DNA of 64,000 nt, taken from contig NZ_CP119677.1 of assembly GCF_029318685.1 (NCBI RefSeq), positions 1,302,001 to 1,366,000 on the forward strand, read 5' to 3'. Both the position numbers and the translations under genes were made by a program. Each line of letters begins with the position of its first letter. The stretch's first letter is position 1. Source of the DNA: Ruminiclostridium papyrosolvens DSM 2782. Lineage in GTDB: Bacteria > Bacillota > Clostridia > Acetivibrionales > DSM-1351. Below the pieces are notes generated by a model. The model was not told the DNA's origin, did no database searches, and was given only the letters and a program-made list of their open reading frames with translations. This document shows, one piece after another, positions 1 to 64,000 of the stretch.

Positions 1-2
1 TA

Positions 3-665
3 GAAACAAAAATCGAGCGGGCCCTATCCAGAAAGGTCTGGCTGAAATGCGGCGGATATATAATTATAGATAAAACAGAGGCTCTTACAGTAATTGATGT
101 TAATACAGGTAAGTTTGTAGGAGAAAGTAATCTTGAGGAAACAGTACTTAAAACCAATGTTGAAGCAACAAGAGAGATAGCAAAACAGCTTCGGTTAAGA
201 GACATAGGCGGTATTGTAATAATAGATTTTATTGACATGAACAACTCAGAGCATCAGCAACTGGTTTTGGATTCCCTGAAACAAAGCTTAAAGAGTGACA
301 GAACAAAGACAATAGTACTGGGAATGACCGAACTTGGCCTTGTTGAGATGACCAGAAAGAAGATAAGGCAGGAGCTGTCAACCGTTATGAGCTGCGATTG
401 TCCTGTATGTGACGGGGCAGGAAGAGTTTATACCGGAGAAACCAATGCCATGAATATACTCAGAGAGGTAAGGGAGCATATAAATTGTACTTCAGTAAAG
501 AAATTCAAGCTGGAAGTACATCCTTCCGTGGCTCCTGTAATTGAAGATAATATTGAAAGATTTTTAAGGAATTTCACGGATAATAAGGACAAAAAAGTAA
601 AAGTTACTGCCGTAAGTGATATAAGACCCGCAGGCTACAGAATTAAAGACGTTGACATGGATTAG
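3..665 (+). CDS. Ribonuclease E/G family protein, C-terminal part
   Basis: This is the 3' part of an RNase E/G gene; the 5' end lies before the window, and the reading frame is open from base 3. RNase E/G enzymes are endoribonucleases for rRNA maturation and mRNA decay. The DVNTGKFVG and IVIIDFIDM segments carry the two metal-binding aspartates of the catalytic domain. A CDCPVCDGAGR segment corresponds to the CPxC zinc-link that joins subunits. No long C-terminal scaffold follows, which suits the short RNase G-like clostridial forms. Its position just before rplU-prp-rpmA is the common clostridial order. Whether to call it rng or rne cannot be decided from this part. Confidence 0.93.
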   Translation, partial: ETKIERALSRKVWLKCGGYIIIDKTEALTVIDVNTGKFVGESNLEETVLKTNVEATREIAKQLRLRDIGGIVIIDFIDMNNSEHQQLVLDSLKQSLKSDRTKTIVLGMTELGLVEMTRKKIRQELSTVMSCDCPVCDGAGRVYTGETNAMNILREVREHINCTSVKKFKLEVHPSVAPVIEDNIERFLRNFTDNKDKKVKVTAVSDIRPAGYRIKDVDMD

Positions 666-666
666 T

Positions 667-795
667 CCTTGTGCTAAAATATATCGGTAGCCGCACGGCC
701 AAGGCTCCCAAAATATAATTCATTTGAATTATTGCCTGTGATGAATACTCCTGTTGATGTAGTATATACGTCATAAAGCCGGCGAGATTGATATT
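667..795 (+). promoter_or_regulatory. Probable L21 ribosomal-protein leader
   Basis: The 140-base gap before rplU holds short GC-rich conserved-looking segments (GCCGCACGGCCAAGGC, and GCCGGCGAG just before the ribosome site) in an otherwise AT-rich stretch. This resembles the L21 leader family known upstream of rplU in Firmicutes, thought to mediate autoregulation. I matched it by memory of the family, not by covariance search. Confidence 0.5.
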
Positions 796-808
796 AGGAG
801 GTGTATAT

Positions 809-1120
809 ATGTACGCAATTATTATGACTGGTGGAAAACAGTACAAAGTTCAGGAAGGCGATGTAGTTTTCATAGAAAAGCTCGCTGCTGAAGAAGGATC
901 TTCAGTAACTTTTGATAAGGTTTTAGCTGTATCAAAGGACGGAAATGTTAGCTTTGGTGCTCCTGTTCTCGAATCAGCTTCTGTAAGCGGAAAGGTTCTC
1001 AATCACGGAAAAGGTGAAAAGATTATCGTTTTCAAATACAAAGCAAAGAAGAACATAAGAAACAAAAAGGGACACAGACAACCATATACAAAGGTTCAAA
1101 TCGAAAAGATCAATGCTTAA
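809..1120 (+). CDS. rplU: 50S ribosomal protein L21
   Basis: A 103-residue protein starting [18 protein letters not shown] and containing [14 protein letters not shown], both typical of L21, a large-subunit protein that contacts 23S rRNA and L20. The ATG at 809 is chosen because AGGAGGTG lies 6 bases upstream and it gives the normal family length; a TTG 21 bases upstream would add seven non-conserved residues. First gene of the rplU-prp-rpmA operon. Confidence 0.97.
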
Positions 1121-1137
1121 TTAAGGATAACAGTTAA

Positions 1138-1470
1138 ATGATTAAAATTAATATAGGCAAGGATTCAGCAGGTACTATCAGTATGTTTGTAGTAAAAGGA
1201 CATGCAGGGTTTGCCGAAGAAGGCAGTGACATTGTATGTTCAGCCATTTCCGCAATCGCTTATACTGCGGTAGGAGCTATTGAAGAGTTGATTGGTCTGA
1301 AAGGCTTTTTTAAACAGAAGGATGGGTTTATGTCATGCAAACTTGACATGGAGTTGTCTTCTGAAAAGAGGCATGATGCCAATGTAATCATGGCTACAGC
1401 GGAAATTGGATTCAAACAAATAGAATTTGCTTATCCCGACTATGTGAAGGTATTGGATGAGGAGGTGTAA
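1138..1470 (+). CDS. prp: Ribosomal-processing cysteine protease Prp
   Basis: A 110-residue protein of the Prp (YsxB) family. It keeps the expected catalytic pair His22 (GHAGF) and Cys34 (DIVCSAISA), at the positions known from Staphylococcus aureus Prp. Prp removes the N-terminal extension of L27 before or during ribosome assembly. It is encoded between L21 and L27, and the L27 downstream has the matching cleavable extension, so enzyme and substrate are cotranscribed. Confidence 0.95.
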
Positions 1471-1474
1471 TCTC

Positions 1475-1759
1475 ATGATAAAGGTTAATTTACAACTTTT
1501 TGCTCATAAAAAGGGTGTTGGTAGTTCAAGAAACGGACGTGACAGTGCAGCTAAAAGACTCGGTGTCAAAAGAGCTGACGGTCAATTCGTTCTCGCAGGA
1601 AACATTCTTGTTCGTCAAAGAGGTACAAAGGTTCATCCCGGTGTAAACGTAGGAATAGGTAAGGACGATACCTTGTTTGCATTAAAGGATGGAAAAGTTA
1701 AGTTTGCAAGACTTGGCAGAGATAAGAAGCAGGTTATGATAGTTACTGCTGCTGAGTAA
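1475..1759 (+). CDS. rpmA: 50S ribosomal protein L27 with cleavable N-terminus
   Basis: A 94-residue L27. The start ATG at 1475 follows GGAGGTG by 7 bases, within the end of prp. The N-terminus reads MIKVNLQLF followed by AHKKGVGSS; cleavage by Prp after the LQLF motif would expose the Ala-His tail that reaches the peptidyl transferase centre. The rest has the usual [17 protein letters not shown] core. A strong terminator follows. Confidence 0.97.
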
Positions 1760-1785
1760 TAACAAAAAATTATCGCATTAAAAAA

Positions 1786-1819
1786 GGTAGAAAATGTGAT
1801 ACGCATTTTCTACCTTTTT
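1786..1819 (+). terminator. Rho-independent terminator after rpmA
   Basis: An 11-bp perfect stem (GGTAGAAAATG with CATTTTCTACC) around a short loop, followed by a T run. It ends the rplU-prp-rpmA unit; obg then has its own upstream region. Confidence 0.9.
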
Positions 1820-1926
1820 AGCGTATAATAAAAGTTATTTTTTACATAAATTATTTGTTTCGGGTTAAAATAAACAGAGTTCTGGATTTGATAAAAAAGA
1901 ATATTTGTTTTATGGAGAGAAGATAA

Positions 1927-3204
<1,278 letters not shown>

Positions 3205-3248
3205 TAAGATTATGCATGGATATTTTCTATGCGGACATGGAGGGTGCA

Positions 3249-3539
3249 ATGCTTACAGGTAAACAAAGAAGCTATTTAAGGTCCCTTGCAAATAATCTTC
3301 AACCTATTTTTCAGGTTGGAAAAGGCGGAGTAAGTGACAATATGATAAAGCAATTTTCAGATGCACTGGAGGCCAGAGAACTGATAAAGGCAACTGTCCT
3401 GAAAAATGCAGAATGTGATACAAAAACCATATGTGAAGAGATTGCAGAGCAGACAAATTCCCAAGTAGTTCAGGTTATCGGGAGTAAATTTGTTTTGTAC
3501 AGGCCATCTGAAAAGAATTCCGTAATAGAGCTGCCATAG
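3249..3539 (+). CDS. yhbY: YhbY-family RNA-binding protein
   Basis: A 96-residue CRS1-YhbY (CRM) domain protein: MLTGKQRSYLRSLANNLQP at the start, then VGKGGVSD, the GxxG-like loop of this KH-like fold. Family members associate with pre-50S particles. ATG 3249 is chosen because TGGAGGG precedes it and it gives the family length; an ATG 33 bases upstream would add a non-conserved extension. It lies directly after obg, a conserved pairing. Confidence 0.92.
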   Translation: MLTGKQRSYLRSLANNLQPIFQVGKGGVSDNMIKQFSDALEARELIKATVLKNAECDTKTICEEIAEQTNSQVVQVIGSKFVLYRPSEKNSVIELP

Positions 3540-3550
3540 GGCGGCTTTTT
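3529..3550 (+). terminator. Terminator overlapping the yhbY stop
   Basis: AGCTGCC pairs with GGCGGCT across four bases (one internal mismatch), followed by five T. The hairpin overlaps the last codons of yhbY. Confidence 0.7.
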
Positions 3551-3645
3551 AATTTATTGAGAAAATATGTAATAAATTTATACCATTGTGAATAATATAA
3601 TAAGTATTTCGTTGAAAAAACTTATTAAAATTTTCAGGAGGGTAT

Positions 3646-3918
3646 ATGAAAGAAAACTACGCTACACAAAATCACACTTATGAATGTCTTGATAAATCAT
3701 CAATAGAAAAACTCAACGACAAGGCACTGCTTGAAAAAGCTAAAGCTACATATAAATTTCTAAAGCTAAATGAGATTTACCTAAAAAATATTAGAGATGA
3801 TTATGGAAAACAAAAAATAGCCCAGTTGAGAGTTCAGTTTATTCGTCATCAACTGGACCTGCTTATAAGAGAGTGTTTTGTCAGGGGGTTAAAACACGGA
3901 TTAAGTAATTACTACTAA
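3646..3918 (+). CDS. Hypothetical protein, 90 residues
   Basis: Supported as a gene by AGGAGGG 6-7 bases before the ATG and a clean frame to TAA. The product is basic and predicted mainly helical (KNIRDDYGKQKIAQLRVQFIRHQLDLL resembles a charged helix). It has no signal peptide or membrane segment. I do not recognise the family. It stands alone between the obg-yhbY unit and a convergent DUF4364 gene only 11 bases away. Confidence 0.65.
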   Translation: MKENYATQNHTYECLDKSSIEKLNDKALLEKAKATYKFLKLNEIYLKNIRDDYGKQKIAQLRVQFIRHQLDLLIRECFVRGLKHGLSNYY

Positions 3919-3929
3919 AAAGTCAGATG

Positions 3930-4484
3930 TTATTTTCCAAAGTTATCGCTACCTGTATCAGTAAGGGCTGATAATATTCTACTATACAATTTTTCTGAAT
4001 TCTGAGCCCAGTTATCGCAGATTTTATTAGCGTCATTGCGGCTTCCAACAGACATTTTTAAATCTATATAGGTAAAGCTTCCTTCACAAATTCTTAAACT
4101 AACGATATACTCATTTTCTTTTACGGCGACAAAGTCTGACTGTATATTTATTTCATTTTTTTTGCTTTTTTTATATTTAATCAGAGCCTCATCAATTCTG
4201 GCTTTTATGCCGGCAGGAATTAATGAAGTAAAGTACTCCAGACTTTGTTTTCCGGCAGGAGAAATACTATATGACAGTTTTTCATCAGCGTCTATTTTGG
4301 CAAGAAACTTTCCCTCACATAGCTCATCAAGATATTGTTGAAGAAAAATATAATTCATCAGCTTATTTTCCAAAATAATTTTTGTTATAAGCAAATTGGT
4401 TACCGGTGACTCCAGGTTATGAATAATATATAATAATATCAGCTTGTTTTCGGCAAGTTCTCTGCTGTTTTCAATAGAACTCAT
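3930..4484 (-). CDS. DUF4364 family protein
   Basis: A 184-residue protein of the DUF4364 family, found mainly in Clostridia. The N-terminal 85 residues (ENKLILLYIIHNLESPVTN, then ITKIILENKLMNYIFLQQYL) look like a winged-helix domain of the PadR/MarR kind. The second half is a beta-rich domain of unknown role. A DNA-binding or regulatory function is an inference. It has a GGAGG-type site before the ATG and is divergent from the Fe-S protein gene at 4689. Confidence 0.85.
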   Translation of the reverse strand: MSSIENSRELAENKLILLYIIHNLESPVTNLLITKIILENKLMNYIFLQQYLDELCEGKFLAKIDADEKLSYSISPAGKQSLEYFTSLIPAGIKARIDEALIKYKKSKKNEINIQSDFVAVKENEYIVSLRICEGSFTYIDLKMSVGSRNDANKICDNWAQNSEKLYSRILSALTDTGSDNFGK

Positions 4485-4688
4485 AAAATACCTCCGTTCT
4501 TAGCTGTAATTTAGCTTTGAAATAATTCCCTTAAATATATTAAAATTATACCATAAAGGCTTATGGTTTACTATATTACCCCAAAAAGACTTTTTTTGCG
4601 GTCAAATTTGAGGTTTATTTCCCGTGTACCACCTTTATAGTTAATGATATAATATTTAAATAAGGCTTAAGCGGAAAAGGAGATATAC

Positions 4689-5378
4689 GTGTCAGATAAT
4701 TTATATAAAGAACTGGAAACAATAATATATGGCATGGGAGGAACCTTCTTTGGAACATCGCAAGTAGTTGAGCATTTACCTGAGAGATTACAAAGGTATC
4801 CTACTGCCATAACCTTCGGTGTCAGACTGTCGGATGCAATAATAGACGAGATAGGGGATATACCTACCTTTACTTATTTTAACCACTATAGATCTGTAAA
4901 TGCCTTAATAGACCAGATATCACTGAGATTGGTGCTGTGTCTTCAGGCACATGGTAATAGGGCATATTCTATTGCTGCTTCACAAAGCATACCTACTTCG
5001 CCAATACCTTACAGCGGAATGTTTCCACATAAAACAGGTGCCGTTTTAGCAGGCTTGGGCTGGATAGGCAAAAACGGTTTATTTATTCATAAGGAATACG
5101 GCCCAAGAGTGAGACTTGGAACTGTTCTTACTGATATGGCGATTCCTTTTGAAAATAATATATTACAGAATAAGTGCTCGTCGTGCAACAGGTGTGTTAA
5201 AGCATGTCCTGCTCTTGCCCTTACAGGAAATCTTTGGGAGGTTGGGAAAGAAAGAGGGCATGTTGTAGATGCAAAAGCATGCTCCGAATATATGAGCACG
5301 AAATTAAAGCATATAGGCAGGGGTTCTGTGTGCGGTATTTGTGTAAAGGTATGTCCCAGCGGGGGAAGTAAGGCCTGA
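4689..5378 (+). CDS. Double-cluster 4Fe-4S protein, QueG-like
   Basis: A 229-residue protein related to the Fe-S part of epoxyqueuosine reductase. It has GLGWIGKNGL, typical of QueG-like proteins, then CSSCNRCVKACP and a second group ending CGICVKVCP, enough cysteines for two 4Fe-4S clusters. It is much shorter than true QueG (about 370-400 residues) and lacks the C-terminal HEAT-like extension, so I do not assign queuosine synthesis. It starts with GTG 7 bases after AAAAGGAG. It may belong with the folate genes that follow, but a 90-base gap separates them. Confidence 0.8.
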   Translation: MSDNLYKELETIIYGMGGTFFGTSQVVEHLPERLQRYPTAITFGVRLSDAIIDEIGDIPTFTYFNHYRSVNALIDQISLRLVLCLQAHGNRAYSIAASQSIPTSPIPYSGMFPHKTGAVLAGLGWIGKNGLFIHKEYGPRVRLGTVLTDMAIPFENNILQNKCSSCNRCVKACPALALTGNLWEVGKERGHVVDAKACSEYMSTKLKHIGRGSVCGICVKVCPSGGSKA

Positions 5379-5466
5379 CGGCAGTATAAAGAGATTTAAG
5401 AAAAAAATGTCACTGTGAATATATCTTCACGTTGACTGTGTAAAATACGTATACAGGGTGGGTTAC

Positions 5467-6054
5467 ATGTCTATAGATAGGAAAAAAGTTGAAGAGCACA
5501 TCAGAGGTCTTTTGATTGCTATAGGAGAAGACCCCGACAGGGAGGGACTTAAAGAGACACCCTCACGTGTTGCTCGTATGTACGAGGAGATTTTTGAAGG
5601 AATCAGCTATACAAATGACGACATTGCTGATATGTACAATAAAACCTTTGAAGATGATTTGGTGATACCTAAAGACAATAAGGAAATGGTATTAGTTAAG
5701 GATATAGATATTTTCAGTTATTGTGAACATCACATGGCACTTATGTACAATATGAAGGTTGCGGTTGCTTATGTACCCAACGGCAAAATACTGGGCCTTA
5801 GCAAAATAGCCAGAATTGCCGACATGGTGGGAAAACGCCTTCAGCTGCAGGAAAGAATAGGTTCTGATATAGCTGAAATTATGCAAAAGATTACTGATTC
5901 AGAGGACGTTGCTATAATTATTGAAGGGCAGCACGCTTGCATGACTGCCAGAGGAATTAAAAATACAGGCTCTCGGACTACGACTACTACGTTTCGGGGA
6001 AAATTTAACACAGATTCAAATCTTACAAAAAGACTGATGATTTTATATAAGTAA
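5467..6054 (+). CDS. folE: GTP cyclohydrolase I
   Basis: A 195-residue FolE, which converts GTP to 7,8-dihydroneopterin triphosphate, the first step of tetrahydrofolate synthesis. Zinc ligands are visible as CEHHMALM and the cysteine of [10 protein letters not shown]; the catalytic histidine lies in the same regions. ATG 5467 is chosen over a GTG nine bases upstream because AGGGTGGG fits as its ribosome site. First gene of a tight folate operon running to cobO. Confidence 0.96.
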
Positions 6055-6070
6055 TTATACAGGGGACAAC

Positions 6071-6550
6071 ATGGAAAGTGTACAAAGAATAATAGACCAT
6101 CCACAATTTAAAAAGTATATGGAGTTGAATTCTCAGGCAGAGAAGGACCGTAAATTTTGCCGACATGATATTCAACATTCATTGGATGTTGCAAGAGTTG
6201 CCTATATTATTGCACTTGAAAACAAATATAACCTTGACAAAGAAATAATTTATATAACTGCACTCCTCCATGATATCGCCAAATGGAAGCAATACAGACA
6301 AAAGGCGGACCATGCTGTCGAGGGGGCAGTTCTGGCTCAAGAAATTCTTGTTGATTTAAATTTAAGTAAAGATGACGCTGCAATGATTTTAGATGCAATT
6401 GCAAAACACCGTAAAAAGGAAGGACACAGTACCCCTCTAAGTAAGGTCTTATATGCGGGTGATAAATCTTGTCGCCAGTGTGTAAACTGCAATATGGTAG
6501 AGGAATGTAACCGGTTTATAAACGGGAGCACACCCGTACTCAATTACTAA
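6071..6550 (+). CDS. HD-domain phosphohydrolase with C-terminal Cys cluster
   Basis: A 159-residue HD-superfamily metal-dependent phosphohydrolase: H-ISLD-type start RHDIQHSLDVARV, then ALLHDIAKW carrying the HD pair, and a later KADHAVEGA histidine. The C-terminus has four cysteines in CRQCVNCNMVEEC, which may bind zinc or an Fe-S cluster. It lies 16 bases after folE and 20 before folP, so it is very likely in the folate operon. A role in removing phosphates from the FolE product, by analogy with archaeal MptB (also HD family), is an inference only. Confidence 0.85.
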   Translation: MESVQRIIDHPQFKKYMELNSQAEKDRKFCRHDIQHSLDVARVAYIIALENKYNLDKEIIYITALLHDIAKWKQYRQKADHAVEGAVLAQEILVDLNLSKDDAAMILDAIAKHRKKEGHSTPLSKVLYAGDKSCRQCVNCNMVEECNRFINGSTPVLNY

Positions 6551-6570
6551 ATGATTAAGGATGAAACAAT

Positions 6571-7395
6571 ATGACAGCTGGATGTTTTAAAATTGGGAGA
6601 AGTACATGGGAATGGGGCAAGAAGACTTATATAATGGGTATTCTCAATATTACACCGGATTCATTTTCAGACGGAGGCAGTTACACTAACACGGAAATGG
6701 CACTTAATAAGGCATTACTAATGCAAGAAGAAGGTGCAGATATAATTGACGTTGGGGGAGAAACTACGAAGCCCGGTGCAATACCTGTGTCCGCTGAAAT
6801 TGAAAAGCAGAGGATACTACCTGTCATAGAAGCTTTGTCAAAAGAGCTTACCCTGCCTGTTTCTGTAGATACCTACAGGGCAGACACAGCAGAACTTGCC
6901 ATAAAGGCAGGTGCAGATATGATAAATGACATCTGGGGGCTTAAATATGACTCCCTCATGGCTCCAACAATAGCTGAGTATGGGGTACCTGTATGTATAA
7001 TGCACAACAGAACTAACGGGACAGATTACGGACAAGACCTTATAGGACAAATATTGAGGGAGCTTGAGGAAAGTATATTAATAGCAAAAAAAGCAGGTAT
7101 AAAGGACGATAAAATAATCATCGACCCCGGTATAGGCTTTGCAAAGACCTGGGAGCAAAACTTAGAGATAATGGGTAAGCTTGAGGTTTTTAGGACCCTT
7201 GGTTATCCCGTGCTTTTAGGGACCTCAAGAAAGTCCTTTATAGGCAAGGTACTGGACCTTGAAGTTTATGACAGGCTTGAAGGTACACTGGCCACAACTG
7301 CAACAGGGATTGCAAAAGGTGTCGATATAGTGAGAGTTCACGACGTTTTACAAAATGCAAGAGCAGCAAAAATAACTGATAGTATGGTGAGGTAA
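6571..7395 (+). CDS. folP: Dihydropteroate synthase
   Basis: A 274-residue DHPS that joins para-aminobenzoate to 6-hydroxymethyl-7,8-dihydropterin pyrophosphate. Visible motifs are MGILNITPDSFSDGG (pyrophosphate loop), DVGGETTKPGA, and IIDPGIGFAKT, then LLGTSRKSFIG. Its TAA abuts the ATG of folB. The family is a TIM barrel and the sulfonamide target. Confidence 0.97.
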   Translation: MTAGCFKIGRSTWEWGKKTYIMGILNITPDSFSDGGSYTNTEMALNKALLMQEEGADIIDVGGETTKPGAIPVSAEIEKQRILPVIEALSKELTLPVSVDTYRADTAELAIKAGADMINDIWGLKYDSLMAPTIAEYGVPVCIMHNRTNGTDYGQDLIGQILRELEESILIAKKAGIKDDKIIIDPGIGFAKTWEQNLEIMGKLEVFRTLGYPVLLGTSRKSFIGKVLDLEVYDRLEGTLATTATGIAKGVDIVRVHDVLQNARAAKITDSMVR

Positions 7396-7770
7396 ATGGA
7401 TAAAATAATTATAGAAGACTTGGAAGTGTATGCTTACCACGGGGTAGCAGAAGAGGAGAAAAAACTGGGGCAGATGTTTCTGGTTTCGTTGGAAATATCG
7501 GCAGATTTAAGTACCGCTGCCCAAAATCAGGATTTAAGTGCTACTTTAAACTACGCAGAGGTATGCCGGGTTGTTGGGGATGTTGTAAGTTCAGACAAAT
7601 ATGATTTAATTGAAACCGTTGCATATAAAATTCTTGAGGGTATATTTATTAACTTTCAAAAGGCGGTATCAGTAAAAATACTGCTGAAAAAACCTTGGGC
7701 TCCAATGGGATATCATCTTAAGTATGCAGGAGTGCAGCTTGAGCGTACAAGAGGCGAAATAGATGTGTAA
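7396..7770 (+). CDS. folB: Dihydroneopterin aldolase
   Basis: A 124-residue FolB, which cleaves 7,8-dihydroneopterin to 6-hydroxymethyl-dihydropterin and glycolaldehyde. The N-terminus IIEDLEVYAYHGVAEEEK carries the family YHGV motif, and LLKKPWAPMG is the conserved C-terminal segment. It starts directly after folP and overlaps folK by 8 bases, consistent with translational coupling. Confidence 0.96.
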   Translation: MDKIIIEDLEVYAYHGVAEEEKKLGQMFLVSLEISADLSTAAQNQDLSATLNYAEVCRVVGDVVSSDKYDLIETVAYKILEGIFINFQKAVSVKILLKKPWAPMGYHLKYAGVQLERTRGEIDV

Positions 7771-8236
7771 TAATGCAGTCACTGCATATATAGGGTTAGG
7801 CTCAAATATAGGGGACAGGGAATACCAGTTAAACCGGGCGGTTGAACTTCTGAAGATAACTGAGAAAACTCAGGTTACGTTGGTGTCCTCTTATTATAAT
7901 ACTGCTCCGGTAGGATATGAGCAGCAACCGGATTTTTTGAATGCAGTGGTTGAAATAAGGACATCCCTGTCAGCAAGAGAGCTTCTTTCAGTTTGCTCAG
8001 GAATAGAAAAGGAGCTCAAAAGAGAGAGAATAATACACTGGGGGCCAAGAACCATTGATCTTGATATACTACTTTACGGATGTAATATCATCAATGACAC
8101 TGATTTGGTAATTCCTCATCCAAGGATGCATGAAAGACGATTTGTACTGGAGCCTTTAAATGAAATTGCGCCTTTAGTATTGCATCCGGTTTTTAATAAA
8201 ACAATAAATGAGATATTGGAGGGCTTTTATGAGTAA
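7763..8236 (+). CDS. folK: 2-amino-4-hydroxy-6-hydroxymethyldihydropteridine pyrophosphokinase
   Basis: A 157-residue HPPK, which transfers pyrophosphate from ATP to 6-hydroxymethyl-dihydropterin. AYIGLGSNIGDRE at the N-terminus and GPRTIDLDILLYG with IPHPRMHERRFVL are the signature segments. ATG 7763 lies inside the end of folB. Confidence 0.97.
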   Translation: MCNNAVTAYIGLGSNIGDREYQLNRAVELLKITEKTQVTLVSSYYNTAPVGYEQQPDFLNAVVEIRTSLSARELLSVCSGIEKELKRERIIHWGPRTIDLDILLYGCNIINDTDLVIPHPRMHERRFVLEPLNEIAPLVLHPVFNKTINEILEGFYE

Positions 8237-8762
8237 AAAGGGTTTGGTACACATATATACAGGCGATGGAAAGGGCAAGACTACAGCTGCAATAGGCCTT
8301 GGAGTGAGGGCCTGCGGAGATACTATGAAGGTTCTGATGGTTCAGTTTTTAAAAAGCAGAGATACCTGCGAACTTCATTCTCTAAAGAAGTTGGAGCCGG
8401 AGTTTACTGTAATAAGAGGTTTCAGCTGCAATAAGTTTGTCCGGAATATGACTGAGGAAGAAAAAGAAGCAGCACGTAAAGAGGCTGACGAAATATTTCA
8501 AAATGTAAAAAATCTAATTTTACAAAATAATTATGATTTGGTTATTATGGATGAGATTATAGGAGTTCTGAATAATGGGTTTATCAGTGAGGATGATGTT
8601 ATAGCTATGATAAATGATAAACCCCAAGAAACAGAACTTGTATTAACCGGGAGAAATGCCGGAAAGCGTCTGATAGAAGCTGCCGACTATGTATCTGAAA
8701 TAAAAGCCGTAAAACATCCGTATCAAAAAGGCATTTCAGCCCGAAAGGGAATTGAATTTTAG
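8229..8762 (+). CDS. cobO: Cob(I)yrinic acid a,c-diamide adenosyltransferase
   Basis: A 177-residue CobO/BtuR-type corrinoid adenosyltransferase that uses ATP to form the Co-C bond of adenosylcobalamin. The P-loop GDGKGKTTAAIG and the aspartate motif VIMDEI are clear. ATG 8229 is chosen because GGAGGG is 5 bases upstream; it overlaps folK by 8 bases. Its place at the end of a folate operon is unusual but fits a B12-using cell, since methionine synthase at 45.2 kb needs both folate and cobalamin. Confidence 0.94.
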   Translation: MSKKGLVHIYTGDGKGKTTAAIGLGVRACGDTMKVLMVQFLKSRDTCELHSLKKLEPEFTVIRGFSCNKFVRNMTEEEKEAARKEADEIFQNVKNLILQNNYDLVIMDEIIGVLNNGFISEDDVIAMINDKPQETELVLTGRNAGKRLIEAADYVSEIKAVKHPYQKGISARKGIEF

Positions 8763-8770
8763 GGTAACAG

Positions 8771-10216
8771 TTACTTTTGCAAGGTTTTACGGTACATATT
8801 CATGTATTCGTGGGCTGATTTTTCCCAACTGAAATCTGAACGCATACCTCTTTGAACAAGAAGGCTCCAGATATCTTTTTTGTTGTAATAAAAATCTACC
8901 GCGCGCCTGATTGTGTCCAGCATATCGTGGGCATTGTAATTTGTAAAAGTAAAACCGTTACCTTCCCCCGTAGTCTCGTTGTATGAAAAGACGGTATCAT
9001 TAAGACCGCCGGTTTCACGGACTATGGGAACAGCTCCATAGCGGAAACTGAAAATCTGGCCAAGACCGCAGGGCTCAAACAAGGAAGGCATAAGAAACAT
9101 ATCAGATGCTGCATAAATTCTCTGAGCCAGAGTATCACTAAAGGTTATATTTGCTGAAACCTTGTCCTTATGCCAATATGCTGCATTCTCAAAAATGTAT
9201 TTGTAATGCTCATCGCCTTTACCCAAAATGATAAGCTGAATATCCATTTGCAGAATTTCTTCAAGCACACGTTCAATAAGGTCAAACCCTTTTTGAGAGG
9301 TGAGTCTTGAAATAATACTGATTACAGGTACTTCCGGCTTTATTGGGAGGCCTAAATCCTGTTGCAGTCTTCGTTTGTTTTCGTACTTTTGTGATATTTT
9401 GTCAGCCGAGTACGTAGCATACAATCTGGCATCATTTTCAGGGTTATTTCTTTCGTAATCTATACCGTTCAAAATTCCGTATAAATCATTTGAACGACTG
9501 ATTAATACACCATTTAATCCCTCACCGTAAAAGTTATTTTTTATTTCATCAGCGTAAGTAGGGCTTACAGTACTTATTGAGTCCGAATAAACAAGGCCGG
9601 CTTTCAAAAAGTTTACACTTCCGTTAAATTCAATTCCTTCTGAGGTAAAGTAGCTCCAATCCAACCCAAGCAGGTTTGAAAGCACTTCTTTAGGGAAGAT
9701 ACCCTGATATTTGAGATTGTGTATGGTAAATATGGTTTTAATATTTTTATAAAAGGGATTACTTTTGTATGCGGCTTTTAATAGAAGACTTACAACTCCC
9801 GTCTGCCAATCATTACAATGTATAATATCAGCCTTGAACCCTATAAAAGGAAGCAATTCTAATAGTGCCTTGCTGAAAAAAGTAAACTGTTCTGCCTGAT
9901 CAAAATCCCCATAGAGTTCCGGCCTGTTAAAGTAATATTCATTATCAAGAAAATAATATGTTATTCCGTCATATTTTAATCTAAAAATACCGCAATACTG
10001 ATGTCTCCAGGATACATCTGCATAAATGAAGCCCAGATATTCCATTTGTGACTTATACTCCTCAGAGATTGCGTTGTATTTAGGCATTACTACACGAATA
10101 TCACAGCCCAGTTTTGACAGAGCTTTTGGAAGAGAACCGGCAACATCGCCAAGGCCTCCGGTTTTTGCAAAAGGGAATACTTCTGAAGAAGCAAACAAAA
10201 TATTTATGTTATTCAC
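8771..10216 (-). CDS. glgA: Glycogen synthase (ADP-glucose)
   Basis: A 481-residue GT5 starch/glycogen synthase. KTGGLGDVAGSLPKAL is the ADP-glucose lysine loop and LFEPCGLGQIFSFRYG holds the conserved acidic nucleotide-sugar site; length matches bacterial GlgA. It extends alpha-1,4-glucan chains for storage. AGGAGGTAAC precedes its ATG. It converges with the folate operon, with only 8 bases between stops, and no other glg genes are nearby. Confidence 0.96.
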   Translation of the reverse strand: MNNINILFASSEVFPFAKTGGLGDVAGSLPKALSKLGCDIRVVMPKYNAISEEYKSQMEYLGFIYADVSWRHQYCGIFRLKYDGITYYFLDNEYYFNRPELYGDFDQAEQFTFFSKALLELLPFIGFKADIIHCNDWQTGVVSLLLKAAYKSNPFYKNIKTIFTIHNLKYQGIFPKEVLSNLLGLDWSYFTSEGIEFNGSVNFLKAGLVYSDSISTVSPTYADEIKNNFYGEGLNGVLISRSNDLYGILNGIDYERNNPENDARLYATYSADKISQKYENKRRLQQDLGLPIKPEVPVISIISRLTSQKGFDLIERVLEEILQMDIQLIILGKGDEHYKYIFENAAYWHKDKVSANITFSDTLAQRIYAASDMFLMPSLFEPCGLGQIFSFRYGAVPIVRETGGLNDTVFSYNETTGEGNGFTFTNYNAHDMLDTIRRAVDFYYNKKDIWSLLVQRGMRSDFSWEKSAHEYMNMYRKTLQK

Positions 10217-10328
10217 CTTGTTACCTCCTGTAAATGCTAGTGGTATAAATTTTCCAGATACTTAAAGTCTAACAGAAAATGTTTCAACCTACAACAAACA
10301 GGGAATAAAGTAATCATAAAAATGTTGA

Positions 10329-10357
10329 TTGACACAATAAGGAGGTTAGATTATTCT
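10329..10357 (+). promoter_or_regulatory. Promoter for the TSCPD gene
   Basis: TTGACA, 17-base spacer, TATTCT: a near-consensus sigma-A promoter about 45 bases before the TSCPD gene start. Confidence 0.7.
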
Positions 10358-10400
10358 TGTATTAAATATTTTGACAGTAATATGAACGGAGGGTAGTAAA

Positions 10401-10655
10401 ATGCAATTCAAAACAAGAGGTACATGTTCAAGTCAGATAAGTTTTGATATTGAAGAAGGAAAATTAAAAAATGTTCGGTTTAGCAAAGGATGTTCAGGAA
10501 ATCTTCAGGGCATCAGTTCTCTGGTTGAGGGTATGCCGGCAGATGAAGTAATTGCAAAGTTAAAAGGGATTGACTGTCAGGGAAAAGGTACTTCCTGTCC
10601 TGACCAGTTGGCTTGTGCCATTGAATCGGTCTTAAAAACACAGCAGGCAGTATGA
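10401..10655 (+). CDS. TSCPD domain-containing protein (TIGR03905 type)
   Basis: An 84-residue protein ending in TSCPDQLACAIESVL, which names the TSCPD domain. This small domain occurs alone in clostridia and also at the C-terminus of B12-dependent ribonucleotide reductases. It has conserved cysteines (TRGTCSSQI, SKGCSGNL, KGTSCPDQL) suggesting a metal or redox site. GGAGGG stands 8 bases before the ATG. The biochemical role is not known to me. Confidence 0.88.
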   Translation: MQFKTRGTCSSQISFDIEEGKLKNVRFSKGCSGNLQGISSLVEGMPADEVIAKLKGIDCQGKGTSCPDQLACAIESVLKTQQAV

Positions 10656-10782
10656 TATAAATTTAAATTATCATAAACCTATCTATCAATTTTAAATGTA
10701 AAGTCGTATAATGTTAATAATAGGTTTTTATTATCCATTATTTATAATCTAAATTACATACTTTATGAAGGAGGCTTTAACA

Positions 10783-11103
10783 ATGGATTTAAAGGATTTA
10801 CTCAAAAAGAATAAAAAGAAATCAACTAAAAAGCAGGCTGCTAAAAATGTTGCAATAGGTGCTGGAATAGGAACAGCAGTAGGTGTAGCCGCCGGAGTAC
10901 TTTTAGCTCCCAAATCAGGAAAAGAAACAAGGGATGATATAGCTAAAGTAACAAAGGACACACTGGATAATGTTAAGGATGGCTTGAATACTGCAAAAGA
11001 GAAGATAGAAGATCTTATAAAAAAGGAAAAGGATTGCTGCTGTTGTACTGAAAACGAAGCTGCTGAAGAATGTGTATGCACTGAGGAAGAAAAGGCTGAA
11101 TAA
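10783..11103 (+). CDS. YtxH domain protein with Cys-rich tail
   Basis: A 106-residue YtxH-family protein. After a very basic N-terminus comes AIGAGIGTAVGVAAGVLLAPKSGKETR, the glycine-rich hydrophobic segment of YtxH proteins, probably membrane-associated, then a coiled-coil-like region. The C-terminus is unusual: CCCCTENEAAEECVC, six cysteines among acidic residues, which could bind metal. AAGGAGG lies 8 bases before ATG 10783. It is cotranscribed with the DUF948 gene, a common pairing in stress-linked gene sets. Confidence 0.82.
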   Translation: MDLKDLLKKNKKKSTKKQAAKNVAIGAGIGTAVGVAAGVLLAPKSGKETRDDIAKVTKDTLDNVKDGLNTAKEKIEDLIKKEKDCCCCTENEAAEECVCTEEEKAE

Positions 11104-11133
11104 AAGCTTTTATACACGAAAGGAAGTTTACAT

Positions 11134-11514
11134 ATGTCTATTACTTTAGACCTGAGTGTTGTGGCATGGTTCATATTATTTTGTATAGCTGTTATAATAG
11201 GGGTACTTTTAATAATCGTTTTAAGAAATTGCTTAAAGATTACTGATAGGGTTAACAAAATTCTAGATGACAATGCTGACTCAGTGGGAAAGACACTGGA
11301 AGTTTTACCTAGCACTGTGGCAAATATAGATGAGCTGGCAAAAAGTGCAAAAGGGACTTTAGATAAAGCTACTTCAGTAGTAACAACAGTTGAGGATTCG
11401 GTATCTGAGACCATAGATTCGTTTTCTTTTAATGCTGAAAACATATTGAATATTATTAATATTGCAAGTTCTGTAGTTAAATCTATTATCAGTTCATTTT
11501 CTTCAAAGCACTAG
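11134..11514 (+). CDS. DUF948 family membrane protein
   Basis: A 126-residue protein with one N-terminal membrane helix (VAWFILFCIAVIIGVLLIIVL) followed by a long amphipathic region of the DUF948 type. Members often sit beside YtxH genes, as here, 30 bases downstream. A general stress or envelope role is only inferred from family context. A strong terminator follows. Confidence 0.75.
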   Translation: MSITLDLSVVAWFILFCIAVIIGVLLIIVLRNCLKITDRVNKILDDNADSVGKTLEVLPSTVANIDELAKSAKGTLDKATSVVTTVEDSVSETIDSFSFNAENILNIINIASSVVKSIISSFSSKH

Positions 11515-11534
11515 TTCTGGCACAATGACTTTTA

Positions 11535-11570
11535 AGGGCACTCAAAGAAATATTTTTGAGTGCCCTTTAT
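11535..11570 (+). terminator. Terminator after the YtxH-DUF948 pair
   Basis: A 12-bp stem, AGGGCACTCAAA with TTTGAGTGCCCT, followed by a short T-rich tail. Confidence 0.88.
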
Positions 11571-11695
11571 TATTAAACTAATAACTAATTTATTGTAAAA
11601 GCAAGTATTGTGTGATATTATTTACTTACAAATTCCTACCAATTAGTTGCATATTTTTACTAAAGAATTCAAATAACGTTACGAGGTGAAATACT

Positions 11696-13195
11696 GTGGA
11701 TGGAAACATAAGGCTAAGTGCTACAGTTATAAGTTGTATGGGCAGCAGCTCAAACAAAGACGATTTTTATTTCAACGGCAGCTTCTCGAATTGCCATAAT
11801 ACACAGAGTATTCAGTGTTCTTTTGAAAAATCCTCAAGTAACTTCGTTTTTGCTGTTTCAGATTCTATGGGAGTTGATAATGGTGAAACGGATAGTATAT
11901 CTGCTGTAAGAGAAATAAAAAGATATCACGAAACTGCCAAAAAGCAGCATTTTTCTCTTGAAGCTATTACCGAAAAAATATATGAGGCAGTTCAGCTTTC
12001 CAGTAATTTAATATATAGTAAATCCGTTATATCCAGCCAGAACAACCCAATATTAACAGGCTTTTCTTCGTTAATTATTGAAAACAACAGGGCTGTGATA
12101 ATGAACCTTGGTAATAATGGCGCTTTTCTGTTCAGACACGGACTTCAAAAAGATATTTTTTCAAATGGCGAAAGCAGAAAAAACGAAAAGCTTAAATCAC
12201 TTGGGATAACCCCAAACACCACAGAGTTATATAATGATACCGATAAGATTCTAAAAATAGCAGAGCAGGAATCTAAAACAAAAATAAAGCTATCCTCCAG
12301 CATAAATATAGAAGAAGGCGATGTCATTCTCCTATGCAGTGACGGAATTTTAAACAATTTAAACAGAAGCAGGATTGAAGCAGTTATTGATTCGGGCTTA
12401 GACCCTCAAAAAATGGCCAGTGTTCTTTTTCAGGAAGCATTCAAGAACGATATGGATGAAAGCTTAACACTTATGGTTGCTAAAGTTGAAGAGATAAGAA
12501 ACATATCTTATGTACCTGTTCGAAAAATGGAAACCTTTGATATGGATGAAGATGAGGACGAAGACGAAATGTCCGATGAGCCGGACAAAAGCCATAATGC
12601 TGTTAACTATATATTGGGATTTATATGTGTTTTGATAATATCAGGAGTTTTATTTATGGGCTATCTCATAATTAGCAGCAAGGGCCTGTTTGCTTCTGAC
12701 GGTAAGCAGGGGAATCCCACACAGTCAACCCAGACGGCAGCAAATACCACAGGCACACCGTTAGCTGCTGCAAATAGTACCGCAACAGCTTCGAACTCTC
12801 AATCGGTACCATCTAAAGATAGCGATAGTAAGGACATTGACAATAATGACAGTGACAGTAAGGTCAGCGATAAAAACGTTGATGATGGCAAGGTCTCGGA
12901 TACAAAAACAGAACCTGTAAAACCTTCTAAACCTTCGGTTACAAAGTCTGAAACTAAACCCTCTAAAACTTCTGGCACTAAGTCAGAAACTGAACCATCC
13001 AAACCTTCCGGCACAAAGTCAGAAACTAATGAATATACGGTACACGTGGTTCAAAAAGGAGAGACTCTAAGCTCTATTAGCACCAAATATTACGGAACAC
13101 CGTCAAAGTATACTGAAATATTAAAATTTAACAATATGAAAAATCCAAACAGCATTAACATTGGTGATGAATTGAAAATACCAAAAACAAAATAA
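11696..13195 (+). CDS. PP2C-like phosphatase with membrane helix and extracellular LysM
   Basis: A 499-residue fusion. Residues 1 to about 250 are a PP2C-like Ser/Thr phosphatase domain (SSNKDDFYF, VFAVSDSMGV, then GDVILLCSDGILNNL). An acidic stretch and one membrane helix (NYILGFICVLIISGVLFMGYL, near residue 310) follow, then a Ser/Thr/Lys/Pro linker with KPSGTKSET-like repeats. A C-terminal LysM domain (YTVHVVQKGETLSSISTKYY) should bind peptidoglycan outside. Some PP2C metal positions are changed: DSMG for DGMG, and DESLT where DNxT is usual, so activity is uncertain. It starts at GTG after GAGGTG. Confidence 0.83.
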   Translation: MDGNIRLSATVISCMGSSSNKDDFYFNGSFSNCHNTQSIQCSFEKSSSNFVFAVSDSMGVDNGETDSISAVREIKRYHETAKKQHFSLEAITEKIYEAVQLSSNLIYSKSVISSQNNPILTGFSSLIIENNRAVIMNLGNNGAFLFRHGLQKDIFSNGESRKNEKLKSLGITPNTTELYNDTDKILKIAEQESKTKIKLSSSINIEEGDVILLCSDGILNNLNRSRIEAVIDSGLDPQKMASVLFQEAFKNDMDESLTLMVAKVEEIRNISYVPVRKMETFDMDEDEDEDEMSDEPDKSHNAVNYILGFICVLIISGVLFMGYLIISSKGLFASDGKQGNPTQSTQTAANTTGTPLAAANSTATASNSQSVPSKDSDSKDIDNNDSDSKVSDKNVDDGKVSDTKTEPVKPSKPSVTKSETKPSKTSGTKSETEPSKPSGTKSETNEYTVHVVQKGETLSSISTKYYGTPSKYTEILKFNNMKNPNSINIGDELKIPKTK

Positions 13196-13205
13196 TGCAT
13201 GAAAT

Positions 13206-13248
13206 AAGAGGGAACAACCTGCGGTATAGGTTGCTCCCTTATTTTTTT
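13206..13248 (+). terminator. Terminator after the PP2C-LysM gene
   Basis: AAGAGGGAACAACCT pairs with AGGTTGCTCCCTT around a short loop, followed by a run of T. Confidence 0.88.
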
Positions 13249-13403
13249 ATGTTAAAAAGGTTACAAAGCTGTTGGTTGTAAAATTATCCATACGAAAATA
13301 AAATAGTTATATAAAATATGGAACTTGAAAAATTTTATTGCGTCTAAGTTTTTGGTAGGATTTACATGCATTAAAATCAAATAAAAAACAAGAGGTGATT
13401 GTA

Positions 13404-15557
13404 TTGAAAAAATTTATTTCAATGTTATTGGTGGTTGCTATATTAGCTGCTTTTATGATTCCTGTAATGGCAGCCGATAGTTCAACACAGGTAGACAAAG
13501 AGCTGCAAAACGCTATTAAGTTTGTAAAATCAAAGATTGACATTCCAAAAGAGTGCACTAAATTCAATTACAATATTTACAACAGAAATGACCAAATTGT
13601 ATGGAGTCTTGGCTGGACTGATACGGAGTCACAAAAGAGTATTAATGTACAGGTAAATGAAGACAATTTTATATCATCCTACAATTCCTATGATAACCTG
13701 CAAAATGATAGTAAAAAAATACCTAAGTTCTCAAAAGAACAGGCAAATAAAGTAGCAGACGATTTTATAAACCATATGGATTCTACACTTCCGGGTAAGT
13801 TCAAACTTAATGACACAACTGCTAATGATTATAACGGAGGATATAGTGTTAACTATATCAGACAAGAAAACGGTATTAAGTTTAAGACTAACTTTATTAA
13901 CGTAATAGTTAATTCGTATACCGGAAAAGTAACGGGGTATACATGTAATTACTCAAAAAACACAAAGTTTGAAGATGCTTCAAAGATAATAAGTCTCAAT
14001 CAGGCTCAAAAGGCATTTGCTGAAAAACTTGGACTCAAACTTGTATACAAGGTTAAAACTGAGAAAGATAAGCCTGTAACATATCTTGTATATGTTCCAA
14101 AGACAACCAATAAGTACATAGATGCTATTACAGGAGACATTGAAACTTCAAATAGCAGAATGTATGAATACGGTGAGAGTGCCCTGGCAGAGAAAATGGC
14201 TGTGATGGATGCTGCAGGAGTAGTTTCCAATATTGCGCTTACCCCTGACGAACTGGATGCGGTAAACGGTATATCCAACCTTATTACAAAGGATGAAGCT
14301 GACAAGAAATTGCGCTCGATAGGCAACTTGAATCTTGACAGTTCATATAAATTGACAAATTCCTACTTAGGAAAAGATTGGAGAAACAGCAATTCACTTG
14401 CATGGACTTTGTCCTATTCTAAAGTATTGGACGAAAGTAAGAAGCTGACAAAATCAGTTCAGATTACTATAGATGCAAGAACAGGAGCGTTTATAGAATT
14501 CTGGAGCGATAATATGGCATCAGCAGGTGCTGTTCCTCAAAAGTCAGCAGAACAGGCAAAAGCAATATGTGACGAAGCATTAAAAACACTTTTGCCGGAT
14601 GTTTATGCAAAAGTTAAATATGATAATTCTAATGTAACAAAGGATTCAAAGCTTGAAAACTCATATTCCTTCAGATATGTAAGAAACGAAAACGGATTGG
14701 AGTGTCCTGATAACTATATCTCTATTTCCTATGATAATCTGTTAGGAGAGATAAGAAGTTTTTATACTTACTGGGGAAAGGATTTGAAGTTTGCTGATCC
14801 TAAAAATGTAATATCGGTTGAAGAAGCAAATAAGGTATTGTTTAACAAAATTGGGTATGGAATACAATATATACCCGGTGATTCCGATTCAGATGATGAT
14901 GTAAACATGGATTATAAACTTGGTGTATTAAATACTAAAAATGCTGTTCTGGGATATTTTTCAGACAGTTCAAAACCATGTAATATCAGTGCTGTTAACG
15001 GAGACATTCTGGATAATTCCGGTGAGGTATACAAAGACAACAAGATTGCTGACTATTTAGATATAAATGGAGTAAAAGCAGCTGATAAGGTAAGAGTATT
15101 GACACAGATGGGTATAAGATACGTTGAGGATGACCTTAAACCGACTAATTCACTGTTGCAAAAGGATTATTTTATTCTGCTTTCAAGATTGAACGATTTT
15201 TATTACATTGACAGATCAAGTAATGATGACAAAATGATTGAAAATATGTACAGCCAATTGATTAATCAAGGTATTATAACAAAGGAGGATAAAGCTCCGC
15301 TTTCAGTGATTACCAGAGAGGATGCAGCCAAGTATTTTATCAAATTCAAGGGTTTAAGTGATGTTGCTGAATTAAAAGGCATTTACAAAAGCAGTTTCAA
15401 AGATGCAAATAAAATAAACCCAAATCTTGTAGGATATGTGTGCCTTGCTACAGGGTTTAAAGCAATGAACGGCAGCAACGGAAACTTTATGCCAAAAAAC
15501 AAAATGACAAGGTTGGATGGACTTATGACTATATACAACTTTTTGGCTGCTAAATAA
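13404..15557 (+). CDS. Secreted PepSY/YcdB-type protein with degenerate SLH-like C-terminus
   Basis: A 717-residue secreted protein. TTG 13404 follows AGAGGTG by 6 bases and gives a clean signal peptide (MKKFISMLLVVAILAAFMIPVMA). Repeated PepSY-like units are visible, each ending in a segment such as VNSYTGKVTGYTCNY, IDARTGAFIEFW and ISYDNLLGEIRSFYTYW, with the EQANKVADDF-type helix before them, as in YcdB/YcdC proteins. The last 170 residues (ITREDAAKYFIKF, NPNLVGYVCLATGFKAMNGS, NKMTRLDGLMTIYNFL) look like S-layer-homology repeats. PepSY domains are thought to inhibit peptidases or bind cell-surface ligands. The role here is unknown. Confidence 0.78.
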   Translation: MKKFISMLLVVAILAAFMIPVMAADSSTQVDKELQNAIKFVKSKIDIPKECTKFNYNIYNRNDQIVWSLGWTDTESQKSINVQVNEDNFISSYNSYDNLQNDSKKIPKFSKEQANKVADDFINHMDSTLPGKFKLNDTTANDYNGGYSVNYIRQENGIKFKTNFINVIVNSYTGKVTGYTCNYSKNTKFEDASKIISLNQAQKAFAEKLGLKLVYKVKTEKDKPVTYLVYVPKTTNKYIDAITGDIETSNSRMYEYGESALAEKMAVMDAAGVVSNIALTPDELDAVNGISNLITKDEADKKLRSIGNLNLDSSYKLTNSYLGKDWRNSNSLAWTLSYSKVLDESKKLTKSVQITIDARTGAFIEFWSDNMASAGAVPQKSAEQAKAICDEALKTLLPDVYAKVKYDNSNVTKDSKLENSYSFRYVRNENGLECPDNYISISYDNLLGEIRSFYTYWGKDLKFADPKNVISVEEANKVLFNKIGYGIQYIPGDSDSDDDVNMDYKLGVLNTKNAVLGYFSDSSKPCNISAVNGDILDNSGEVYKDNKIADYLDINGVKAADKVRVLTQMGIRYVEDDLKPTNSLLQKDYFILLSRLNDFYYIDRSSNDDKMIENMYSQLINQGIITKEDKAPLSVITREDAAKYFIKFKGLSDVAELKGIYKSSFKDANKINPNLVGYVCLATGFKAMNGSNGNFMPKNKMTRLDGLMTIYNFLAAK

Positions 15558-15579
15558 ATAAAAATACAAAAAAAAAGAG

Positions 15580-15606
15580 GGGACTGGCAAAATTGCCAGT
15601 CCCTTA
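15580..15606 (+). terminator. Terminator after the PepSY/SLH gene
   Basis: GGGACTGGCAA pairs with TTGCCAGTCCC around two bases. The A-rich run before and short T stretch after suit termination. The remaining 250 bases up to the next gene are AT-rich and hold only the promoter at 15790. Confidence 0.85.
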
Positions 15607-15789
15607 AATAATAGGGATTTATCAAAAATATAGAAATAAGCATTAAAAATAACATGAATTAATACTCATGTTCATGTATAATTATACAACGATTAAAAAC
15701 ATAATTCAAGTAAAATTTTAATAATTTACCATAATAAATCACTAAAACAAAAATTACCAGAAAATGTAACAAATACTTTCTATTTTTAT

Positions 15790-15818
15790 TTGACTATATT
15801 CTTTATGAAAGATAAAAT
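15790..15818 (+). promoter_or_regulatory. Promoter for the Dabb gene
   Basis: TTGACT, 17-base spacer, TAAAAT, about 45 bases before the next start codon. Confidence 0.6.
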
Positions 15819-15860
15819 TAAGGAAAATACATAAAATAAATACATGGAGGTATATAAAAA

Positions 15861-16148
15861 ATGCTTACACACATTGTTTTATTCAAATTAAATGACAAGA
15901 GTGAAGAAACCATTCTAAAAACAAAAAACCTATTGCTTGGATTAAAGGAACAAATACCTTGTTTGAAATTTATAGAAGTTGGAGTAGACATTGTTCATTC
16001 TGAAAGGTCATATGATATAGCACTTTACACCAAGTTTGATTCAATGGCGGACATGGAGACGTATCAGGTTCATCCTGCACATCTTAAAGTCCTTGAGCAT
16101 ATAAAGCTTGTTAAGGAAGCAGCTGTTGCCATAGACTATGAAAGTTAA
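15861..16148 (+). CDS. Dabb-family stress-responsive protein
   Basis: A 95-residue dimeric alpha-beta barrel (Dabb) protein: MLTHIVLFKLND at the start, YDIALYTKFDSMADMETYQVHPAHLKV in the middle. Such proteins form ferredoxin-like dimers; bacterial members have no single agreed function. Ribosome site GGAGG precedes the ATG. Confidence 0.9.
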   Translation: MLTHIVLFKLNDKSEETILKTKNLLLGLKEQIPCLKFIEVGVDIVHSERSYDIALYTKFDSMADMETYQVHPAHLKVLEHIKLVKEAAVAIDYES

Positions 16149-16191
16149 ACAACTGCTGATTAATTAACTGATTAATTATGGGAGAAAAGAA

Positions 16192-17310
16192 ATGAAAAAA
16201 TATATTGCAACAGTTTTAGCATTGACAATTACTGCAGCGGTTGCTACAGGATGCGGGGTGAACAAATACTACTCGGGAAATAAGCATGCAAACTCAACAA
16301 ACAGTACACCAGTAACTACTGCTACTCCTTCAAAGGCAGCTGTAGCTACACAAGCTCAAGCTGATAACTCTCAAAAACCCGAACCGATAAAAATTGACTA
16401 TAATAAGGTTAAGCCCAACGAAGCGGGGCAAATAATGGTTGTTATGTTTCATAACTTTGTGGAAACATACCCAAAGGGGAAAAACGAATACACAACAACT
16501 TTTGCAGAATTTGAAAGCTTGCTGGACGAACTATACCAAAAAAATTACAGGCTCGTAAGCCTTGAAGACATGTTAAACAATAATATAGACGTCCCGGCAG
16601 GTTGTATTCCTATGGTTTTCACTTTTGACGACGGGACAGCAGGTCAATTTAATCTTGTTGAGCAGGACGGACAGCTTAAAGCAAACCCAAAGTCAGCGGT
16701 TGGTATAATGGAGGCATTTAACAGTAAACATCCTGATTTCGGATTGAAAGGTACATTCTATGTGAACCTTGGAGCAGAAACTTTTAAGGGTGGGGGGACA
16801 GTTCAGGATAGACTAAAATATTTGATTGATAAGGGTTTTGAAATAGGAAATCATACCAAGAGCCACGTATCATTGCCTGGTGTTAAAACTGCGGCAAAAA
16901 TGCTTGAGGAAGTCGGGGGAAATCAGAAATTAATGGAAGAGTATGTACCCGGATACAAGTTTAAAGCATTTTCATTGCCATTCGGAAATGCGTCAAAGAG
17001 TTTAAAGGACTATGTTATTCAGGGTAACTACCAAGGTACGGAGTATAAACATAACTCCATAGTACTCGTAGGTGCAAATCCATCTCCATCACCCGTTTCG
17101 CCAAAGTTCAATCCTTTTGCTGTTCCAAGAGTAAGGTCTACGGGACAGGAGAAGGTGGACTGTGACCTTGCATGGTGGCTCAATGCCATGGAAAAAGGAA
17201 GTTCACAATATGTTAGTGACGGTAATGAGGCTACAGTGGTAGTCCCTGAATCAAAAAAGCAAAATGTTGATACTGCAAAACTAAACGGCAAGCAGTTGAT
17301 TACCTACTAA
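16192..17310 (+). CDS. Polysaccharide deacetylase lipoprotein
   Basis: A 372-residue lipoprotein (lipobox ATGC in the first 22 residues) with a Ser/Thr-rich linker and a NodB-type carbohydrate esterase 4 domain. The catalytic TFDDG and the metal-binding NHTKSH (HxxxH) are intact, so it is likely an active deacetylase acting outside the membrane on peptidoglycan or a glycan. A terminator follows at once. The exact substrate cannot be read from sequence. Confidence 0.9.
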   Translation: MKKYIATVLALTITAAVATGCGVNKYYSGNKHANSTNSTPVTTATPSKAAVATQAQADNSQKPEPIKIDYNKVKPNEAGQIMVVMFHNFVETYPKGKNEYTTTFAEFESLLDELYQKNYRLVSLEDMLNNNIDVPAGCIPMVFTFDDGTAGQFNLVEQDGQLKANPKSAVGIMEAFNSKHPDFGLKGTFYVNLGAETFKGGGTVQDRLKYLIDKGFEIGNHTKSHVSLPGVKTAAKMLEEVGGNQKLMEEYVPGYKFKAFSLPFGNASKSLKDYVIQGNYQGTEYKHNSIVLVGANPSPSPVSPKFNPFAVPRVRSTGQEKVDCDLAWWLNAMEKGSSQYVSDGNEATVVVPESKKQNVDTAKLNGKQLITY

Positions 17311-17334
17311 AAGAATAGAATAGCTATAATTGAT

Positions 17335-17368
17335 AAAAGCTGTCGGGCATTATGTCCGGCAGCTTTTT
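17335..17368 (+). terminator. Terminator after the deacetylase gene
   Basis: AAAAGCTGTCGGGC pairs with GTCCGGCAGCTTTTT. The following 150 bases are AT-rich with nothing recognisable up to the promoter at 17516. Confidence 0.88.
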
Positions 17369-17515
17369 GCATGGAATAGGGTATAAAATTTGACTTGCCA
17401 AACCATACTTTATATAAATATTTATTACTTTATTTCCCTTGCTATATAAGCGATTAACTGGGCAAATACCCTTGATTTCCTTAGGGTTATGTATCTTAGC
17501 CAACTATAGACCAGA

Positions 17516-17545
17516 TTTACAATAAAATACCAAATGTAGTATAAT
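17516..17545 (+). promoter_or_regulatory. Promoter for the two small unknown genes
   Basis: TTTACA, 18-base spacer, TATAAT, about 60 bases before the gene at 17606. Confidence 0.55.
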
Positions 17546-17605
17546 AGATGTAAATATATGGATAATATCTGCTGCTGTGTCACATAGAGAAGGAGTGAAT
17601 AATTA

Positions 17606-17917
17606 ATGGGTCAAAAACAAGTAAGAAAGATACAAACAGATATAGACGTAAAAAGAAAATCTGTAAAACAAGTGGTGCTTCATTTAAAGAAAAAGATTAC
17701 TTCCGAATATATGGGGAGTGAGTATATAAAGGAATGGCTATTACAAATAGAAGAAATACTTGCAAAGGATGAATTTGATGTAAAGGAATATATTAAAGCA
17801 AGAAAGGAGCTGAATGACATAATAGAAAGAACCCTGGACGAGCAAATGAGGTTTAAACTCAGGGATTCATGGTTTAGTTTGGGTAGAGCGCTGGAAAAGA
17901 AGGTGAAAATTAACTAA
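17606..17917 (+). CDS. Hypothetical protein, 103 residues
   Basis: A small, highly charged, predicted all-helical cytoplasmic protein, with no signal peptide or membrane helix. AAGGAGTG lies 7-8 bases before the ATG. I do not recognise a family. It is followed 34 bases later by another small basic protein, probably in the same transcript. Confidence 0.7.
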   Translation: MGQKQVRKIQTDIDVKRKSVKQVVLHLKKKITSEYMGSEYIKEWLLQIEEILAKDEFDVKEYIKARKELNDIIERTLDEQMRFKLRDSWFSLGRALEKKVKIN

Positions 17918-17951
17918 ACATATCAGTACTAAAGATAAATCGGAGGTGAAA

Positions 17952-18134
17952 ATGTTTAGAAAAAGACGCAAATTAATTGCTCGCAAGGAAATGGAAGTAA
18001 TAGACGTAATTAAAAGGGATATAGAAACGGAGTTATTAAAAAAAGGAGTACGTGTATCGTGTATGAATTTAAACATAAATTCGGACAGAATATCCATGAA
18101 TATCTTACTTAACAGCAGCAGAAGGCTGGCATAG
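17952..18134 (+). CDS. Small basic hypothetical protein, 60 residues
   Basis: ATG 17952 follows GGAGGTG by 3-4 bases. The product begins MFRKRRKLIARKEMEV and has a helix-strand pattern ending ISMNILLNSSRRLA; its basic N-terminus could bind nucleic acid. No family recognised. It is probably cotranscribed with the gene at 17606. Confidence 0.55.
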   Translation: MFRKRRKLIARKEMEVIDVIKRDIETELLKKGVRVSCMNLNINSDRISMNILLNSSRRLA

Positions 18135-18187
18135 CCTATTATTGATATCGACAAATCGAAGTAGTAGGGGACAAGACAAGTTCTTTA

Positions 18188-18216
18188 TTGACATAATATT
18201 GGAACTATAATATAAT
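18188..18216 (+). promoter_or_regulatory. Strong promoter of the structured leader
   Basis: Perfect TTGACA and TATAAT hexamers with a 17-base spacer. Transcription would start near 18223, giving a leader of about 130 bases before the GNAT gene. Confidence 0.8.
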
Positions 18217-18222
18217 CTAATT

Positions 18223-18340
18223 TACAAATTAAACAAGCGCTTTCACTCATTACCGGATGAGTGACTATAAGGCATTCAAGACTTAATCGTAGGTACGGTG
18301 TTTCGACACTATAAGATTTAGTTTTGGATGCCTATTTTGT
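18223..18340 (+). ncRNA. Structured leader RNA of unknown class upstream of GNAT gene
   Basis: Two hairpins are evident. One is CACTCAT with ATGAGTG (18244-18263). The other is long (18271-18332): GGCATTC with GGATGCC at its base, a near-perfect inner stem CTTAATC/GATTTAG, and GTGT-TTCG-ACAC at the tip. No T run follows, so it may act on translation or be a stable small RNA. It matches no riboswitch class I can recall. Confidence 0.5.
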
Positions 18341-18355
18341 TGGAAAGGAAGAAGT

Positions 18356-18814
18356 ATGGATATTAAAGTGTACGAACAATTACCAGAGGATACAAAATAC
18401 ATCCGCAGAAACGTGTTTATTGAGGAGCAAGGATTTGAAAACGAATTTGATGATATTGATGATATGTCTACACATATTTTGATATATGAATCATCTGATC
18501 CCGTTGCTACTTGCAGGCTTTATTATAATGATGAAAGGCAAAACTATGTCATAGGACGTATTGCAGTTCTGAAGAAATTTAGAGGGAAGAATTATGGAGA
18601 TGAGTTGATTAAAATGGCAGAACAAGAAATTGTAAAAATGCAAGGGAAAACTGTCCATTTAGCAGCACAAGTCAGAGTATCTGCGTTTTATAAGAAAAAT
18701 GGTTATATTGCATTGGACGAAGTTCATATTGATGAAGGATGCATGTCCTTCAAAGCAAGATGCTGCAGATGTAATTTATATAGTGCTAGGTTAATATGGA
18801 TCTTCTGCTTTTGA
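18356..18814 (+). CDS. GNAT family N-acetyltransferase (ElaA-like)
   Basis: A 152-residue acetyltransferase of the ElaA/YjcF-like GNAT group: VFIEEQGFENEFDDID is typical of the N-terminus and IGRIAVLKKFRGKNYGDELI contains the acetyl-CoA pyrophosphate loop. The last 25 residues after VHIDEGC are Cys-rich and unlike the family, which usually ends soon after a PH motif; a one-base frameshift near 18735 would restore a CPS-containing end, so the C-terminus may be damaged. Substrate unknown. Ribosome site GGAAAGGAAG. Confidence 0.8.
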   Translation: MDIKVYEQLPEDTKYIRRNVFIEEQGFENEFDDIDDMSTHILIYESSDPVATCRLYYNDERQNYVIGRIAVLKKFRGKNYGDELIKMAEQEIVKMQGKTVHLAAQVRVSAFYKKNGYIALDEVHIDEGCMSFKARCCRCNLYSARLIWIFCF

Positions 18815-18896
18815 ATGAGCAAAAGCCTGAATGTAGTCTTTTGATAAAATGCACATAATACTGTATGATATATTTAACAACCTATGGAGAAATACG

Positions 18897-19427
18897 ATGA
18901 ATAGTAAAAAAATGCTGGCGGAGTCGCTAGAGAAACTGCTGATGAAAAAGAACCTTGATGACATTCCGGTCAGTGAAATTGTAGTAGGAACATCTCTCTC
19001 CCGTAAGACCTTCTACCGTCACTTTAGAGATAAATATGACCTTGCAAGCTGGTACTTTGCCCAATTTTACGAAGCCAGTTTTGGTCGTATAACGACTGGA
19101 CTTACTTGGGAGGAGGCATTATTGCACTATCTCGACATTTATCAGGAAAAATATATTGTCTTAAAAAATGCTTATGCAAGCCGTGATGTTAACGGCCTTC
19201 GTGCTTATGATATTTCAGTTACGAAAAAAACATATGAGAAATATTTGACAATTAAGGGTGCTGATATCAATTCAGAGACAATGCGCTTTGCAATAGATAT
19301 AGCTTCTTGTGGTGGTACTGACATGGTTATCAAGTGGCTGCTTAGCGGAATGAAAATGGAAAAGGGCAAACTGGTCTGCTTACTTAAACAAACTTTACCA
19401 AACGATATTTTAAAATATATTGATTGA
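18897..19427 (+). CDS. TetR/AcrR family regulator
   Basis: A 176-residue regulator with an N-terminal TetR helix-turn-helix (SKKMLAESLEKLL, then VSEIVVGTSLSRKTFYRHFRDKYDL). The C-terminal ligand or dimer domain resembles the DhaS-like TetR group. ATG 18897 gives the usual domain start; an ATG 48 bases upstream adds non-conserved residues. It may regulate the GNAT gene just before it, but no clear palindrome is seen nearby. Confidence 0.88.
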   Translation: MNSKKMLAESLEKLLMKKNLDDIPVSEIVVGTSLSRKTFYRHFRDKYDLASWYFAQFYEASFGRITTGLTWEEALLHYLDIYQEKYIVLKNAYASRDVNGLRAYDISVTKKTYEKYLTIKGADINSETMRFAIDIASCGGTDMVIKWLLSGMKMEKGKLVCLLKQTLPNDILKYID

Positions 19428-19430
19428 TAG

Positions 19431-19464
19431 AAAGTCACAAAATGACACATATGTGACTTTTTGT
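19431..19464 (+). terminator. Terminator after the TetR gene
   Basis: AAAGTCACA pairs with TGTGACTTT around a 12-base loop, followed by T-rich sequence. A third GTGACTTT copy follows directly. Confidence 0.75.
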
Positions 19465-19547
19465 GACTTTACCTTTACTGATTCCTCTATTACAATTAAA
19501 TAAAACTAAATTATGCAAAAGTTATGAAAGGAAGAAGTAGGTCAGTT

Positions 19548-19770
19548 TTAATCATTCAGAGAGCATCTGGTTGGTGAGAAGGTGCAGATGAACTGGTTCG
19601 AATACATCCTGGAGCTGCTACCTGAATTGATAGTAGGGTCTGATGGGTACGCCCGATACAGCGTGTGAGTGTCTTTGCACTCGATGAGGGGAATTTTGTG
19701 AAGAATTTCCGAGTCAGAGGTGGTATCGCAATGTCTGCCCTCTGTTCCAATTGGAGCAGGGGGTATTTAT
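19548..19770 (+). promoter_or_regulatory. T-box riboswitch specific for tRNA-Tyr
   Basis: A classic T-box leader about 220 bases long before tyrS. The specifier in the Stem I loop reads TAC (19603-19605) within GAATACATCC, a tyrosine codon. The antiterminator bulge TGGT (19721-19724, in AGAGGTGGTATCGCA) matches an ACCA tRNA end. A terminator (GCCCTCTGTTCC with GGAGCAGGGGG, then T-rich) precedes the gene. Uncharged tRNA-Tyr should allow tyrS transcription. Confidence 0.93.
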
Positions 19771-19801
19771 ATTTTAAGCATTTGGAAAAGGAGATGTTAT
19801 A

Positions 19802-21025
19802 ATGAAAATTTACGATGAACTTGTAGCCCGTGGCTTAATTGCCCAAGTTACCGACGAAGAAGAAATTAGAGAACTTATTAATAGTGGCAAAGCAACATTT
19901 TATATCGGATTCGATCCAACTGCGGATTCTTTGCATGTTGGCCATTTTATGGCACTATGCCTTATGAAACGCTTGCAGATGGCTGGAAACAAACCTGTAG
20001 TCCTTTTAGGCGGCGGAACTGGCTACATCGGTGACCCGTCCGGCCGTACTGACTTGCGTTCTATGATGACACCTGAGACAATTCAGCATAATTGCGATTG
20101 CTTTAAGAAACAGATGGAAAGATTCATTGAATTCGGTGATGACAAGGCAATTATGGTTAACAATGCAGACTGGCTCTTAAAGCTGAATTACATTGAATTA
20201 CTTCGTGATGTAGGAGCTCACTTCTCTGTAAATAATATGTTACGTGCAGAATGTTATAAGCAGAGAATGGAAAAGGGTCTGTCTTTCTTGGAACTCAACT
20301 ATATGATTATGCAATCCTACGATTTCTATTATCTATATCAGAATTATGGCTGTAATATGCAGTTTGGTGGCAACGACCAATGGTCTAATATGTTGGGCGG
20401 TACTGAACTAATTCGCCGTAAGTTAGGCAAAGATGCCTATGCAATGACTATTACACTATTAATGAATTCTGAAGGGAATAAGATGGGAAAGACTGCAAAA
20501 GGTGCTGTGTGGCTTGATCCCAATAAAACCACACCTTTTGAATTCTACCAGTATTGGCGTAATGTTGGTGATGCTGATGTTCTAAAGTGCATACGTATGC
20601 TTACCTTCTTGCCACTTGAACAGATTGATGCAATGGACAAATGGAAAGGTAGTCAACTAAATGAAGCTAAGGAAATTCTGGCGTATGAACTGACTAAGTT
20701 GATTCATGATGAAGAAGAAGCCCAAAAAGCAAAGGACGCTTCTCATGCTCTCTTTGCAGCTGGAACTGATGATTCACACATGCCAACTACTGAAATTGAA
20801 GTAGAGCATCTTGTCGATGGTGTTATAGGTATTTTGGATTTGATCACGGCGTGTAGATTAACGGCTTCTAAGAGTGAAGCAAGACGTCTGATTCAACAGG
20901 GCGGTATATTTATTAATGATGCAAAAGTTGAATCCATTGATTGTAATATTACTTCGAAACAATTGAAAAACGGTGTTAAAATACGTAAAGGAAAGAAAAC
21001 TTACCATAAGGTTTTGATAAAGTAA
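19802..21025 (+). CDS. tyrS: Tyrosyl-tRNA synthetase
   Basis: A 407-residue class I aminoacyl-tRNA synthetase that charges tRNA-Tyr. The HIGH signature is HVGH in DSLHVGHFMAL, and the KMSKS equivalent is GNKMGKTAKGAVW. The C-terminal S4 RNA-binding domain (SKSEARRLIQQGGIFIND) is complete. AAAAGGAGATG precedes the ATG. Controlled by the tyrosine T-box just upstream. Confidence 0.97.
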   Translation: MKIYDELVARGLIAQVTDEEEIRELINSGKATFYIGFDPTADSLHVGHFMALCLMKRLQMAGNKPVVLLGGGTGYIGDPSGRTDLRSMMTPETIQHNCDCFKKQMERFIEFGDDKAIMVNNADWLLKLNYIELLRDVGAHFSVNNMLRAECYKQRMEKGLSFLELNYMIMQSYDFYYLYQNYGCNMQFGGNDQWSNMLGGTELIRRKLGKDAYAMTITLLMNSEGNKMGKTAKGAVWLDPNKTTPFEFYQYWRNVGDADVLKCIRMLTFLPLEQIDAMDKWKGSQLNEAKEILAYELTKLIHDEEEAQKAKDASHALFAAGTDDSHMPTTEIEVEHLVDGVIGILDLITACRLTASKSEARRLIQQGGIFINDAKVESIDCNITSKQLKNGVKIRKGKKTYHKVLIK

Positions 21026-21506
21026 AGAATTAATGATAAATATTATAAGGTTTAGAAAACATTGAAATATCCAATTTACTATGCTTAATATGCCGAATAG
21101 GCAATTTGCAGTTATTTTAACTGAATATAACAGACCAGTCCACGTTGTTAGCAACACATGGTTTTTTGGATGAGAAGCATACTGCGGCGAAAATATTTAT
21201 TTGTTTCGCCGCCCTAAAACTGCAGATTAGCGAATATAATCCATATTTGGTTTAGTATAGTTAATAAGCATTTTTATACGAATATAGATTAATCGCCTTT
21301 GTAAGAGGGCTATTTTTGGCAAAGAATAATGTTATGTATACCTTGTTAACCTTAGAAATTTTAGAAAACACAAAATTTGGGAAACTCCCATTTATCCTAA
21401 ACGTCCTTGATACATAATTGATAATTTGCCATAAACCTTCTCCAAATTTCGTATTGGCATAGTCCATTTTTTCACAGGCTCTATCTTTACAAATTATTGA
21501 TTAATC
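21026..21506. other. Intergenic region, no convincing gene
   Basis: About 480 AT-rich bases between tyrS and the convergent TIGR03943 gene. It holds a perfect 9-bp inverted repeat (GCGGCGAAA at 21184, TTTCGCCGC at 21204), unusually GC-rich for its surroundings and without a T run; it could serve as a tyrS transcript end. A 68-codon minus-strand reading frame at 21261-21467 has no ribosome site or recognisable product. Confidence 0.6.
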
Positions 21507-22280
21507 TTAATAGGGATAAACGTATTCGTTTTCTGGTTTTATTGTATTTTCTACTTTGTCAGCTTTAATTGCAGGAGTTTTTTGACCTTTATAATCAATT
21601 GCCTTTATAGTACCGGTTACTTTTATCCAGCTATCTTTTTTCAGCTCAGATGCTTTTACGTATTGGCACAATAATCCCATTGGCTGTAGGTCGGCGGTAC
21701 AACATGCCATCATCAGCCTTGCCGGAACAAACTCGTTTTCTCTTAATTCTTTATCCTTAAAAACAAACCCTATAATCTCAATTTTTTTGCCTTCATATTT
21801 ACTCATGTTGGTGTAGATTTCCTCTATCCATTGTACAAAATTATTATCCCTTACAAAAATAGTATCGTCTTGAAGCTTTAAAGCACTGTCCGTTGTATCA
21901 GGAACTGTTTGTACAAAATCTGTTGTGGAGGAACTTTGGCTGTTGTCTGTATTTGTTAATGTAACATCGCCAAAAGCCATAGAAGTTGAGTTCATTGATT
22001 TTGCGGGAAGTGAAAATGCCATGAAGAGGGGTAACAGAAAAAACAAATATGGTGTTAAGCTGACTTTCCTTCTGGGCTTAAAAATGTCCCGGCATAGGAA
22101 TAATGAAATAATAACCATTACTACGATGCAAAATTTAACATATGGCACAATACGAGGATTCACATAGAGCTGAATCTTTCCAGTATGTATGATTATAAAG
22201 AAAAATAATGCAAACCCTAATAGAATAAATATTTTTAACACGGCATCAAGGTTTACCCTGTTTGAGCGAGATATGAGCAT
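21507..22280 (-). CDS. TIGR03943 family putative permease subunit (YcgQ-like)
   Basis: A 257-residue membrane protein with three to four N-terminal helices and a soluble C-terminal domain (IEIIGFVFKDKELRENEFVPARLMMACCTADLQPMGLL) typical of TIGR03943/YcgQ. These proteins pair with YcgR-like permeases, as here, where it follows the permease gene by 6 bases. A metal-related transport role is inferred from the CobW partners. The conserved CC in MMACCTAD may bind metal. Confidence 0.88.
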   Translation of the reverse strand: MLISRSNRVNLDAVLKIFILLGFALFFFIIIHTGKIQLYVNPRIVPYVKFCIVVMVIISLFLCRDIFKPRRKVSLTPYLFFLLPLFMAFSLPAKSMNSTSMAFGDVTLTNTDNSQSSSTTDFVQTVPDTTDSALKLQDDTIFVRDNNFVQWIEEIYTNMSKYEGKKIEIIGFVFKDKELRENEFVPARLMMACCTADLQPMGLLCQYVKASELKKDSWIKVTGTIKAIDYKGQKTPAIKADKVENTIKPENEYVYPY

Positions 22281-22286
22281 AAGAAA

Positions 22287-23885
22287 TCATCCTCCGTAAA
22301 ATAATACTGAAATTAATAGAAAAAATGAAAGAACAATTAAGGCCAATACAAATATAACAAAAACCAAATTTATGACAAACTGTTTTTTAAAGTTTCCAAG
22401 CAGCATCAGAAGGTTTTTTACATCAAGCATTGGCCCAACTATCATAAAGCCCATCACTGCCCCCATAGGAAACTGATTAACAAAGGTTCTGGCAATAAAG
22501 GCGTCCGAGGTTGAGCAAACGGACAGCAAAAATGCTGATAACATCATGATAATCAACGAAACTATATTACCGCCGCCTATATTTGATAATATGTCTTTAG
22601 GTAGTAATGTCTGTACCATACCGGATAAAAATGCACCTATAATGAGAAATCGCCCTACTTCAAAAAATTCTGCACCTGCATGTCTGAAAATTGCATCAAC
22701 TTTTCCTGTAAAGCCGTTAGTAACAGTACTGTCCCCACAATAACCACATCGGCACATAATGCTATCTAAGCTATTTAAGGTTACTGACTTTTCCTCTGAG
22801 AAAAATAAAAAGGTCATTCCAACAGCTAAAGCAATAAAAATACCCAGAAACAGCCTGAAAAATACGATTGAAGGCTGTCCGGGAAAAGCATAAAATGTCG
22901 AGGCTATAACAAGGGGATTAACAATTGGAGCAGCAAGCATAAAGGTCAGTGCCGTGGGAAGGGGAACTCCCTTTTTTACAAGCCTTGCAGCTATTGGAAC
23001 AATCGCACAGTCACACACAGGGAAGAGAAAGCCTGCAAAGATTGCAACTATAAAGCCAATTCCGTTTTTCTTGGGAAAAAATTTAACGATTCTTTCATTT
23101 GAAACAAAAACCTGTATGATTGATGAAATAATAACACCAAAAAGTATAAAGGGGAAAGCCTGAATTAAAATACTCAAGAAGACGGTATTAATCACTTGAA
23201 ACCGTGAGAGGTCAATAGCTGCCAACTTAAAATCTAACGTCATTAAAACAGTATGGGTAAAGTATCCGACAACCAAAAAGAAAAATACCGCAAATAATAT
23301 ATCGGAAGGTTTTCTCTGTTTTATGAGTTTATGCTCCTTATGCTCTAAGGAGGAGTTTCTGACGATTTCCGCCGTTTTATTGATTGCTTTAAGCGTTCTT
23401 TCCACATTAGTTAACTGTGTTTTTGAATACCCTTCTGAATTATTCAGAATAATTGTATCAGAATTAGAGATTTGCTCAATAAGAATTGACCCCATATTGT
23501 TCATAAAAACGTCAAAGGTTGCAGCATCAATCATATGTACTATTGTTCCTATAACACAGTTCTTCCTGATGCTGCGCTCATTAAGTATATTTAAAAGGTC
23601 TTCAAGCTTTTCCATTCCATTATGCTCAATAATAATTCTTTGTGGCAGATGTTTTTTGATAACCTCACTGATATAATTGCTGTCAAAGCTGCTATTCTTA
23701 ACTACGCTCTTTAAATATACATTTTTTCCCTCTATAATCTGATTATCAATTTCTATTTCTCCTGTTTCACATTGAAGGATTACAATCCTGCCTTTTGAAA
23801 GTCTGTAACTTTCAAGTAGCTCATTTATAAAAGTAGTTTTACCTGAGCCCAAAAAACCTGTAACTATGTCTATTTGTGTTTTCAT
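22287..23885 (-). CDS. CobW-like GTPase domain fused to UPF0718/YcgR-type permease
   Basis: A 532-residue fusion. Residues 1 to about 190 resemble a CobW/P47K GTPase (GFLGSGKTTFINELL Walker A; IIIEHNGMEKLEDLL), but the GCxCC metal motif of the family is absent. The rest has eight or more membrane helices of the UPF0718/DUF318 permease family, with FPVCDCAIVPIAARL and CSTSDAFIARTF motifs and an MCRCGYCG loop. It lies 14 bases after the free-standing CobW gene. The substrate is unknown; a metal or metal complex is likely from context. Confidence 0.85.
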   Translation of the reverse strand: MKTQIDIVTGFLGSGKTTFINELLESYRLSKGRIVILQCETGEIEIDNQIIEGKNVYLKSVVKNSSFDSNYISEVIKKHLPQRIIIEHNGMEKLEDLLNILNERSIRKNCVIGTIVHMIDAATFDVFMNNMGSILIEQISNSDTIILNNSEGYSKTQLTNVERTLKAINKTAEIVRNSSLEHKEHKLIKQRKPSDILFAVFFFLVVGYFTHTVLMTLDFKLAAIDLSRFQVINTVFLSILIQAFPFILFGVIISSIIQVFVSNERIVKFFPKKNGIGFIVAIFAGFLFPVCDCAIVPIAARLVKKGVPLPTALTFMLAAPIVNPLVIASTFYAFPGQPSIVFFRLFLGIFIALAVGMTFLFFSEEKSVTLNSLDSIMCRCGYCGDSTVTNGFTGKVDAIFRHAGAEFFEVGRFLIIGAFLSGMVQTLLPKDILSNIGGGNIVSLIIMMLSAFLLSVCSTSDAFIARTFVNQFPMGAVMGFMIVGPMLDVKNLLMLLGNFKKQFVINLVFVIFVLALIVLSFFLLISVLFYGG

Positions 23886-23899
23886 AAAATAAACTCCTC

Positions 23900-24877
23900 T
23901 TAGGCTTTAACCTGAAACAGATTATAAAGTTCATCTTTTTTTAAGTTTTTTCCGATAATACACAAGCTCCCTGTGTAATTGGCTTTTGTGTTTTTTATAT
24001 CAAATTCTCCGGGAACATAATCAAACTGAACCCATTTATTCTGAGCTAACTGCAGTATACCCTTAGCCCTTAATATTGCTCCGAAAAGCTTTTCATTTTC
24101 CAGAGCCTTAATTTTTGTATTTAATTCTTTTTCCTCAAATATTTTAGGTGTTTCTATTCCCCAGACATCAAAGACCTCGCTTGCACTGTGATTATGGGAG
24201 TGTTCATGGTGACAACCGCATTTACAGTCTTTGTGATGAACATGTGTGTCAGTTAGTTGATGTACTAAGGAAACCGATGTATCCTGCTCAGCTACAGATA
24301 TGATATGCTCTGAAGGAAGAGCTTCCCAAGGTGTTGTTATAATATTTGCACTAGGATTTGATTCACGAATAGAAGCTGCAATAGCTTCCAGCTTCTTGTT
24401 ATCTACCTTCTGAGACCTGCTTAAAATAATAGTTTTGGCATGATTAATCTGGTTTTCAAAGAATTCACCAAAGTTTAATTTATACATTTGGTACTTTAAT
24501 GCATCTACAACGGCTATTAGCATGTTTATTGTTAATATTTCTTGTAGTTTTGGTGTATCGCAAGCTTTTATAACATCCGACAATTTACCTACCCCTGAAG
24601 GCTCAATAATAATCCTGTCAGGCGTATATTTCATAATGACTTCTTGGATTGCTCTGGTAAAGTCTCCGACAAGGGTACAGCAAATGCAGCCGGAATTAAT
24701 TTCCCTGACTTCGATGCCGCTATTTTTAAGAACACTGCCATCAATACCCACTTCTCCAAATTCGTTTTCAATTATCACAACTTTTTCAGTATGTAATTTT
24801 TCTTCCAGCATCTTTTTTATAAGTGTGGTTTTGCCTGCACCTAAAAACCCTGAAATTATATCAACTTTTGATTTCAT
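23900..24877 (-). CDS. CobW-family GTP-binding metallochaperone
   Basis: A 325-residue COG0523 protein. Walker A is GFLGAGKTTLIKK, the metal motif is NSGCICCTL (CxCC), and IIIEPSGVGKL follows. A His/Cys-rich insert (residues about 210-232, HHKDCKCGCHHEHSHNH) points to zinc, cobalt or nickel binding. Such proteins deliver metals in a GTP-dependent way, often under zinc limitation. First gene of a three-gene minus-strand operon with a large palindrome upstream at 24995. Confidence 0.93.
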   Translation of the reverse strand: MKSKVDIISGFLGAGKTTLIKKMLEEKLHTEKVVIIENEFGEVGIDGSVLKNSGIEVREINSGCICCTLVGDFTRAIQEVIMKYTPDRIIIEPSGVGKLSDVIKACDTPKLQEILTINMLIAVVDALKYQMYKLNFGEFFENQINHAKTIILSRSQKVDNKKLEAIAASIRESNPSANIITTPWEALPSEHIISVAEQDTSVSLVHQLTDTHVHHKDCKCGCHHEHSHNHSASEVFDVWGIETPKIFEEKELNTKIKALENEKLFGAILRAKGILQLAQNKWVQFDYVPGEFDIKNTKANYTGSLCIIGKNLKKDELYNLFQVKA

Positions 24878-24897
24878 TATCTAATCCTCCATGGGCT

Positions 24898-24928
24898 AAA
24901 AGGTTTGCATAATTTAGACAAACCTTTT
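24898..24928. repeat. Inverted repeat before the CobW operon
   Basis: AAAAGGTTTG pairs with CAAACCTTTT around 11 bases, within the 5' untranslated region of the CobW operon. It contains GGTTTGCAT, shared with the palindrome at 24995, so both may be sites for one regulator; on the plus strand it could also end transcription. Confidence 0.5.
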
Positions 24929-24994
24929 TATAATTCTATTATAAATTAATGAAATTTATTATTATTTTGCTTTAAAAGCTTAAGCATTTAAAAA

Positions 24995-25023
24995 ATGCAA
25001 ATGCAAATGGTTTGCATTTGCAT
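24995..25023. promoter_or_regulatory. 29-bp palindrome, candidate operator of the CobW operon
   Basis: Two perfect 13-base arms, ATGCAAATGCAAA and TTTGCATTTGCAT, separated by TGG, lie between the CobW operon (minus) and a methyltransferase gene (plus). Each arm repeats the unit ATGCAA or TTGCAT. The size and symmetry suit a dimeric repressor, possibly a metal sensor. Confidence 0.6.
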
Positions 25024-25163
25024 AAAATTATACACCTTTTTTTGAAATAAAAAAACATTTCCGCAAAAAAATATATTTTTATATAAAGTTAAATAGAAAA
25101 TGCTTTATACCATATTCTGTTATAATATATTGTGAAAAAGAATACTGTTTAGGAGAATGACTT

Positions 25164-25796
25164 ATGCTTAAATATGAAGAAAAATTTCATTTTGATAAGA
25201 ACTATAAAAAGTTGCAGAACGGTGGTTTTGTACATAAAGCAATTGCGCTTGTATGGGGAATAACAGGATATGTTCTGCTGTATTATCTTTTTAAATATAT
25301 ATTCAATTGTATTGGGGATTTTCAGCCTTGGAATAACTTCAAGATATTGCTTAACATTGGTGACGTGAAATTAATAAAAAGTGATTTGGCATACTTTGTA
25401 TGGGGACTTATTATAGCCTGTTATGGCACAATAAGATTATCAAAAATTACATCTCAAAATCACAGTGCAAAAAATAAAGAAAACAGTATCCCCCACAAAC
25501 TGCTGACGACGGGCTACTATACAAAAGTTCGGCATCCCATGTATGGAACATTTATCATTCTAGAGGCAGGTTTTCTGCTTTCACTTCGTTCATTTACCGG
25601 AATGATAATTGCACTGATAGTGGTTATGGTTCAATACGTAAATGCCGGTTTTGAAGAAAAAAAACGGCTCATCCCAATCTTTGGAGAAGAGTATAATCAG
25701 TACACAAAAAAAGTCAGCCACAGGTTGTTGACAAGGCCTGAGATTATAGTCTTAATATTAGCTTTACTACTGAGTGGGGCGGGATTCATTAATTAA
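25164..25796 (+). CDS. Isoprenylcysteine/phospholipid methyltransferase-like membrane protein
   Basis: A 210-residue membrane protein of the ICMT/PEMT superfamily: TTGYYTKVRHPMYGTF and EEKKRLIPIFGEEYNQY are the cofactor-binding signatures, with about four membrane helices and one more at the C-terminus. These enzymes transfer a methyl group from S-adenosylmethionine to lipids or thiols. Substrate unknown. It is a single gene, divergent from the CobW operon. Confidence 0.82.
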   Translation: MLKYEEKFHFDKNYKKLQNGGFVHKAIALVWGITGYVLLYYLFKYIFNCIGDFQPWNNFKILLNIGDVKLIKSDLAYFVWGLIIACYGTIRLSKITSQNHSAKNKENSIPHKLLTTGYYTKVRHPMYGTFIILEAGFLLSLRSFTGMIIALIVVMVQYVNAGFEEKKRLIPIFGEEYNQYTKKVSHRLLTRPEIIVLILALLLSGAGFIN

Positions 25797-25819
25797 CCTT
25801 AAAAATAATTAGCTTATTC

Positions 25820-26440
25820 TTATAATGCATTGATATATTCATCCCGGAAAAGATAGCGACTTAGCATCTGTATCAGCTCTTTTATTATAGCTGCTTTATC
25901 ATAGGGGATTTCATAAAACTGTACTTCATGTATGACAGCCTCAATGCATGTCTGCAGTATAAAACTGACTGTATCAAGGTTTGTTATTCTTAAATAATTC
26001 TCATATTTCTGCAACAATAAAAGTATTTTTTCTGTTGCAATGGCACGGTAATTATCATCCAATTTTCGAAATTCTGCATTTTGATAGGACAAGGAAGTTA
26101 TTTCTCTCTGAAAATTGGTCATATATGTGTGTCCCTCCATAATCAGATTTACATATCGCTCTAGTAGCACAATAGGAGAATCAGAGGGAGAAAGAACTTC
26201 AGGCGTAATCTGACTGAGAATTTTCGTGTATAAGTCACCTACCAGCTCATCATAGATAGCTTTCTTATCAGAAAAATAGTTGTATAGAGTTCCAATAGAA
26301 ATACTGGCGCTTTTGGCAATTTCGTTGGTACTTACATTATGGTATCCTTTTTCTGAAAAAAGTTTTATTGCCACATTTTTGATTTTTTCTTTTTTTTCTT
26401 GACTGCGCTTTTGTACAGGCTTACGTACTTCTCTTTCCAT
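25820..26440 (-). CDS. TetR/AcrR family regulator of the adjacent ABC exporter
   Basis: A 206-residue TetR regulator with a clear DNA-binding domain (KIKNVAIKLFSEKGYHNVSTNEIAKSA split by the turn, then IGTLYNYFSDKKAIYDELV). It is divergent from an ABC exporter operon, and the shared intergenic region has two copies of a 16-bp palindrome, ATGAGTA-N-TA-N-CTCAT, which are its probable operators. It would repress the exporter until an inducer binds. Confidence 0.9.
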   Translation of the reverse strand: MEREVRKPVQKRSQEKKEKIKNVAIKLFSEKGYHNVSTNEIAKSASISIGTLYNYFSDKKAIYDELVGDLYTKILSQITPEVLSPSDSPIVLLERYVNLIMEGHTYMTNFQREITSLSYQNAEFRKLDDNYRAIATEKILLLLQKYENYLRITNLDTVSFILQTCIEAVIHEVQFYEIPYDKAAIIKELIQMLSRYLFRDEYINAL

Positions 26441-26512
26441 TTATAGTTTACCTTTCTAATTATCATGAAATATTTATTGTTGATAGTGTAGCATAGTACT
26501 ATTAAAAAATAA

Positions 26513-26528
26513 ATGAGTAATAACTCAT
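26513..26528. promoter_or_regulatory. Candidate TetR operator 1
   Basis: Perfect-arm palindrome ATGAGTAATAACTCAT just upstream of the exporter promoter and 73 bases from the TetR start. Confidence 0.65.
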
Positions 26529-26535
26529 ATTTTTG

Positions 26536-26564
26536 TTGACAAGGCAGTTAGCCAATGCTAACAT
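26536..26564 (+). promoter_or_regulatory. Promoter of the ABC exporter operon
   Basis: TTGACA, 17-base spacer, TAACAT. The spacer and -10 contain a GTTAG-N6-CTAAC box and TetR-type palindromes lie on both sides. Confidence 0.78.
26547..26562. promoter_or_regulatory. GTTAG-N6-CTAAC box in the exporter promoter
   Basis: GTTAGCCAATGCTAAC has the same arms as five boxes at the feo genes and overlaps the -10 element, so a DtxR-type regulator could repress this promoter. Confidence 0.65.
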
Positions 26565-26569
26565 AAAAC

Positions 26570-26585
26570 ATGAGTACTAGCTCAT
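26570..26585. promoter_or_regulatory. Candidate TetR operator 2
   Basis: ATGAGTACTAGCTCAT, the second copy of the operator-like palindrome, covers the likely transcription start. Confidence 0.65.
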
Positions 26586-26610
26586 GTTACTAAAATAATG
26601 GAGGTTTTAT

Positions 26611-27312
26611 ATGAGTTTTATTAATTTTAGTCATGTTACAAGGGAATATAAATCAGGGGTAAATGTAATAAAAGCATTGGATAATGTAAGTCTTTCCATT
26701 GATAGTGGCCACTTTACTGTTATTTTGGGGCCATCTGGTTCGGGAAAATCAACATTACTAAACTTACTTGGGGGAATGGATTATGTTAGTTCCGGGGAAA
26801 TCCAGGTGGGAAAACGTCAGGTTTCTAGTTTGAATGAAAAGGAAATGACTATATACAGAAGGGAGGATATTGGATTTGTTTTTCAGTTTTACAACCTGAT
26901 TCCAAACCTTACGGCTTTTGAAAATGTAGATATTTCCTCTAAGCTTTCAAAATCCCCAATACAAGCAAATGATGCGTTACAGGCTGTTGGTTTAAGTTCA
27001 AGGGCAAATAATCTGCCGGCTCAGATGTCCGGTGGTGAATTACAAAGAGTCTCAATTGCCAGAGCACTTTGCAAGAATCCAAAACTCTTACTTTGTGATG
27101 AACCTACAGCTGCACTAGACAGCCAGAATGGAAAAATGATATTGATAATCCTTCAGTCAATGGCAAAGAAATATGGTAAATCTGTTGTACTTGTCACACA
27201 TAATGCAGCAATAGCACCCACAGCAGATAGATTAATCCGATTGAAGGATGGTAAAGTGCAAGAAATTGTAGATAATACCAATCCGTTATCAATGGAGGAG
27301 GTGGAGTTGTGA
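26611..27312 (+). CDS. ABC transporter ATP-binding protein (LolD/MacB type)
   Basis: A 233-residue ATPase. Walker A GPSGSGKST, Q-loop FVFQFYNLIPNLT, signature MSGGELQRVSIARAL and Walker B LLLCDEPTAALD are intact. The FQFYNLIPNLTAFENV segment is typical of LolCDE/MacB-like exporters. It overlaps the permease gene, so the two form one exporter. Ribosome site GGAGG before ATG. Confidence 0.95.
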   Translation: MSFINFSHVTREYKSGVNVIKALDNVSLSIDSGHFTVILGPSGSGKSTLLNLLGGMDYVSSGEIQVGKRQVSSLNEKEMTIYRREDIGFVFQFYNLIPNLTAFENVDISSKLSKSPIQANDALQAVGLSSRANNLPAQMSGGELQRVSIARALCKNPKLLLCDEPTAALDSQNGKMILIILQSMAKKYGKSVVLVTHNAAIAPTADRLIRLKDGKVQEIVDNTNPLSMEEVEL

Positions 27313-29606
27313 TGAAGTATCTGAACAAGAAATTTATCAGAGACATAAAAATCTTGTGGCCACAATTCTTATCTGTCCTAATAATGGCAATGATATCAGT
27401 TACAATCTATTCGGGAATGAGTGTTGTGTGGACGGGGATGAACCAGTCTTATGAAGAGTATGCAAAGGATAGCCATTTGTCAGATGCATTTGTATCGGGA
27501 AGTAACATTAGCGAGAAACAGATGGGCAAAATACGTAATCTGAATTATGTAAATAAAGCAGAGCCTTCCATGGCAATAAAGGTATTGGTTAATAAAACAG
27601 AAGAGGAGTCAGATATTCTAATCAATACATTTTCATCAAATACTTTAAAAGTTATGAATCCTGTTATAAGAAGCGGGAAACCCTTAGCTTCCGGGGATGG
27701 AATATGGCTTGATGAGGATTATGCCAATACCCACGCATTAAAAGCAGGGGATAAATTAAAAATATACATAGGGAATACACACAGGGATATTAAGATTAAT
27801 GGAACAGCGTTGCAGTCTGAAAACATTTTCTTTATTACTTCACCTACCGAAAGTATCCCGAATCACCTACAGCATGGATATGCATATATCAGTGAAACCT
27901 TCGCAAAAGAGCTATTTGGTGAGGTAGTATATAATCAGGCAAGAGTACAGGTGAAGCCATCCTATAACTTATCGAAAGAACAATTTCGAGATGACATGTC
28001 TGATATATTGGGTGCTGACATGTATTCTTCAACATTGAAGGAAGACAAGATTTCCATAGCGCAGGTACGGGATGAACAGGCTCAGATAAAAAAGATGGCA
28101 ATTCTTTTCTCCGCAGTTTTTATACTGTTATCTATTTTATCAATGTATACAACAATGAGCCGGCTTGTCAATAATCAAATTGTTCAGATAGGTACGATGA
28201 AATCACTTGGTTATTCTAACAGTCAAATCTATTTTCATTATGGATTATATGGGTTTTTGGTTGCATTAATTGGAAGTATAGGAGGTATGTTGACCGGATA
28301 TTTTGCAATTGCAAAAATGATTATGGGAATCAAACAATCAACTTTGACCTTGCCCCAATGGAATAAAGTAGTAGGCATAGATTGTTTAATCCTTATTCTG
28401 ATTATCATCTTTATATGTACTATTTCTTCGTTGCTGACAGTGAGAAAAGTAACAAAAACTGTTCCGGCATTAACTATTCGCGGAATATTAGAAAATAAGG
28501 TTGAAAGTACAAAAGAGCTGAAAAAATCAAGAATGTCTTATAAGTGGCTGTGGACTTTTCGTGCAATTAAAGTACATCCGGTGCGTTACTTTATGGCTGT
28601 AATCGCTGTTATAGGAAGTATTGTGCTTATGGTTGCAGGTGTAGGAATATGGGATTCTCTATCCGATTCTTATAGTCAGGTATTTGAAAGACAATATGAT
28701 TATCAATATGCAGGCAATATACAGGGACAGTCATATGAGCAGGTGAGAGCTGCTTTTGGCAAATACAGTGTACAGCTTGCAAAAGTTGATTCGGCAACCT
28801 TTTCATATAAAAATAAAGAAAAGGAAGGCGTGTTTTTAGCTTTGGATGCCGGGCATCAAATTAATTTATTTGAACACGGAACCGGGAAGAGGATTGATTT
28901 GTATCAGCAGGATGCAGTAATCACCTACAAGATGGCACAACTATTAAATATAAAAAACGGTGATGTTCTGGGCTATACAATTAGTAATACATCAGAGCTG
29001 AAGAAGATAAAAATTACTGCAATTGCGGATGCAAAATTACCACAGGGAATTTTTGTAGCAAAGAATAAGAGTGATGAATTTATACCTAATACAATTTATT
29101 TTGAAGATTCAGATGGATATTCCTTTGCAAAAGACCAGCCTTATATAAGTGGTCTTATATCCATTGACCAACAAAAAAATAATATGGATGATATGATGGA
29201 AAGTGTTCATTCTATTATGTACATTCTGATATTTGCTTCACTGGTATTAAGTGCAGTTATTTTATATAGTCTTGGTATTCTAACGTTTATCGAACGGTAT
29301 CGTGAATATGCAACAATGAAAGTTCTGGGATTTTATGAAAAGGAGATTGTTGGTATGGTGTTTATTGAATGCTGTCTCAATCTTATTCCCGGATTGTTGA
29401 TTGGTATTCCGCTGAGTATTCAATTTTTAAAGGTTTATGTAAATGTAGTTTCTATGGATAATATGGAATGGACTCCATATGTTTCAACGTTACATTTTGG
29501 AGTTATTTTAGGGGTGGTAATTATGTTTTCAGTTTTCATTAGCTTATTAGTTTGTGAAAGAATAAAAAGGGTTAATATGGTAGAAGCTTTGAAATCAGTA
29601 GAATAG
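27312..29606 (+). CDS. FtsX-family ABC transporter permease
   Basis: A 764-residue permease with two FtsX modules: an N-terminal helix, a large extracellular domain, three helices (about 260-385), then a second helix-extracellular-three-helix unit ending EALKSVE. This is the arrangement of bacterial peptide or lipid exporters such as the BceB/LolE-like group. Coupled to the ATPase by overlap. Its cargo is unknown; no sensor kinase lies beside it. Confidence 0.92.
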   Translation: MKYLNKKFIRDIKILWPQFLSVLIMAMISVTIYSGMSVVWTGMNQSYEEYAKDSHLSDAFVSGSNISEKQMGKIRNLNYVNKAEPSMAIKVLVNKTEEESDILINTFSSNTLKVMNPVIRSGKPLASGDGIWLDEDYANTHALKAGDKLKIYIGNTHRDIKINGTALQSENIFFITSPTESIPNHLQHGYAYISETFAKELFGEVVYNQARVQVKPSYNLSKEQFRDDMSDILGADMYSSTLKEDKISIAQVRDEQAQIKKMAILFSAVFILLSILSMYTTMSRLVNNQIVQIGTMKSLGYSNSQIYFHYGLYGFLVALIGSIGGMLTGYFAIAKMIMGIKQSTLTLPQWNKVVGIDCLILILIIIFICTISSLLTVRKVTKTVPALTIRGILENKVESTKELKKSRMSYKWLWTFRAIKVHPVRYFMAVIAVIGSIVLMVAGVGIWDSLSDSYSQVFERQYDYQYAGNIQGQSYEQVRAAFGKYSVQLAKVDSATFSYKNKEKEGVFLALDAGHQINLFEHGTGKRIDLYQQDAVITYKMAQLLNIKNGDVLGYTISNTSELKKIKITAIADAKLPQGIFVAKNKSDEFIPNTIYFEDSDGYSFAKDQPYISGLISIDQQKNNMDDMMESVHSIMYILIFASLVLSAVILYSLGILTFIERYREYATMKVLGFYEKEIVGMVFIECCLNLIPGLLIGIPLSIQFLKVYVNVVSMDNMEWTPYVSTLHFGVILGVVIMFSVFISLLVCERIKRVNMVEALKSVE

Positions 29607-29655
29607 TTCGCCGGAAACTGTGTTTCGTACAATCTATGGAATTGATGCACATAAT

Positions 29656-29695
29656 AAAGCCCATTGGAAGGCATTTTAGCTTCTCAATGGGCTTT
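29656..29695 (-). terminator. Terminator between the exporter and the DtxR-type gene
   Basis: AAAGCCCATTG pairs with CAATGGGCTTT across an 18-base loop. On the minus strand it is followed by TTTATTATG. It probably serves the minus-strand feo operon and perhaps also the convergent exporter. Confidence 0.7.
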
Positions 29696-29719
29696 GAAAT
29701 TACTAGACATGTTTTTTAG

Positions 29720-30145
29720 CTATTGAGACATGGCGATATTTGTCACTCCATTAACGACTTCTCCCATATTATTCATTTGATTACACATTATTTCAATATT
29801 ATCAGTAGAGAGCGCTGAAATAACTGTAAAGGCTGTACGTTTAGCTACATTATGGGGTAAAAGAAAATATTTTTCAAAATGGTGACATACTATTTGATAA
29901 TATTGACTGTATTGAGATGCTATAGCTTTTCCTTCTTCCATCAGAAAAACAGAACCAACCTTAGTTTTTTTGATTAACTTCATAGCACATAGTGTTTGCA
30001 GCATGGTGTGAACACTTGGCTTTGATATGCCGAGATTTTTTGCAATATCCACACATCTGATTCCTGTATTACATATGTCAAGATGATATATGGTAATCAG
30101 ATATTTGATTTGAGAGGCAGTTAATGTTTGCTTTTTTTTAGTCAC
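29720..30145 (-). CDS. DtxR/MntR-family metal-dependent regulator
   Basis: A 141-residue protein with the N-terminal winged helix of DtxR/MntR regulators (QIKYLITIYHL, then CVDIAKNLGISKPSVHTMLQTLC) and a short dimerisation part with HH and His/Cys residues that could bind iron or manganese. It starts with GTG after GGAGGT. It ends the minus-strand feoA-feoA-feoB unit, so it likely senses iron and represses the feo promoters through the GTTAG-N6-CTAAC boxes. This link is an inference from location. Confidence 0.85.
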   Translation of the reverse strand: MTKKKQTLTASQIKYLITIYHLDICNTGIRCVDIAKNLGISKPSVHTMLQTLCAMKLIKKTKVGSVFLMEEGKAIASQYSQYYQIVCHHFEKYFLLPHNVAKRTAFTVISALSTDNIEIMCNQMNNMGEVVNGVTNIAMSQ

Positions 30146-30233
30146 TATTTACCTCCGAATAAGAGTGCTTTCTACTTTTTTTATGACAGATGTCATTGAG
30201 TGGGCAGCTTAAACACTCGCAGCCGCAGGAGGA
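30138..30233 (-). pseudogene. Possible remnant of a FeoB-associated Cys-rich protein
   Basis: Between feoB and the regulator, one frame reads SSCGCECLSCPLNDICHKK after a stop codon. The spacing of six cysteines resembles the C-terminus of FeoB-associated Cys-rich membrane proteins such as the one at 35772. No start codon or membrane helix precedes it, though AAGGAGG stands about 20 bases upstream. It may be a decayed gene or chance. Confidence 0.35.
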
Positions 30234-30283
30234 TTATATAGTTTTTCCTCCTTACGGCTTAGGGTTTAAGCTTTAACATAGTC

Positions 30284-32698
30284 TTATGCTCTTATATTTG
30301 CTTTGTTTTTCAAGGTGTTGGGATCTTTATAAGGTTTAAGCAACATATACAGCATCAGTGTAACAAGGATAAATGCAGCAATTGCACCGATTATGCTGCC
30401 GTGACCTGTGAAAAGTGTTCCCAACTGATAGATAATAAGTGATACCACGTAGGCAAAAACGCACTGATAACTTATAGCAAAGAATGTCCATTTTGCACTG
30501 TTCATCTCCCGTTTGATAGCTCCGATAGCTGCGAAACATGGAGCACACAAAAGATTGAATACAAGGAAGGAATAGGCAGCAAGAGGAGTAAATACTTCAC
30601 GCATGTTGGTCCATATCTGCCAGCCGTTTTCAGCTACTTCATCAAAGCCGCCGAATAGTACACCAAAAGTACCTACAACATTTTCTTTTGCGATAAGTCC
30701 TGTTATTGAGGCAACTGCACCTTGCCAGTGACCCCAGCCGAGAGGTTTAAATATCCATGCAATTGCGGAACCGATGGCGGCAAGGATACTCTTATTCATA
30801 TCGACCATGCCAAAAGAACCGTTTTTCCAGCCGAAGTTAGAGGTGAACCAAACGAAGATAGTAGCAAGCAGAATAATTGTTCCGGCCTTTTTAATAAAGG
30901 ACCAACCACGTTCCCACATGGAACGTAATAAATTTCCAACAGTCGGTAAGTGGTAGGCGGGAAGTTCCATAACAAATGGGGCAGGGTCTCCTCTGAACAT
31001 TGTCATCTTTTTCAGCATGATACCTGAAAAGATAATAGCAGCAATACCAACAAAGTAAGCACTTGGAGCAACCCACCATGCACCTCCAAATAATGCACCT
31101 GCAATAAGAGCAATGATTGGGAGCTTTGCACCACAGGGGATGAAAGTAGTTGTAATTATGGTCATTTTACGGTCTCGGTCATTCTCAATTGTTCGGGAAG
31201 CCATGATACCCGGAACACCGCATCCTGTGCCGATGAGCATTGGTATAAAAGATTTTCCTGAAAGACCGAATTTCCTGAAAATTCTGTCCATAACAAAAGC
31301 AATACGTGCCATATATCCGCATGCTTCAAGGAAGGCAAGTAAGAGGAATAGAACCAGCATCTGGGGAACAAAGCCAAGAACTGAACCAACACCTGCAACA
31401 ATACCATTCAGTATAAGTCCCTGTAACCAGTCGGCACAGTTTATACTTTCCAGCCAGTCCCCCAGCAATTTTGGAATACCGGGAACCCACACTCCGTAAC
31501 TGGCCGGTTCGGGTTCTTCCATTGCGGCTACAGACATATATTTCTCATATGTAACCGGAATTTTTTCTTCAACCTTACCGTCATCATCATAAATATAGGC
31601 GGTTGTTGTTAAATCCTTTGCTTTATCGGCTTGAAGGCCGGAATCTTTTGCAGCGGACTCAAATGCACTCTTGATTGCGCCGGGCTCAGCATATTCTTCA
31701 ACAGCTTGTTCATATGCCGAAGAGCCTACTCCCAACAGGCGCCAGCCGTCACTGAATAAACCGTCGTTGACCCAATTTGTAGCCCATGTACCTACAGTAG
31801 TAATAGAAAGAAAATACACTATAAACATGATGGTGCCAAAAATTGGAAGAGCTGCCCAGCGATTAGTTACAACCTTATCTATTTTGTCCGAGGTTGAAAG
31901 CTTTCCGGCATTCTTTTTCTTGTAGCAGCCCTTGAGTATGGATGCTATATAGATATATCTCTCGTTGGTAATTATGCTTTCAGAGTCATCATCCAATTCT
32001 GCCTCCGCCGCTTTAATATCTTGCTCAATGTGGCTGAATACTGATTTGTCAAGGTTAAGCTGAGCCAACACCTTTTCATCACGCTCAAAAATCTTAATAG
32101 CATACCATCTCTGCTGCTCGGCAGGCATATTGTGTACCGCAGCTTCCTCAATATGGGCAAGGGCATGCTCAACAACGCCGTTAAAGCTATGCATCGGAAC
32201 AGTCTTTGTTGATTTAGCTGCCTCTATGGTTGCCTCAGCCGCTTCCATAATCCCGGTGCCTTTAAGAGCCGAAATTTCAACAACCTTACAGCCAAGCTGA
32301 CGGGAAAGTTCTCCCACGTTAATCTTGTCACCGTTTTTATTTATGACATCCATCATATTTATTGCAACTACCACCGGTATACCAAGCTCAGTTAATTGGG
32401 TGGTTAGATAAAGGTTACGCTCAAGGTTGGTACCGTCTATAATGTTCAGTATAGCGTCGGGGCGTTCCTTTATAAGATAATTACGTGCCACTACTTCCTC
32501 CAGTGTATACGGTGACAGAGAGTAGATACCCGGTAAATCCATAATTATTACATCATTATGCTTTTTTAGCTTACCTTCTTTTTTCTCAACAGTTACACCG
32601 GGCCAGTTTCCCACGAACTGATTGGAACCTGTCAATGCATTGAACAGAGTTGTTTTACCACAATTCGGATTGCCTGCAAGTGCAATCTTAATTCCCAT
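30284..32698 (-). CDS. feoB: Ferrous iron transporter FeoB (locus 1)
   Basis: An 804-residue Fe2+ transporter. The G domain has Walker A GNPNCGKTTLFNALTG, DLPGIYSLSPY and a guanine-binding NMMD; about ten membrane helices follow with the two Gate motifs, LIGTGCGVPGIMASRT being one. ATG 32698 is chosen because GGAGGAG lies just upstream and GIKIALAGNPN is the normal start; a longer version would begin 48 bases earlier. Compared with locus 2 (668 residues) it has an extra soluble segment between membrane helices. Confidence 0.97.
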   Translation of the reverse strand: MGIKIALAGNPNCGKTTLFNALTGSNQFVGNWPGVTVEKKEGKLKKHNDVIIMDLPGIYSLSPYTLEEVVARNYLIKERPDAILNIIDGTNLERNLYLTTQLTELGIPVVVAINMMDVINKNGDKINVGELSRQLGCKVVEISALKGTGIMEAAEATIEAAKSTKTVPMHSFNGVVEHALAHIEEAAVHNMPAEQQRWYAIKIFERDEKVLAQLNLDKSVFSHIEQDIKAAEAELDDDSESIITNERYIYIASILKGCYKKKNAGKLSTSDKIDKVVTNRWAALPIFGTIMFIVYFLSITTVGTWATNWVNDGLFSDGWRLLGVGSSAYEQAVEEYAEPGAIKSAFESAAKDSGLQADKAKDLTTTAYIYDDDGKVEEKIPVTYEKYMSVAAMEEPEPASYGVWVPGIPKLLGDWLESINCADWLQGLILNGIVAGVGSVLGFVPQMLVLFLLLAFLEACGYMARIAFVMDRIFRKFGLSGKSFIPMLIGTGCGVPGIMASRTIENDRDRKMTIITTTFIPCGAKLPIIALIAGALFGGAWWVAPSAYFVGIAAIIFSGIMLKKMTMFRGDPAPFVMELPAYHLPTVGNLLRSMWERGWSFIKKAGTIILLATIFVWFTSNFGWKNGSFGMVDMNKSILAAIGSAIAWIFKPLGWGHWQGAVASITGLIAKENVVGTFGVLFGGFDEVAENGWQIWTNMREVFTPLAAYSFLVFNLLCAPCFAAIGAIKREMNSAKWTFFAISYQCVFAYVVSLIIYQLGTLFTGHGSIIGAIAAFILVTLMLYMLLKPYKDPNTLKNKANIRA

Positions 32699-32719
32699 GT
32701 TATGCTCCTCCTTTTTTAT

Positions 32720-32735
32720 GTTAGCGTCTGCTAAC
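32720..32735. promoter_or_regulatory. GTTAG-N6-CTAAC box before feoB (locus 1)
   Basis: GTTAGCGTCTGCTAAC lies in the gap between feoA and feoB, 22 bases before the feoB start, so feoB may have its own regulated start or the box may act as a roadblock. Confidence 0.6.
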
Positions 32736-32772
32736 CGTGTTTTCAAAAAAAATAGGGTATACCCTAAAAAAC

Positions 32773-32994
32773 TTACTCAACTTCAATCATTTCCGCATCG
32801 GATTTGCGGATGGAAAGTTCGTACCCTCTAACATTGATTTCAACCGGATCTCCAAGAGGTGCTACCTTACGAATATGAACGTCAACACCTTTGGTAATAC
32901 CCATATCCATGATTCGACGTTTAAGTGCACCTTCACCGTGGAGCTTTACAACTTTAAGAGTTTCTCCGACCTTTGCCTGTTTCAGTGTTTTCAT
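32773..32994 (-). CDS. feoA: FeoA family protein (73 residues)
   Basis: A 73-residue SH3-like FeoA protein: ALKRRIMDMGITKGVDVHIRK and APLGDPVEINVRGYELSIRKSDA are the family hallmarks. FeoA is thought to bind FeoB and modulate its GTPase or transport activity in the cytoplasm. GGAGG precedes its ATG. It resembles the plus-strand FeoA at 33513 more than its neighbour at 33027, suggesting duplication between the two loci. Confidence 0.94.
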   Translation of the reverse strand: MKTLKQAKVGETLKVVKLHGEGALKRRIMDMGITKGVDVHIRKVAPLGDPVEINVRGYELSIRKSDAEMIEVE

Positions 32995-33026
32995 ATTTAT
33001 ATCCTCCTTACATAAAATACGGATAA

Positions 33027-33239
33027 CTAAATCATTATTTTAGAAGCCATTTCCTTACTGATTGCTACACGAGCTTCCTTTACATTAACTATTACATTTC
33101 CTCCAATGGTAGAAATGATAGTTACATTCCCACCAGGGACAAACCCAAGATTCTCAAGATGTTTTTTTACTTCAGGATTTCCGCCGACTTTTTTTATCAA
33201 ATTTTCTTCTCCGGCATTTGCTAATGTTAACGGCATCAT
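33027..33239 (-). CDS. feoA: FeoA family protein (70 residues)
   Basis: A 70-residue FeoA-domain protein (MPLTLANAGEEN, VKKHLENLGFVPGGNVTIIS, GNVIVNVKEARVAISKEMA). It belongs to the second, more divergent FeoA type often found together with a normal FeoA in Firmicutes. First gene of the minus-strand feo operon. Confidence 0.92.
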   Translation of the reverse strand: MMPLTLANAGEENLIKKVGGNPEVKKHLENLGFVPGGNVTIISTIGGNVIVNVKEARVAISKEMASKIMI

Positions 33240-33271
33240 ATGTCATCCTTTCTTATTCACTTATTACTTTA

Positions 33272-33287
33272 GTTAGCTTCAACTAAC
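33272..33287. promoter_or_regulatory. GTTAG-N6-CTAAC box in the feo locus 1 leader
   Basis: GTTAGCTTCAACTAAC lies downstream of the minus-strand feo promoter, within the likely 5' untranslated region, 33 bases from the first start codon. Confidence 0.65.
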
Positions 33288-33305
33288 TAAAGCACTTAAA
33301 AAATG

Positions 33306-33321
33306 GTTAGTCGATGCTAAC
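33306..33321. promoter_or_regulatory. GTTAG-N6-CTAAC box at the feo locus 1 start site
   Basis: GTTAGTCGATGCTAAC, extended to GGTTAG/CTAACC, sits just downstream of the minus-strand -10 and would cover the transcription start. Confidence 0.7.
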
Positions 33322-33328
33322 CGAATAT

Positions 33329-33357
33329 AGAATACTGCTTTATGATTTATTTGTCAA
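33329..33357 (-). promoter_or_regulatory. Promoter of feo locus 1
   Basis: On the minus strand: TTGACA, 17-base spacer, TATTCT. Two GTTAG-N6-CTAAC boxes follow at once. Confidence 0.78.
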
Positions 33358-33421
33358 TAGGTTTATTTAAAATTTTAACGCCGTGGCATGAGTTTTAAGT
33401 TTTTATCATTCCAAAATGATA

Positions 33422-33450
33422 TTGACAATCTTTATCAGTTAGGTTATACT
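33422..33450 (+). promoter_or_regulatory. Promoter of feo locus 2
   Basis: TTGACA, 17-base spacer, TATACT. The -10 lies inside the palindromic box at 33438, so regulator binding would block polymerase directly. Confidence 0.82.
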
Positions 33451-33453
33451 AAC
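33438..33453. promoter_or_regulatory. GTTAG-N6-CTAAC box overlapping the feo locus 2 -10
   Basis: GTTAGGTTATACTAAC. Together with the next box it forms one near-perfect 39-base palindrome. TTAGGTTA resembles half of the known DtxR/IdeR consensus. Confidence 0.75.
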
Positions 33454-33460
33454 TTTGCAA

Positions 33461-33476
33461 GTTAGCATAACCTAAC
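33461..33476. promoter_or_regulatory. GTTAG-N6-CTAAC box downstream of the feo locus 2 start
   Basis: GTTAGCATAACCTAAC, the mirror partner of the box at 33438; centre-to-centre spacing is 23 bases, about two helical turns. Confidence 0.75.
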
Positions 33477-33512
33477 TGGTTTGTTAATATATTAAAAAAG
33501 AGGTTACTATAT

Positions 33513-33749
33513 ATGACACTGAATAAGTTAATTACAGGTACGGCTGCGGTTATAACAAAAGTCGGTGGTGAAGGTGTTTTACGCTGCAGATTGCTTGATA
33601 TGGGAATCATACCTAAAACCAAAGTGGTCAAAACCAAGGTTGCTCCTTTAGGTGATCCTATAGAAATACGGATTCGGGATTATACTCTTACAATTCGTAT
33701 GGAGGATGCTGAGAAGATTGAAGTTAAGCAGTTAGTCGGGGAGGACTGA
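33513..33749 (+). CDS. feoA: FeoA family protein (locus 2)
   Basis: A 78-residue FeoA: TGTAAVITKVGGEG, LRCRLLDMGIIPKTKVV and APLGDPIEIRIRDYTLTIR. It precedes feoB by 6 bases in a feoA-feoB-Cys-rich gene unit. Its nearest relative in the window is the FeoA at 32773. Confidence 0.94.
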   Translation: MTLNKLITGTAAVITKVGGEGVLRCRLLDMGIIPKTKVVKTKVAPLGDPIEIRIRDYTLTIRMEDAEKIEVKQLVGED

Positions 33750-33755
33750 TGGTAT

Positions 33756-35762
33756 ATGATATTTGCATTGGTAGGAAATCAAAACTGCGGTAAAACAACT
33801 CTGTTTAATCAGCTGACAGGATCAAATCAGCATGTCGGAAATTTCCCCGGTGTGACTGTGGACCAAAAAGTAGGCGAGATACATAATCAAAAGAACGTAT
33901 CAGTGGTGGACTTACCGGGGATATATTCTATTCGTCCGTATACCAACGAAGAAATCGTAACTCGGGATTTTATTCTTAACAATAAACCTGATGGTATTAT
34001 AAATATTGTCGACGCTACTAATATTGAACGAAATCTGTACCTGACGTTACAGCTTATCGAAATGGGCATACCTATGGTACTGGCCTTAAACATGATGGAT
34101 GAGGTACGAGGAAATGGAGGAACAATTGATATCGGCAAAATGTCAGGTAAACTGGGGATACCAATTGTGCCTATAAGTGCTTCTAAAAACGAAGGAATAG
34201 ATGAACTGATAGACAAAATTATATCTACTTCAAAAAACAAGATATACCCCAACAAAATTGATTTTTGCGAGTCAGGTCCTGTTCACAGGTGCATACATGC
34301 CGTATCGCATCTTGTAGAAGATCACGCAGAAAACTGTGGGATGTCATCCAGATTTGCAGCAACTAAAATAATTGAAGGCGATTCAGATATTATTTCAAAG
34401 TTGGAACTTAATCAAAATGAACTTGAAATGATAGAGCACAGTATTGTTGAGATGGAAACTGAACATGATATGGACAGAAATGCTGCTCTTGCTGATATGA
34501 GATATAGTTTTATTGAGAAAGTGTGTGAAAACACAGTTGTAAAGTGCAAGGAAAGCAAGGAACATGTCAGAAGTGTTAAGATAGATAACGTTCTAACCAA
34601 TAAATTCCTGGCTATCCCTATTTTTCTGGGAATTATGTTCACCATCTTCTGGCTTACCTTCAATATAATCGGAGCTTCATTAAGCGACCTTCTTGCTTTG
34701 GGTATTACTGCTCTGACAGATATTGTCGATGCCGGATTGACCAAATACGGCATAAACCCCATAGTTCATAGTCTTGTAATAGATGGAGTATTTGCAGGAG
34801 TGGGAAGTGTTTTGAGTTTTCTGCCACTGATTGTTACATTGTTTTTCTTCCTCTCTATACTTGAGGATACGGGGTATATGGCACGAGTAGCGTTTGTTAT
34901 GGATAAGCTTATGCGTAAAATAGGCTTGTCAGGCAGAAGCTTTGTACCGATGCTTATTGGTTTTGGGTGCACTGTTCCGGCAGTAATGGCAACACGAACA
35001 CTGCCATCTGACAGAGATAGAAAAATGACTATAATGCTGACACCGTTTATGAGCTGTTCTGCTAAGATTCCAATATATGCAGTATTTACCGCTGCTTTTT
35101 TTGCCCGTTATCAGGCACTTGTGATGATTGGACTTTATGTCACCGGTATATTAACAGGAATTCTGGTAGCACTTATTTCCAACAGAACTGCATTTCGTGG
35201 AAAACCTGTTCCTTTTGTTATGGAACTTCCGAATTACCGTTTCCCTTCTGCCAAGAGTGTAGTGCTTCTAATGTGGGATAAGGCAAGAGACTTTATACAG
35301 AAGGCATTTACTGTTATATTTATTGCAACTGTAATTATATGGTTTTTACAGACCTTTGACAGCAGGCTGAATGTAGTTTCAGACAGCGCAAACAGTCTTC
35401 TTGCCATGGTAGGAAAGCTGATTGCACCGATTTTTACTCCTTTGGGGTTTGATGACTGGCGTGTTTCTACTGCACTGATTACGGGATTTACTGCCAAAGA
35501 GGCAGTTATAAGTACCATGAGCGTATTAACAGGTACAACCATTGATAACTTGAACACTACTTTGAGTTCATTATTTTCACCACTTACGGCAGTGAGCTTT
35601 TTGGTATTTACATTGCTGTATACACCGTGTATTGCAGCTGTAGCAGCAATCAGAAGAGAGCTGAACTCACGGCTTCAGACGGTTGCAATAGTTGTGTTAC
35701 AATGCGGTGTTGCCTGGGGAGCAGCATTTATAATATATAAACTGTGCAGTCTGATTTTTTGA
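33756..35762 (+). CDS. feoB: Ferrous iron transporter FeoB (locus 2)
   Basis: A 668-residue FeoB. The G domain has GNQNCGKTTLFNQLTG, DLPGIYSIRPYT and NMMD; the membrane part has LIGFGCTVPAVMATRT and LTPFMSCSAKIP gate segments. It is about 130 residues shorter than locus 1 FeoB, close to the compact clostridial length. Both likely import Fe2+; they may differ in affinity or metal. Confidence 0.96.
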   Translation: MIFALVGNQNCGKTTLFNQLTGSNQHVGNFPGVTVDQKVGEIHNQKNVSVVDLPGIYSIRPYTNEEIVTRDFILNNKPDGIINIVDATNIERNLYLTLQLIEMGIPMVLALNMMDEVRGNGGTIDIGKMSGKLGIPIVPISASKNEGIDELIDKIISTSKNKIYPNKIDFCESGPVHRCIHAVSHLVEDHAENCGMSSRFAATKIIEGDSDIISKLELNQNELEMIEHSIVEMETEHDMDRNAALADMRYSFIEKVCENTVVKCKESKEHVRSVKIDNVLTNKFLAIPIFLGIMFTIFWLTFNIIGASLSDLLALGITALTDIVDAGLTKYGINPIVHSLVIDGVFAGVGSVLSFLPLIVTLFFFLSILEDTGYMARVAFVMDKLMRKIGLSGRSFVPMLIGFGCTVPAVMATRTLPSDRDRKMTIMLTPFMSCSAKIPIYAVFTAAFFARYQALVMIGLYVTGILTGILVALISNRTAFRGKPVPFVMELPNYRFPSAKSVVLLMWDKARDFIQKAFTVIFIATVIIWFLQTFDSRLNVVSDSANSLLAMVGKLIAPIFTPLGFDDWRVSTALITGFTAKEAVISTMSVLTGTTIDNLNTTLSSLFSPLTAVSFLVFTLLYTPCIAAVAAIRRELNSRLQTVAIVVLQCGVAWGAAFIIYKLCSLIF

Positions 35763-35771
35763 GGTGAGTCT

Positions 35772-35927
35772 ATGAAATTTCTGGATTATATACTTATAGC
35801 ATTAGTATTAATATGGCTTGTAGCTGCTTTTCGTCATATGATAATTCTGAAGAAGCAGGGGAAAAGCCTATGCTGCGGAAGTTGTGGCTCAAGTTGTAAA
35901 AAATGTAATGTTAAACAGAAAAGTTAA
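35772..35927 (+). CDS. FeoB-associated Cys-rich membrane protein
   Basis: A 51-residue protein: one N-terminal membrane helix (FLDYILIALVLIWLVAAF), a short basic stretch, and a cytoplasmic tail CCGSCGSSCKKC with five cysteines. This matches the FeoB-associated Cys-rich family, a likely functional counterpart of FeoC. Its ATG follows GAGGTGAG by 3-4 bases and lies 9 bases after feoB. Confidence 0.88.
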   Translation: MKFLDYILIALVLIWLVAAFRHMIILKKQGKSLCCGSCGSSCKKCNVKQKS

Positions 35928-35981
35928 AGTTTCTCTATTAAAAAAGAGTGCTTAAATGAAAGGTTGCCAAAAATACCTCGG

Positions 35982-36010
35982 TTGACTTTTTTGTTAAAAT
36001 CATGTAATAT
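35982..36010 (+). promoter_or_regulatory. Promoter of leader RNA 1 (Nik-like operon)
   Basis: TTGACT, 17-base spacer, TAATAT. The hexamers, spacer length and several flanking bases are the same as in the promoter at 57603. Confidence 0.8.
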
Positions 36011-36016
36011 ACCAAA

Positions 36017-36169
36017 CAGAACATGTCATGAAGATATGGAATCGGGCAAGGAGCCTTAAAAAAATATTATGTTTGATGTTAGATATAAACTAGCTTAAAG
36101 CTAAAGTGAAAAGATGCCAAGAAGGTATGAAGTTATGCAGAAGCATATTCATTATTTCTTGGCTTTTTT
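36017..36169 (+). promoter_or_regulatory. Structured leader RNA 1 with terminator: candidate riboswitch
   Basis: The leader begins with a 6-bp stem CATGTC-ATGAA-GATATG (36022-36038), then GAAT and a small hairpin GGC-AAGGA-GCC (36045-36055). After a variable arm comes AGCTTAAAG, and then a terminator (36116-36169): GCCAAGAA pairs with TTCTTGGC, inner stems ATGAA/TTCAT and ATGC/GCAT, then T6. The leader at 57638 has the same parts in the same order, with compensatory changes in the first stem. Control by conditional termination is likely; the ligand is unknown. Confidence 0.72.
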
Positions 36170-36204
36170 GTGTGCAAAAATAAAAAATTTAAAGGGAGAG
36201 CAAA

Positions 36205-37803
36205 ATGAACTTTAGAAAGTTTGCAGCAGCATTAATTATTTGTGCCATTACTGTTACCGGGCTTTCAGCATGTGGTGGCAATAAAGAAACATCTTCAAGA
36301 GAAAATAGAATTAAAAATAGCGAAATAGTTGTAGCGATAGGTTCGGAGCCCGAGTCGGGGTTTGATTCCACTACGGGGGGGCATGGCTCGATAACAAAGG
36401 TGCTTTTTTCCACACTATTCAAAAGAGACAAGAAGCTAGGATGGGAAAACGATTTGGCTGCCGGATACAAAGTATCCGATGACAAGCTGACGTGGACGGT
36501 TACTCTCAGAGCTGCCAAGTTTACTGACGGAACTTCAGTAAAAGCTGAGGACGTTGTTTATACATATGAAACAGCTAAAAAAGCAGGTGCTGATATTGAT
36601 TTAACTATGATTGAAAGCATTAAGGAAGTTGATGCTAAGACGGTTGCCTTTAAATTAACCAGACCTTATTCACCTTTTCTTGAGAGGCTTGCTTACCTTG
36701 GAATAGTACCAAAACATGCACATGATGACAGCTTCAAGGACAATCCGGTTGGTTCGGGCCCATACAAGTTTCTACAATGGGATAAGGGACAACAGGTTAT
36801 TGTAGAAGCAAACGATAAGTATTACGGAGAAACTCCCAAAATCAAAAAGCTTACAATGGTGTTCATGGAAACAGATGCAGCTTTTGCAGCTGTCAAAAAT
36901 GGGGATGTGGATGCAGCACAAATAAATGGTACTTTGGCTAAACAAAACGTTGAGGGCACTCAAATAGTTGATATACCAAGCATTGAATGTTATGGAATTT
37001 GCTTTCCCATGATACCCAATGAGGGAAAGAAAGCAAAAGACGGTGCTGTAATGGGTAATAATGTTACCAGTGACATTTCTATCAGAAAAGCACTTAATAC
37101 TGCGGTTGACAGAGAAAAAATAGTAAAAGGCGTGTTGAACGGCTATGGCAGCGTTTCTACAACCGGACTTGAAAAGATGCCGTGGCTAAATGAGGAAACT
37201 GTGTTAACAGCTAAGGAATATGCCAATGTGGAGGCCGCAAAAAAAATACTGGCTGAAGGCGGTTGGTCAGACAGCGATAAGGATGGCATAGCAGAAAAAG
37301 ACGGAAAGAAAGCAGCCTTTGATTTACTTTATACTGATGGTGTATACAGACAGGAAATGGCCCTTGAGTTTGTCAATGTGGCAAAAGAAATAGGAATTCA
37401 AGTTAATTTAAAAAAGACCACATGGGATACTATTTTGCCTGACATCCATCAGCAAGCGGTATTCTATGGCTTCGGCTCAGGTGATCCGTCCGAATTGTAT
37501 AACCTCTATTACGGCGGAATTGCCGGAGGCTCAGTAGCCTGGGATAATTCCGGCTGCTATGACAATACAGTAGTTAATGAAAACATAGACAAGGCACTTG
37601 CTGCTAAAAATGAAGCAGAAGCTATTACATACTGGAAAGCACTGCAATATAAGGCTTCAGCTAAGGAAGATGCTCCTTATTGCTGGCTTGCAAATGCAAA
37701 CCACGTATATCTTGCTGCTAAAGGTTTTTCTTTTGGCAATCCAACAGTACAGCCTCATGGAGGAAGAATATTCGATAATGTAGCTGAGTGGTCATGGCAG
37801 TAA
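36205..37803 (+). CDS. Nickel/peptide-type ABC transporter substrate-binding lipoprotein (NikA-like)
   Basis: A 532-residue family 5 solute-binding lipoprotein (lipobox LSAC). EIVVAIGSEPESGFDSTTG, WTVTLRAAKFTDGTSVKAEDVVYTYE (in parts) and VGSGPYKF are typical of the NikA/DppA/OppA family. First of five genes with the order binding protein, two permeases, two ATPases. The family covers both peptides and nickel; nickel or another metal complex is favoured by the metal context, the neighbouring cbiMQO operon and the small His-rich protein at the end. Preceded by structured leader RNA 1. Confidence 0.85.
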   Translation: MNFRKFAAALIICAITVTGLSACGGNKETSSRENRIKNSEIVVAIGSEPESGFDSTTGGHGSITKVLFSTLFKRDKKLGWENDLAAGYKVSDDKLTWTVTLRAAKFTDGTSVKAEDVVYTYETAKKAGADIDLTMIESIKEVDAKTVAFKLTRPYSPFLERLAYLGIVPKHAHDDSFKDNPVGSGPYKFLQWDKGQQVIVEANDKYYGETPKIKKLTMVFMETDAAFAAVKNGDVDAAQINGTLAKQNVEGTQIVDIPSIECYGICFPMIPNEGKKAKDGAVMGNNVTSDISIRKALNTAVDREKIVKGVLNGYGSVSTTGLEKMPWLNEETVLTAKEYANVEAAKKILAEGGWSDSDKDGIAEKDGKKAAFDLLYTDGVYRQEMALEFVNVAKEIGIQVNLKKTTWDTILPDIHQQAVFYGFGSGDPSELYNLYYGGIAGGSVAWDNSGCYDNTVVNENIDKALAAKNEAEAITYWKALQYKASAKEDAPYCWLANANHVYLAAKGFSFGNPTVQPHGGRIFDNVAEWSWQ

Positions 37804-37841
37804 AGGTTATTTACTGACAGCTTGGACAGAGGAGGAGAAAA

Positions 37842-38834
37842 GTGGCAAAAAGTAATAGTATAGGAAGGTTCCTGACAAAAAAGATTATAAAATTCATTAC
37901 ACTTTTGGTAGCGGTTTGTCTGGTTACCTTTATACTTATGGAATTATCTCCCATAGATCCGGTTACAGCTTATGTTGGTGCAAGTACAAAAGTAGGAGCA
38001 GAGCAAAGAGCCTTGATAGCAGAGCATTGGGGGCTGAACAAGCCCCCTGTTGAACGCTTCTTGGCATGGTTTTCGTCAATACTTCAGGGGGACTGGGGAA
38101 CGTCTATGATTTATAGACGCCCTGTTCTTGAGGTGATAGGACAAAAGTTTTTGTCTTCACTTGCTCTAATGGGTATAGCTTGGATTTTATCAGGGGTTGT
38201 GGGTTTTGTTCTGGGAATAGTAGCAGGCGCAAATGAAGGAAAAACAATAGACAAGATTATTCATACCTATTGCTATATATTAATCTCAACGCCTACTTTC
38301 TGGCTGGGAATATTATTCGTTATGATATTTGCTGTCTCACTGGGATGGTTTCCTGTTGCATTAAGCGTTCCAATTGGAACTGTTGCAAAGAATGTAAGCT
38401 TAGCTGATAAAATCAGCCATATTATTTTACCTGCCCTTACACTCAGCCTGATAGGAATATCTAATATATGTATGCATACAAGACAGAAGGTTATAGAGAT
38501 ATTTACAACGGATTATGTATTATTTGCAAAAGCACGTGGTGAGAACAAGAAAAGTATCATATTCAATCATGTTGTAAAAAATGTTTCATTGCCTGCAATC
38601 ACTCTTCAATTTCTGTCTTTTAGCGAATTGTTCGGAGGAGCAATATTTGTTGAACAGGTGTTTTCTTATCCCGGACTTGGACGAGCCGTGGTTCAGGCTG
38701 GTTTGAAGGGTGATTTACCACTGCTTATGGGGATTGTTATTATCAGCCTGTTATTTGTGTATACAGGCAATACTATAGCAGATTTATTATACAGAGTAAT
38801 TGATCCTAGAATCCGGGAGGCGCAGAGGGGTTGA
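37842..38834 (+). CDS. ABC transporter permease, NikB/DppB-like
   Basis: A 330-residue inner-membrane permease with six helices. MELSPIDPVTAYVGAST, then FWLGILFVMIFAVSLGWFP and AKARGENKKSIIFNHVVKN (the EAA-type loop that contacts the ATPase) are typical of DppB/NikB. Starts with GTG after GGAGGAG. Overlaps the next permease gene. Confidence 0.9.
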   Translation: MAKSNSIGRFLTKKIIKFITLLVAVCLVTFILMELSPIDPVTAYVGASTKVGAEQRALIAEHWGLNKPPVERFLAWFSSILQGDWGTSMIYRRPVLEVIGQKFLSSLALMGIAWILSGVVGFVLGIVAGANEGKTIDKIIHTYCYILISTPTFWLGILFVMIFAVSLGWFPVALSVPIGTVAKNVSLADKISHIILPALTLSLIGISNICMHTRQKVIEIFTTDYVLFAKARGENKKSIIFNHVVKNVSLPAITLQFLSFSELFGGAIFVEQVFSYPGLGRAVVQAGLKGDLPLLMGIVIISLLFVYTGNTIADLLYRVIDPRIREAQRG

Positions 38835-39700
38835 TGGAAAGAACAGACAATATTGAAATTACAGATAAGTCGGCACGGTTAACATTTGGAGTAAGAGAAC
38901 GGATTATTGCATCCACAGCTGCTTTTGGAATACTCCTGGCAGTGGTGCTGATTGCAGGAAATCTGATAAATACAGACTCCCTGAGAGTAAATTTAGGAAA
39001 CATATTTGCTTCGCCAAATACGGAGCATCCTTTTGGTACTGACTGGGTAGGCAGAGATATGCTGCTTAGAACAGTAAAGGGATTAAGTTTGAGTATGAAA
39101 ATTGGTATGTTATGCTCTCTAAGCAGCGGATTTATTGCGTTGCTTCTGGGGGTAGCAGGACCAATGTTGGGCGGCAAAGTGGATTATGTCATCTCGTGGC
39201 TCATTGACTTAGTATTATCAGTACCTCATACATTAGTTGTAATATTGATTTCAATAGCTGTGGGTGGAGGACTAAAAGGTATTGTAATAGGAGTTACCCT
39301 TACACACTGGACTTCCCTGACCCGTGTAATCAGGGCGGAAGTAATGCAAATAAGGGAACTTGAATATACAAAGATTTCAAGACAATTTGGCAAAAGCAGT
39401 TTTTATATAGCCAAGGAACATATTTTGCCACACGTAATCCCACAGCTTGTGGTTGGAATTGTTTTGGTGTTTCCACATGCAATTTTACATGAAGCATCAA
39501 TAACCTTCTTAGGCTTCGGATTACCTCCCCATGAACCTGCAATAGGTGTCATACTGTCGGAATCAATGAAGTATCTGACCTCAGGAAAATGGTGGTTGGC
39601 GTTTTTTCCGGGACTTAGCTTGGTTTTGATATCCATGATGGTAGACTGCATAGGCAAGAATATAGAAAAGCTGATAAATCCAAAGACTGCGTACAAGTAG
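38834..39700 (+). CDS. ABC transporter permease, NikC/DppC-like
   Basis: A 288-residue permease: HPFGTDWVGRDMLLRTVKG is the NikC/DppC N-terminal signature, with WLIDLVLSVPHTLVVILISIA and an EAA-like loop around ISRQFGKSSFYIAKEHILPH. The ATG at 38834 overlaps the stop of the preceding gene. It pairs with the NikB-like permease to form the membrane channel. Confidence 0.9.
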   Translation: MERTDNIEITDKSARLTFGVRERIIASTAAFGILLAVVLIAGNLINTDSLRVNLGNIFASPNTEHPFGTDWVGRDMLLRTVKGLSLSMKIGMLCSLSSGFIALLLGVAGPMLGGKVDYVISWLIDLVLSVPHTLVVILISIAVGGGLKGIVIGVTLTHWTSLTRVIRAEVMQIRELEYTKISRQFGKSSFYIAKEHILPHVIPQLVVGIVLVFPHAILHEASITFLGFGLPPHEPAIGVILSESMKYLTSGKWWLAFFPGLSLVLISMMVDCIGKNIEKLINPKTAYK

Positions 39701-39709
39701 GAGAATGAA

Positions 39710-40645
39710 ATGGATAAAAAACCGATTTTGCAGGTAAGCAATCTGGGAGTGTCTTTTTCACAATATACAAAGGGACTTCGAAGACAAAATTTAAAGGTAA
39801 TAACTAATCTTGATATAGAATTGTACCAGGGCAAAATATTGGCAGTAGTCGGTTCCAGCGGTTCGGGGAAAAGCCTGCTGGCTCATGCCATACTTGATAT
39901 TTTGCCGGACAATGCCGTTACAGAAGGGGAAATAACCTATAAAGGCAAGCTTCTGACTAAAGAAGAACAGAAAAAGTTACGGGGTAAAGAAATAGTTCTC
40001 ATACCACAATCTGTAAACTACCTGGACCCATTACAGCAGGTAGGAAAACAGGTAGGTATATCTGTAGCGGATAAGAAAAAGAAAGATAGTATTGTTTCAA
40101 ATTTATTCAGTAAATATGGACTTGGAAAGAAAGTTGAAAGCTATTATCCTTTTCAATTATCGGGAGGAATGGTCAGAAAAGTGCTGCTGTCTACGGCACT
40201 GGCCTCTGATGCAAAAGTAATTATTGCAGATGAACCGACACCGGGGCTTGATGAAGAGGCATTAAGTGAAGTTCTAAAGGATTTCAGAGAGTTTGCTGAT
40301 AAGGGCTGTGCAATACTTATGATTACTCATGATATACAGGCAGCTCTTAAAATTGCAGACAGTATTGCAATTTTTTATGCAGGGACAACTCTGGAAGTTG
40401 CAAGCGTATCTGATTTTGACAGAACAGGAGAAAAGCTGAGACACCCCTACACAAAGGCATTGAACAGAGCGTTGCCAAATAATGAGTTTGTGCCGTTGGA
40501 AGGTTCTCAGCCCTTGCCCAACGAGCTTCCAAACTGCTGCCTTTTTTGGGACAGATGCCAGAAAAAAGGAGTAAGGTGCGGCGAAGAAAAACCGGATTTT
40601 CAGGAAATCCGAGGTGGAAAGGTAAGATGCTTTTATGCGACTTAG
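39710..40645 (+). CDS. ABC transporter ATP-binding protein, NikD/DppD-like
   Basis: A 311-residue ATPase with VGSSGSGKSLLAHAILD (Walker A), QLSGGMVRKVLLSTALA (signature, slightly altered from LSGGxxQR) and VIIADEPTPGLD (Walker B). The C-terminal CCLFWDRCQKKGVRC segment is the Cys-rich tail of the oligopeptide/nickel ATPase group, which may hold an Fe-S cluster. Overlaps the NikE-like gene by 11 bases. Confidence 0.9.
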   Translation: MDKKPILQVSNLGVSFSQYTKGLRRQNLKVITNLDIELYQGKILAVVGSSGSGKSLLAHAILDILPDNAVTEGEITYKGKLLTKEEQKKLRGKEIVLIPQSVNYLDPLQQVGKQVGISVADKKKKDSIVSNLFSKYGLGKKVESYYPFQLSGGMVRKVLLSTALASDAKVIIADEPTPGLDEEALSEVLKDFREFADKGCAILMITHDIQAALKIADSIAIFYAGTTLEVASVSDFDRTGEKLRHPYTKALNRALPNNEFVPLEGSQPLPNELPNCCLFWDRCQKKGVRCGEEKPDFQEIRGGKVRCFYAT

Positions 40646-41237
40646 AGCAGAGAAAATAAATTTTAAATATAACAAGGAAAAAAATATTCTAAAGGATGTT
40701 GATTTTTATGTTGAGAGTGGCGAAATCGTGGGCTTGGTAGCACCCAGCGGTTATGGAAAAACCACTCTTGCAAAAATTCTGGCAGGATATGAAAAGCCTC
40801 AAAGCGGAAAGGTTATATTGGAAGGCTGCCAACGCAAAAAAAGAGATTACAATCCTGTACAATTGATTTTCCAGCATCCTGAGAGAGCTGTAAATCCCTT
40901 GTGGAAAATGAGCAAAATCCTTAGTGAGTCAGGTGAACCCTCCAAAGAATTAATGGATGCTATGGGAATTAAAGAAGGATGGCTGAACAGATGGCCTACA
41001 GAATTATCCGGGGGAGAACTTCAAAGGTTCTGTGTACTTCGTGTATTAAATCAAAAGACCAAATTTATAATTGCCGATGAGATGACTACAATGCTCGATG
41101 CAATTACACAGGCACAGATATGGAGAATTGTTCTTAATTATGCCGGAGAAAATAATATTGGTGTAGTTGTTATAAGCCATGAACAAGCTTTAGTTGCCAA
41201 AACTTGTGAGAGAGTAATTGATTTAGGAAGGAGGTGA
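40635..41237 (+). CDS. ABC transporter ATP-binding protein, NikE/DppF-like
   Basis: A 200-residue ATPase, APSGYGKTTLAKIL as Walker A, LIFQHPERAVNPLW as Q loop, LSGGELQRFCVLRVL as signature and FIIADEMTTMLD as Walker B (EP replaced by EM). It lacks the long C-terminal part of typical OppF and is nearer NikE size. Second ATPase of the five-gene importer. Confidence 0.88.
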   Translation: MRLRAEKINFKYNKEKNILKDVDFYVESGEIVGLVAPSGYGKTTLAKILAGYEKPQSGKVILEGCQRKKRDYNPVQLIFQHPERAVNPLWKMSKILSESGEPSKELMDAMGIKEGWLNRWPTELSGGELQRFCVLRVLNQKTKFIIADEMTTMLDAITQAQIWRIVLNYAGENNIGVVVISHEQALVAKTCERVIDLGRR

Positions 41238-41243
41238 GCGCGT

Positions 41244-41405
41244 ATGTGCGGACCTAACAGCGACAGTTTGATAACTGAAATTGTTGTCGCAGCTGTCAGT
41301 AATGAGAAGTTCTTTGAAAGCATGACAACCGAAGAAAAAGTTAAGTCGGTAGCAGAATTGTATAAGTTGTTACAGCATGCAATTGAAGAGCATGAGCACC
41401 ATTAA
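41244..41405 (+). CDS. Small His/Cys protein after the Nik-like operon
   Basis: A 53-residue protein with ATG 41244 six bases after AAGGAGGTGAG. It starts MCGPNSDS and ends LLQHAIEEHEHH, so potential metal ligands lie at both ends of an otherwise helical protein. It follows the NikE-like gene by 6 bases and is probably cotranslated. I know no family for it; a metal-binding accessory or sensor role is inferred from composition and position. Confidence 0.7.
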   Translation: MCGPNSDSLITEIVVAAVSNEKFFESMTTEEKVKSVAELYKLLQHAIEEHEHH

Positions 41406-41432
41406 AAAAGTCGTAATGCCTATAAAATTTTA

Positions 41433-41462
41433 TTGACTTAAATTTTGGCGTTATGATATATT
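41433..41462 (+). promoter_or_regulatory. Promoter of the cbiM leader
   Basis: TTGACT, 18-base spacer, TATATT, lying within a long imperfect hairpin (CGTAATGCC at 41411 with GGCGTTATG at 41447) that could end the upstream operon. Confidence 0.6.
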
Positions 41463-41467
41463 AATCT

Positions 41468-41587
41468 AGTAAATAAAGTCATGAAGACTTTTGAATGATT
41501 AATATATTTGTGTTTTGTTATTATAAACCTTGGGATGAACCCAAAAAAGAAGCTAAAGAACTAGCTCTTTTTTGGGTTTAATTTTTT
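41468..41587 (+). promoter_or_regulatory. cbiM leader with two AUGAA hairpins and a switching terminator
   Basis: The first hairpin AAAGTC-ATGAA-GACTTT (41475-41491) has the same 6-bp stem and pentaloop as leaders 1 and 2. A second, TTGGG-ATGAA-CCCAA (41530-41544), uses CCCAA that is also needed by the terminator (41538-41587: AACCCAAAAAAGA/TCTTTTTTGGGTT, then T6). The two folds exclude each other, as expected of an attenuator. The GGC-AAGNA-GCC hairpin of leaders 1 and 2 is absent, so kinship is uncertain. Confidence 0.55.
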
Positions 41588-41622
41588 CGAAATTCACTGT
41601 TTATTGAAAGGGTGGTTTTACT

Positions 41623-42624
41623 ATGCATATTCCGGATAATTATTTAAGTCCGTCAACCTGTGCGGCTATGGGGGCAGCTATGGTTCCGGTGTGGACAATA
41701 GCAGTAAAGAAGGTGAAAGAGGAAGTATCAAAAGTAAAAATACCATTGTTGGGAATAGGAGCAGCTTTTTCATTTCTAATGATGATGTTTAATGTACCGC
41801 TCCCCGGAGGAACAACAGGTCATGCAGTAGGAGGAACCTTGATTGCCATACTGCTGGGACCATTTTCAGCCTGTATTTCGGTTACAGTCGCATTGCTTAT
41901 TCAGGCATTAATGTTTGGCGATGGAGGAATACTCGCCTTTGGTGCAAATTGTTTTAATATGGCCTTTGTGCTTCCATTTATCGGTTATTTTATTTATAAA
42001 TTCATTAAAGACAGGGTAAAGTCGGAAAAAGGCGAGTATATCGGAATTATACTTGCTTCATATTTTGGTATAAATATTGCGGCTTTATGTGCGGCAATAG
42101 AATTTGGCATACAGCCGGTATTATTCAAAAATCCGGCAGGTCAGCCTTTGTACAGCCCGTATGCTTTAGGAGTTTCAATACCTGCAATGACAATACCCCA
42201 TCTGCTGGTTGCCGGTATAGTGGAAGCCTTATTTACTGTTGTAATATTTGCATTCATTAAGAAGGTATCTCCCGGTACAATATATGAAGGAGCTAAAAAA
42301 AAGACAAAAGCTATTTATGGCTTGATAATTGCATTAATCTGCCTTACGCCCCTTGGACTTCTTGCTACGGGAACAGCTTGGGGTGAATGGGGTGCGGACG
42401 AAATAAAGGATGTATTAACCGGAGGAAAATCCCTTGGATTTGTACCTGAGGGAATGAAAAACGGGTTTAATTTTGAGTCAATTATGCCAGACTATACTAT
42501 AGGTGGGCTGCCTGAGATTGCCGGATATATTTTATCTGCTGTAGCAGGTGTTGCAATCTTGATTATTTTGTTTAAAATTATAGGTAGTATTAAGAAAAGC
42601 AAACCCGGGAGCAATAATGAATAA
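41623..42624 (+). CDS. CbiM/NikM-type ECF metal transporter with PDGLE-like C-terminus
   Basis: A 333-residue S component for Co2+ or Ni2+. The N-terminus MHIPDNYLSPSTC has the Met1-His2 metal-binding start of the family; six to seven helices follow (NVPLPGGTTGHAVGGTL is characteristic). The last 90 residues form a CbiN/PDGLE-like domain (extracellular segment, then a final helix), so CbiM and CbiN functions are fused as in NikMN. Co2+ versus Ni2+ cannot be settled from sequence. Next genes encode T and ATPase parts. Confidence 0.93.
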   Translation: MHIPDNYLSPSTCAAMGAAMVPVWTIAVKKVKEEVSKVKIPLLGIGAAFSFLMMMFNVPLPGGTTGHAVGGTLIAILLGPFSACISVTVALLIQALMFGDGGILAFGANCFNMAFVLPFIGYFIYKFIKDRVKSEKGEYIGIILASYFGINIAALCAAIEFGIQPVLFKNPAGQPLYSPYALGVSIPAMTIPHLLVAGIVEALFTVVIFAFIKKVSPGTIYEGAKKKTKAIYGLIIALICLTPLGLLATGTAWGEWGADEIKDVLTGGKSLGFVPEGMKNGFNFESIMPDYTIGGLPEIAGYILSAVAGVAILIILFKIIGSIKKSKPGSNNE

Positions 42625-43438
42625 TACACAGGACTTAGCAGGCGGAAATATGCCTGAATGGTTATTAACTGAAAATGTATATGTACCTAAATCTGATAAG
42701 GATACTTTTATAAACAAAAGTATCCTGTCTTTGTTGAGCCTGATTTCAAGAATCAGAAGTCAAGGGGGATATAATAAAGAAACGCTCAAAGTAAGTGCAG
42801 TTTTGAAAGTCGCATTAACTTTTTTTCTTATATTATTTTTATCACTATCACGCAGCTTCACATTTATAGTAATTGTAAACGTATATCTTCTGTCAGTATT
42901 AAGCATGATGAGGGCGGAAGATATTATTAAAATTCTGAAGGCTGGTTTTGTTGTTGCTGCATTTACATTTGTAATACTATTGCCGGCAGCTTTTTGGGGA
43001 AACTATTACAGCATAAAAATGATTACTCCCAAAGTTTTTGCAACAGTTATGGCTGTTAATATTATTTCACACTCAACGAAATGGAACAATATCACTAACG
43101 CACTGAAGGCTTTTTTCATACCGGACATATTTATACTGGTTTTGGATATAACAATAAAATATATTCTTCTTTTGGGAGAATTTTCACTGAATATGCTATA
43201 TGCGTTAAAACTCAGGTCAGTAGGTAAAAACAGCAGCAAATACACGGCATTATCGGGAATTGTGGGGATAATGTTCATTAAATCAAAAGAAATGTCCGAA
43301 GATATGTACAGTGCTATGGAGTGCAGGGGCTTCACCGGAGAATACAAGGTCAATAGAAGGTTTAAAATCACTTTTTATGATATTATATATATTGCAATTA
43401 ATACTATAATAGCTTTTCTATTTTTCTATATAAAATGA
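42617..43438 (+). CDS. CbiQ/NikQ-type energy-coupling transmembrane protein
   Basis: A 273-residue EcfT-family protein with about five helices and the coupling motif segments MECRGFTGEYK and LKLRSVG-like ALKLRSVGKNSS. It couples the ATPase to the CbiM-like component. Overlaps cbiM by 8 bases. Confidence 0.9.
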   Translation: MNNTQDLAGGNMPEWLLTENVYVPKSDKDTFINKSILSLLSLISRIRSQGGYNKETLKVSAVLKVALTFFLILFLSLSRSFTFIVIVNVYLLSVLSMMRAEDIIKILKAGFVVAAFTFVILLPAAFWGNYYSIKMITPKVFATVMAVNIISHSTKWNNITNALKAFFIPDIFILVLDITIKYILLLGEFSLNMLYALKLRSVGKNSSKYTALSGIVGIMFIKSKEMSEDMYSAMECRGFTGEYKVNRRFKITFYDIIYIAINTIIAFLFFYIK

Positions 43439-43488
43439 AATGTATAAATCAGTTTGGTATATATCCAGTAGCAGAGAGGTAAATTCTA

Positions 43489-44280
43489 ATGATTGAGTTA
43501 TCCAAGGTAACATATTCATATTCGGGTATCCCGGCATTAAATGATATAAGCTTAAATATAACAAAGGGTGAAGCAATAGCCTTGATGGGCCCCAACGGAA
43601 GCGGTAAATCCACTGTATTAAAGCTTATCAACGGTATAATATCTCCTAACAGAGGCAGTTACAGGTTCAATTCTGAAGAAATAACCCATAAAAAGCTTCA
43701 GGATGCAGAGTTTGCAAAAAGTTTTCACCAGAAAATTGGTTTTGTATTTCAGAACTCTGACACTCAGCTTTTTTGTGCAGATGTATATGATGAAATAGCC
43801 TTTGGCCCACGACAAATGGGCTTGAGCGAGAGTGAAACTGACAAAAGGGTCAATGATTGTCTGGATTTATTGAATATTCAGGATTTTAAGCACAGACCAC
43901 CATATCAATTAAGCGGAGGAGAAAAGCGAAAGGTTGCTGTTGCTTGTGTGCTGTCACTGAATCCGGAAGTACTTGTACTGGATGAACCCATGAACGGCCT
44001 TGACCCAAGAACTCAGAGATGGCTGGTAGAATTCCTTGTAAAGCTGAATAAAGCAGGCAAAACATTAATTACATCAACTCATAATCTTGAACTTGTACAG
44101 GAAATTTCGTCCAGAGCCATATTATTTGATGAAAATCATAAAATAGCGGCAGATATGCCAACCGCTGAACTTTTGGAGAATATTGATTTGTTAAAAAGTG
44201 TAAATCTTGTTGATGAATATTATCACAGTCACGACGGGAAAGACCACAGGCATTTCCATATTCATAATCACAGCTTATAA
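43489..44280 (+). CDS. CbiO/NikO-type ATPase with His-rich tail
   Basis: A 263-residue ATPase: GPNGSGKSTVLKLI, FVFQNSDTQLFCADVYDEIAFGP (in parts), LSGGEKRKVAVACVL and VLDEPMNGLD. The C-terminus YYHSHDGKDHRHFHIHNHS holds nine histidines, a likely nickel or cobalt binding tail not needed for ATPase function. Last gene of the cbiMQO unit; a terminator follows. Confidence 0.93.
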   Translation: MIELSKVTYSYSGIPALNDISLNITKGEAIALMGPNGSGKSTVLKLINGIISPNRGSYRFNSEEITHKKLQDAEFAKSFHQKIGFVFQNSDTQLFCADVYDEIAFGPRQMGLSESETDKRVNDCLDLLNIQDFKHRPPYQLSGGEKRKVAVACVLSLNPEVLVLDEPMNGLDPRTQRWLVEFLVKLNKAGKTLITSTHNLELVQEISSRAILFDENHKIAADMPTAELLENIDLLKSVNLVDEYYHSHDGKDHRHFHIHNHSL

Positions 44281-44307
44281 GGCTTGGCATATGGAAGTTA
44301 TTTAAAT

Positions 44308-44360
44308 AAAGAGGGTAAGCTATAGGTCGGCATAAATGACTTGAAGCTTAGGCTCTTTTT
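44308..44360 (+). terminator. Terminator after cbiMQO
   Basis: AAGAG...AAGC pairs with GCTT...CTCTT with matching internal loops, then six T. Confidence 0.75.
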
Positions 44361-44446
44361 TAATATCTTTTTGTAATAAGTACAATGCTAGGGTAAAATA
44401 CTTTTAGCAGATAGGATTTATTTTATGAGTTAAAGAAACAGCATGG

Positions 44447-44475
44447 CTGACAAATATATGAAACACAGGTATAAT
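44447..44475 (+). promoter_or_regulatory. Promoter of the methionine synthase operon
   Basis: CTGACA, 17-base spacer, TATAAT, about 100 bases before the first gene. The leader after it is AT-rich; I see no cobalamin, SAM or other known riboswitch in it. Confidence 0.6.
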
Positions 44476-44574
44476 TGAAATAAATAGTAAATAATCCTGT
44501 AATAAGATATTATTTGCTCAGTGGTAATTATAACAGGTAATAATTAAAATTTATCTAATGGAGTGGGCTGCAAA

Positions 44575-45228
44575 TTGGATGAGACTTTAAAAAGTAAAAT
44601 TAAATACTTTGAGAATATTCCTGCTGTTCCGAATAAAGACAGGATATTATCAAGACTGGGCTATCGGAACGGTGTTACTGAGCTAAAGGCAAGTGACTTA
44701 TCCTTAATAGAGGACTGTATTAAACAGGGAACTTATCTTTGTCAACCGTCGGGAGCTTATATAAATATACCTATAAAGGAAAAGAGCGTATCCGGAGTTG
44801 TGCTGGACAACAACATTAGCTTAATGAGTGAAAGTCTGTCAAAGCTTTTAAAAGATAGTCACAGCGTTATTCTTATGGCAGCCACTGTAGGACATGAAGT
44901 ATCAAAAAAAGTTTTTACTGAAATAGAAAAAGGCAATGCATCAGCGGGACTGATTCTTGACTCGGTTGCATCCCAAACTGCAGATGCTGCACTTGACTGG
45001 CTTGTTCAGATGCTGAACAAAATGCTTATAAGAGAAGGTAAAAAACTAACTAAACATAGATACAGTCCAGGTTTTGGGGATTTGCCGCTTTTATATCAGA
45101 AAGATATTTTTGAAGCTCTGGAGCTTTTCAGGCTCAATATGGCGCTTACCGAAAAGTTTATGCTTATTCCTGAAAAATCGGTTATTGCCATTGCCGGAGT
45201 AGAGGATAAAGGAGAATTGAATATATAA
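44575..45228 (+). CDS. Methionine synthase reactivation-domain protein
   Basis: A 217-residue homologue of the C-terminal S-adenosylmethionine-binding (activation) domain of cobalamin-dependent MetH, encoded as its own gene. VVLDNNISLMSESLSKLL, ILMAATVGHEVSKKV and KHRYSPGFGDLPL are typical. It would help reductive remethylation of oxidised Co(II) in the MetH below. TTG 44575 is preferred because GGAGTGGG lies 8 bases upstream; a GTG at 44563 would overlap that site. It overlaps metH by one base. Confidence 0.9.
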   Translation: MDETLKSKIKYFENIPAVPNKDRILSRLGYRNGVTELKASDLSLIEDCIKQGTYLCQPSGAYINIPIKEKSVSGVVLDNNISLMSESLSKLLKDSHSVILMAATVGHEVSKKVFTEIEKGNASAGLILDSVASQTADAALDWLVQMLNKMLIREGKKLTKHRYSPGFGDLPLLYQKDIFEALELFRLNMALTEKFMLIPEKSVIAIAGVEDKGELNI

Positions 45229-47663
45229 TGGATAAAGTGCAATTTAAAAAACTTGTTTCACAAAAAATACAAATACTTGATGGTGCCACCGGGACTGAAC
45301 TCCAAAAAAGAGGAATGCCCACAGGTGTTTGTCCTGAACAGTGGGTGATAGAAAACCCTAATGCAATAAAGGAAATTCAGAAGGCTTATATAGATGCAGG
45401 CTCAAACATAATTTATACTTGTACCTTTGGTGGAAACAGGGTAAAACTTGAGGAGTTCGGGCTGGGCGAAAGAACCTTTGAAATTAATCAGAGGCTTGCA
45501 CAGCTTTCCAAAGAAACAGCAGCAGGAAAATGTCTGGTTGCAGGTGATTTAGCTTCCACGGGAAGATTTATTAAGCCTCTTGGTGATATGTCTTTTGAAG
45601 CATGTGTGGACATATATAAGGAACAGGTACAGGGGCTGCTGGCAGGGGGAGTTGACTTATTTGTTATAGAGACAATGTTGGATATACAGGAAGCCAGAGC
45701 TGCCCTATTAGCTGTCAAAGAGAGCTGTGACTTACCTGTGTGTGTAAGCATGAGTTTTGACGAAAGTATGAGGACACTTACGGGGACTGACCCGGTTACT
45801 GCCCTAATAACTCTTCAAAGTCTTGGTGCTGATGCAGTGGGCTGTAATTGCTCTACAGGGCCTGAACATATGGTGGAAATAATAACCAGAATGAAACCAT
45901 ACGCCAGAGTACCTCTTATGGCTAAACCAAATGCAGGCCTGCCAAAGCTTGTGAATAATGTAACTGTTTTTGACATGGGCCCTGAAGAGTTTGGCTCTTT
46001 TGCAGAAAACTTTATACAAGCAGGTGTAAATATCATTGGGGGTTGCTGCGGAACTTCGCCGGAGTATATAAAGGAGCTTTACCGGAACTGCGGAGATTTA
46101 AAACCACGACATTTTGAGTATAGTGAATATAGTGCAATAACATCATCCGCCAAAACGGTGTTTTTTGGTATTAATAAACCTGTTGCAATTGTTGGAGAGA
46201 GGATTAACCCAACTGGTAAGAAAAAACTGCAGGCAGAGCTAAAGGAAGGCTCAACTAACGAAATAAGAAGATTTGCACTTGAACAGATGGAAAAAGGTGC
46301 TGATATTCTGGATGTAAATGTAGGTATGCCCGGCATAGATGAGAAGGAAGTAATGCTAAATACAGTAAGACTGCTGGGGAGTGTTTGTGATGCTCCGTTG
46401 TGTCTGGATTCTTCATCTCCTGAGGTGCTTGAGGCTGCATTACGAATCTATCCCGGACGTGCTCTTATAAATTCAATATCTCAGGAAAAAGTAAAACTTG
46501 ATAAATTATTGCCGGTAGCCGCAAAATATGGGGCAATGTTCATACTCCTTCCGTTAAATGATGAGGGAGTTCCCGAAAAGGCTATACAGAGACAGGTTAT
46601 AGTTCAAGAGGTGTTCAATCAGGCTTCTGATTATGGCTATAAAAAAAGTGATATTGTGGTAGACGGACTTGTTATGACTGTTTCCTCAAATCAGGAGGCA
46701 GCACTGGAAACCTTGAAGCTTATACAATGGTGCAGAGAGGAATTCGGATGTGGAACCATTGTGGGACTTTCCAATGTATCTTTCGGTTTGCCTGAAAGAG
46801 GTTGGGTGAACGCCGCATTTTTGTCAATGGCTATTGCTAAGGGACTTACAATGGCAATTGCAAATCCCTCCAGTGATTTGCTTATGTGCATTAAAATGGC
46901 CTGTGATGTTATTATGACAAATGACGTAAACAGCAGAAATTACATTTCATATTTTAGCAGCATGGATAAGCCTGTTAAGGATGGAAATGAAAAAAAGGAA
47001 GCTGAGAAAAAAACCTGTGACAAAATTTTTGACGCAGTTTTAAATGGTGACAATGAAGGTATTGATAAGCTTATAGAAAAGGCAATAGCAGAAAAAACAC
47101 CACCTCAGGATATTGTTGATATATATTTGATTCCTGCAATTAATCAGGTAGGAAAGCTATTTGATGAAAAGAAATATTTTCTCCCTCAGCTTATTCAAAG
47201 TGCTGAAACAATGAAGTCCGGCTTTACATTTTTAGAGCCTCTGCTAAAACAAAAAGGTGAAAAAGAAGAGAAAGAAGATATTGTTGTTGTTATAGCTACA
47301 GTAAAAGGAGATATTCATGATATAGGGAAAAACATAGTCGGATTAATGCTTCGAAACTATGGTTTCAAAGTACATGACCTTGGAAAGGACGTAAGTGCAG
47401 AGAGAATTATAGACGAAGCGAAGAAATTAAAGGCTCATATAGTAGGTCTTTCTGCCTTAATGACTACCACAATGGTAGAAATGGAGGAAGTGATTAAACT
47501 TGCAAAAGAGAAAAATGTAGGCTGTAAGTTTATGATTGGCGGAGCAGTAGTAGATGACGATTATGCAAAAACCATTGGAGCAGACGGATATTCGAAAGAT
47601 GCCTATGAGGCAGTAAAGCTTGCAAAAAAACTTTCAATTAAACAAGCTGCAGAATGTAATTAA
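45228..47663 (+). CDS. metH: Cobalamin-dependent methionine synthase, lacking the reactivation domain
   Basis: An 811-residue three-module enzyme making methionine from homocysteine and 5-methyl-tetrahydrofolate. The homocysteine domain (about 10-290) has zinc cysteines in GCNCSTGPEH and GGCCGTSPE. The pterin domain (about 315-560) has VGERINPTGKK and DVNVGMPGID. A helical cap and a B12 domain (from about 590) carry KGDIHDIGKN, the DxHxxG cobalt-ligand motif. The usual fourth domain is the separate gene upstream, a common clostridial arrangement. AT-rich sequence without an obvious terminator follows. Confidence 0.96.
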   Translation: MDKVQFKKLVSQKIQILDGATGTELQKRGMPTGVCPEQWVIENPNAIKEIQKAYIDAGSNIIYTCTFGGNRVKLEEFGLGERTFEINQRLAQLSKETAAGKCLVAGDLASTGRFIKPLGDMSFEACVDIYKEQVQGLLAGGVDLFVIETMLDIQEARAALLAVKESCDLPVCVSMSFDESMRTLTGTDPVTALITLQSLGADAVGCNCSTGPEHMVEIITRMKPYARVPLMAKPNAGLPKLVNNVTVFDMGPEEFGSFAENFIQAGVNIIGGCCGTSPEYIKELYRNCGDLKPRHFEYSEYSAITSSAKTVFFGINKPVAIVGERINPTGKKKLQAELKEGSTNEIRRFALEQMEKGADILDVNVGMPGIDEKEVMLNTVRLLGSVCDAPLCLDSSSPEVLEAALRIYPGRALINSISQEKVKLDKLLPVAAKYGAMFILLPLNDEGVPEKAIQRQVIVQEVFNQASDYGYKKSDIVVDGLVMTVSSNQEAALETLKLIQWCREEFGCGTIVGLSNVSFGLPERGWVNAAFLSMAIAKGLTMAIANPSSDLLMCIKMACDVIMTNDVNSRNYISYFSSMDKPVKDGNEKKEAEKKTCDKIFDAVLNGDNEGIDKLIEKAIAEKTPPQDIVDIYLIPAINQVGKLFDEKKYFLPQLIQSAETMKSGFTFLEPLLKQKGEKEEKEDIVVVIATVKGDIHDIGKNIVGLMLRNYGFKVHDLGKDVSAERIIDEAKKLKAHIVGLSALMTTTMVEMEEVIKLAKEKNVGCKFMIGGAVVDDDYAKTIGADGYSKDAYEAVKLAKKLSIKQAAECN

Positions 47664-47802
47664 TTATATGAACCTATACTACATCTATTAGTAAAAAATA
47701 TCAAAAAAGATAAAATTTACATGACAAATTGCACGTAATATTATATAGTTGATATTAGAAACTATATGTGAGAAACTAAATATGTAAAAACTAAATATGA
47801 AA

Positions 47803-47982
47803 AACAGGTGTCGGTTGTGTTGAAAATACTGAACATGAACCGGTGAAAAGGGAAGTTGGGTTTAAAATCCCACGCGGTCCCGCCGCTGTAAAAGAGGAGT
47901 TTCTTTCAAAGTACCACTGGAAACGGGAAGGTGAAAGGAATAATGATGCTTGAGCCAGAAGACCTGCCTGTTATTTTGTACC
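47803..47982 (+). promoter_or_regulatory. Cobalamin riboswitch
   Basis: A full B12-box aptamer: closing stem ACAGG (47804) with CCTGT (47977), AAAAGGGAAGTTGGG, TCCCACGCGGTCCCGCCGCTGTAA, GTACCACTGG-AAACGGGAAGG, and GAGCCAGAAGACCTGCC. No terminator lies directly after, so control of the yezD-like gene is probably at translation (GGGGGTG at 48002 is within reach). Adenosyl- or other cobalamin should lower expression of the downstream gene or genes. Confidence 0.95.
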
Positions 47983-48015
47983 ATAGACTCTACGAACGAT
48001 AGGGGGTGTACTTAA

Positions 48016-48186
48016 TTGGTTGATTCCATGAGCCTGAAAAAGGATAATCCGAATGGTAAGCTGTCTGAAAAGGAAAAAAAGCTTGTAAGGATTCTTCGGG
48101 GGATTGACTATGGTGAAGTTAAAATTATTGTACAGGGTAATCAGCCTGTACGGATTGAAGAACTCACAAAGTCAATTAAGCTTTAG
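48016..48186 (+). CDS. YezD-like small protein (DUF2292)
   Basis: A 56-residue protein whose core LSEKEKKLVRILRGIDYGEVKII (shown in part) and PVRIEELTKSIKL are characteristic of the DUF2292/YezD family. Such proteins occur near sulfur and methionine genes. TTG 48016 is chosen because GGGGGTG stands 7 bases upstream; the first ATG (48028) is too far. It is the first gene behind the cobalamin riboswitch. A terminator at 48316 lies between it and the DUF4430 genes. Confidence 0.85.
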   Translation: MVDSMSLKKDNPNGKLSEKEKKLVRILRGIDYGEVKIIVQGNQPVRIEELTKSIKL

Positions 48187-48315
48187 AAGTTGACGGATTA
48201 TTATCTTAAAATTCATATGTTATTTTGCGCTTTATACCATATTTATTAATTTGAAAATGGGATAGCGAATGCAGAAATGTCGACAACTGCACGGTGCTGA
48301 TCGAAAAACGGAAGC

Positions 48316-48349
48316 ATTACCTCACAAAAAAAGAGGTAGTGTTTTTTTT
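48316..48349 (+). terminator. Terminator after the yezD-like gene
   Basis: ATTACCTC pairs with GAGGTAGT around nine bases, then a run of T. Just before it, 48268-48315, the RNA can fold as AATGC/GCATT or TGCAG/CTGCA, so read-through might be controlled. Confidence 0.8.
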
Positions 48350-48381
48350 ATTGCTCCGTGGAAGATTTTTTGTAAAAGGGA

Positions 48382-48705
48382 GTGATATATCTGAAGGCAG
48401 AAAATTGCAGTCAGAAAATCCAATCTCAAGAGTCTTTAAAGTCAGAAAGCAGGGATTTAGAACTAGCCGGACGGCAAAAAGACTTATGCAGAGAATATAT
48501 TAAGCTTTATAAGAAGAAAAGTGATGAGCAGCTTTATCAGTACCTTCGTGACATTGCTGACGAGCTTGGCAGGGTGCCAAAAAAGTCAGAGGTTCCGGCT
48601 TTCGGGTATATCAAGTCCCGTCTGGGAAAATGGCCGAGAATTCTGGAGGATGCAGGAATCAAGCCTGTTCGAAAAAAACTGCTTGAAGAAATAGAACCAG
48701 AGTAA
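48382..48705 (+). CDS. Small protein with homing-endonuclease-associated repeat
   Basis: A protein of up to 107 residues. The part RDIADELGRVPKKSEVPAFG and RLGKWPRILEDAGIKPV matches the pattern LGR-P-x-KSE...FGxWxxxLxxAGI of the homing-endonuclease-associated repeat, a small DNA-binding helical unit often found alone. The start is uncertain: GTG 48382 runs into GGGAG, while a CTG at 48391 is better spaced. It may be a regulator of the surrounding operon; no direct evidence. Confidence 0.65.
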   Translation: MIYLKAENCSQKIQSQESLKSESRDLELAGRQKDLCREYIKLYKKKSDEQLYQYLRDIADELGRVPKKSEVPAFGYIKSRLGKWPRILEDAGIKPVRKKLLEEIEPE

Positions 48706-48790
48706 CTCTGGATAACAAACGTACCTACGTGGTGTAATGTTGATTGCGATGAACCATTGGCCGGTTAAGAAAACTAATGGAGGTAGAACA

Positions 48791-49609
48791 GTGAGAAAAA
48801 ATTTCAAAAAAATATTATGTCTGGTTATGATGGCGGCTATTATTTGCACAATGCTTACAGGAATAGCATTTGCAGCAGATCCAATAACTGTAACAGTTAG
48901 AATTCAGGGCTACAGTGCAGGTGGAAACGGCGGCTCAATTTTAAATGAATATCAGGTAACACTTAACGATTCAACTGGCTTTACAGCATACGATGCGCTG
49001 AATAAGGCTTGCGGCGATAAAGCTATAAGCCATATTGCATTAGGAAGCGGTGCGAGTACATATGTATCCAGTATCGGAGGTCAGACAGAAGCATATTTTA
49101 CACCTAATTCATCCTATTATTCGGGCTGGATGTTCAGGGTATGGAGGGGGGCTTCTCCTACAACCGATGAACTTCCTTCCTATAGCTGTGGAGCTTATAC
49201 AATGCAGAATGGTGATAAAATGACCTGGTATTATGCAATTCCGGCGGAGTCTTTCTATACCTGTATGAGCAACTACACAAGTATACAATCCTCATATAAT
49301 GAGGGGAGTTCTTTTAATGTAAATGTAAAGGCTCAGAAATTTACGGATATATATAATTGGATACTTACAGGCTTTAACGACCTTTCAGGGGCAACTGTTA
49401 AGCTTGTAAGAGCCTCAGATGGTGCGCTTATGGCAAGCGGTACTACAGGCACAAATGGTAATGTATCAATAAATGTGCCTCAGGTAACTGAGAATACCCC
49501 ATGCTATTTATATGTAGATAACAAGTTTTTTACTACGGGAGCTTTAAACACCGGACTGCAATATGTCCACTCTTGGAGTAAAAGTGTAACTATTAATAAT
49601 GTACCATAA
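48791..49609 (+). CDS. Secreted DUF4430 (transcobalamin-like) protein A
   Basis: A 272-residue secreted protein. GTG 48791 follows GGAGGT by 6 bases and gives a signal peptide ending AFAA. Residues about 30-155 are a DUF4430 domain (FTAYDALNKACGD, SSYYSGWMFRVWRG, CGAYTMQNGDKMTWYYA), the family of the beta-domain of eukaryotic transcobalamin and intrinsic factor. The rest is a beta-sandwich-like region (GATVKLVRASDGALMASGTTG, typical of Ig or carboxypeptidase-regulatory-like folds). A corrinoid-binding role is inferred from the family, the upstream cobalamin riboswitch and the ECF transporter downstream. Confidence 0.85.
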   Translation: MRKNFKKILCLVMMAAIICTMLTGIAFAADPITVTVRIQGYSAGGNGGSILNEYQVTLNDSTGFTAYDALNKACGDKAISHIALGSGASTYVSSIGGQTEAYFTPNSSYYSGWMFRVWRGASPTTDELPSYSCGAYTMQNGDKMTWYYAIPAESFYTCMSNYTSIQSSYNEGSSFNVNVKAQKFTDIYNWILTGFNDLSGATVKLVRASDGALMASGTTGTNGNVSINVPQVTENTPCYLYVDNKFFTTGALNTGLQYVHSWSKSVTINNVP

Positions 49610-49681
49610 AAATTAAGACTTAAACGACTGGCCAATGGGGAGCAGTAAAATTTTGAATATATATTAGTTTAGGAGGGCAAA

Positions 49682-52600
49682 ATGTTTAAAAAAATTAGTT
49701 CATTAGTACTTTTACTTTGCATATTAATGAGTTCCTTCACGGGAATAAATTCTGTGTTCGCATACGACAATCCGTCTGATTTTAAAGTTAACTTTACGGA
49801 GATAAATACTAATCAAAAAGATACTTTTCCTGTTACAAGGCAAACAATTGCAGAAGCATTAGATAAAGCAACGGACAAACTCATTGAAAAGTTTGATGAC
49901 TCCGGCTTCAACTATCAGAAACACTGGATGGCAATAGCCATTAATGGGCTTGGCAAAAAAGTTCCCGTCTCTTATTTGAATGATATTAATGGAGGAGACC
50001 TGCCGGCAGCAAATTCAGGACAATATGGAAAGTATATTCTTGGAATTCTTGCAGCAGGCGGAGACCCCACAAATATCAACGGAAAAAACCTTCTGGCAGA
50101 ATTGTGTAATTTGAGAGATATGAAAAATGTTAATACCGAGGGAGGCATTTATACTACACCTTTCGGGCTTTTGGCTTTGGATGCGGTTAACTATGAAATT
50201 CCGGCCGACGCAGGTTTTACAAGAGATGATATTATTAATAAGCTTATTACACTGGCAAATCCCACAGGGGGAGAAGATGGAGTTGGTTTTGTTTTAACTG
50301 CATTGGGAAAATACTATAACGTGAACCCTGAAGTTAAAACAGCCGTAGACAAGGTTGTTACAGCATGGGCAGAAAGACAAGGCGAGGATGGAGGCTTTGG
50401 GGCCGGAGCCTGGTCTGCGGAGAATAATGTAAATACGGCTGCGCAGGTATTGATGGGGTTGTGTTTTAACGGAAAAGACCCCCAATCAGAACAATTTACC
50501 AAGGCAAAGGGAAATCTTATAAGCTTTATTTTGAGCCTGCAAAATGAGGATGGTACTTTTAACTGGCAAAAAAGTAATGCAGGAAGCCTTTCAATGGCTA
50601 CAGAACAGGCTACCTATGCATTGGATGAATATCTAAGACAGCTGAATGGCGAGAAAAGCATATATGATTTTACAGAAAAAGTTCTTGAACCCATTGATAT
50701 TACAGCACCGGAGATATCAACCGATTTGTCGGATAAATCTGTTAATGCATCTGTACTGACCTTTACGGCAGGTGCAAGCGATACGGTTGACGGGCCCGTT
50801 GTGCCTGTTGTCAAGCTTGGCAACAATGAGGTTGAAGGAATAAACGGAACCTACAAGGTTGACTTAAACGAGGGCTTAAATACAATAACCGTTAGTGCGT
50901 CAGATTCATCAGAGAATAAAAGTGAGAAGAGTTTTGCAATAGTTTATAATCCAAAAACACAGGAAATTCCGGACGGAGATAAGCCTAAAGTTGAAATCCC
51001 TTCAGATAATGATGATTATAAAGTTAACATAACCTCGGAGGACGGTAGCAGGGAAATTACTGTAGAAATCCCTGATAGCAAGTCCTCAAAGGTTTTGGCT
51101 GATTTACCTTTAAACAGCAGCCTGCCTGAAATAGTTGCAGTCAAGGGAAATGTTACGGCTTTGTTTCCAAAAGGAATAAAGGTAACCTCCGGAAATACAT
51201 CACAAATTGAGCTGATAACATCAAAAGATACTGCCAATAATGATATAAAGAATAAAGTTAATGATATTATCCCGTCAGGGAAGAAGCTTGATTCAATCCT
51301 TCAGGCTTTTACAATGGGAGATAGTGCAGGAATAGAATTTGACGGTTATGTTGCTTTGACCTTCAAAGGAATGCAGGGGAAGGAAGCTGCATATATTCAA
51401 AGCGGAAAAATTCACCCTATTCAAAAATATGAAAGTGATTCCGCAGGATTGGCCGGAGATAAAAGTGAGTATGCCTATGACAGCGGAAGTGATTTGATTG
51501 TAAAAACAAAGCACTTTACTGACTATATTGCTTACTCGGCAAGTGCTGTTAAAGCTCCGGATAATGGTGAAACAAAGAAATATATAACATTGTCAGTGGA
51601 CAAGCTTACCATTAATAAGGGTAATGTCATTTCACCTGTACAAGTGGAACTTCAATCAGGAGACACGGCATGGACATTATTAAAAAGAGAATTAGATAAA
51701 CGGAACATAAGCTGTAAATACAGATGGACGGAAGCATATGGAAGCGTGTATATACAGTCAATAGACGGTGACGGAGAATTTGACCACGGCAGCGGCAGTG
51801 GGTGGATGTACAATGTTAATGGATGGTATCCTGATTATGGTGCAACTAAATATGTCCTTAAAGCAGGAGATACGCTTCAATGGAGATATACTACAAATTT
51901 AGGTGCAGATTTGGGAGAGGACTTAGGCAAGTGGGAAAATCCGGGAGGAACAACAACTTCAGGAGAAAAGACCACTGATACTTCCCAAAAGGATAAAACA
52001 CAAAATAAAGAAGCAGAAGAAAAAACAAAAACCGATAACATTGATTTGAATAAAATCTATAAGGACGCAGATTCTGTCTCTTCATGGGCATATAAAGCAG
52101 TCGGATTTGCTGCACAGAAAGGTTTTGCAGGAGGAAATAAGGGCAATTTTAACCCTAAGGCTAACATTACAAGAGCTGAATTTACAAAGATAATGGTTTC
52201 TGTTCTTGGACTGGATATTAAGGCTAAAAATGTAATCAAGTTCAATGATGTCAATGAGGAAAATTGGTTTTATCCGTATGTTAATGCCGCATATAAAGCC
52301 GGAATTGTTTCGGGAAGCGGTAATAAATTTAACCCAAATGAAAAAATTACCCGGGAGCAAATGGCAGCAATCATTATCAAAGCATTAGGAGTTAAGCCAA
52401 TCAAGCCGACTACTGCGATAAAAGATATTAATGAAGTAACTGCCTGCTTTAAAGAGGACGTTGAAACAGTTACAGCACTTGGATTATTGGTGGGAGATAA
52501 GGGACAATTTAATCCAAAAGGGTTAGCAACAAGAGAAATGGCAGCAGTAGTTGCCTTGAAGGTATATGAGTATAGAAATGGTGAATACAGCCAGAAAGCA

Positions 52601-53503
52601 GAAGTAAAGAAGTATATTGAAGAAACCGGGGCTTTGATGCAAAAAACAGTTTCAAACCCTGCTGTCGGCAGTATAGGGGGCGAGTGGACAGTTTTGTCCC
52701 TTGCCCGTTCGGGTATCAAGGTACCTGACAGCTACTATGCTAAGTATTACTCAAATGTAGAAAAGAAGCTTAAAGAAACATCCGGAAAGCTGCACAATAC
52801 AAAATACACTGAATATGACAGGGTGATTCTGGCACTGGGCTCAATCGGAAAGGATGTTACCAAGGTTTACGGCTATGACCTGACAAAACCTCTGGCTGAC
52901 TTCAATACCCTATTAAAGCAAGGGCTGAATGGGCCTGTTTGGGCATTAATTGCTCTTGACAGTAAGGGTTATCAAATACCTGTTGACAAGGAGGTTGCAG
53001 TACAAACTACCAGAGAGAAACTGGTTGAATACATATTATCAAAGGAAATCAAAGGTGGCGGCTGGTCATTGACTTCAGAGGCTCCTGCTGATACAGATAT
53101 TACGGCTATGGCTCTGCAAGCACTTTCCGGATACCGTGATAATGAGAAGGTTGCGGCGGCTGTCCAAAGAGCACTTAGTTTCCTGTCAGCTGCACAGCAA
53201 AAGGATGGCAGCTATATAAGCACATGGAGTAATGAGGCAAGCAGTGAAAGTCTTTCTCAAGTTATAGTAGCTCTTACTTCACTGAACATAGACCCCAAAA
53301 AGGACAAAAGGTTTATAAAAAACGGTAATGACACGCTGACTGCTTTACTGGCATTCTATGCAGAGGGTGGAGGCTTCAAACATACTTTAAAAGGAGAACT
53401 TGACCCCATGGCTACTGACCAGGGAATGTATGCACTTGTTGCCTATGAGCGTTTTTCTAACGGTCAAAAGTCCCTTTACGACATGGTTGATGTAAAAAAG
53501 TAA
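49682..53503 (+). CDS. Surface-anchored transcobalamin-like giant: two alpha-barrels, DUF4430, SLH
   Basis: A 1273-residue secreted protein. Signal peptide 1-27. Residues about 38-325 form a terpene-cyclase/prenyltransferase-like alpha6/alpha6 barrel with QGEDGGFGAGAW and LSLQNEDGTFNW repeats. An Ig-like domain (about 336-420) and a beta-rich part follow. DUF4430 lies near 637-755 (GSGSGWMYNVNGWYPDYG). Three S-layer-homology repeats are near 790-965 (ITRAEFTKIMVSVLG, ITREQMAAIIIKALG, ATREMAAVVALKVYE). A second barrel (about 975-1260) ends the protein. Intrinsic factor and transcobalamin have exactly one barrel plus the DUF4430-like domain, so this is likely a wall-anchored corrinoid-binding protein. 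Confidence 0.85.
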   Translation: MFKKISSLVLLLCILMSSFTGINSVFAYDNPSDFKVNFTEINTNQKDTFPVTRQTIAEALDKATDKLIEKFDDSGFNYQKHWMAIAINGLGKKVPVSYLNDINGGDLPAANSGQYGKYILGILAAGGDPTNINGKNLLAELCNLRDMKNVNTEGGIYTTPFGLLALDAVNYEIPADAGFTRDDIINKLITLANPTGGEDGVGFVLTALGKYYNVNPEVKTAVDKVVTAWAERQGEDGGFGAGAWSAENNVNTAAQVLMGLCFNGKDPQSEQFTKAKGNLISFILSLQNEDGTFNWQKSNAGSLSMATEQATYALDEYLRQLNGEKSIYDFTEKVLEPIDITAPEISTDLSDKSVNASVLTFTAGASDTVDGPVVPVVKLGNNEVEGINGTYKVDLNEGLNTITVSASDSSENKSEKSFAIVYNPKTQEIPDGDKPKVEIPSDNDDYKVNITSEDGSREITVEIPDSKSSKVLADLPLNSSLPEIVAVKGNVTALFPKGIKVTSGNTSQIELITSKDTANNDIKNKVNDIIPSGKKLDSILQAFTMGDSAGIEFDGYVALTFKGMQGKEAAYIQSGKIHPIQKYESDSAGLAGDKSEYAYDSGSDLIVKTKHFTDYIAYSASAVKAPDNGETKKYITLSVDKLTINKGNVISPVQVELQSGDTAWTLLKRELDKRNISCKYRWTEAYGSVYIQSIDGDGEFDHGSGSGWMYNVNGWYPDYGATKYVLKAGDTLQWRYTTNLGADLGEDLGKWENPGGTTTSGEKTTDTSQKDKTQNKEAEEKTKTDNIDLNKIYKDADSVSSWAYKAVGFAAQKGFAGGNKGNFNPKANITRAEFTKIMVSVLGLDIKAKNVIKFNDVNEENWFYPYVNAAYKAGIVSGSGNKFNPNEKITREQMAAIIIKALGVKPIKPTTAIKDINEVTACFKEDVETVTALGLLVGDKGQFNPKGLATREMAAVVALKVYEYRNGEYSQKAEVKKYIEETGALMQKTVSNPAVGSIGGEWTVLSLARSGIKVPDSYYAKYYSNVEKKLKETSGKLHNTKYTEYDRVILALGSIGKDVTKVYGYDLTKPLADFNTLLKQGLNGPVWALIALDSKGYQIPVDKEVAVQTTREKLVEYILSKEIKGGGWSLTSEAPADTDITAMALQALSGYRDNEKVAAAVQRALSFLSAAQQKDGSYISTWSNEASSESLSQVIVALTSLNIDPKKDKRFIKNGNDTLTALLAFYAEGGGFKHTLKGELDPMATDQGMYALVAYERFSNGQKSLYDMVDVKK

Positions 53504-53530
53504 TTTTGAATAACCGGGGAGTTGTTGCAA

Positions 53531-54361
53531 ATGAAAAATAAACGTTGGTTATTAGCTATACTGATACTTAGCATTTTAACAGTTGCGTTTTTTTGTAACG
53601 GAAACTATCAGAAAAGTACCACAAAAATTAATGAAGACAGCATTGAAACTCAGGCTGTAGCTGATAAAACTGTTTGTACCCAGAGTACGGAAATACGTCA
53701 AAATGATAAAAAAACACAAATTGAAACTGAAAAAAAACCAGAAGAAGTTATAAATAGAAAGGAAGCTGCTTCTTCTAAAAAGTTGAACACTGATGCTGCC
53801 ACAAAATCAGTAGAGAATAAGACTGACAAATCAGTTTCGGATACTAAAAGCAAAAAGGACAAATACCTTACTGACCCGGTACCCAAGGGAAAACCTAAGC
53901 CAGTTGAATGGCAGTCTGCCAGAATTAATAAGGAGAAGAACTTAACCTGTACTTTATCTGTAACCTGCAAAACAATATTGGAAAATATGGATAAATTCAA
54001 CAAAGATAAGCTTGAGGTACTTCCGTCGGACGGTACTATTTATAAAACCCGAAAAGTAATCTTCCATGAGGGGGAATCGGTGTTTGATGTACTGCTGAGA
54101 GAAATGAAAAATAACAAAATCCATATGGAATTTGAGATGACACCCATATACAACAGCAATTACATTGAGGGTATACATAATTTATATGAATTTGACTGCG
54201 GAGAGCTGAGCGGTTGGATGTACAAGGTTAATGGCTGGTTTCCAAACTATGGTTGCAGCAGGTATTTGCTAAAGGATGGAGATGTAATTGAATGGATTTA
54301 TACCTGTGATTTGGGCCGAGACATAGGAGGAGGAATGAACGTGGGAGGTATAAAGCAATGA
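53531..54361 (+). CDS. DUF4430 (transcobalamin-like) protein B, membrane-tethered or secreted
   Basis: A 276-residue protein with an N-terminal hydrophobic segment (WLLAILILSILTVAFFCNG), a Lys/Thr/Ser-rich low-complexity linker of about 100 residues, and a C-terminal DUF4430 domain (EGESVFDVLLREMKNNKI, CGELSGWMYKVNGWFPNYG, LKDGDVIEWIYTCDLG). ATG 53531 follows GGGGAG by 9 bases. It could pass ligand from the S-layer-bound protein to the membrane transporter. It overlaps the next gene by 4 bases, tying it to the ECF genes. Confidence 0.87.
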   Translation: MKNKRWLLAILILSILTVAFFCNGNYQKSTTKINEDSIETQAVADKTVCTQSTEIRQNDKKTQIETEKKPEEVINRKEAASSKKLNTDAATKSVENKTDKSVSDTKSKKDKYLTDPVPKGKPKPVEWQSARINKEKNLTCTLSVTCKTILENMDKFNKDKLEVLPSDGTIYKTRKVIFHEGESVFDVLLREMKNNKIHMEFEMTPIYNSNYIEGIHNLYEFDCGELSGWMYKVNGWFPNYGCSRYLLKDGDVIEWIYTCDLGRDIGGGMNVGGIKQ

Positions 54362-55248
54362 AGGATGCATTTTCAACCTTTCATCCCATTGTTAATTTTG
54401 CATATTTCACTGGGGTAATTCTTTTCGGCATGTTTTTTTTGCATCCCATACTGCTTGGAATTGCCATGATAAGTGCCTTTACATATTCGGTAATGCTAAA
54501 CGGTAAAAGAACCATAAGGATAAACTTATTCTACATGATACCTATGATGCTGTTAATGTCGTTATTAAATCCTGCATTTAATCATGAGGGAAAGACAATA
54601 CTTTTTTATCTGAAAAATGGTAATCCAATTACACTTGAATCCATACTTTATGGAATAGCAGCAGCCTGCATGTTCGTTACGGTAATATTATGGTTTTCAT
54701 GTTATAACGCAGTGATGACCTCGGACAAATTTATTTATTTATTCGGCAGAATCATACCGTCATTATCATTGATTTTATCAATGGTTCTCAGGTTTGTGCC
54801 CCGATATGCGGCACAGATAAAAGTAATATCAAAGGCTCAAAAATGCATTGGAAGGGATGTTTCACAGGGAAATATCCTCAGAAGAGCAAAAAATGGAATA
54901 CACATAGTATCTATTATGACTACCTGGGCATTGGAAAATGCTATAGAAACTGCGGATTCTATGAGGTCACGAGGATACGGACTGCCAAACCGCACCAGCT
55001 TTTCACTCTTTTGCTTCGATAATCGTGATAAAGCAGTGCTTACGGTTATCATGGGATTAGTAACTATTGTGCTGGCAGGAAGTGCAGCAGGAGAAAACAC
55101 AATGCGCTTTTTCCCTTCAATAAAGGCGGCAAAGGTTTCCTTTTCAGCTATTATTGTCTATTGTGCTTATTTAATATTATGTATACTGCCTGCTTTCATA
55201 AATATTATGGAGGGTGTCAAATGGAGACATATAGAATCAAAAATTTGA
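54358..55248 (+). CDS. ECF transporter T component
   Basis: A 296-residue EcfT with five or six helices and the coupling helices around SMRSRGYGLPNRTSFSLF, where the Ala-Arg-Gly-like SRGYG motif contacts the ATPases. It follows the DUF4430 protein B gene with overlap and overlaps the ATPase gene, so it belongs to this operon. Confidence 0.9.
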   Translation: MKDAFSTFHPIVNFAYFTGVILFGMFFLHPILLGIAMISAFTYSVMLNGKRTIRINLFYMIPMMLLMSLLNPAFNHEGKTILFYLKNGNPITLESILYGIAAACMFVTVILWFSCYNAVMTSDKFIYLFGRIIPSLSLILSMVLRFVPRYAAQIKVISKAQKCIGRDVSQGNILRRAKNGIHIVSIMTTWALENAIETADSMRSRGYGLPNRTSFSLFCFDNRDKAVLTVIMGLVTIVLAGSAAGENTMRFFPSIKAAKVSFSAIIVYCAYLILCILPAFINIMEGVKWRHIESKI

Positions 55249-56882
55249 GCTTTACATATCCTCAAAAGGATAAAGCTGCTCTTTCAAATATTGACCTAAG
55301 TATTGACAGTGGAGAGCTTATAACCATATGCGGTAAGTCCGGCTGCGGAAAAACCACCCTGCTGAGGCATCTAAAAACTGTCTTAACGCCCCATGGTATG
55401 CGAAAAGGGGAAATTCATTTTAACGGTAGGCCAATTGAAGCAATCGACCAGCGTATTCAGGCCACTCAGATAGGATATGTACTCCAAAATCCTGACAATC
55501 AAATTGTGACTGACAAGGTATGGCATGAGCTTGCTTTTGGGCTTGAAAGTCTGGGCTGTGACAATAAAACAATTCGTTTGCGTGTAGCTGAAATGGCAAA
55601 CTTTTTTGGAATACAGACTTGGTTTCATAAAAATGTTACAGAGCTTTCAGGAGGGCAGAAACAGCTGCTGAATCTTGCAGCAATTATGGCTATGCAGCCG
55701 TTAGTGCTAATTCTTGATGAGCCTACATCTCAGCTAGACCCAATTGCAGCAATGGATTTTATAGAAACGGTGAAAAAAATAAATCGGGAATTAGGCACGA
55801 CAGTTATTATGACAGAGCATCGGCTGGAGGAGATTATTCCTATGTCCGACAGGATTGTGGTAATGGACGAGGGGCGTATTATTACAGATGGTTCACCGCA
55901 AAGTGTGGGAGAAAAACTAAGCAAGATGGAGCATCCCATGTTTTTTGCTATGACTTCACCAATGCAGATTTATGCGGAGGTAAAAAATAATATGGCCTGT
56001 CCGGTGACAGTAAGGGAGGGGCGCAAATGGCTTGATGCCGTCACAGGAGACAGAGTTGTTGAAAACTTGCATCACAGTGTTCCTGACATCAAGGTCTCCG
56101 GTGATATGGCAATTGAAATGAAGGATGTATGGTTCAGATATGAAAAAAACGCTCAGGACATTATCAAAGGTCTGTCATTGGAAGTTAAACAAGGACAGTT
56201 TTTTTGTATAGTTGGAGGCAACGGTTCGGGAAAAACTACTGCATTATCTCTTATCAGCGGAATGTATAAACCCCATAGAGGAAAAATACTCATAGGCGGA
56301 AAAAATCTTGCAAAAATGAATACGGAGGAAAGGTATAAAAACAATTTGGGAGTTCTGCCTCAAAGTCCCCAGTCACTATTTGTAAAAAAAACAGTTGAAC
56401 TGGATTTATATGAAATGTTGTCTGACGAAAATAAAGTAAACAAAATTATTGAACTTACCCAACTTGAGGAGCTTCGCAAAATGCATCCTTATGACCTTAG
56501 CGGAGGGGAGCAGCAGAGAGCAGCTCTTGCAAAAATACTCCTTCTTGAGCCTAAAATATTGCTGCTTGATGAGCCTACAAAAGGTCTTGACGGATGTTTT
56601 AAGGACACTTTTGCGGAGCTGTTAAAAAAACTGACTGTACAAGGTGTAACAGTTGTTATGGTGTCTCATGATATTGAGTTTTGTGCCAGATATGCAGATA
56701 CCTGTGCAATGTTTTTTGATGGAAGTATAATAACGTCAAATACCGCAAAAAAATTTTTTGCGGGAAACAGCTTTTATACTACTGCGGCGAATCGTATGGC
56801 ACGGCATATATGCAGTGATGCAGTAACAGTAGAGGATGTGATTAAGCTATGCCAGAGCATAAGCCGACAGACAAGCGCATGA
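55221..56882 (+). CDS. ECF transporter fused double ATPase (EcfA-EcfA')
   Basis: A 553-residue protein with two complete ABC ATPase domains. First: CGKSGCGKTTLLRHL, VLQNPDNQIVTDKVWHELAFGL (in parts), LSGGQKQLLNLAAIM, LILDEPTSQLD. Second: VGGNGSGKTTALSLI, LSGGEQQRAALAKIL, LLLDEPTKGLD. One polypeptide thus supplies both ATPases of the ECF module. ATG 55221 follows GGAGGGTG by 4 bases; longer starts overlap the T gene further and add no conserved sequence. Confidence 0.94.
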   Translation: METYRIKNLSFTYPQKDKAALSNIDLSIDSGELITICGKSGCGKTTLLRHLKTVLTPHGMRKGEIHFNGRPIEAIDQRIQATQIGYVLQNPDNQIVTDKVWHELAFGLESLGCDNKTIRLRVAEMANFFGIQTWFHKNVTELSGGQKQLLNLAAIMAMQPLVLILDEPTSQLDPIAAMDFIETVKKINRELGTTVIMTEHRLEEIIPMSDRIVVMDEGRIITDGSPQSVGEKLSKMEHPMFFAMTSPMQIYAEVKNNMACPVTVREGRKWLDAVTGDRVVENLHHSVPDIKVSGDMAIEMKDVWFRYEKNAQDIIKGLSLEVKQGQFFCIVGGNGSGKTTALSLISGMYKPHRGKILIGGKNLAKMNTEERYKNNLGVLPQSPQSLFVKKTVELDLYEMLSDENKVNKIIELTQLEELRKMHPYDLSGGEQQRAALAKILLLEPKILLLDEPTKGLDGCFKDTFAELLKKLTVQGVTVVMVSHDIEFCARYADTCAMFFDGSIITSNTAKKFFAGNSFYTTAANRMARHICSDAVTVEDVIKLCQSISRQTSA

Positions 56883-57583
56883 GCCGCCGCACATTATTGG
56901 CAGCAATACTTATTCTATTTATAATTCCGGGAACCATTCTGTTTGGAGTGTTTTTCCTCAATGACAGAAAGTATTACTTTATCAGTCTCTTAATAATAAT
57001 GTATACAATGCTGCCTTTTGTTATGGTATTTGAAAACAGGAAGCCTCAAGCACGGGAACTGATTATTATTGCTGTGTTGGCTGCCATTGCTGTTGCAGGA
57101 CGTGCCGCTTTTTTTATGCTGCCTCAGTTTAAACCCGTAGTTGCAGTTGTAATAATTGCGGGGGTGTGCTTTGGCGGGGAAGCAGGTTTTCTTGTGGGTG
57201 CGGTTGCAGGATTTGTATCTAACTTCTTTTTTGGTCAGGGGCCTTGGACGCCATGGCAAATGTTTTGTTTCGGGATTATTGGATTTGTGGCAGGTATTCT
57301 GTATAAAAAGGGCATTCTAAAAAAAACAAGGCTCTCTTTATGCATTTTTGGAGGGTTGGCAACCTTTATTATTTATGGAGGTATTATTAATATAGGCTCA
57401 CTGTTAATGTTTACATCTCAATTTTCATGGAAGGCCTTATTTGCCACTTATATTTCGGGCTTTTGGTTTGATATTGTACATGCAATTGCTACAGCTTTTT
57501 TCTTGTACATTATTTCTCAGACTATGATTGAAAAATTGGACAGAATCAAAATCAAGTATGGGCTTATTGAGGACGTGAATTGA
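56849..57583 (+). CDS. ECF transporter S component, CbrT-like
   Basis: A 244-residue membrane protein with six or seven helices. The region LAAIAVAGRAAFFMLPQFKPVVAVVIIAG (in parts), GAVAGFVSNFFFGQGPWTPWQMFCFG is typical of the ECF S-component group that includes the cobalamin transporter CbrT. Given the linked transcobalamin-like proteins, cobalamin or cobinamide is the likely substrate, but the call rests on context. It overlaps the end of the ATPase gene by 34 bases and is the last gene of the operon. Confidence 0.85.
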   Translation: MPEHKPTDKRMSRRTLLAAILILFIIPGTILFGVFFLNDRKYYFISLLIIMYTMLPFVMVFENRKPQARELIIIAVLAAIAVAGRAAFFMLPQFKPVVAVVIIAGVCFGGEAGFLVGAVAGFVSNFFFGQGPWTPWQMFCFGIIGFVAGILYKKGILKKTRLSLCIFGGLATFIIYGGIINIGSLLMFTSQFSWKALFATYISGFWFDIVHAIATAFFLYIISQTMIEKLDRIKIKYGLIEDVN

Positions 57584-57602
57584 AAAAGTTTTTTAAACGC
57601 AG

Positions 57603-57631
57603 TTGACTTTTGTGTAAAAATAATGTAATAT
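57603..57631 (+). promoter_or_regulatory. Promoter of leader RNA 2 (FmdE operon)
   Basis: TTGACT, 17-base spacer, TAATAT, matching the promoter at 35982 in both hexamers, spacing and several flanking bases. Confidence 0.8.
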
Positions 57632-57637
57632 ACCCAA

Positions 57638-57811
57638 AAGACATGCTATGAAAGCATGAAATTAGGCAAGTAGCCTTTGTGAAAAATATATACACTGTGA
57701 TTCTATGTGTGTTATATTTTTGTTAGTTGTAAGTTAGCTTAAACCAGAGTAAATAGTGCCAAGAAGGTATGAATTTATGCAGAAGCATATTCATAATTTC
57801 TTGGTTTTTTT
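57638..57811 (+). promoter_or_regulatory. Structured leader RNA 2 with terminator: candidate riboswitch
   Basis: Same parts as leader 1: stem CATGCT-ATGAA-AGCATG (57642-57658), AAAT, GGC-AAGTA-GCC (57665-57675), a variable arm (here ATATATACAC with GTGTGTTATAT), AGCTTAAA, then a terminator (57759-57811) almost identical to that of leader 1, including the inner ATGAA/TTCAT and ATGC-AGAA-GCAT. Three of six pairs in the first stem differ from leader 1 yet still pair. The ligand is unknown. Confidence 0.72.
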
Positions 57812-57841
57812 GTGCTGAAAAAAAGAATTAGGAGGAAAATT

Positions 57842-58375
57842 ATGATTAATGAAGAACAATTTTGGGAACAATGCGCAAAATTTCACGGGCATGTATGTGG
57901 AGGATTAACAATAGGTTATAAGGCTGCACTTTATGCAATAAAGTTACTTGAATTAACGTTCTCAGAAGATGAAAATGTAGTATGTATTTCTGAAAATGAT
58001 GCATGCGGAGTTGATGCTATTCAGGTTATACTTGGATGCAGTGTGGGTAAAGGTAATTTATTATTCCATATGAGAGGAAAACAAGCTTTTTCTTTTATAG
58101 ACAGAAGCAGCGGCAAATCGGTTCGCTTGGTTTTAAAGGACAGACCCAAAGGTATGACAAGAGAAGAATCCTTTGATTATATGCAAGGAAAATTGCCGGA
58201 AGAGCTGTTTGACATTACTGATGTAAAAGTCCAGATACCGGAACGGGCAAGAATTTTTCATTCTATTAATTGCGAATGCTGCGGAGAAGCAACTTCTGAA
58301 AATATGATTAGGGTACAAGAGGGAAAACATTTGTGTCTGGATTGCTGTTCAAATTATAACAGATTTGATTTATAG
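57842..58375 (+). CDS. FmdE family protein with zinc-finger C-terminus
   Basis: A 177-residue FmdE-like protein. FHGHVCGGLTIGYKAA is the family metal-binding N-terminal motif, ENDACGVDAIQVILGCSVGKGN the second conserved segment, and the C-terminus has two cysteine pairs (CECCGEA and CLDCC), a TraR/DksA-like zinc finger. FmdE is named from molybdenum formylmethanofuran dehydrogenase operons, but in non-methanogens its role is unknown. ATG 57842 follows GGAGG by 6 bases. First gene of an ABC transporter operon behind leader RNA 2. Confidence 0.9.
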   Translation: MINEEQFWEQCAKFHGHVCGGLTIGYKAALYAIKLLELTFSEDENVVCISENDACGVDAIQVILGCSVGKGNLLFHMRGKQAFSFIDRSSGKSVRLVLKDRPKGMTREESFDYMQGKLPEELFDITDVKVQIPERARIFHSINCECCGEATSENMIRVQEGKHLCLDCCSNYNRFDL

Positions 58376-58408
58376 GTTAGTTAAATAACATAAGTTATGA
58401 GGGGTAAA

Positions 58409-59527
58409 ATGAAAACAAAATTTAATAATTTTATAGTATTGACAATGTTTGTGATAATTATAGTTACATCTTTTGCAGGATGCGGAAATAGTGGGTTGAA
58501 GGAAGCCGAGAAATCTCATGTAAAAACTCGAATTGTAGTTGATGCTTTAAAAAGAAAAGTAGAAATACCGGAAAAAGTAGATCGAGTTGTACCTTTGGCG
58601 AATGCACTCAGAATGATGTGCTATGCACAGGCGCAGGAACTTGTTGTTGGAGTTGAAAAAGGTGAAAAAGAAAAGACTTTGGTAAAGGCCTATAACTGGG
58701 TGAATTATGATGTATGGAAGGGTCTGCCGGTGGTTGGTGAAGGAGGAAGCGGCGGCTACACTCCTTATGTTGAAGAAATTTTAAAAGTAAATCCTGATGT
58801 TATAATATGTGCTTATGCAAAGGAGGATGCAGAAAAACTTCAGGAGAAAACAGGTATCCCTGTAGTTGCTATCAATTCAGGAAATCTATTTGAAGATGAT
58901 TACGATGAGTCCTTAAGAATTATCGGAGAGGTATGTCATAAGGAAGACCGCTGCAAAGAAGTAATTAAATATATACAGACAATTCAGGATGATTTGAACA
59001 ACAGGACGAAAGATATAAAGGATGAAGACAAGCCATCTGTATATTCCGGTGCAGTATCTTTCAAGGGAGGACATGGCATTGAAGGTACATATCAGAACTT
59101 CCCGCCGTTTATGGCCATTAATGCTAAAAACGTATTCAAAGCCAAGGGCAAATCTTCAAAAGGTGTTGTTATTGACCCTGAATTAGTTCTGGAAATGAAC
59201 CCTGATATTATTTTTCTTGATCCCAATAACTTAAAGCTTGTAAACGAAGATTACAAAAACAATACAAAGTTTTATAAATCATTAAAAGCCGTACAGAATG
59301 GTAAAGTATATACAATGCTTGGCTATAATTGGTATTACACAAATGTAGAAATTGCTTTGGCTGATTGCTATTACGCAGCATCGGTTGTTTATCCGAAACA
59401 ATTCTCTGATGTTGATCCAGTTAACAAAGCTAAAGAAATCTTTTCATTTATGTTAGGCTCTTCTGATTATTATAAACAGCTGGATAAAGAAGGCTTTGGG
59501 TTTGGAAAAATAACCATTGGAGAATAG
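58409..59527 (+). CDS. Iron-complex/cobalamin-type ABC transporter binding lipoprotein
   Basis: A 372-residue lipoprotein (lipobox FAGC) of the BtuF/FhuD/FepB family: VPLANALRMMCYA, then VEEILKVNPDVIICAY and PELVLEMNPDIIFLDPNNL are the typical lobes. The ligand may be a siderophore, corrinoid or other metal chelate; the gene order with FmdE and a methyltransferase argues against an ordinary siderophore. ATG 58409 is chosen for the GAGGGG site just upstream. Confidence 0.87.
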   Translation: MKTKFNNFIVLTMFVIIIVTSFAGCGNSGLKEAEKSHVKTRIVVDALKRKVEIPEKVDRVVPLANALRMMCYAQAQELVVGVEKGEKEKTLVKAYNWVNYDVWKGLPVVGEGGSGGYTPYVEEILKVNPDVIICAYAKEDAEKLQEKTGIPVVAINSGNLFEDDYDESLRIIGEVCHKEDRCKEVIKYIQTIQDDLNNRTKDIKDEDKPSVYSGAVSFKGGHGIEGTYQNFPPFMAINAKNVFKAKGKSSKGVVIDPELVLEMNPDIIFLDPNNLKLVNEDYKNNTKFYKSLKAVQNGKVYTMLGYNWYYTNVEIALADCYYAASVVYPKQFSDVDPVNKAKEIFSFMLGSSDYYKQLDKEGFGFGKITIGE

Positions 59528-59530
59528 GTC

Positions 59531-60604
59531 ATGCGAAAATTGTTAAATACACAATCAACCTATGAAGCTGTCTCAAGGAAAAAGATAGTCTTTATTATAG
59601 CTCTTTTTGTTTTTATGCTTGCTATAGCCTTGATTGCGATAAGTGCAGGTTCTTCCGGGATTTCATTTATTGATGTAATAAAAACATTGTTAGGAATGGG
59701 AACAAAAAAATCAGAAATAGTAGTATTTGATATAAGGCTTCCACGTATTTATACAGCAATGCTGGTAGGAGGGATTCTTGCAATGGCAGGAGCTGTTATG
59801 CAAAGTATTTTACGCAATCAGCTCGCATCAGCTTCCACACTGGGTGTGTCACAGGGTGCTGCATTTGGAGCCACCGTGGCAATTATTGTATTTGGAGCAG
59901 GCACACAGAATTCTACTGCTGCTGCTAATGCAGTATCCATAAACAATCCATATATAGTTACAATGTGTGCTTTTATAGGAGGCTCAATTTCAGCAGGTGC
60001 AGTGCTGTTATTATCCAGAATTAAGAGAATCGGGCCTGAAGCATTGGTTTTATCAGGTGTGGCACTTAGTGCAATGTTTTCAGGAGGAACAACTCTCCTG
60101 CAATATTTTGCTGATGATGTTCAGGTGGCAGCAGTAGTTTTTTGGACGTTTGGAGATTTAGGCAGAACTAATCTCAGAGAGATTATTATACTTCTTTTTG
60201 TTTTTGTAATAGTGTTTGTTTATTTTATGTTTAACCGTTGGAACTATAATGCATTGAACAGTGGGCATCATACAGCGAAAAGTTTGGGGGTAAATGTTGA
60301 ATTTGTAATTCTATGCAGTATGATTATTGCATCTCTTGCATCTGCGGCAGCAGTTGCGTTAGTGGGAATTATCAGTTTTATAGGTCTGGTTGCACCACAT
60401 CTGCTTAGAATATTTATCGGAAATGACTACCGCTATTTGCTTCCGGCTTCAGCTGTGGCAGGTGCAGTACTTCTGCTGTTGGCGGATACGCTTGCAAGAG
60501 TTATTGTTTCACCGGTTATTTTGCCTATTGGAGCGATTACGAGCTTTATTGGCGGACCGATGTTTTTATATCTGCTCTTTAAGGGAGAATCAAAGCATGA
60601 TTAA
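59531..60604 (+). CDS. FecCD/BtuC-type ABC transporter permease
   Basis: A 357-residue permease of the iron-complex family with about ten helices. RLPRIYTAMLVGGILAMAGAVMQ (in parts), GVALSAMFSGGTTLLQY and GIISFIGLVAPHLLRIFIGNDYR (in parts) are family signatures. It forms the channel with the binding protein before it and the ATPase after it, which it overlaps by 8 bases. Confidence 0.93.
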   Translation: MRKLLNTQSTYEAVSRKKIVFIIALFVFMLAIALIAISAGSSGISFIDVIKTLLGMGTKKSEIVVFDIRLPRIYTAMLVGGILAMAGAVMQSILRNQLASASTLGVSQGAAFGATVAIIVFGAGTQNSTAAANAVSINNPYIVTMCAFIGGSISAGAVLLLSRIKRIGPEALVLSGVALSAMFSGGTTLLQYFADDVQVAAVVFWTFGDLGRTNLREIIILLFVFVIVFVYFMFNRWNYNALNSGHHTAKSLGVNVEFVILCSMIIASLASAAAVALVGIISFIGLVAPHLLRIFIGNDYRYLLPASAVAGAVLLLLADTLARVIVSPVILPIGAITSFIGGPMFLYLLFKGESKHD

Positions 60605-61379
60605 AATTAAGAATATATCCTTTGCTTACGACTCTAAAATAATTATAGATGAAATTTCCTTTGATATTGAGGATAATCAGTTTATTGCAATTTTAGGGAA
60701 CAACGGTGCTGGGAAAAGTACATTGCTGAAATGCCTGAATGGAATATATCATGCCAAAGGCGGTGCAGTATATGTATCGGGCGAAGAAACATTATCAATG
60801 AATAGAAAAGATGCTGCAAAGAGGATTGCATATGTGGCTCAGAAAAATGAGGGCTCAAGAGTTACAGTTTTTGATACCGTGCTTCTGGGCAGAAAACCTT
60901 ATATCAAATGGGATGCCACAAGGAATGATATTGATATTGTAAAGAATATTATCCGGCAAATGGAGCTTGAGTATATAGAACTGAGGTATATTGATGAAAT
61001 AAGCGGCGGGGAATTACAAAAAGTTATGCTTGCCAGAGCGTTAGCGCAACAGCCAAAGTTTCTTTTATTGGATGAGCCTACAAGTAGTTTGGATCCAAGA
61101 AATCAATATGAAGTATTGCGTATTATCCGCAGAATTGCAAAAGAGTGGGGAATAGCCGTAGCCATTGTTATACATGACTTGAATCTGGCACTTCGTTATT
61201 GTGACAAATATCTGTTTCTTAAGGATGGGAATATTTTTTCATACGGCGGATTTGAGACTATGACACCTGAATGTCTTGAGGCAGTATATAAAATGCCGGT
61301 TGCAATTCAAGATTATCACGGGATTAAAGTAGTAATCCCAATTCCCGAAGATAAATTTGAAGGAGGCGAAGCAGTTTGA
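60597..61379 (+). CDS. Iron-complex-type ABC transporter ATP-binding protein
   Basis: A 260-residue ATPase: GNNGAGKSTLLKCLNG, VAQKNEGSRVTVFDTVLLGRKPY (in parts), ISGGELQKVMLARALAQ, LLLDEPTSSLDPRNQ. The VFDTVLLGRKPY segment is typical of FepC/BtuD-like ATPases. ATG 60597 overlaps the permease stop; longer starts have no ribosome site. Confidence 0.93.
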   Translation: MIKIKNISFAYDSKIIIDEISFDIEDNQFIAILGNNGAGKSTLLKCLNGIYHAKGGAVYVSGEETLSMNRKDAAKRIAYVAQKNEGSRVTVFDTVLLGRKPYIKWDATRNDIDIVKNIIRQMELEYIELRYIDEISGGELQKVMLARALAQQPKFLLLDEPTSSLDPRNQYEVLRIIRRIAKEWGIAVAIVIHDLNLALRYCDKYLFLKDGNIFSYGGFETMTPECLEAVYKMPVAIQDYHGIKVVIPIPEDKFEGGEAV

Positions 61380-62188
61380 AGTTAGAGGAAATAAGAGAAA
61401 AATGGGTTATAAAAAATAATAATTCTGAAGCTGCAATGGCTATGTGGGATTCACAGGCGGAGGCAGAGTGTTATAATCAAATCCCATCATTTGAAAATAA
61501 TCATTTTCTTAAATACATGGAAAGAAAAGGAATGCTAAAGCCATCTTGTGATGTTCTTGATATCGGATGTGGTGCAGGAGCTTATTCTATTGCAATTGCT
61601 GATCGTGTAAGAACTGTAACCGGAGTTGATATTTCATCTAAAATGATTGAACATGGTAAAAAGAAGGCATTAGAACTAAGGCTTGATAATATTAATCTAT
61701 TTCAGGCGGACTGGAATCAGTTCTCTCTGGAGGATAACAGATATGACGCACATTTTGATTTAGTATTTGCACATATGACTCCGGCAGTATCAGATTCAGT
61801 GGCATTAGAGAAGATGAATGCAGCCAGTAAACGCTATTGTATTCTGTGTAAACCCACAAGGCGCAATGATCCTGTATACTTTGAAGTTGAGAGGTTGTTG
61901 GGAATTAAACGCACGAGTTCGGCGTTGGACGAGACGATAATCAATACATTTTCAATGCTTTGGCAGTTAGGATATTCACCGGAATTGACATACGAAAATC
62001 AAGTGTGGGATATAAATAGAACATACGAGGAAGCTTGTCAGTTCTATATAAATCGGGTAAAGCAAATAAAATTATTGGATAATAACGATATAGCAAAAGC
62101 CAAGGATTACTTAAAATGTATTGAAAAAAACGGCAGGATATCAGAGTGTATAAATACATTAATAACAACAATCTTTTGGGAAAAATAA
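61376..62188 (+). CDS. Class I SAM-dependent methyltransferase linked to the metal ABC operon
   Basis: A 270-residue methyltransferase with LDIGCGAGAYSIAIADRV (motif I) and VTGVDISSKMIEHGKKKA. It starts with TTG, 9 bases after AGGAGG, overlapping the ATPase stop. Its tight coupling to an importer suggests it modifies the imported compound or its carrier, but the substrate is unknown. Last gene of the FmdE operon. Confidence 0.87.
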   Translation: MKLEEIREKWVIKNNNSEAAMAMWDSQAEAECYNQIPSFENNHFLKYMERKGMLKPSCDVLDIGCGAGAYSIAIADRVRTVTGVDISSKMIEHGKKKALELRLDNINLFQADWNQFSLEDNRYDAHFDLVFAHMTPAVSDSVALEKMNAASKRYCILCKPTRRNDPVYFEVERLLGIKRTSSALDETIINTFSMLWQLGYSPELTYENQVWDINRTYEEACQFYINRVKQIKLLDNNDIAKAKDYLKCIEKNGRISECINTLITTIFWEK

Positions 62189-62281
62189 TTCTTTTCATTT
62201 GAATAAATTACTAAAATATTCGTATGGGCGTGCAACCTTTAAAGCAGTTAACCCATACAAATATCTTATATTACTTTTATG

Positions 62282-63661
62282 CTAAAGCAACGAACTTATA
62301 AAGGCTTTTGCTTTTTCAAGGGCCTTTTCTTCAGTTTCTCGTGCAGGGCCTCCAACCAGCTTTCTGCCGGAAACACATTTTTCCAGACTTATCTCAGTGT
62401 ATACGTCCTCCTGAATTTTATCTGAAAAGCTTTTGAATTCATCCATTGACATATCATCAATAGCCTTGTTATTTTCAATACAATAAAGAACCATCTTTCC
62501 GATTATTTCATGGGCACTTCTAAAAGGTATACCCTTTTTTACAAGATAGTCTGCAATGTCTGTTGCATTTGTAAAACCACCCTGAGCAGCCTTGTACATA
62601 TTAGCCTTGCGAACTTTCATGGTGTCAATCATATTTGAAAAAACAGGCAGACACATTTTTACGGTATCCACAGCATCAAATATTGCCTCTTTGTCCTCCT
62701 GCATATCCTTGTTGTATGCCAGAGGCAGGGATTTCATTACAGTGAGCAAAGTCATGAGACTTCCGTAAACTCTGCCTGTCTTACCCCTTGCAAGCTCCGC
62801 AACATCCGGGTTTTTCTTCTGGGGCATAATACTAGACCCTGTACTGTAGGCGTCATCCAGTTCAACAAAACTGAATTCATGTGAGGACCAGAGGATAATT
62901 TCTTCGCTTAATCTGCTGAGATGCATCATAAGTATTGATAAACCGGAAGCAAGTTCAATAGCAAAGTCTCTGTCGCTGACACCGTCAAGACTGTTTTGAG
63001 TAACATCGTCAAAGCCCAATTCCTGAGCAACCATGTACCTGTCCAGAGGGTAAGTAGTTCCTGCAAGAGCACCCGAGCCAAGAGGGAGTATGTTCAATCT
63101 GGAATAGCAGTCACAAAGTCTTTGGTAATCCCTTTTGAACATCTCGAAATAAGCCATCATATGATGAGCCAGTGTAATTGGCTGGGCTCTTTGCAGATGA
63201 GTGTAACCCGGCATAATAGTGTCAAGATTTGCTTCCGAAATCTTGACAAGAGTACCTAGAAAAACCGCAACCATTTCTTTTATTGCAGTTATTTCGTCTC
63301 TCAGATACATACGGATATCCAAAGCAACCTGATCATTTCTGCTTCTTCCTGTGTGGAGCTTCTTTCCTGTGTCTCCGATTCTTGATATGAGAATTTTTTC
63401 AATATTCATATGAATATCTTCAGCATCAATCTCAAAATCAATTTTTCCGGCTTCTATATCAATTAAAATATCTTTAAGAGTACTTTGAATCAGACTGCTT
63501 TCATCAGCAGAAATAATTCCGCATTTTCCAAGCATATTTGCGTGGGCGATGCTGCCCAGAATATCGTGCCTGTACATTCTGCTGTCAAAGCGTATGGAAG
63601 AGTTAAAATCATCCACCAGTTTGTCTGTTCCTTTTGCAAATCTACCGCCCCAAAGTTTCAT
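62282..63661 (-). CDS. argH: Argininosuccinate lyase
   Basis: A 459-residue ArgH that splits argininosuccinate into arginine and fumarate. [18 protein letters not shown] at the N-terminus, [14 protein letters not shown], and the fumarase-superfamily loop [16 protein letters not shown] are all present. ATG 63661 is chosen because GAGGTG lies 8 bases upstream; an ATG 15 bases earlier lacks this spacing. It follows argG on the minus strand. Confidence 0.97.
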
Positions 63662-63706
63662 AATTATACACCTCAATTAAAGTAGGATTAAAAATCTAAA
63701 ATATTA

Positions 63707-63772
63707 AACAAGGGCATACCTGCATAATCAAGAGGTCTTTTGAAACCCAATGGTCTACCGGTATGCCTTGTT
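63707..63772 (-). repeat. Long hairpin between argG and argH
   Basis: AACAAGGGCATACC and GGTATGCCTTGTT form a 13-bp stem with one bulged base, enclosing about 39 bases. On the minus strand it is followed only by a weak T-rich stretch, so it may protect or partly terminate the argG transcript. Confidence 0.55.
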
Positions 63773-63810
63773 CTATGTGAATATTCTTTTATTACAAAAT
63801 ATTCTTAATT

Positions 63811-64000
63811 CTATTTGATATCTTTGTTTTGCAGCATTTGAGCCCTAACCTTCATCGGAAGACCAAAGAGGTTAATAAAGCCTTCTGCATCCTTTTGATT
63901 GTAAACTTCGTCTTTACTGAAGGTAGCAATTTCTTCACTGTACAGGGAGTATTCTGATTTAGCGCCTGCAGGCATACAATTACCTTTGTAAAGCTTCAGT
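63811..64000 (-). CDS. argG: Argininosuccinate synthase, C-terminal end
   Basis: The last 62 residues of ArgG, cut by the window edge. [38 protein letters not shown] and VRAQM are typical of its C-terminus. The enzyme condenses citrulline and aspartate; argH follows. Confidence 0.93.

Follow-up and report, generated by a model that had tools for sequence, protein, structure and literature searches.

In the guanidine-II riboswitch (mini-ykkC), tandem ACGR loops dock on each other. ANTAR-domain proteins, according to PMC3369931, recognise a pair of small hairpins whose loops resemble each other and of which the second overlaps the 5' arm of a terminator. Each loop is a hexanucleotide with A at position 1 and G at position 4; the linker of the eut targets measures 5-12 nt, and induction is impaired at 3 or 14 nt (PMC3369931). 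We analysed a window of 64,000 nucleotides from the genome of Ruminiclostridium papyrosolvens DSM 2782 (NZ_CP119677.1, positions 1,302,001 to 1,366,000), which contains two leader RNAs with a repeated loop, one copy of it within a terminator arm. By this arrangement, the leaders look more like a protein-bound tandem-hairpin antiterminator than a riboswitch.

Direct reading of the sequence confirmed the two leaders given in a preliminary description of the window, leader A at 36017-36169 and leader B at 57638-57811, both on the + strand. Predicted sigma-70-like promoters lie at 35982-36010 (TTGACT, 17 nt, TAATAT) for leader A and, as recognised from sequence and alignment with leader A, at 57603-57631 for leader B, the promoter being common to both. 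The first hairpin, P1, supported by fold and sequence, was found at 36022-36038 (CATGTC-ATGAA-GATATG) and 57642-57658 (CATGCT-ATGAA-AGCATG), and its pairing is indeed kept despite base changes in the arms (CATGTC/GATATG versus CATGCT/AGCATG). A lineage-specific middle hairpin follows, at 36045-36055 in leader A (GGC-AAGGA-GCC; fold and sequence) and at 57665-57675 in leader B (GGC-AAGTA-GCC; centroid fold and sequence). The second hairpin, P2, lies within the 5' arm of the terminator at 36114-36128 (AUGCC-AAGAA-GGUAU, supported by covariation in the family) and 57756-57770 (GUGCC-AAGAA-GGUAU, from sequence). A third, P3, is the terminator apex, with UAUGC-AGAA-GCAUA in both leaders (36134-36147 and 57776-57789; fold and sequence). 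The intrinsic terminators themselves extend over 36116-36169 (arms 36116-36124 and 36155-36163, U run 36164-36169; fold z = -4.9) and 57758-57811 (fold z = -4.5).

The alignment of leaders A and B (mean column identity of 83%) bore out the promoter, the 6-bp AUGAA hairpin, the GGC-AAGNA-GCC hairpin and the nearly identical terminator as shared parts; the AGCTTAAA element, also proposed as shared, is not conserved in a third copy, C. This copy lies upstream of the orthologous operon, whose substrate-binding protein (SBP) is 86% identical, in a genome of the same genus (G008), and there the GGC hairpin is replaced by a hairpin with an AGAA tetraloop. When leader A was used as a DNA query against its own genome, leader B was the sole strong second match (E 1.3e-24; next match, E 0.009), and two of the 11 genomes of the family, its own included, contained a DNA match. 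None of 200 shuffled sequences folded as stably as leader A, and one of 200 as stably as leader B. No AGCTTAAA element was seen in the wider family; this element, the middle GGC hairpin and small leader ORFs were set aside by eye as lineage-specific. The feature that recurs across Bacillota is the ANGAA-type loop: the preliminary description had noted AUGAA in P1 and had missed the ANGAA-type loops in the terminator 5' arm (GCC-AAGAA-GGU) and at its apex (UAUGC-AGAA-GCAUA).

Leader A precedes a NikABCDE-like ABC operon (36205-41237, + strand) encoding an SBP_bac_5 protein, two permeases and two ATPases, after which come CbiM-PDGLE, CbiQ and an ATPase (41623-44280). Under leader B lies an operon (57842-62188, + strand) for FmdE, a Peripla_BP_2 SBP, a FecCD permease, an ATPase and a SAM methyltransferase, with a transporter of the siderophore/B12 type. 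The region from 36 to 62 kb looks like a cobalt/corrinoid island. A cobalamin riboswitch (Rfam, 98.5 bits) is located at 47789-47985, flanked on one side by a MetH-like gene and on the other by DUF4430 genes that are accompanied by a CbiQ/ECF transporter. Elsewhere in the window, 22287-24877 and 29720-35762 form a metal-rich neighbourhood with two genes of the CobW type, one of which is fused to an ArsP-like permease, and a pair of FeoB genes adjoined by an iron-dependent-repressor-like gene. A T-box leader at 19515-19745 precedes, at 19802, a gene for a tRNA synthetase of the tyrosyl/tryptophanyl type whose C-terminal domain is of the tyrosine type.

The leaders had been thought to belong to no known class, and in a covariance search against Rfam neither matched any family. 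At E-values up to 10, both returned only unrelated families, far below thresholds, one being PreQ1 on the other strand, and the elements of 11 further loci gave no match at E-values up to 5. In the literature searched, a scope that left out most subscription papers, there was no mention of DUF3842 (a protein family considered below), FmdE and riboswitch never occurred together, and nothing listed on nickel leaders or antitermination named a tandem-hairpin element with ANGAA loops. The leader family is apparently widespread and undescribed.

The core motif emerged from homologous operons. A protein search with the SBP of operon A gave matches at E < 1e-80 in 15 of the 391 genomes of the class, its own counted; from a scan of the collection with the same protein, the best 80 loci were kept and their upstream regions read. 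Upstream of homologous Nik-type operons, we observed a 5' hairpin with an ANGAA loop, followed by a terminator with the 5' arm CCANGAAGG, in sequences that were otherwise unrelated. In the window copies examined, CCANGAAGG is able to fold as the mini-hairpin P2 with an ANGAA loop. By script, 42 such terminators were counted in 41 loci, several of which overlap one another and represent the leaders of the window itself. In 40 loci, mainly from Bacilli and archaea, a stricter terminator pattern found none and a looser one found a single weak match (L105). At five loci with homologous operons (L036, L042, L044, L045, L046), a G/C tract was seen by eye in the place of the element; at L036 the gene beside it encodes a metal-sensitive repressor of the CsoR/RcnR type (PF02583), a sign that, in other genomes, metal control of this operon is achieved in a different way. 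At L050 and L052, upstream of a NikA-like gene, reading by eye revealed a variant leader outside the reach of the strict pattern, in which GAUAUC-AGGAA-GGUAUC is followed by an AGAA-loop hairpin; DUF3842 lies directly upstream.

A terminator pattern blind to the genes had matches in 31 of the 391 class genomes and 71 of the 398 phylum genomes, versus 7 of 391 and 7 of 398, respectively, for a reversed control pattern. Up to 15 matches were recorded per genome, overlapping ones being counted separately. Two genomes without a strict match have an element near DUF3842 (L286 in G079, L288 in G098), so the strict pattern undercounts carriers. A model of the whole leader, R1, with strict filters and at most 48 candidates scored per genome, recovered only the three close copies in 58 genomes of the order; its matches in distant leaders were weak (L015, E 0.004; L022, E 0.012). 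Some leaders contained several elements in a row: stacked terminators were observed at L163 and L202, and at L178, ahead of CbiM, two ANGAA hairpins with 6-bp stems lie 90 and 126 nt upstream.

The combined set of 132 elements includes false matches: two located inside apparent MurB genes (L123, L124) were dropped before this set, the loop-class count and the pentamer test were evaluated, and other false matches were left in. P2 is part of every element by definition. An ANGAA/NGAA hairpin of at least 5 bp was present within 150 nt upstream of 68 of the 132 elements and absent from 64, compared with a mean of 8.9 (maximum 11) for stretches drawn at random from these loci and with 39 of 886 other terminators. 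When the regions upstream of 68 terminators were searched for hairpins with stems of 5 bp or more and no loop was assumed, ANGAA pentaloops formed the largest class (29), the next class having 6 members. Upstream ANGAA pentamers were flanked by a stem of at least 5 bp in 30 of 150 cases; among 16 control pentamers, 15 gave 0 to 2.6%, the exception being AAGNA, which overlaps AAGAA (10 of 129). In an alignment of 27 P1 sequences, 72 cells exhibited a double-sided change, spread over all six pairs, and the covariation score was 1.19, versus 0.31 after shuffling and no more than 0.17 after sliding; the score of 1.19 is inflated because the rows were chosen for pairing. The weight is therefore carried by the loop-class count, the enrichment in 68 of 132 elements and the pentamer test. 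One locus, L017, was considered doubtful and left out of this alignment, but later looked genuine in view of its first gene, which by eye resembles a methyltransferase.

The flanks of P2 played no part in selecting the elements. The second pair outside CC..GG (n = 124) was A-U in 43, G-C in 24 and U-A in 21 cases, with 89 Watson-Crick pairs versus a permutation maximum of 57; the first pair reached 71 versus a maximum of 70, and the third, fourth and fifth were not above permutations, all of which leave the relatedness among sequences in. In the terminator arm, the single unconstrained base, N, was paired with the unconstrained base opposite in 118 of 123 cases (86.6 expected). Loop positions A1, G3, A4 and A5 were nearly fixed and the stems variable, the loop having been used in picking the rows, and 24 of 55 P3 loops contained NGAA. 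Since P2 sits within the terminator 5' arm, P2 and the terminator are mutually exclusive; the leaders thus combine, as an attenuator does, a terminator with an alternative structure backed by covariation, in the P2 flanks and in the terminator. Homologues beyond the two copies and covarying stems, for which the preliminary description had called, were therefore both found, and neither of the outcomes it had named as contrary, a strong Rfam match or a lack of covariation and homologues, was encountered.

The distance between P1 and P2 ranged from 5 to 220 nt over 28 leaders and was 78 and 100 nt in the window leaders. P1 was seemingly absent in one genome, G413, and in some others; it may be optional, or may have other loops, such as AUGUA and UAUGAA, which were seen by eye. 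G413 has many elements (loci L154, L155, L142, L152, L153) with no clear P1; P2 by itself is long there, as in L142 (UAAACC-AUGAA-GGUUUA).

Among the first genes behind the element in the class (31 genes of class matches and the window gene of operon B, NikA-like and doubtful genes being left out; n = 32), we found 11 ECF S-components, 6 CbiM, 5 FmdE (one being the window's), 4 methyltransferases and 2 Peripla_BP_2 proteins, as well as single cases of a permease, a radical SAM protein, a putative cobaltochelatase and a gene without a family. FmdE was thus recovered behind elements independently of operon B. The ECF S-components with a kinase-like neighbour may form an alpha-ribazole system. 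In the phylum, 44 of 61 listed references were retained after repeats and implausible short ORFs were left out, and the following counts apply among the matches listed, covering 25 of 46 families: 7 SBP_bac_5, 4 CbiM, 4 FmdE, 4 methyltransferases, 3 DUF3842, 3 ABC ATPases and 2 FecCD proteins, with single cases of CobN, ZnuA, Peripla_BP_2, a permease, DUF4198, DUF364 (heavy-metal chelation), FlpD, a flavin reductase and an [FeFe] hydrogenase. The hydrogenase gene stands under the element at L201, with an AGAA hairpin upstream, and would fit a nickel-sparing response. Given the theme of these first genes, operons A and B seem to be part of a wider regulon for nickel and cobalt. The view that the RNA module itself is the conserved unit ahead of non-homologous transport operons also held, as its homologues elsewhere precede other metal genes.

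We propose that the leaders are probably transcription-attenuation elements of a nickel/cobalt regulon of many Bacillota, whose loops are bound in trans by a factor that causes antitermination on metal shortage. By default, the RNA would fold into the intrinsic terminator and the operon would be off. Alternatively, the terminator 5' arm would fold as P2 (NNCC-ANGAA-GGNN), which together with P1, and often with the apical P3, would present the ANGAA/NGAA loop two or three times over. Under nickel/cobalt shortage, these loops would be held together by a trans factor, most probably an RNA-binding protein in dimeric or oligomeric form, so that the terminator would be blocked and the uptake genes transcribed. 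Because P2 and the terminator share bases, the P2 loop is exposed only without the terminator. That a terminator should hide a conserved loop is best accounted for if this loop is recognised during read-through, along with P1 and perhaps P3. The position of the free loops leads us to infer that the loop-exposing state is ON. We also presume a protein as the factor and, as the logical signal for uptake genes, a shortage of metal. Repeated loops at variable spacing suit a dimeric or oligomeric protein.

The preliminary description had favoured a riboswitch for a metal or metal cofactor, perhaps nickel. The genes do point to nickel/cobalt; the riboswitch part was left unsupported, with no compact conserved aptamer and with linkers of 5 to 220 nt. 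For a true riboswitch, two or three ANGAA loops would have to dock together and bind Ni2+, Co2+ or a metal-bound metabolite directly. The near-invariant loop on variable stems and the single theme among the downstream genes are compatible with this, as is the lack of a universal protein, ANTAR domains being absent from the carriers G086 and G197 and DUF3842 from G431 and G606. However, a conserved aptamer core was not seen, the linker is highly variable, and an aptamer that sequesters the terminator arm would turn uptake ON with ligand, which is odd for metal uptake. Moreover, loop position 2 is free, and Watson-Crick pairs alone therefore cannot hold two loops. We regard direct ligand binding as rather unlikely. 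It seems extremely improbable that leaders A and B merely arose when an ordinary promoter and terminator, without any regulatory role, were recently duplicated: their identity, and the fact that a DNA search of 11 family genomes found only copy C to be similar, would agree with such an event, but distant homologues share loops and not sequence, have covarying stems and stand ahead of other metal genes. It is the covariation and the control-corrected distribution that refute this explanation.

Binding of the two hairpins by ANTAR-domain proteins, as in the EutV/NasR/AmiR mechanism, would account for the logic of the leaders, in which two like-looped hairpins occur, the upstream one in 68 of 132 elements, and the second overlaps the terminator 5' arm. 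R. papyrosolvens has one ANTAR protein, a match was obtained in 10 of 13 genomes searched (9 above the cut-off), and the linker falls within 5-12 nt in 4 of 28 leaders. Nevertheless, it exceeds 12 nt in the other 24, the leader loops are pentaloops with G3, or NGAA, rather than hexanucleotides with A1 and G4, and the carriers G086 (with a UGAA hairpin as P1) and G197 (with no clear P1), at 99-100% completeness, gave no match. ANTAR proteins were accordingly rejected as the factor on the loop, usually the linker, and their absence from two carriers, and this mechanism appears very unlikely here.

For the trans factor of the attenuation mechanism preferred above, DUF3842, often found beside the nickel protein CooT, is the best-supported, though unproven, candidate. 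In the phylum, it was present in 64 of 71 pattern carriers versus 117 of 327 other genomes (odds ratio 16, p 7e-18, uncorrected for phylogeny). In the class, it was present in 29 of 31 pattern carriers versus 31 of 49 other genomes chosen for the search and, after curation, in 30 of 30 carriers versus 27 of 45 others; curation removed five carriers as false matches (G155, G198, G318, G356, G376), three of which have DUF3842, and added four whose elements had been seen in other loci (G001, G008, G118, G363). DUF3842 was also detected in 4 of the 7 genomes matched by the reversed control pattern and in all 11 members of the genus, in only 4 of which elements are known. It was absent from 7 of the 71 phylum carriers; in two or more of these, G431 and G606 among them, the elements appear real when read by eye. 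As noted, it was the first gene behind the element three times. An element was present in 8 of 40 DUF3842-centred regions of 6.4 kb, 28 of which came from carriers, and in 4 of 40 regions of about 3 kb, L278 and L215 being doubtful cases. In R. papyrosolvens, a CooT-like ORF adjoins DUF3842 (L249), and no ANGAA/NGAA hairpin lies within 330 nt of leader sequence of this pair. The predicted structure of DUF3842 is a plain alpha/beta fold with weak matches and no hint of RNA binding: two fold matches had E-values under 0.001 (FtsZ and the KdpD USP domain, TM about 0.5), and a profile search of solved structures gave nothing significant, ribosomal protein uL1 being the best (E 0.16).

As a special case of binding in trans, CooT, a small nickel-binding protein, could itself be the RNA-binding antiterminator, with DUF3842 as its partner. 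A sequence motif revealed CooT-like ORFs in 14 of 40 and 16 of 40 DUF3842-centred regions and beside elements at L024, L207, L214 and L233; Pfam confirmed the two that were tested, and a solved CooT structure matched the one tested. Against this, the motif was not detected next to DUF3842 in G086 (L250), and the role described for CooT is nickel insertion into CODH (PMC11247825). A role of CooT as the antiterminator itself is thus doubtful. More broadly, and still tentatively, DUF3842, with or through CooT, could represent a new antiterminator class that senses metal, binds RNA at tandem ANGAA hairpins and governs nickel/cobalt uptake, genes linked to corrinoids and even the switch to nickel-free [FeFe] hydrogenase across anaerobic Bacillota.

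Nickel and cobalt supply is important to acetogens, CO oxidisers and many other anaerobes, and a good share of their uptake operons for these metals seem to carry one RNA element that is absent from Rfam. If our proposal is true, it defines a regulon, suggests functions for DUF3842, FmdE and ECF S-components, adds a tandem-hairpin antitermination system distinct from that of ANTAR proteins and makes nickel sensing in these bacteria a direct bench question.

Compared with known systems, the leaders share with NiCo and cobalamin riboswitches the nickel/cobalt or corrinoid theme and control by a leader RNA, but matched neither in Rfam, whereas the true cobalamin riboswitch of the same window was detected. 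Like guanidine-II, they have tandem hairpins, one repeated short loop and a variable linker; they differ in the loop (ANGAA versus ACGR), in a second hairpin that is part of the terminator and in the lack of an Rfam match. CsrA and PyrR were also considered and set aside. Hairpins bound by CsrA/RsmA are repeated, have an A-N-G-x-A loop and are bound by a dimer, but with a GGA core in place of the GAA of most leader copies. The targets of ANTAR proteins (EutV, NasR, AmiR) resemble the leaders in serving several operons per genome, those of ANTAR proteins being nitrogen genes and those of the leaders metal genes.
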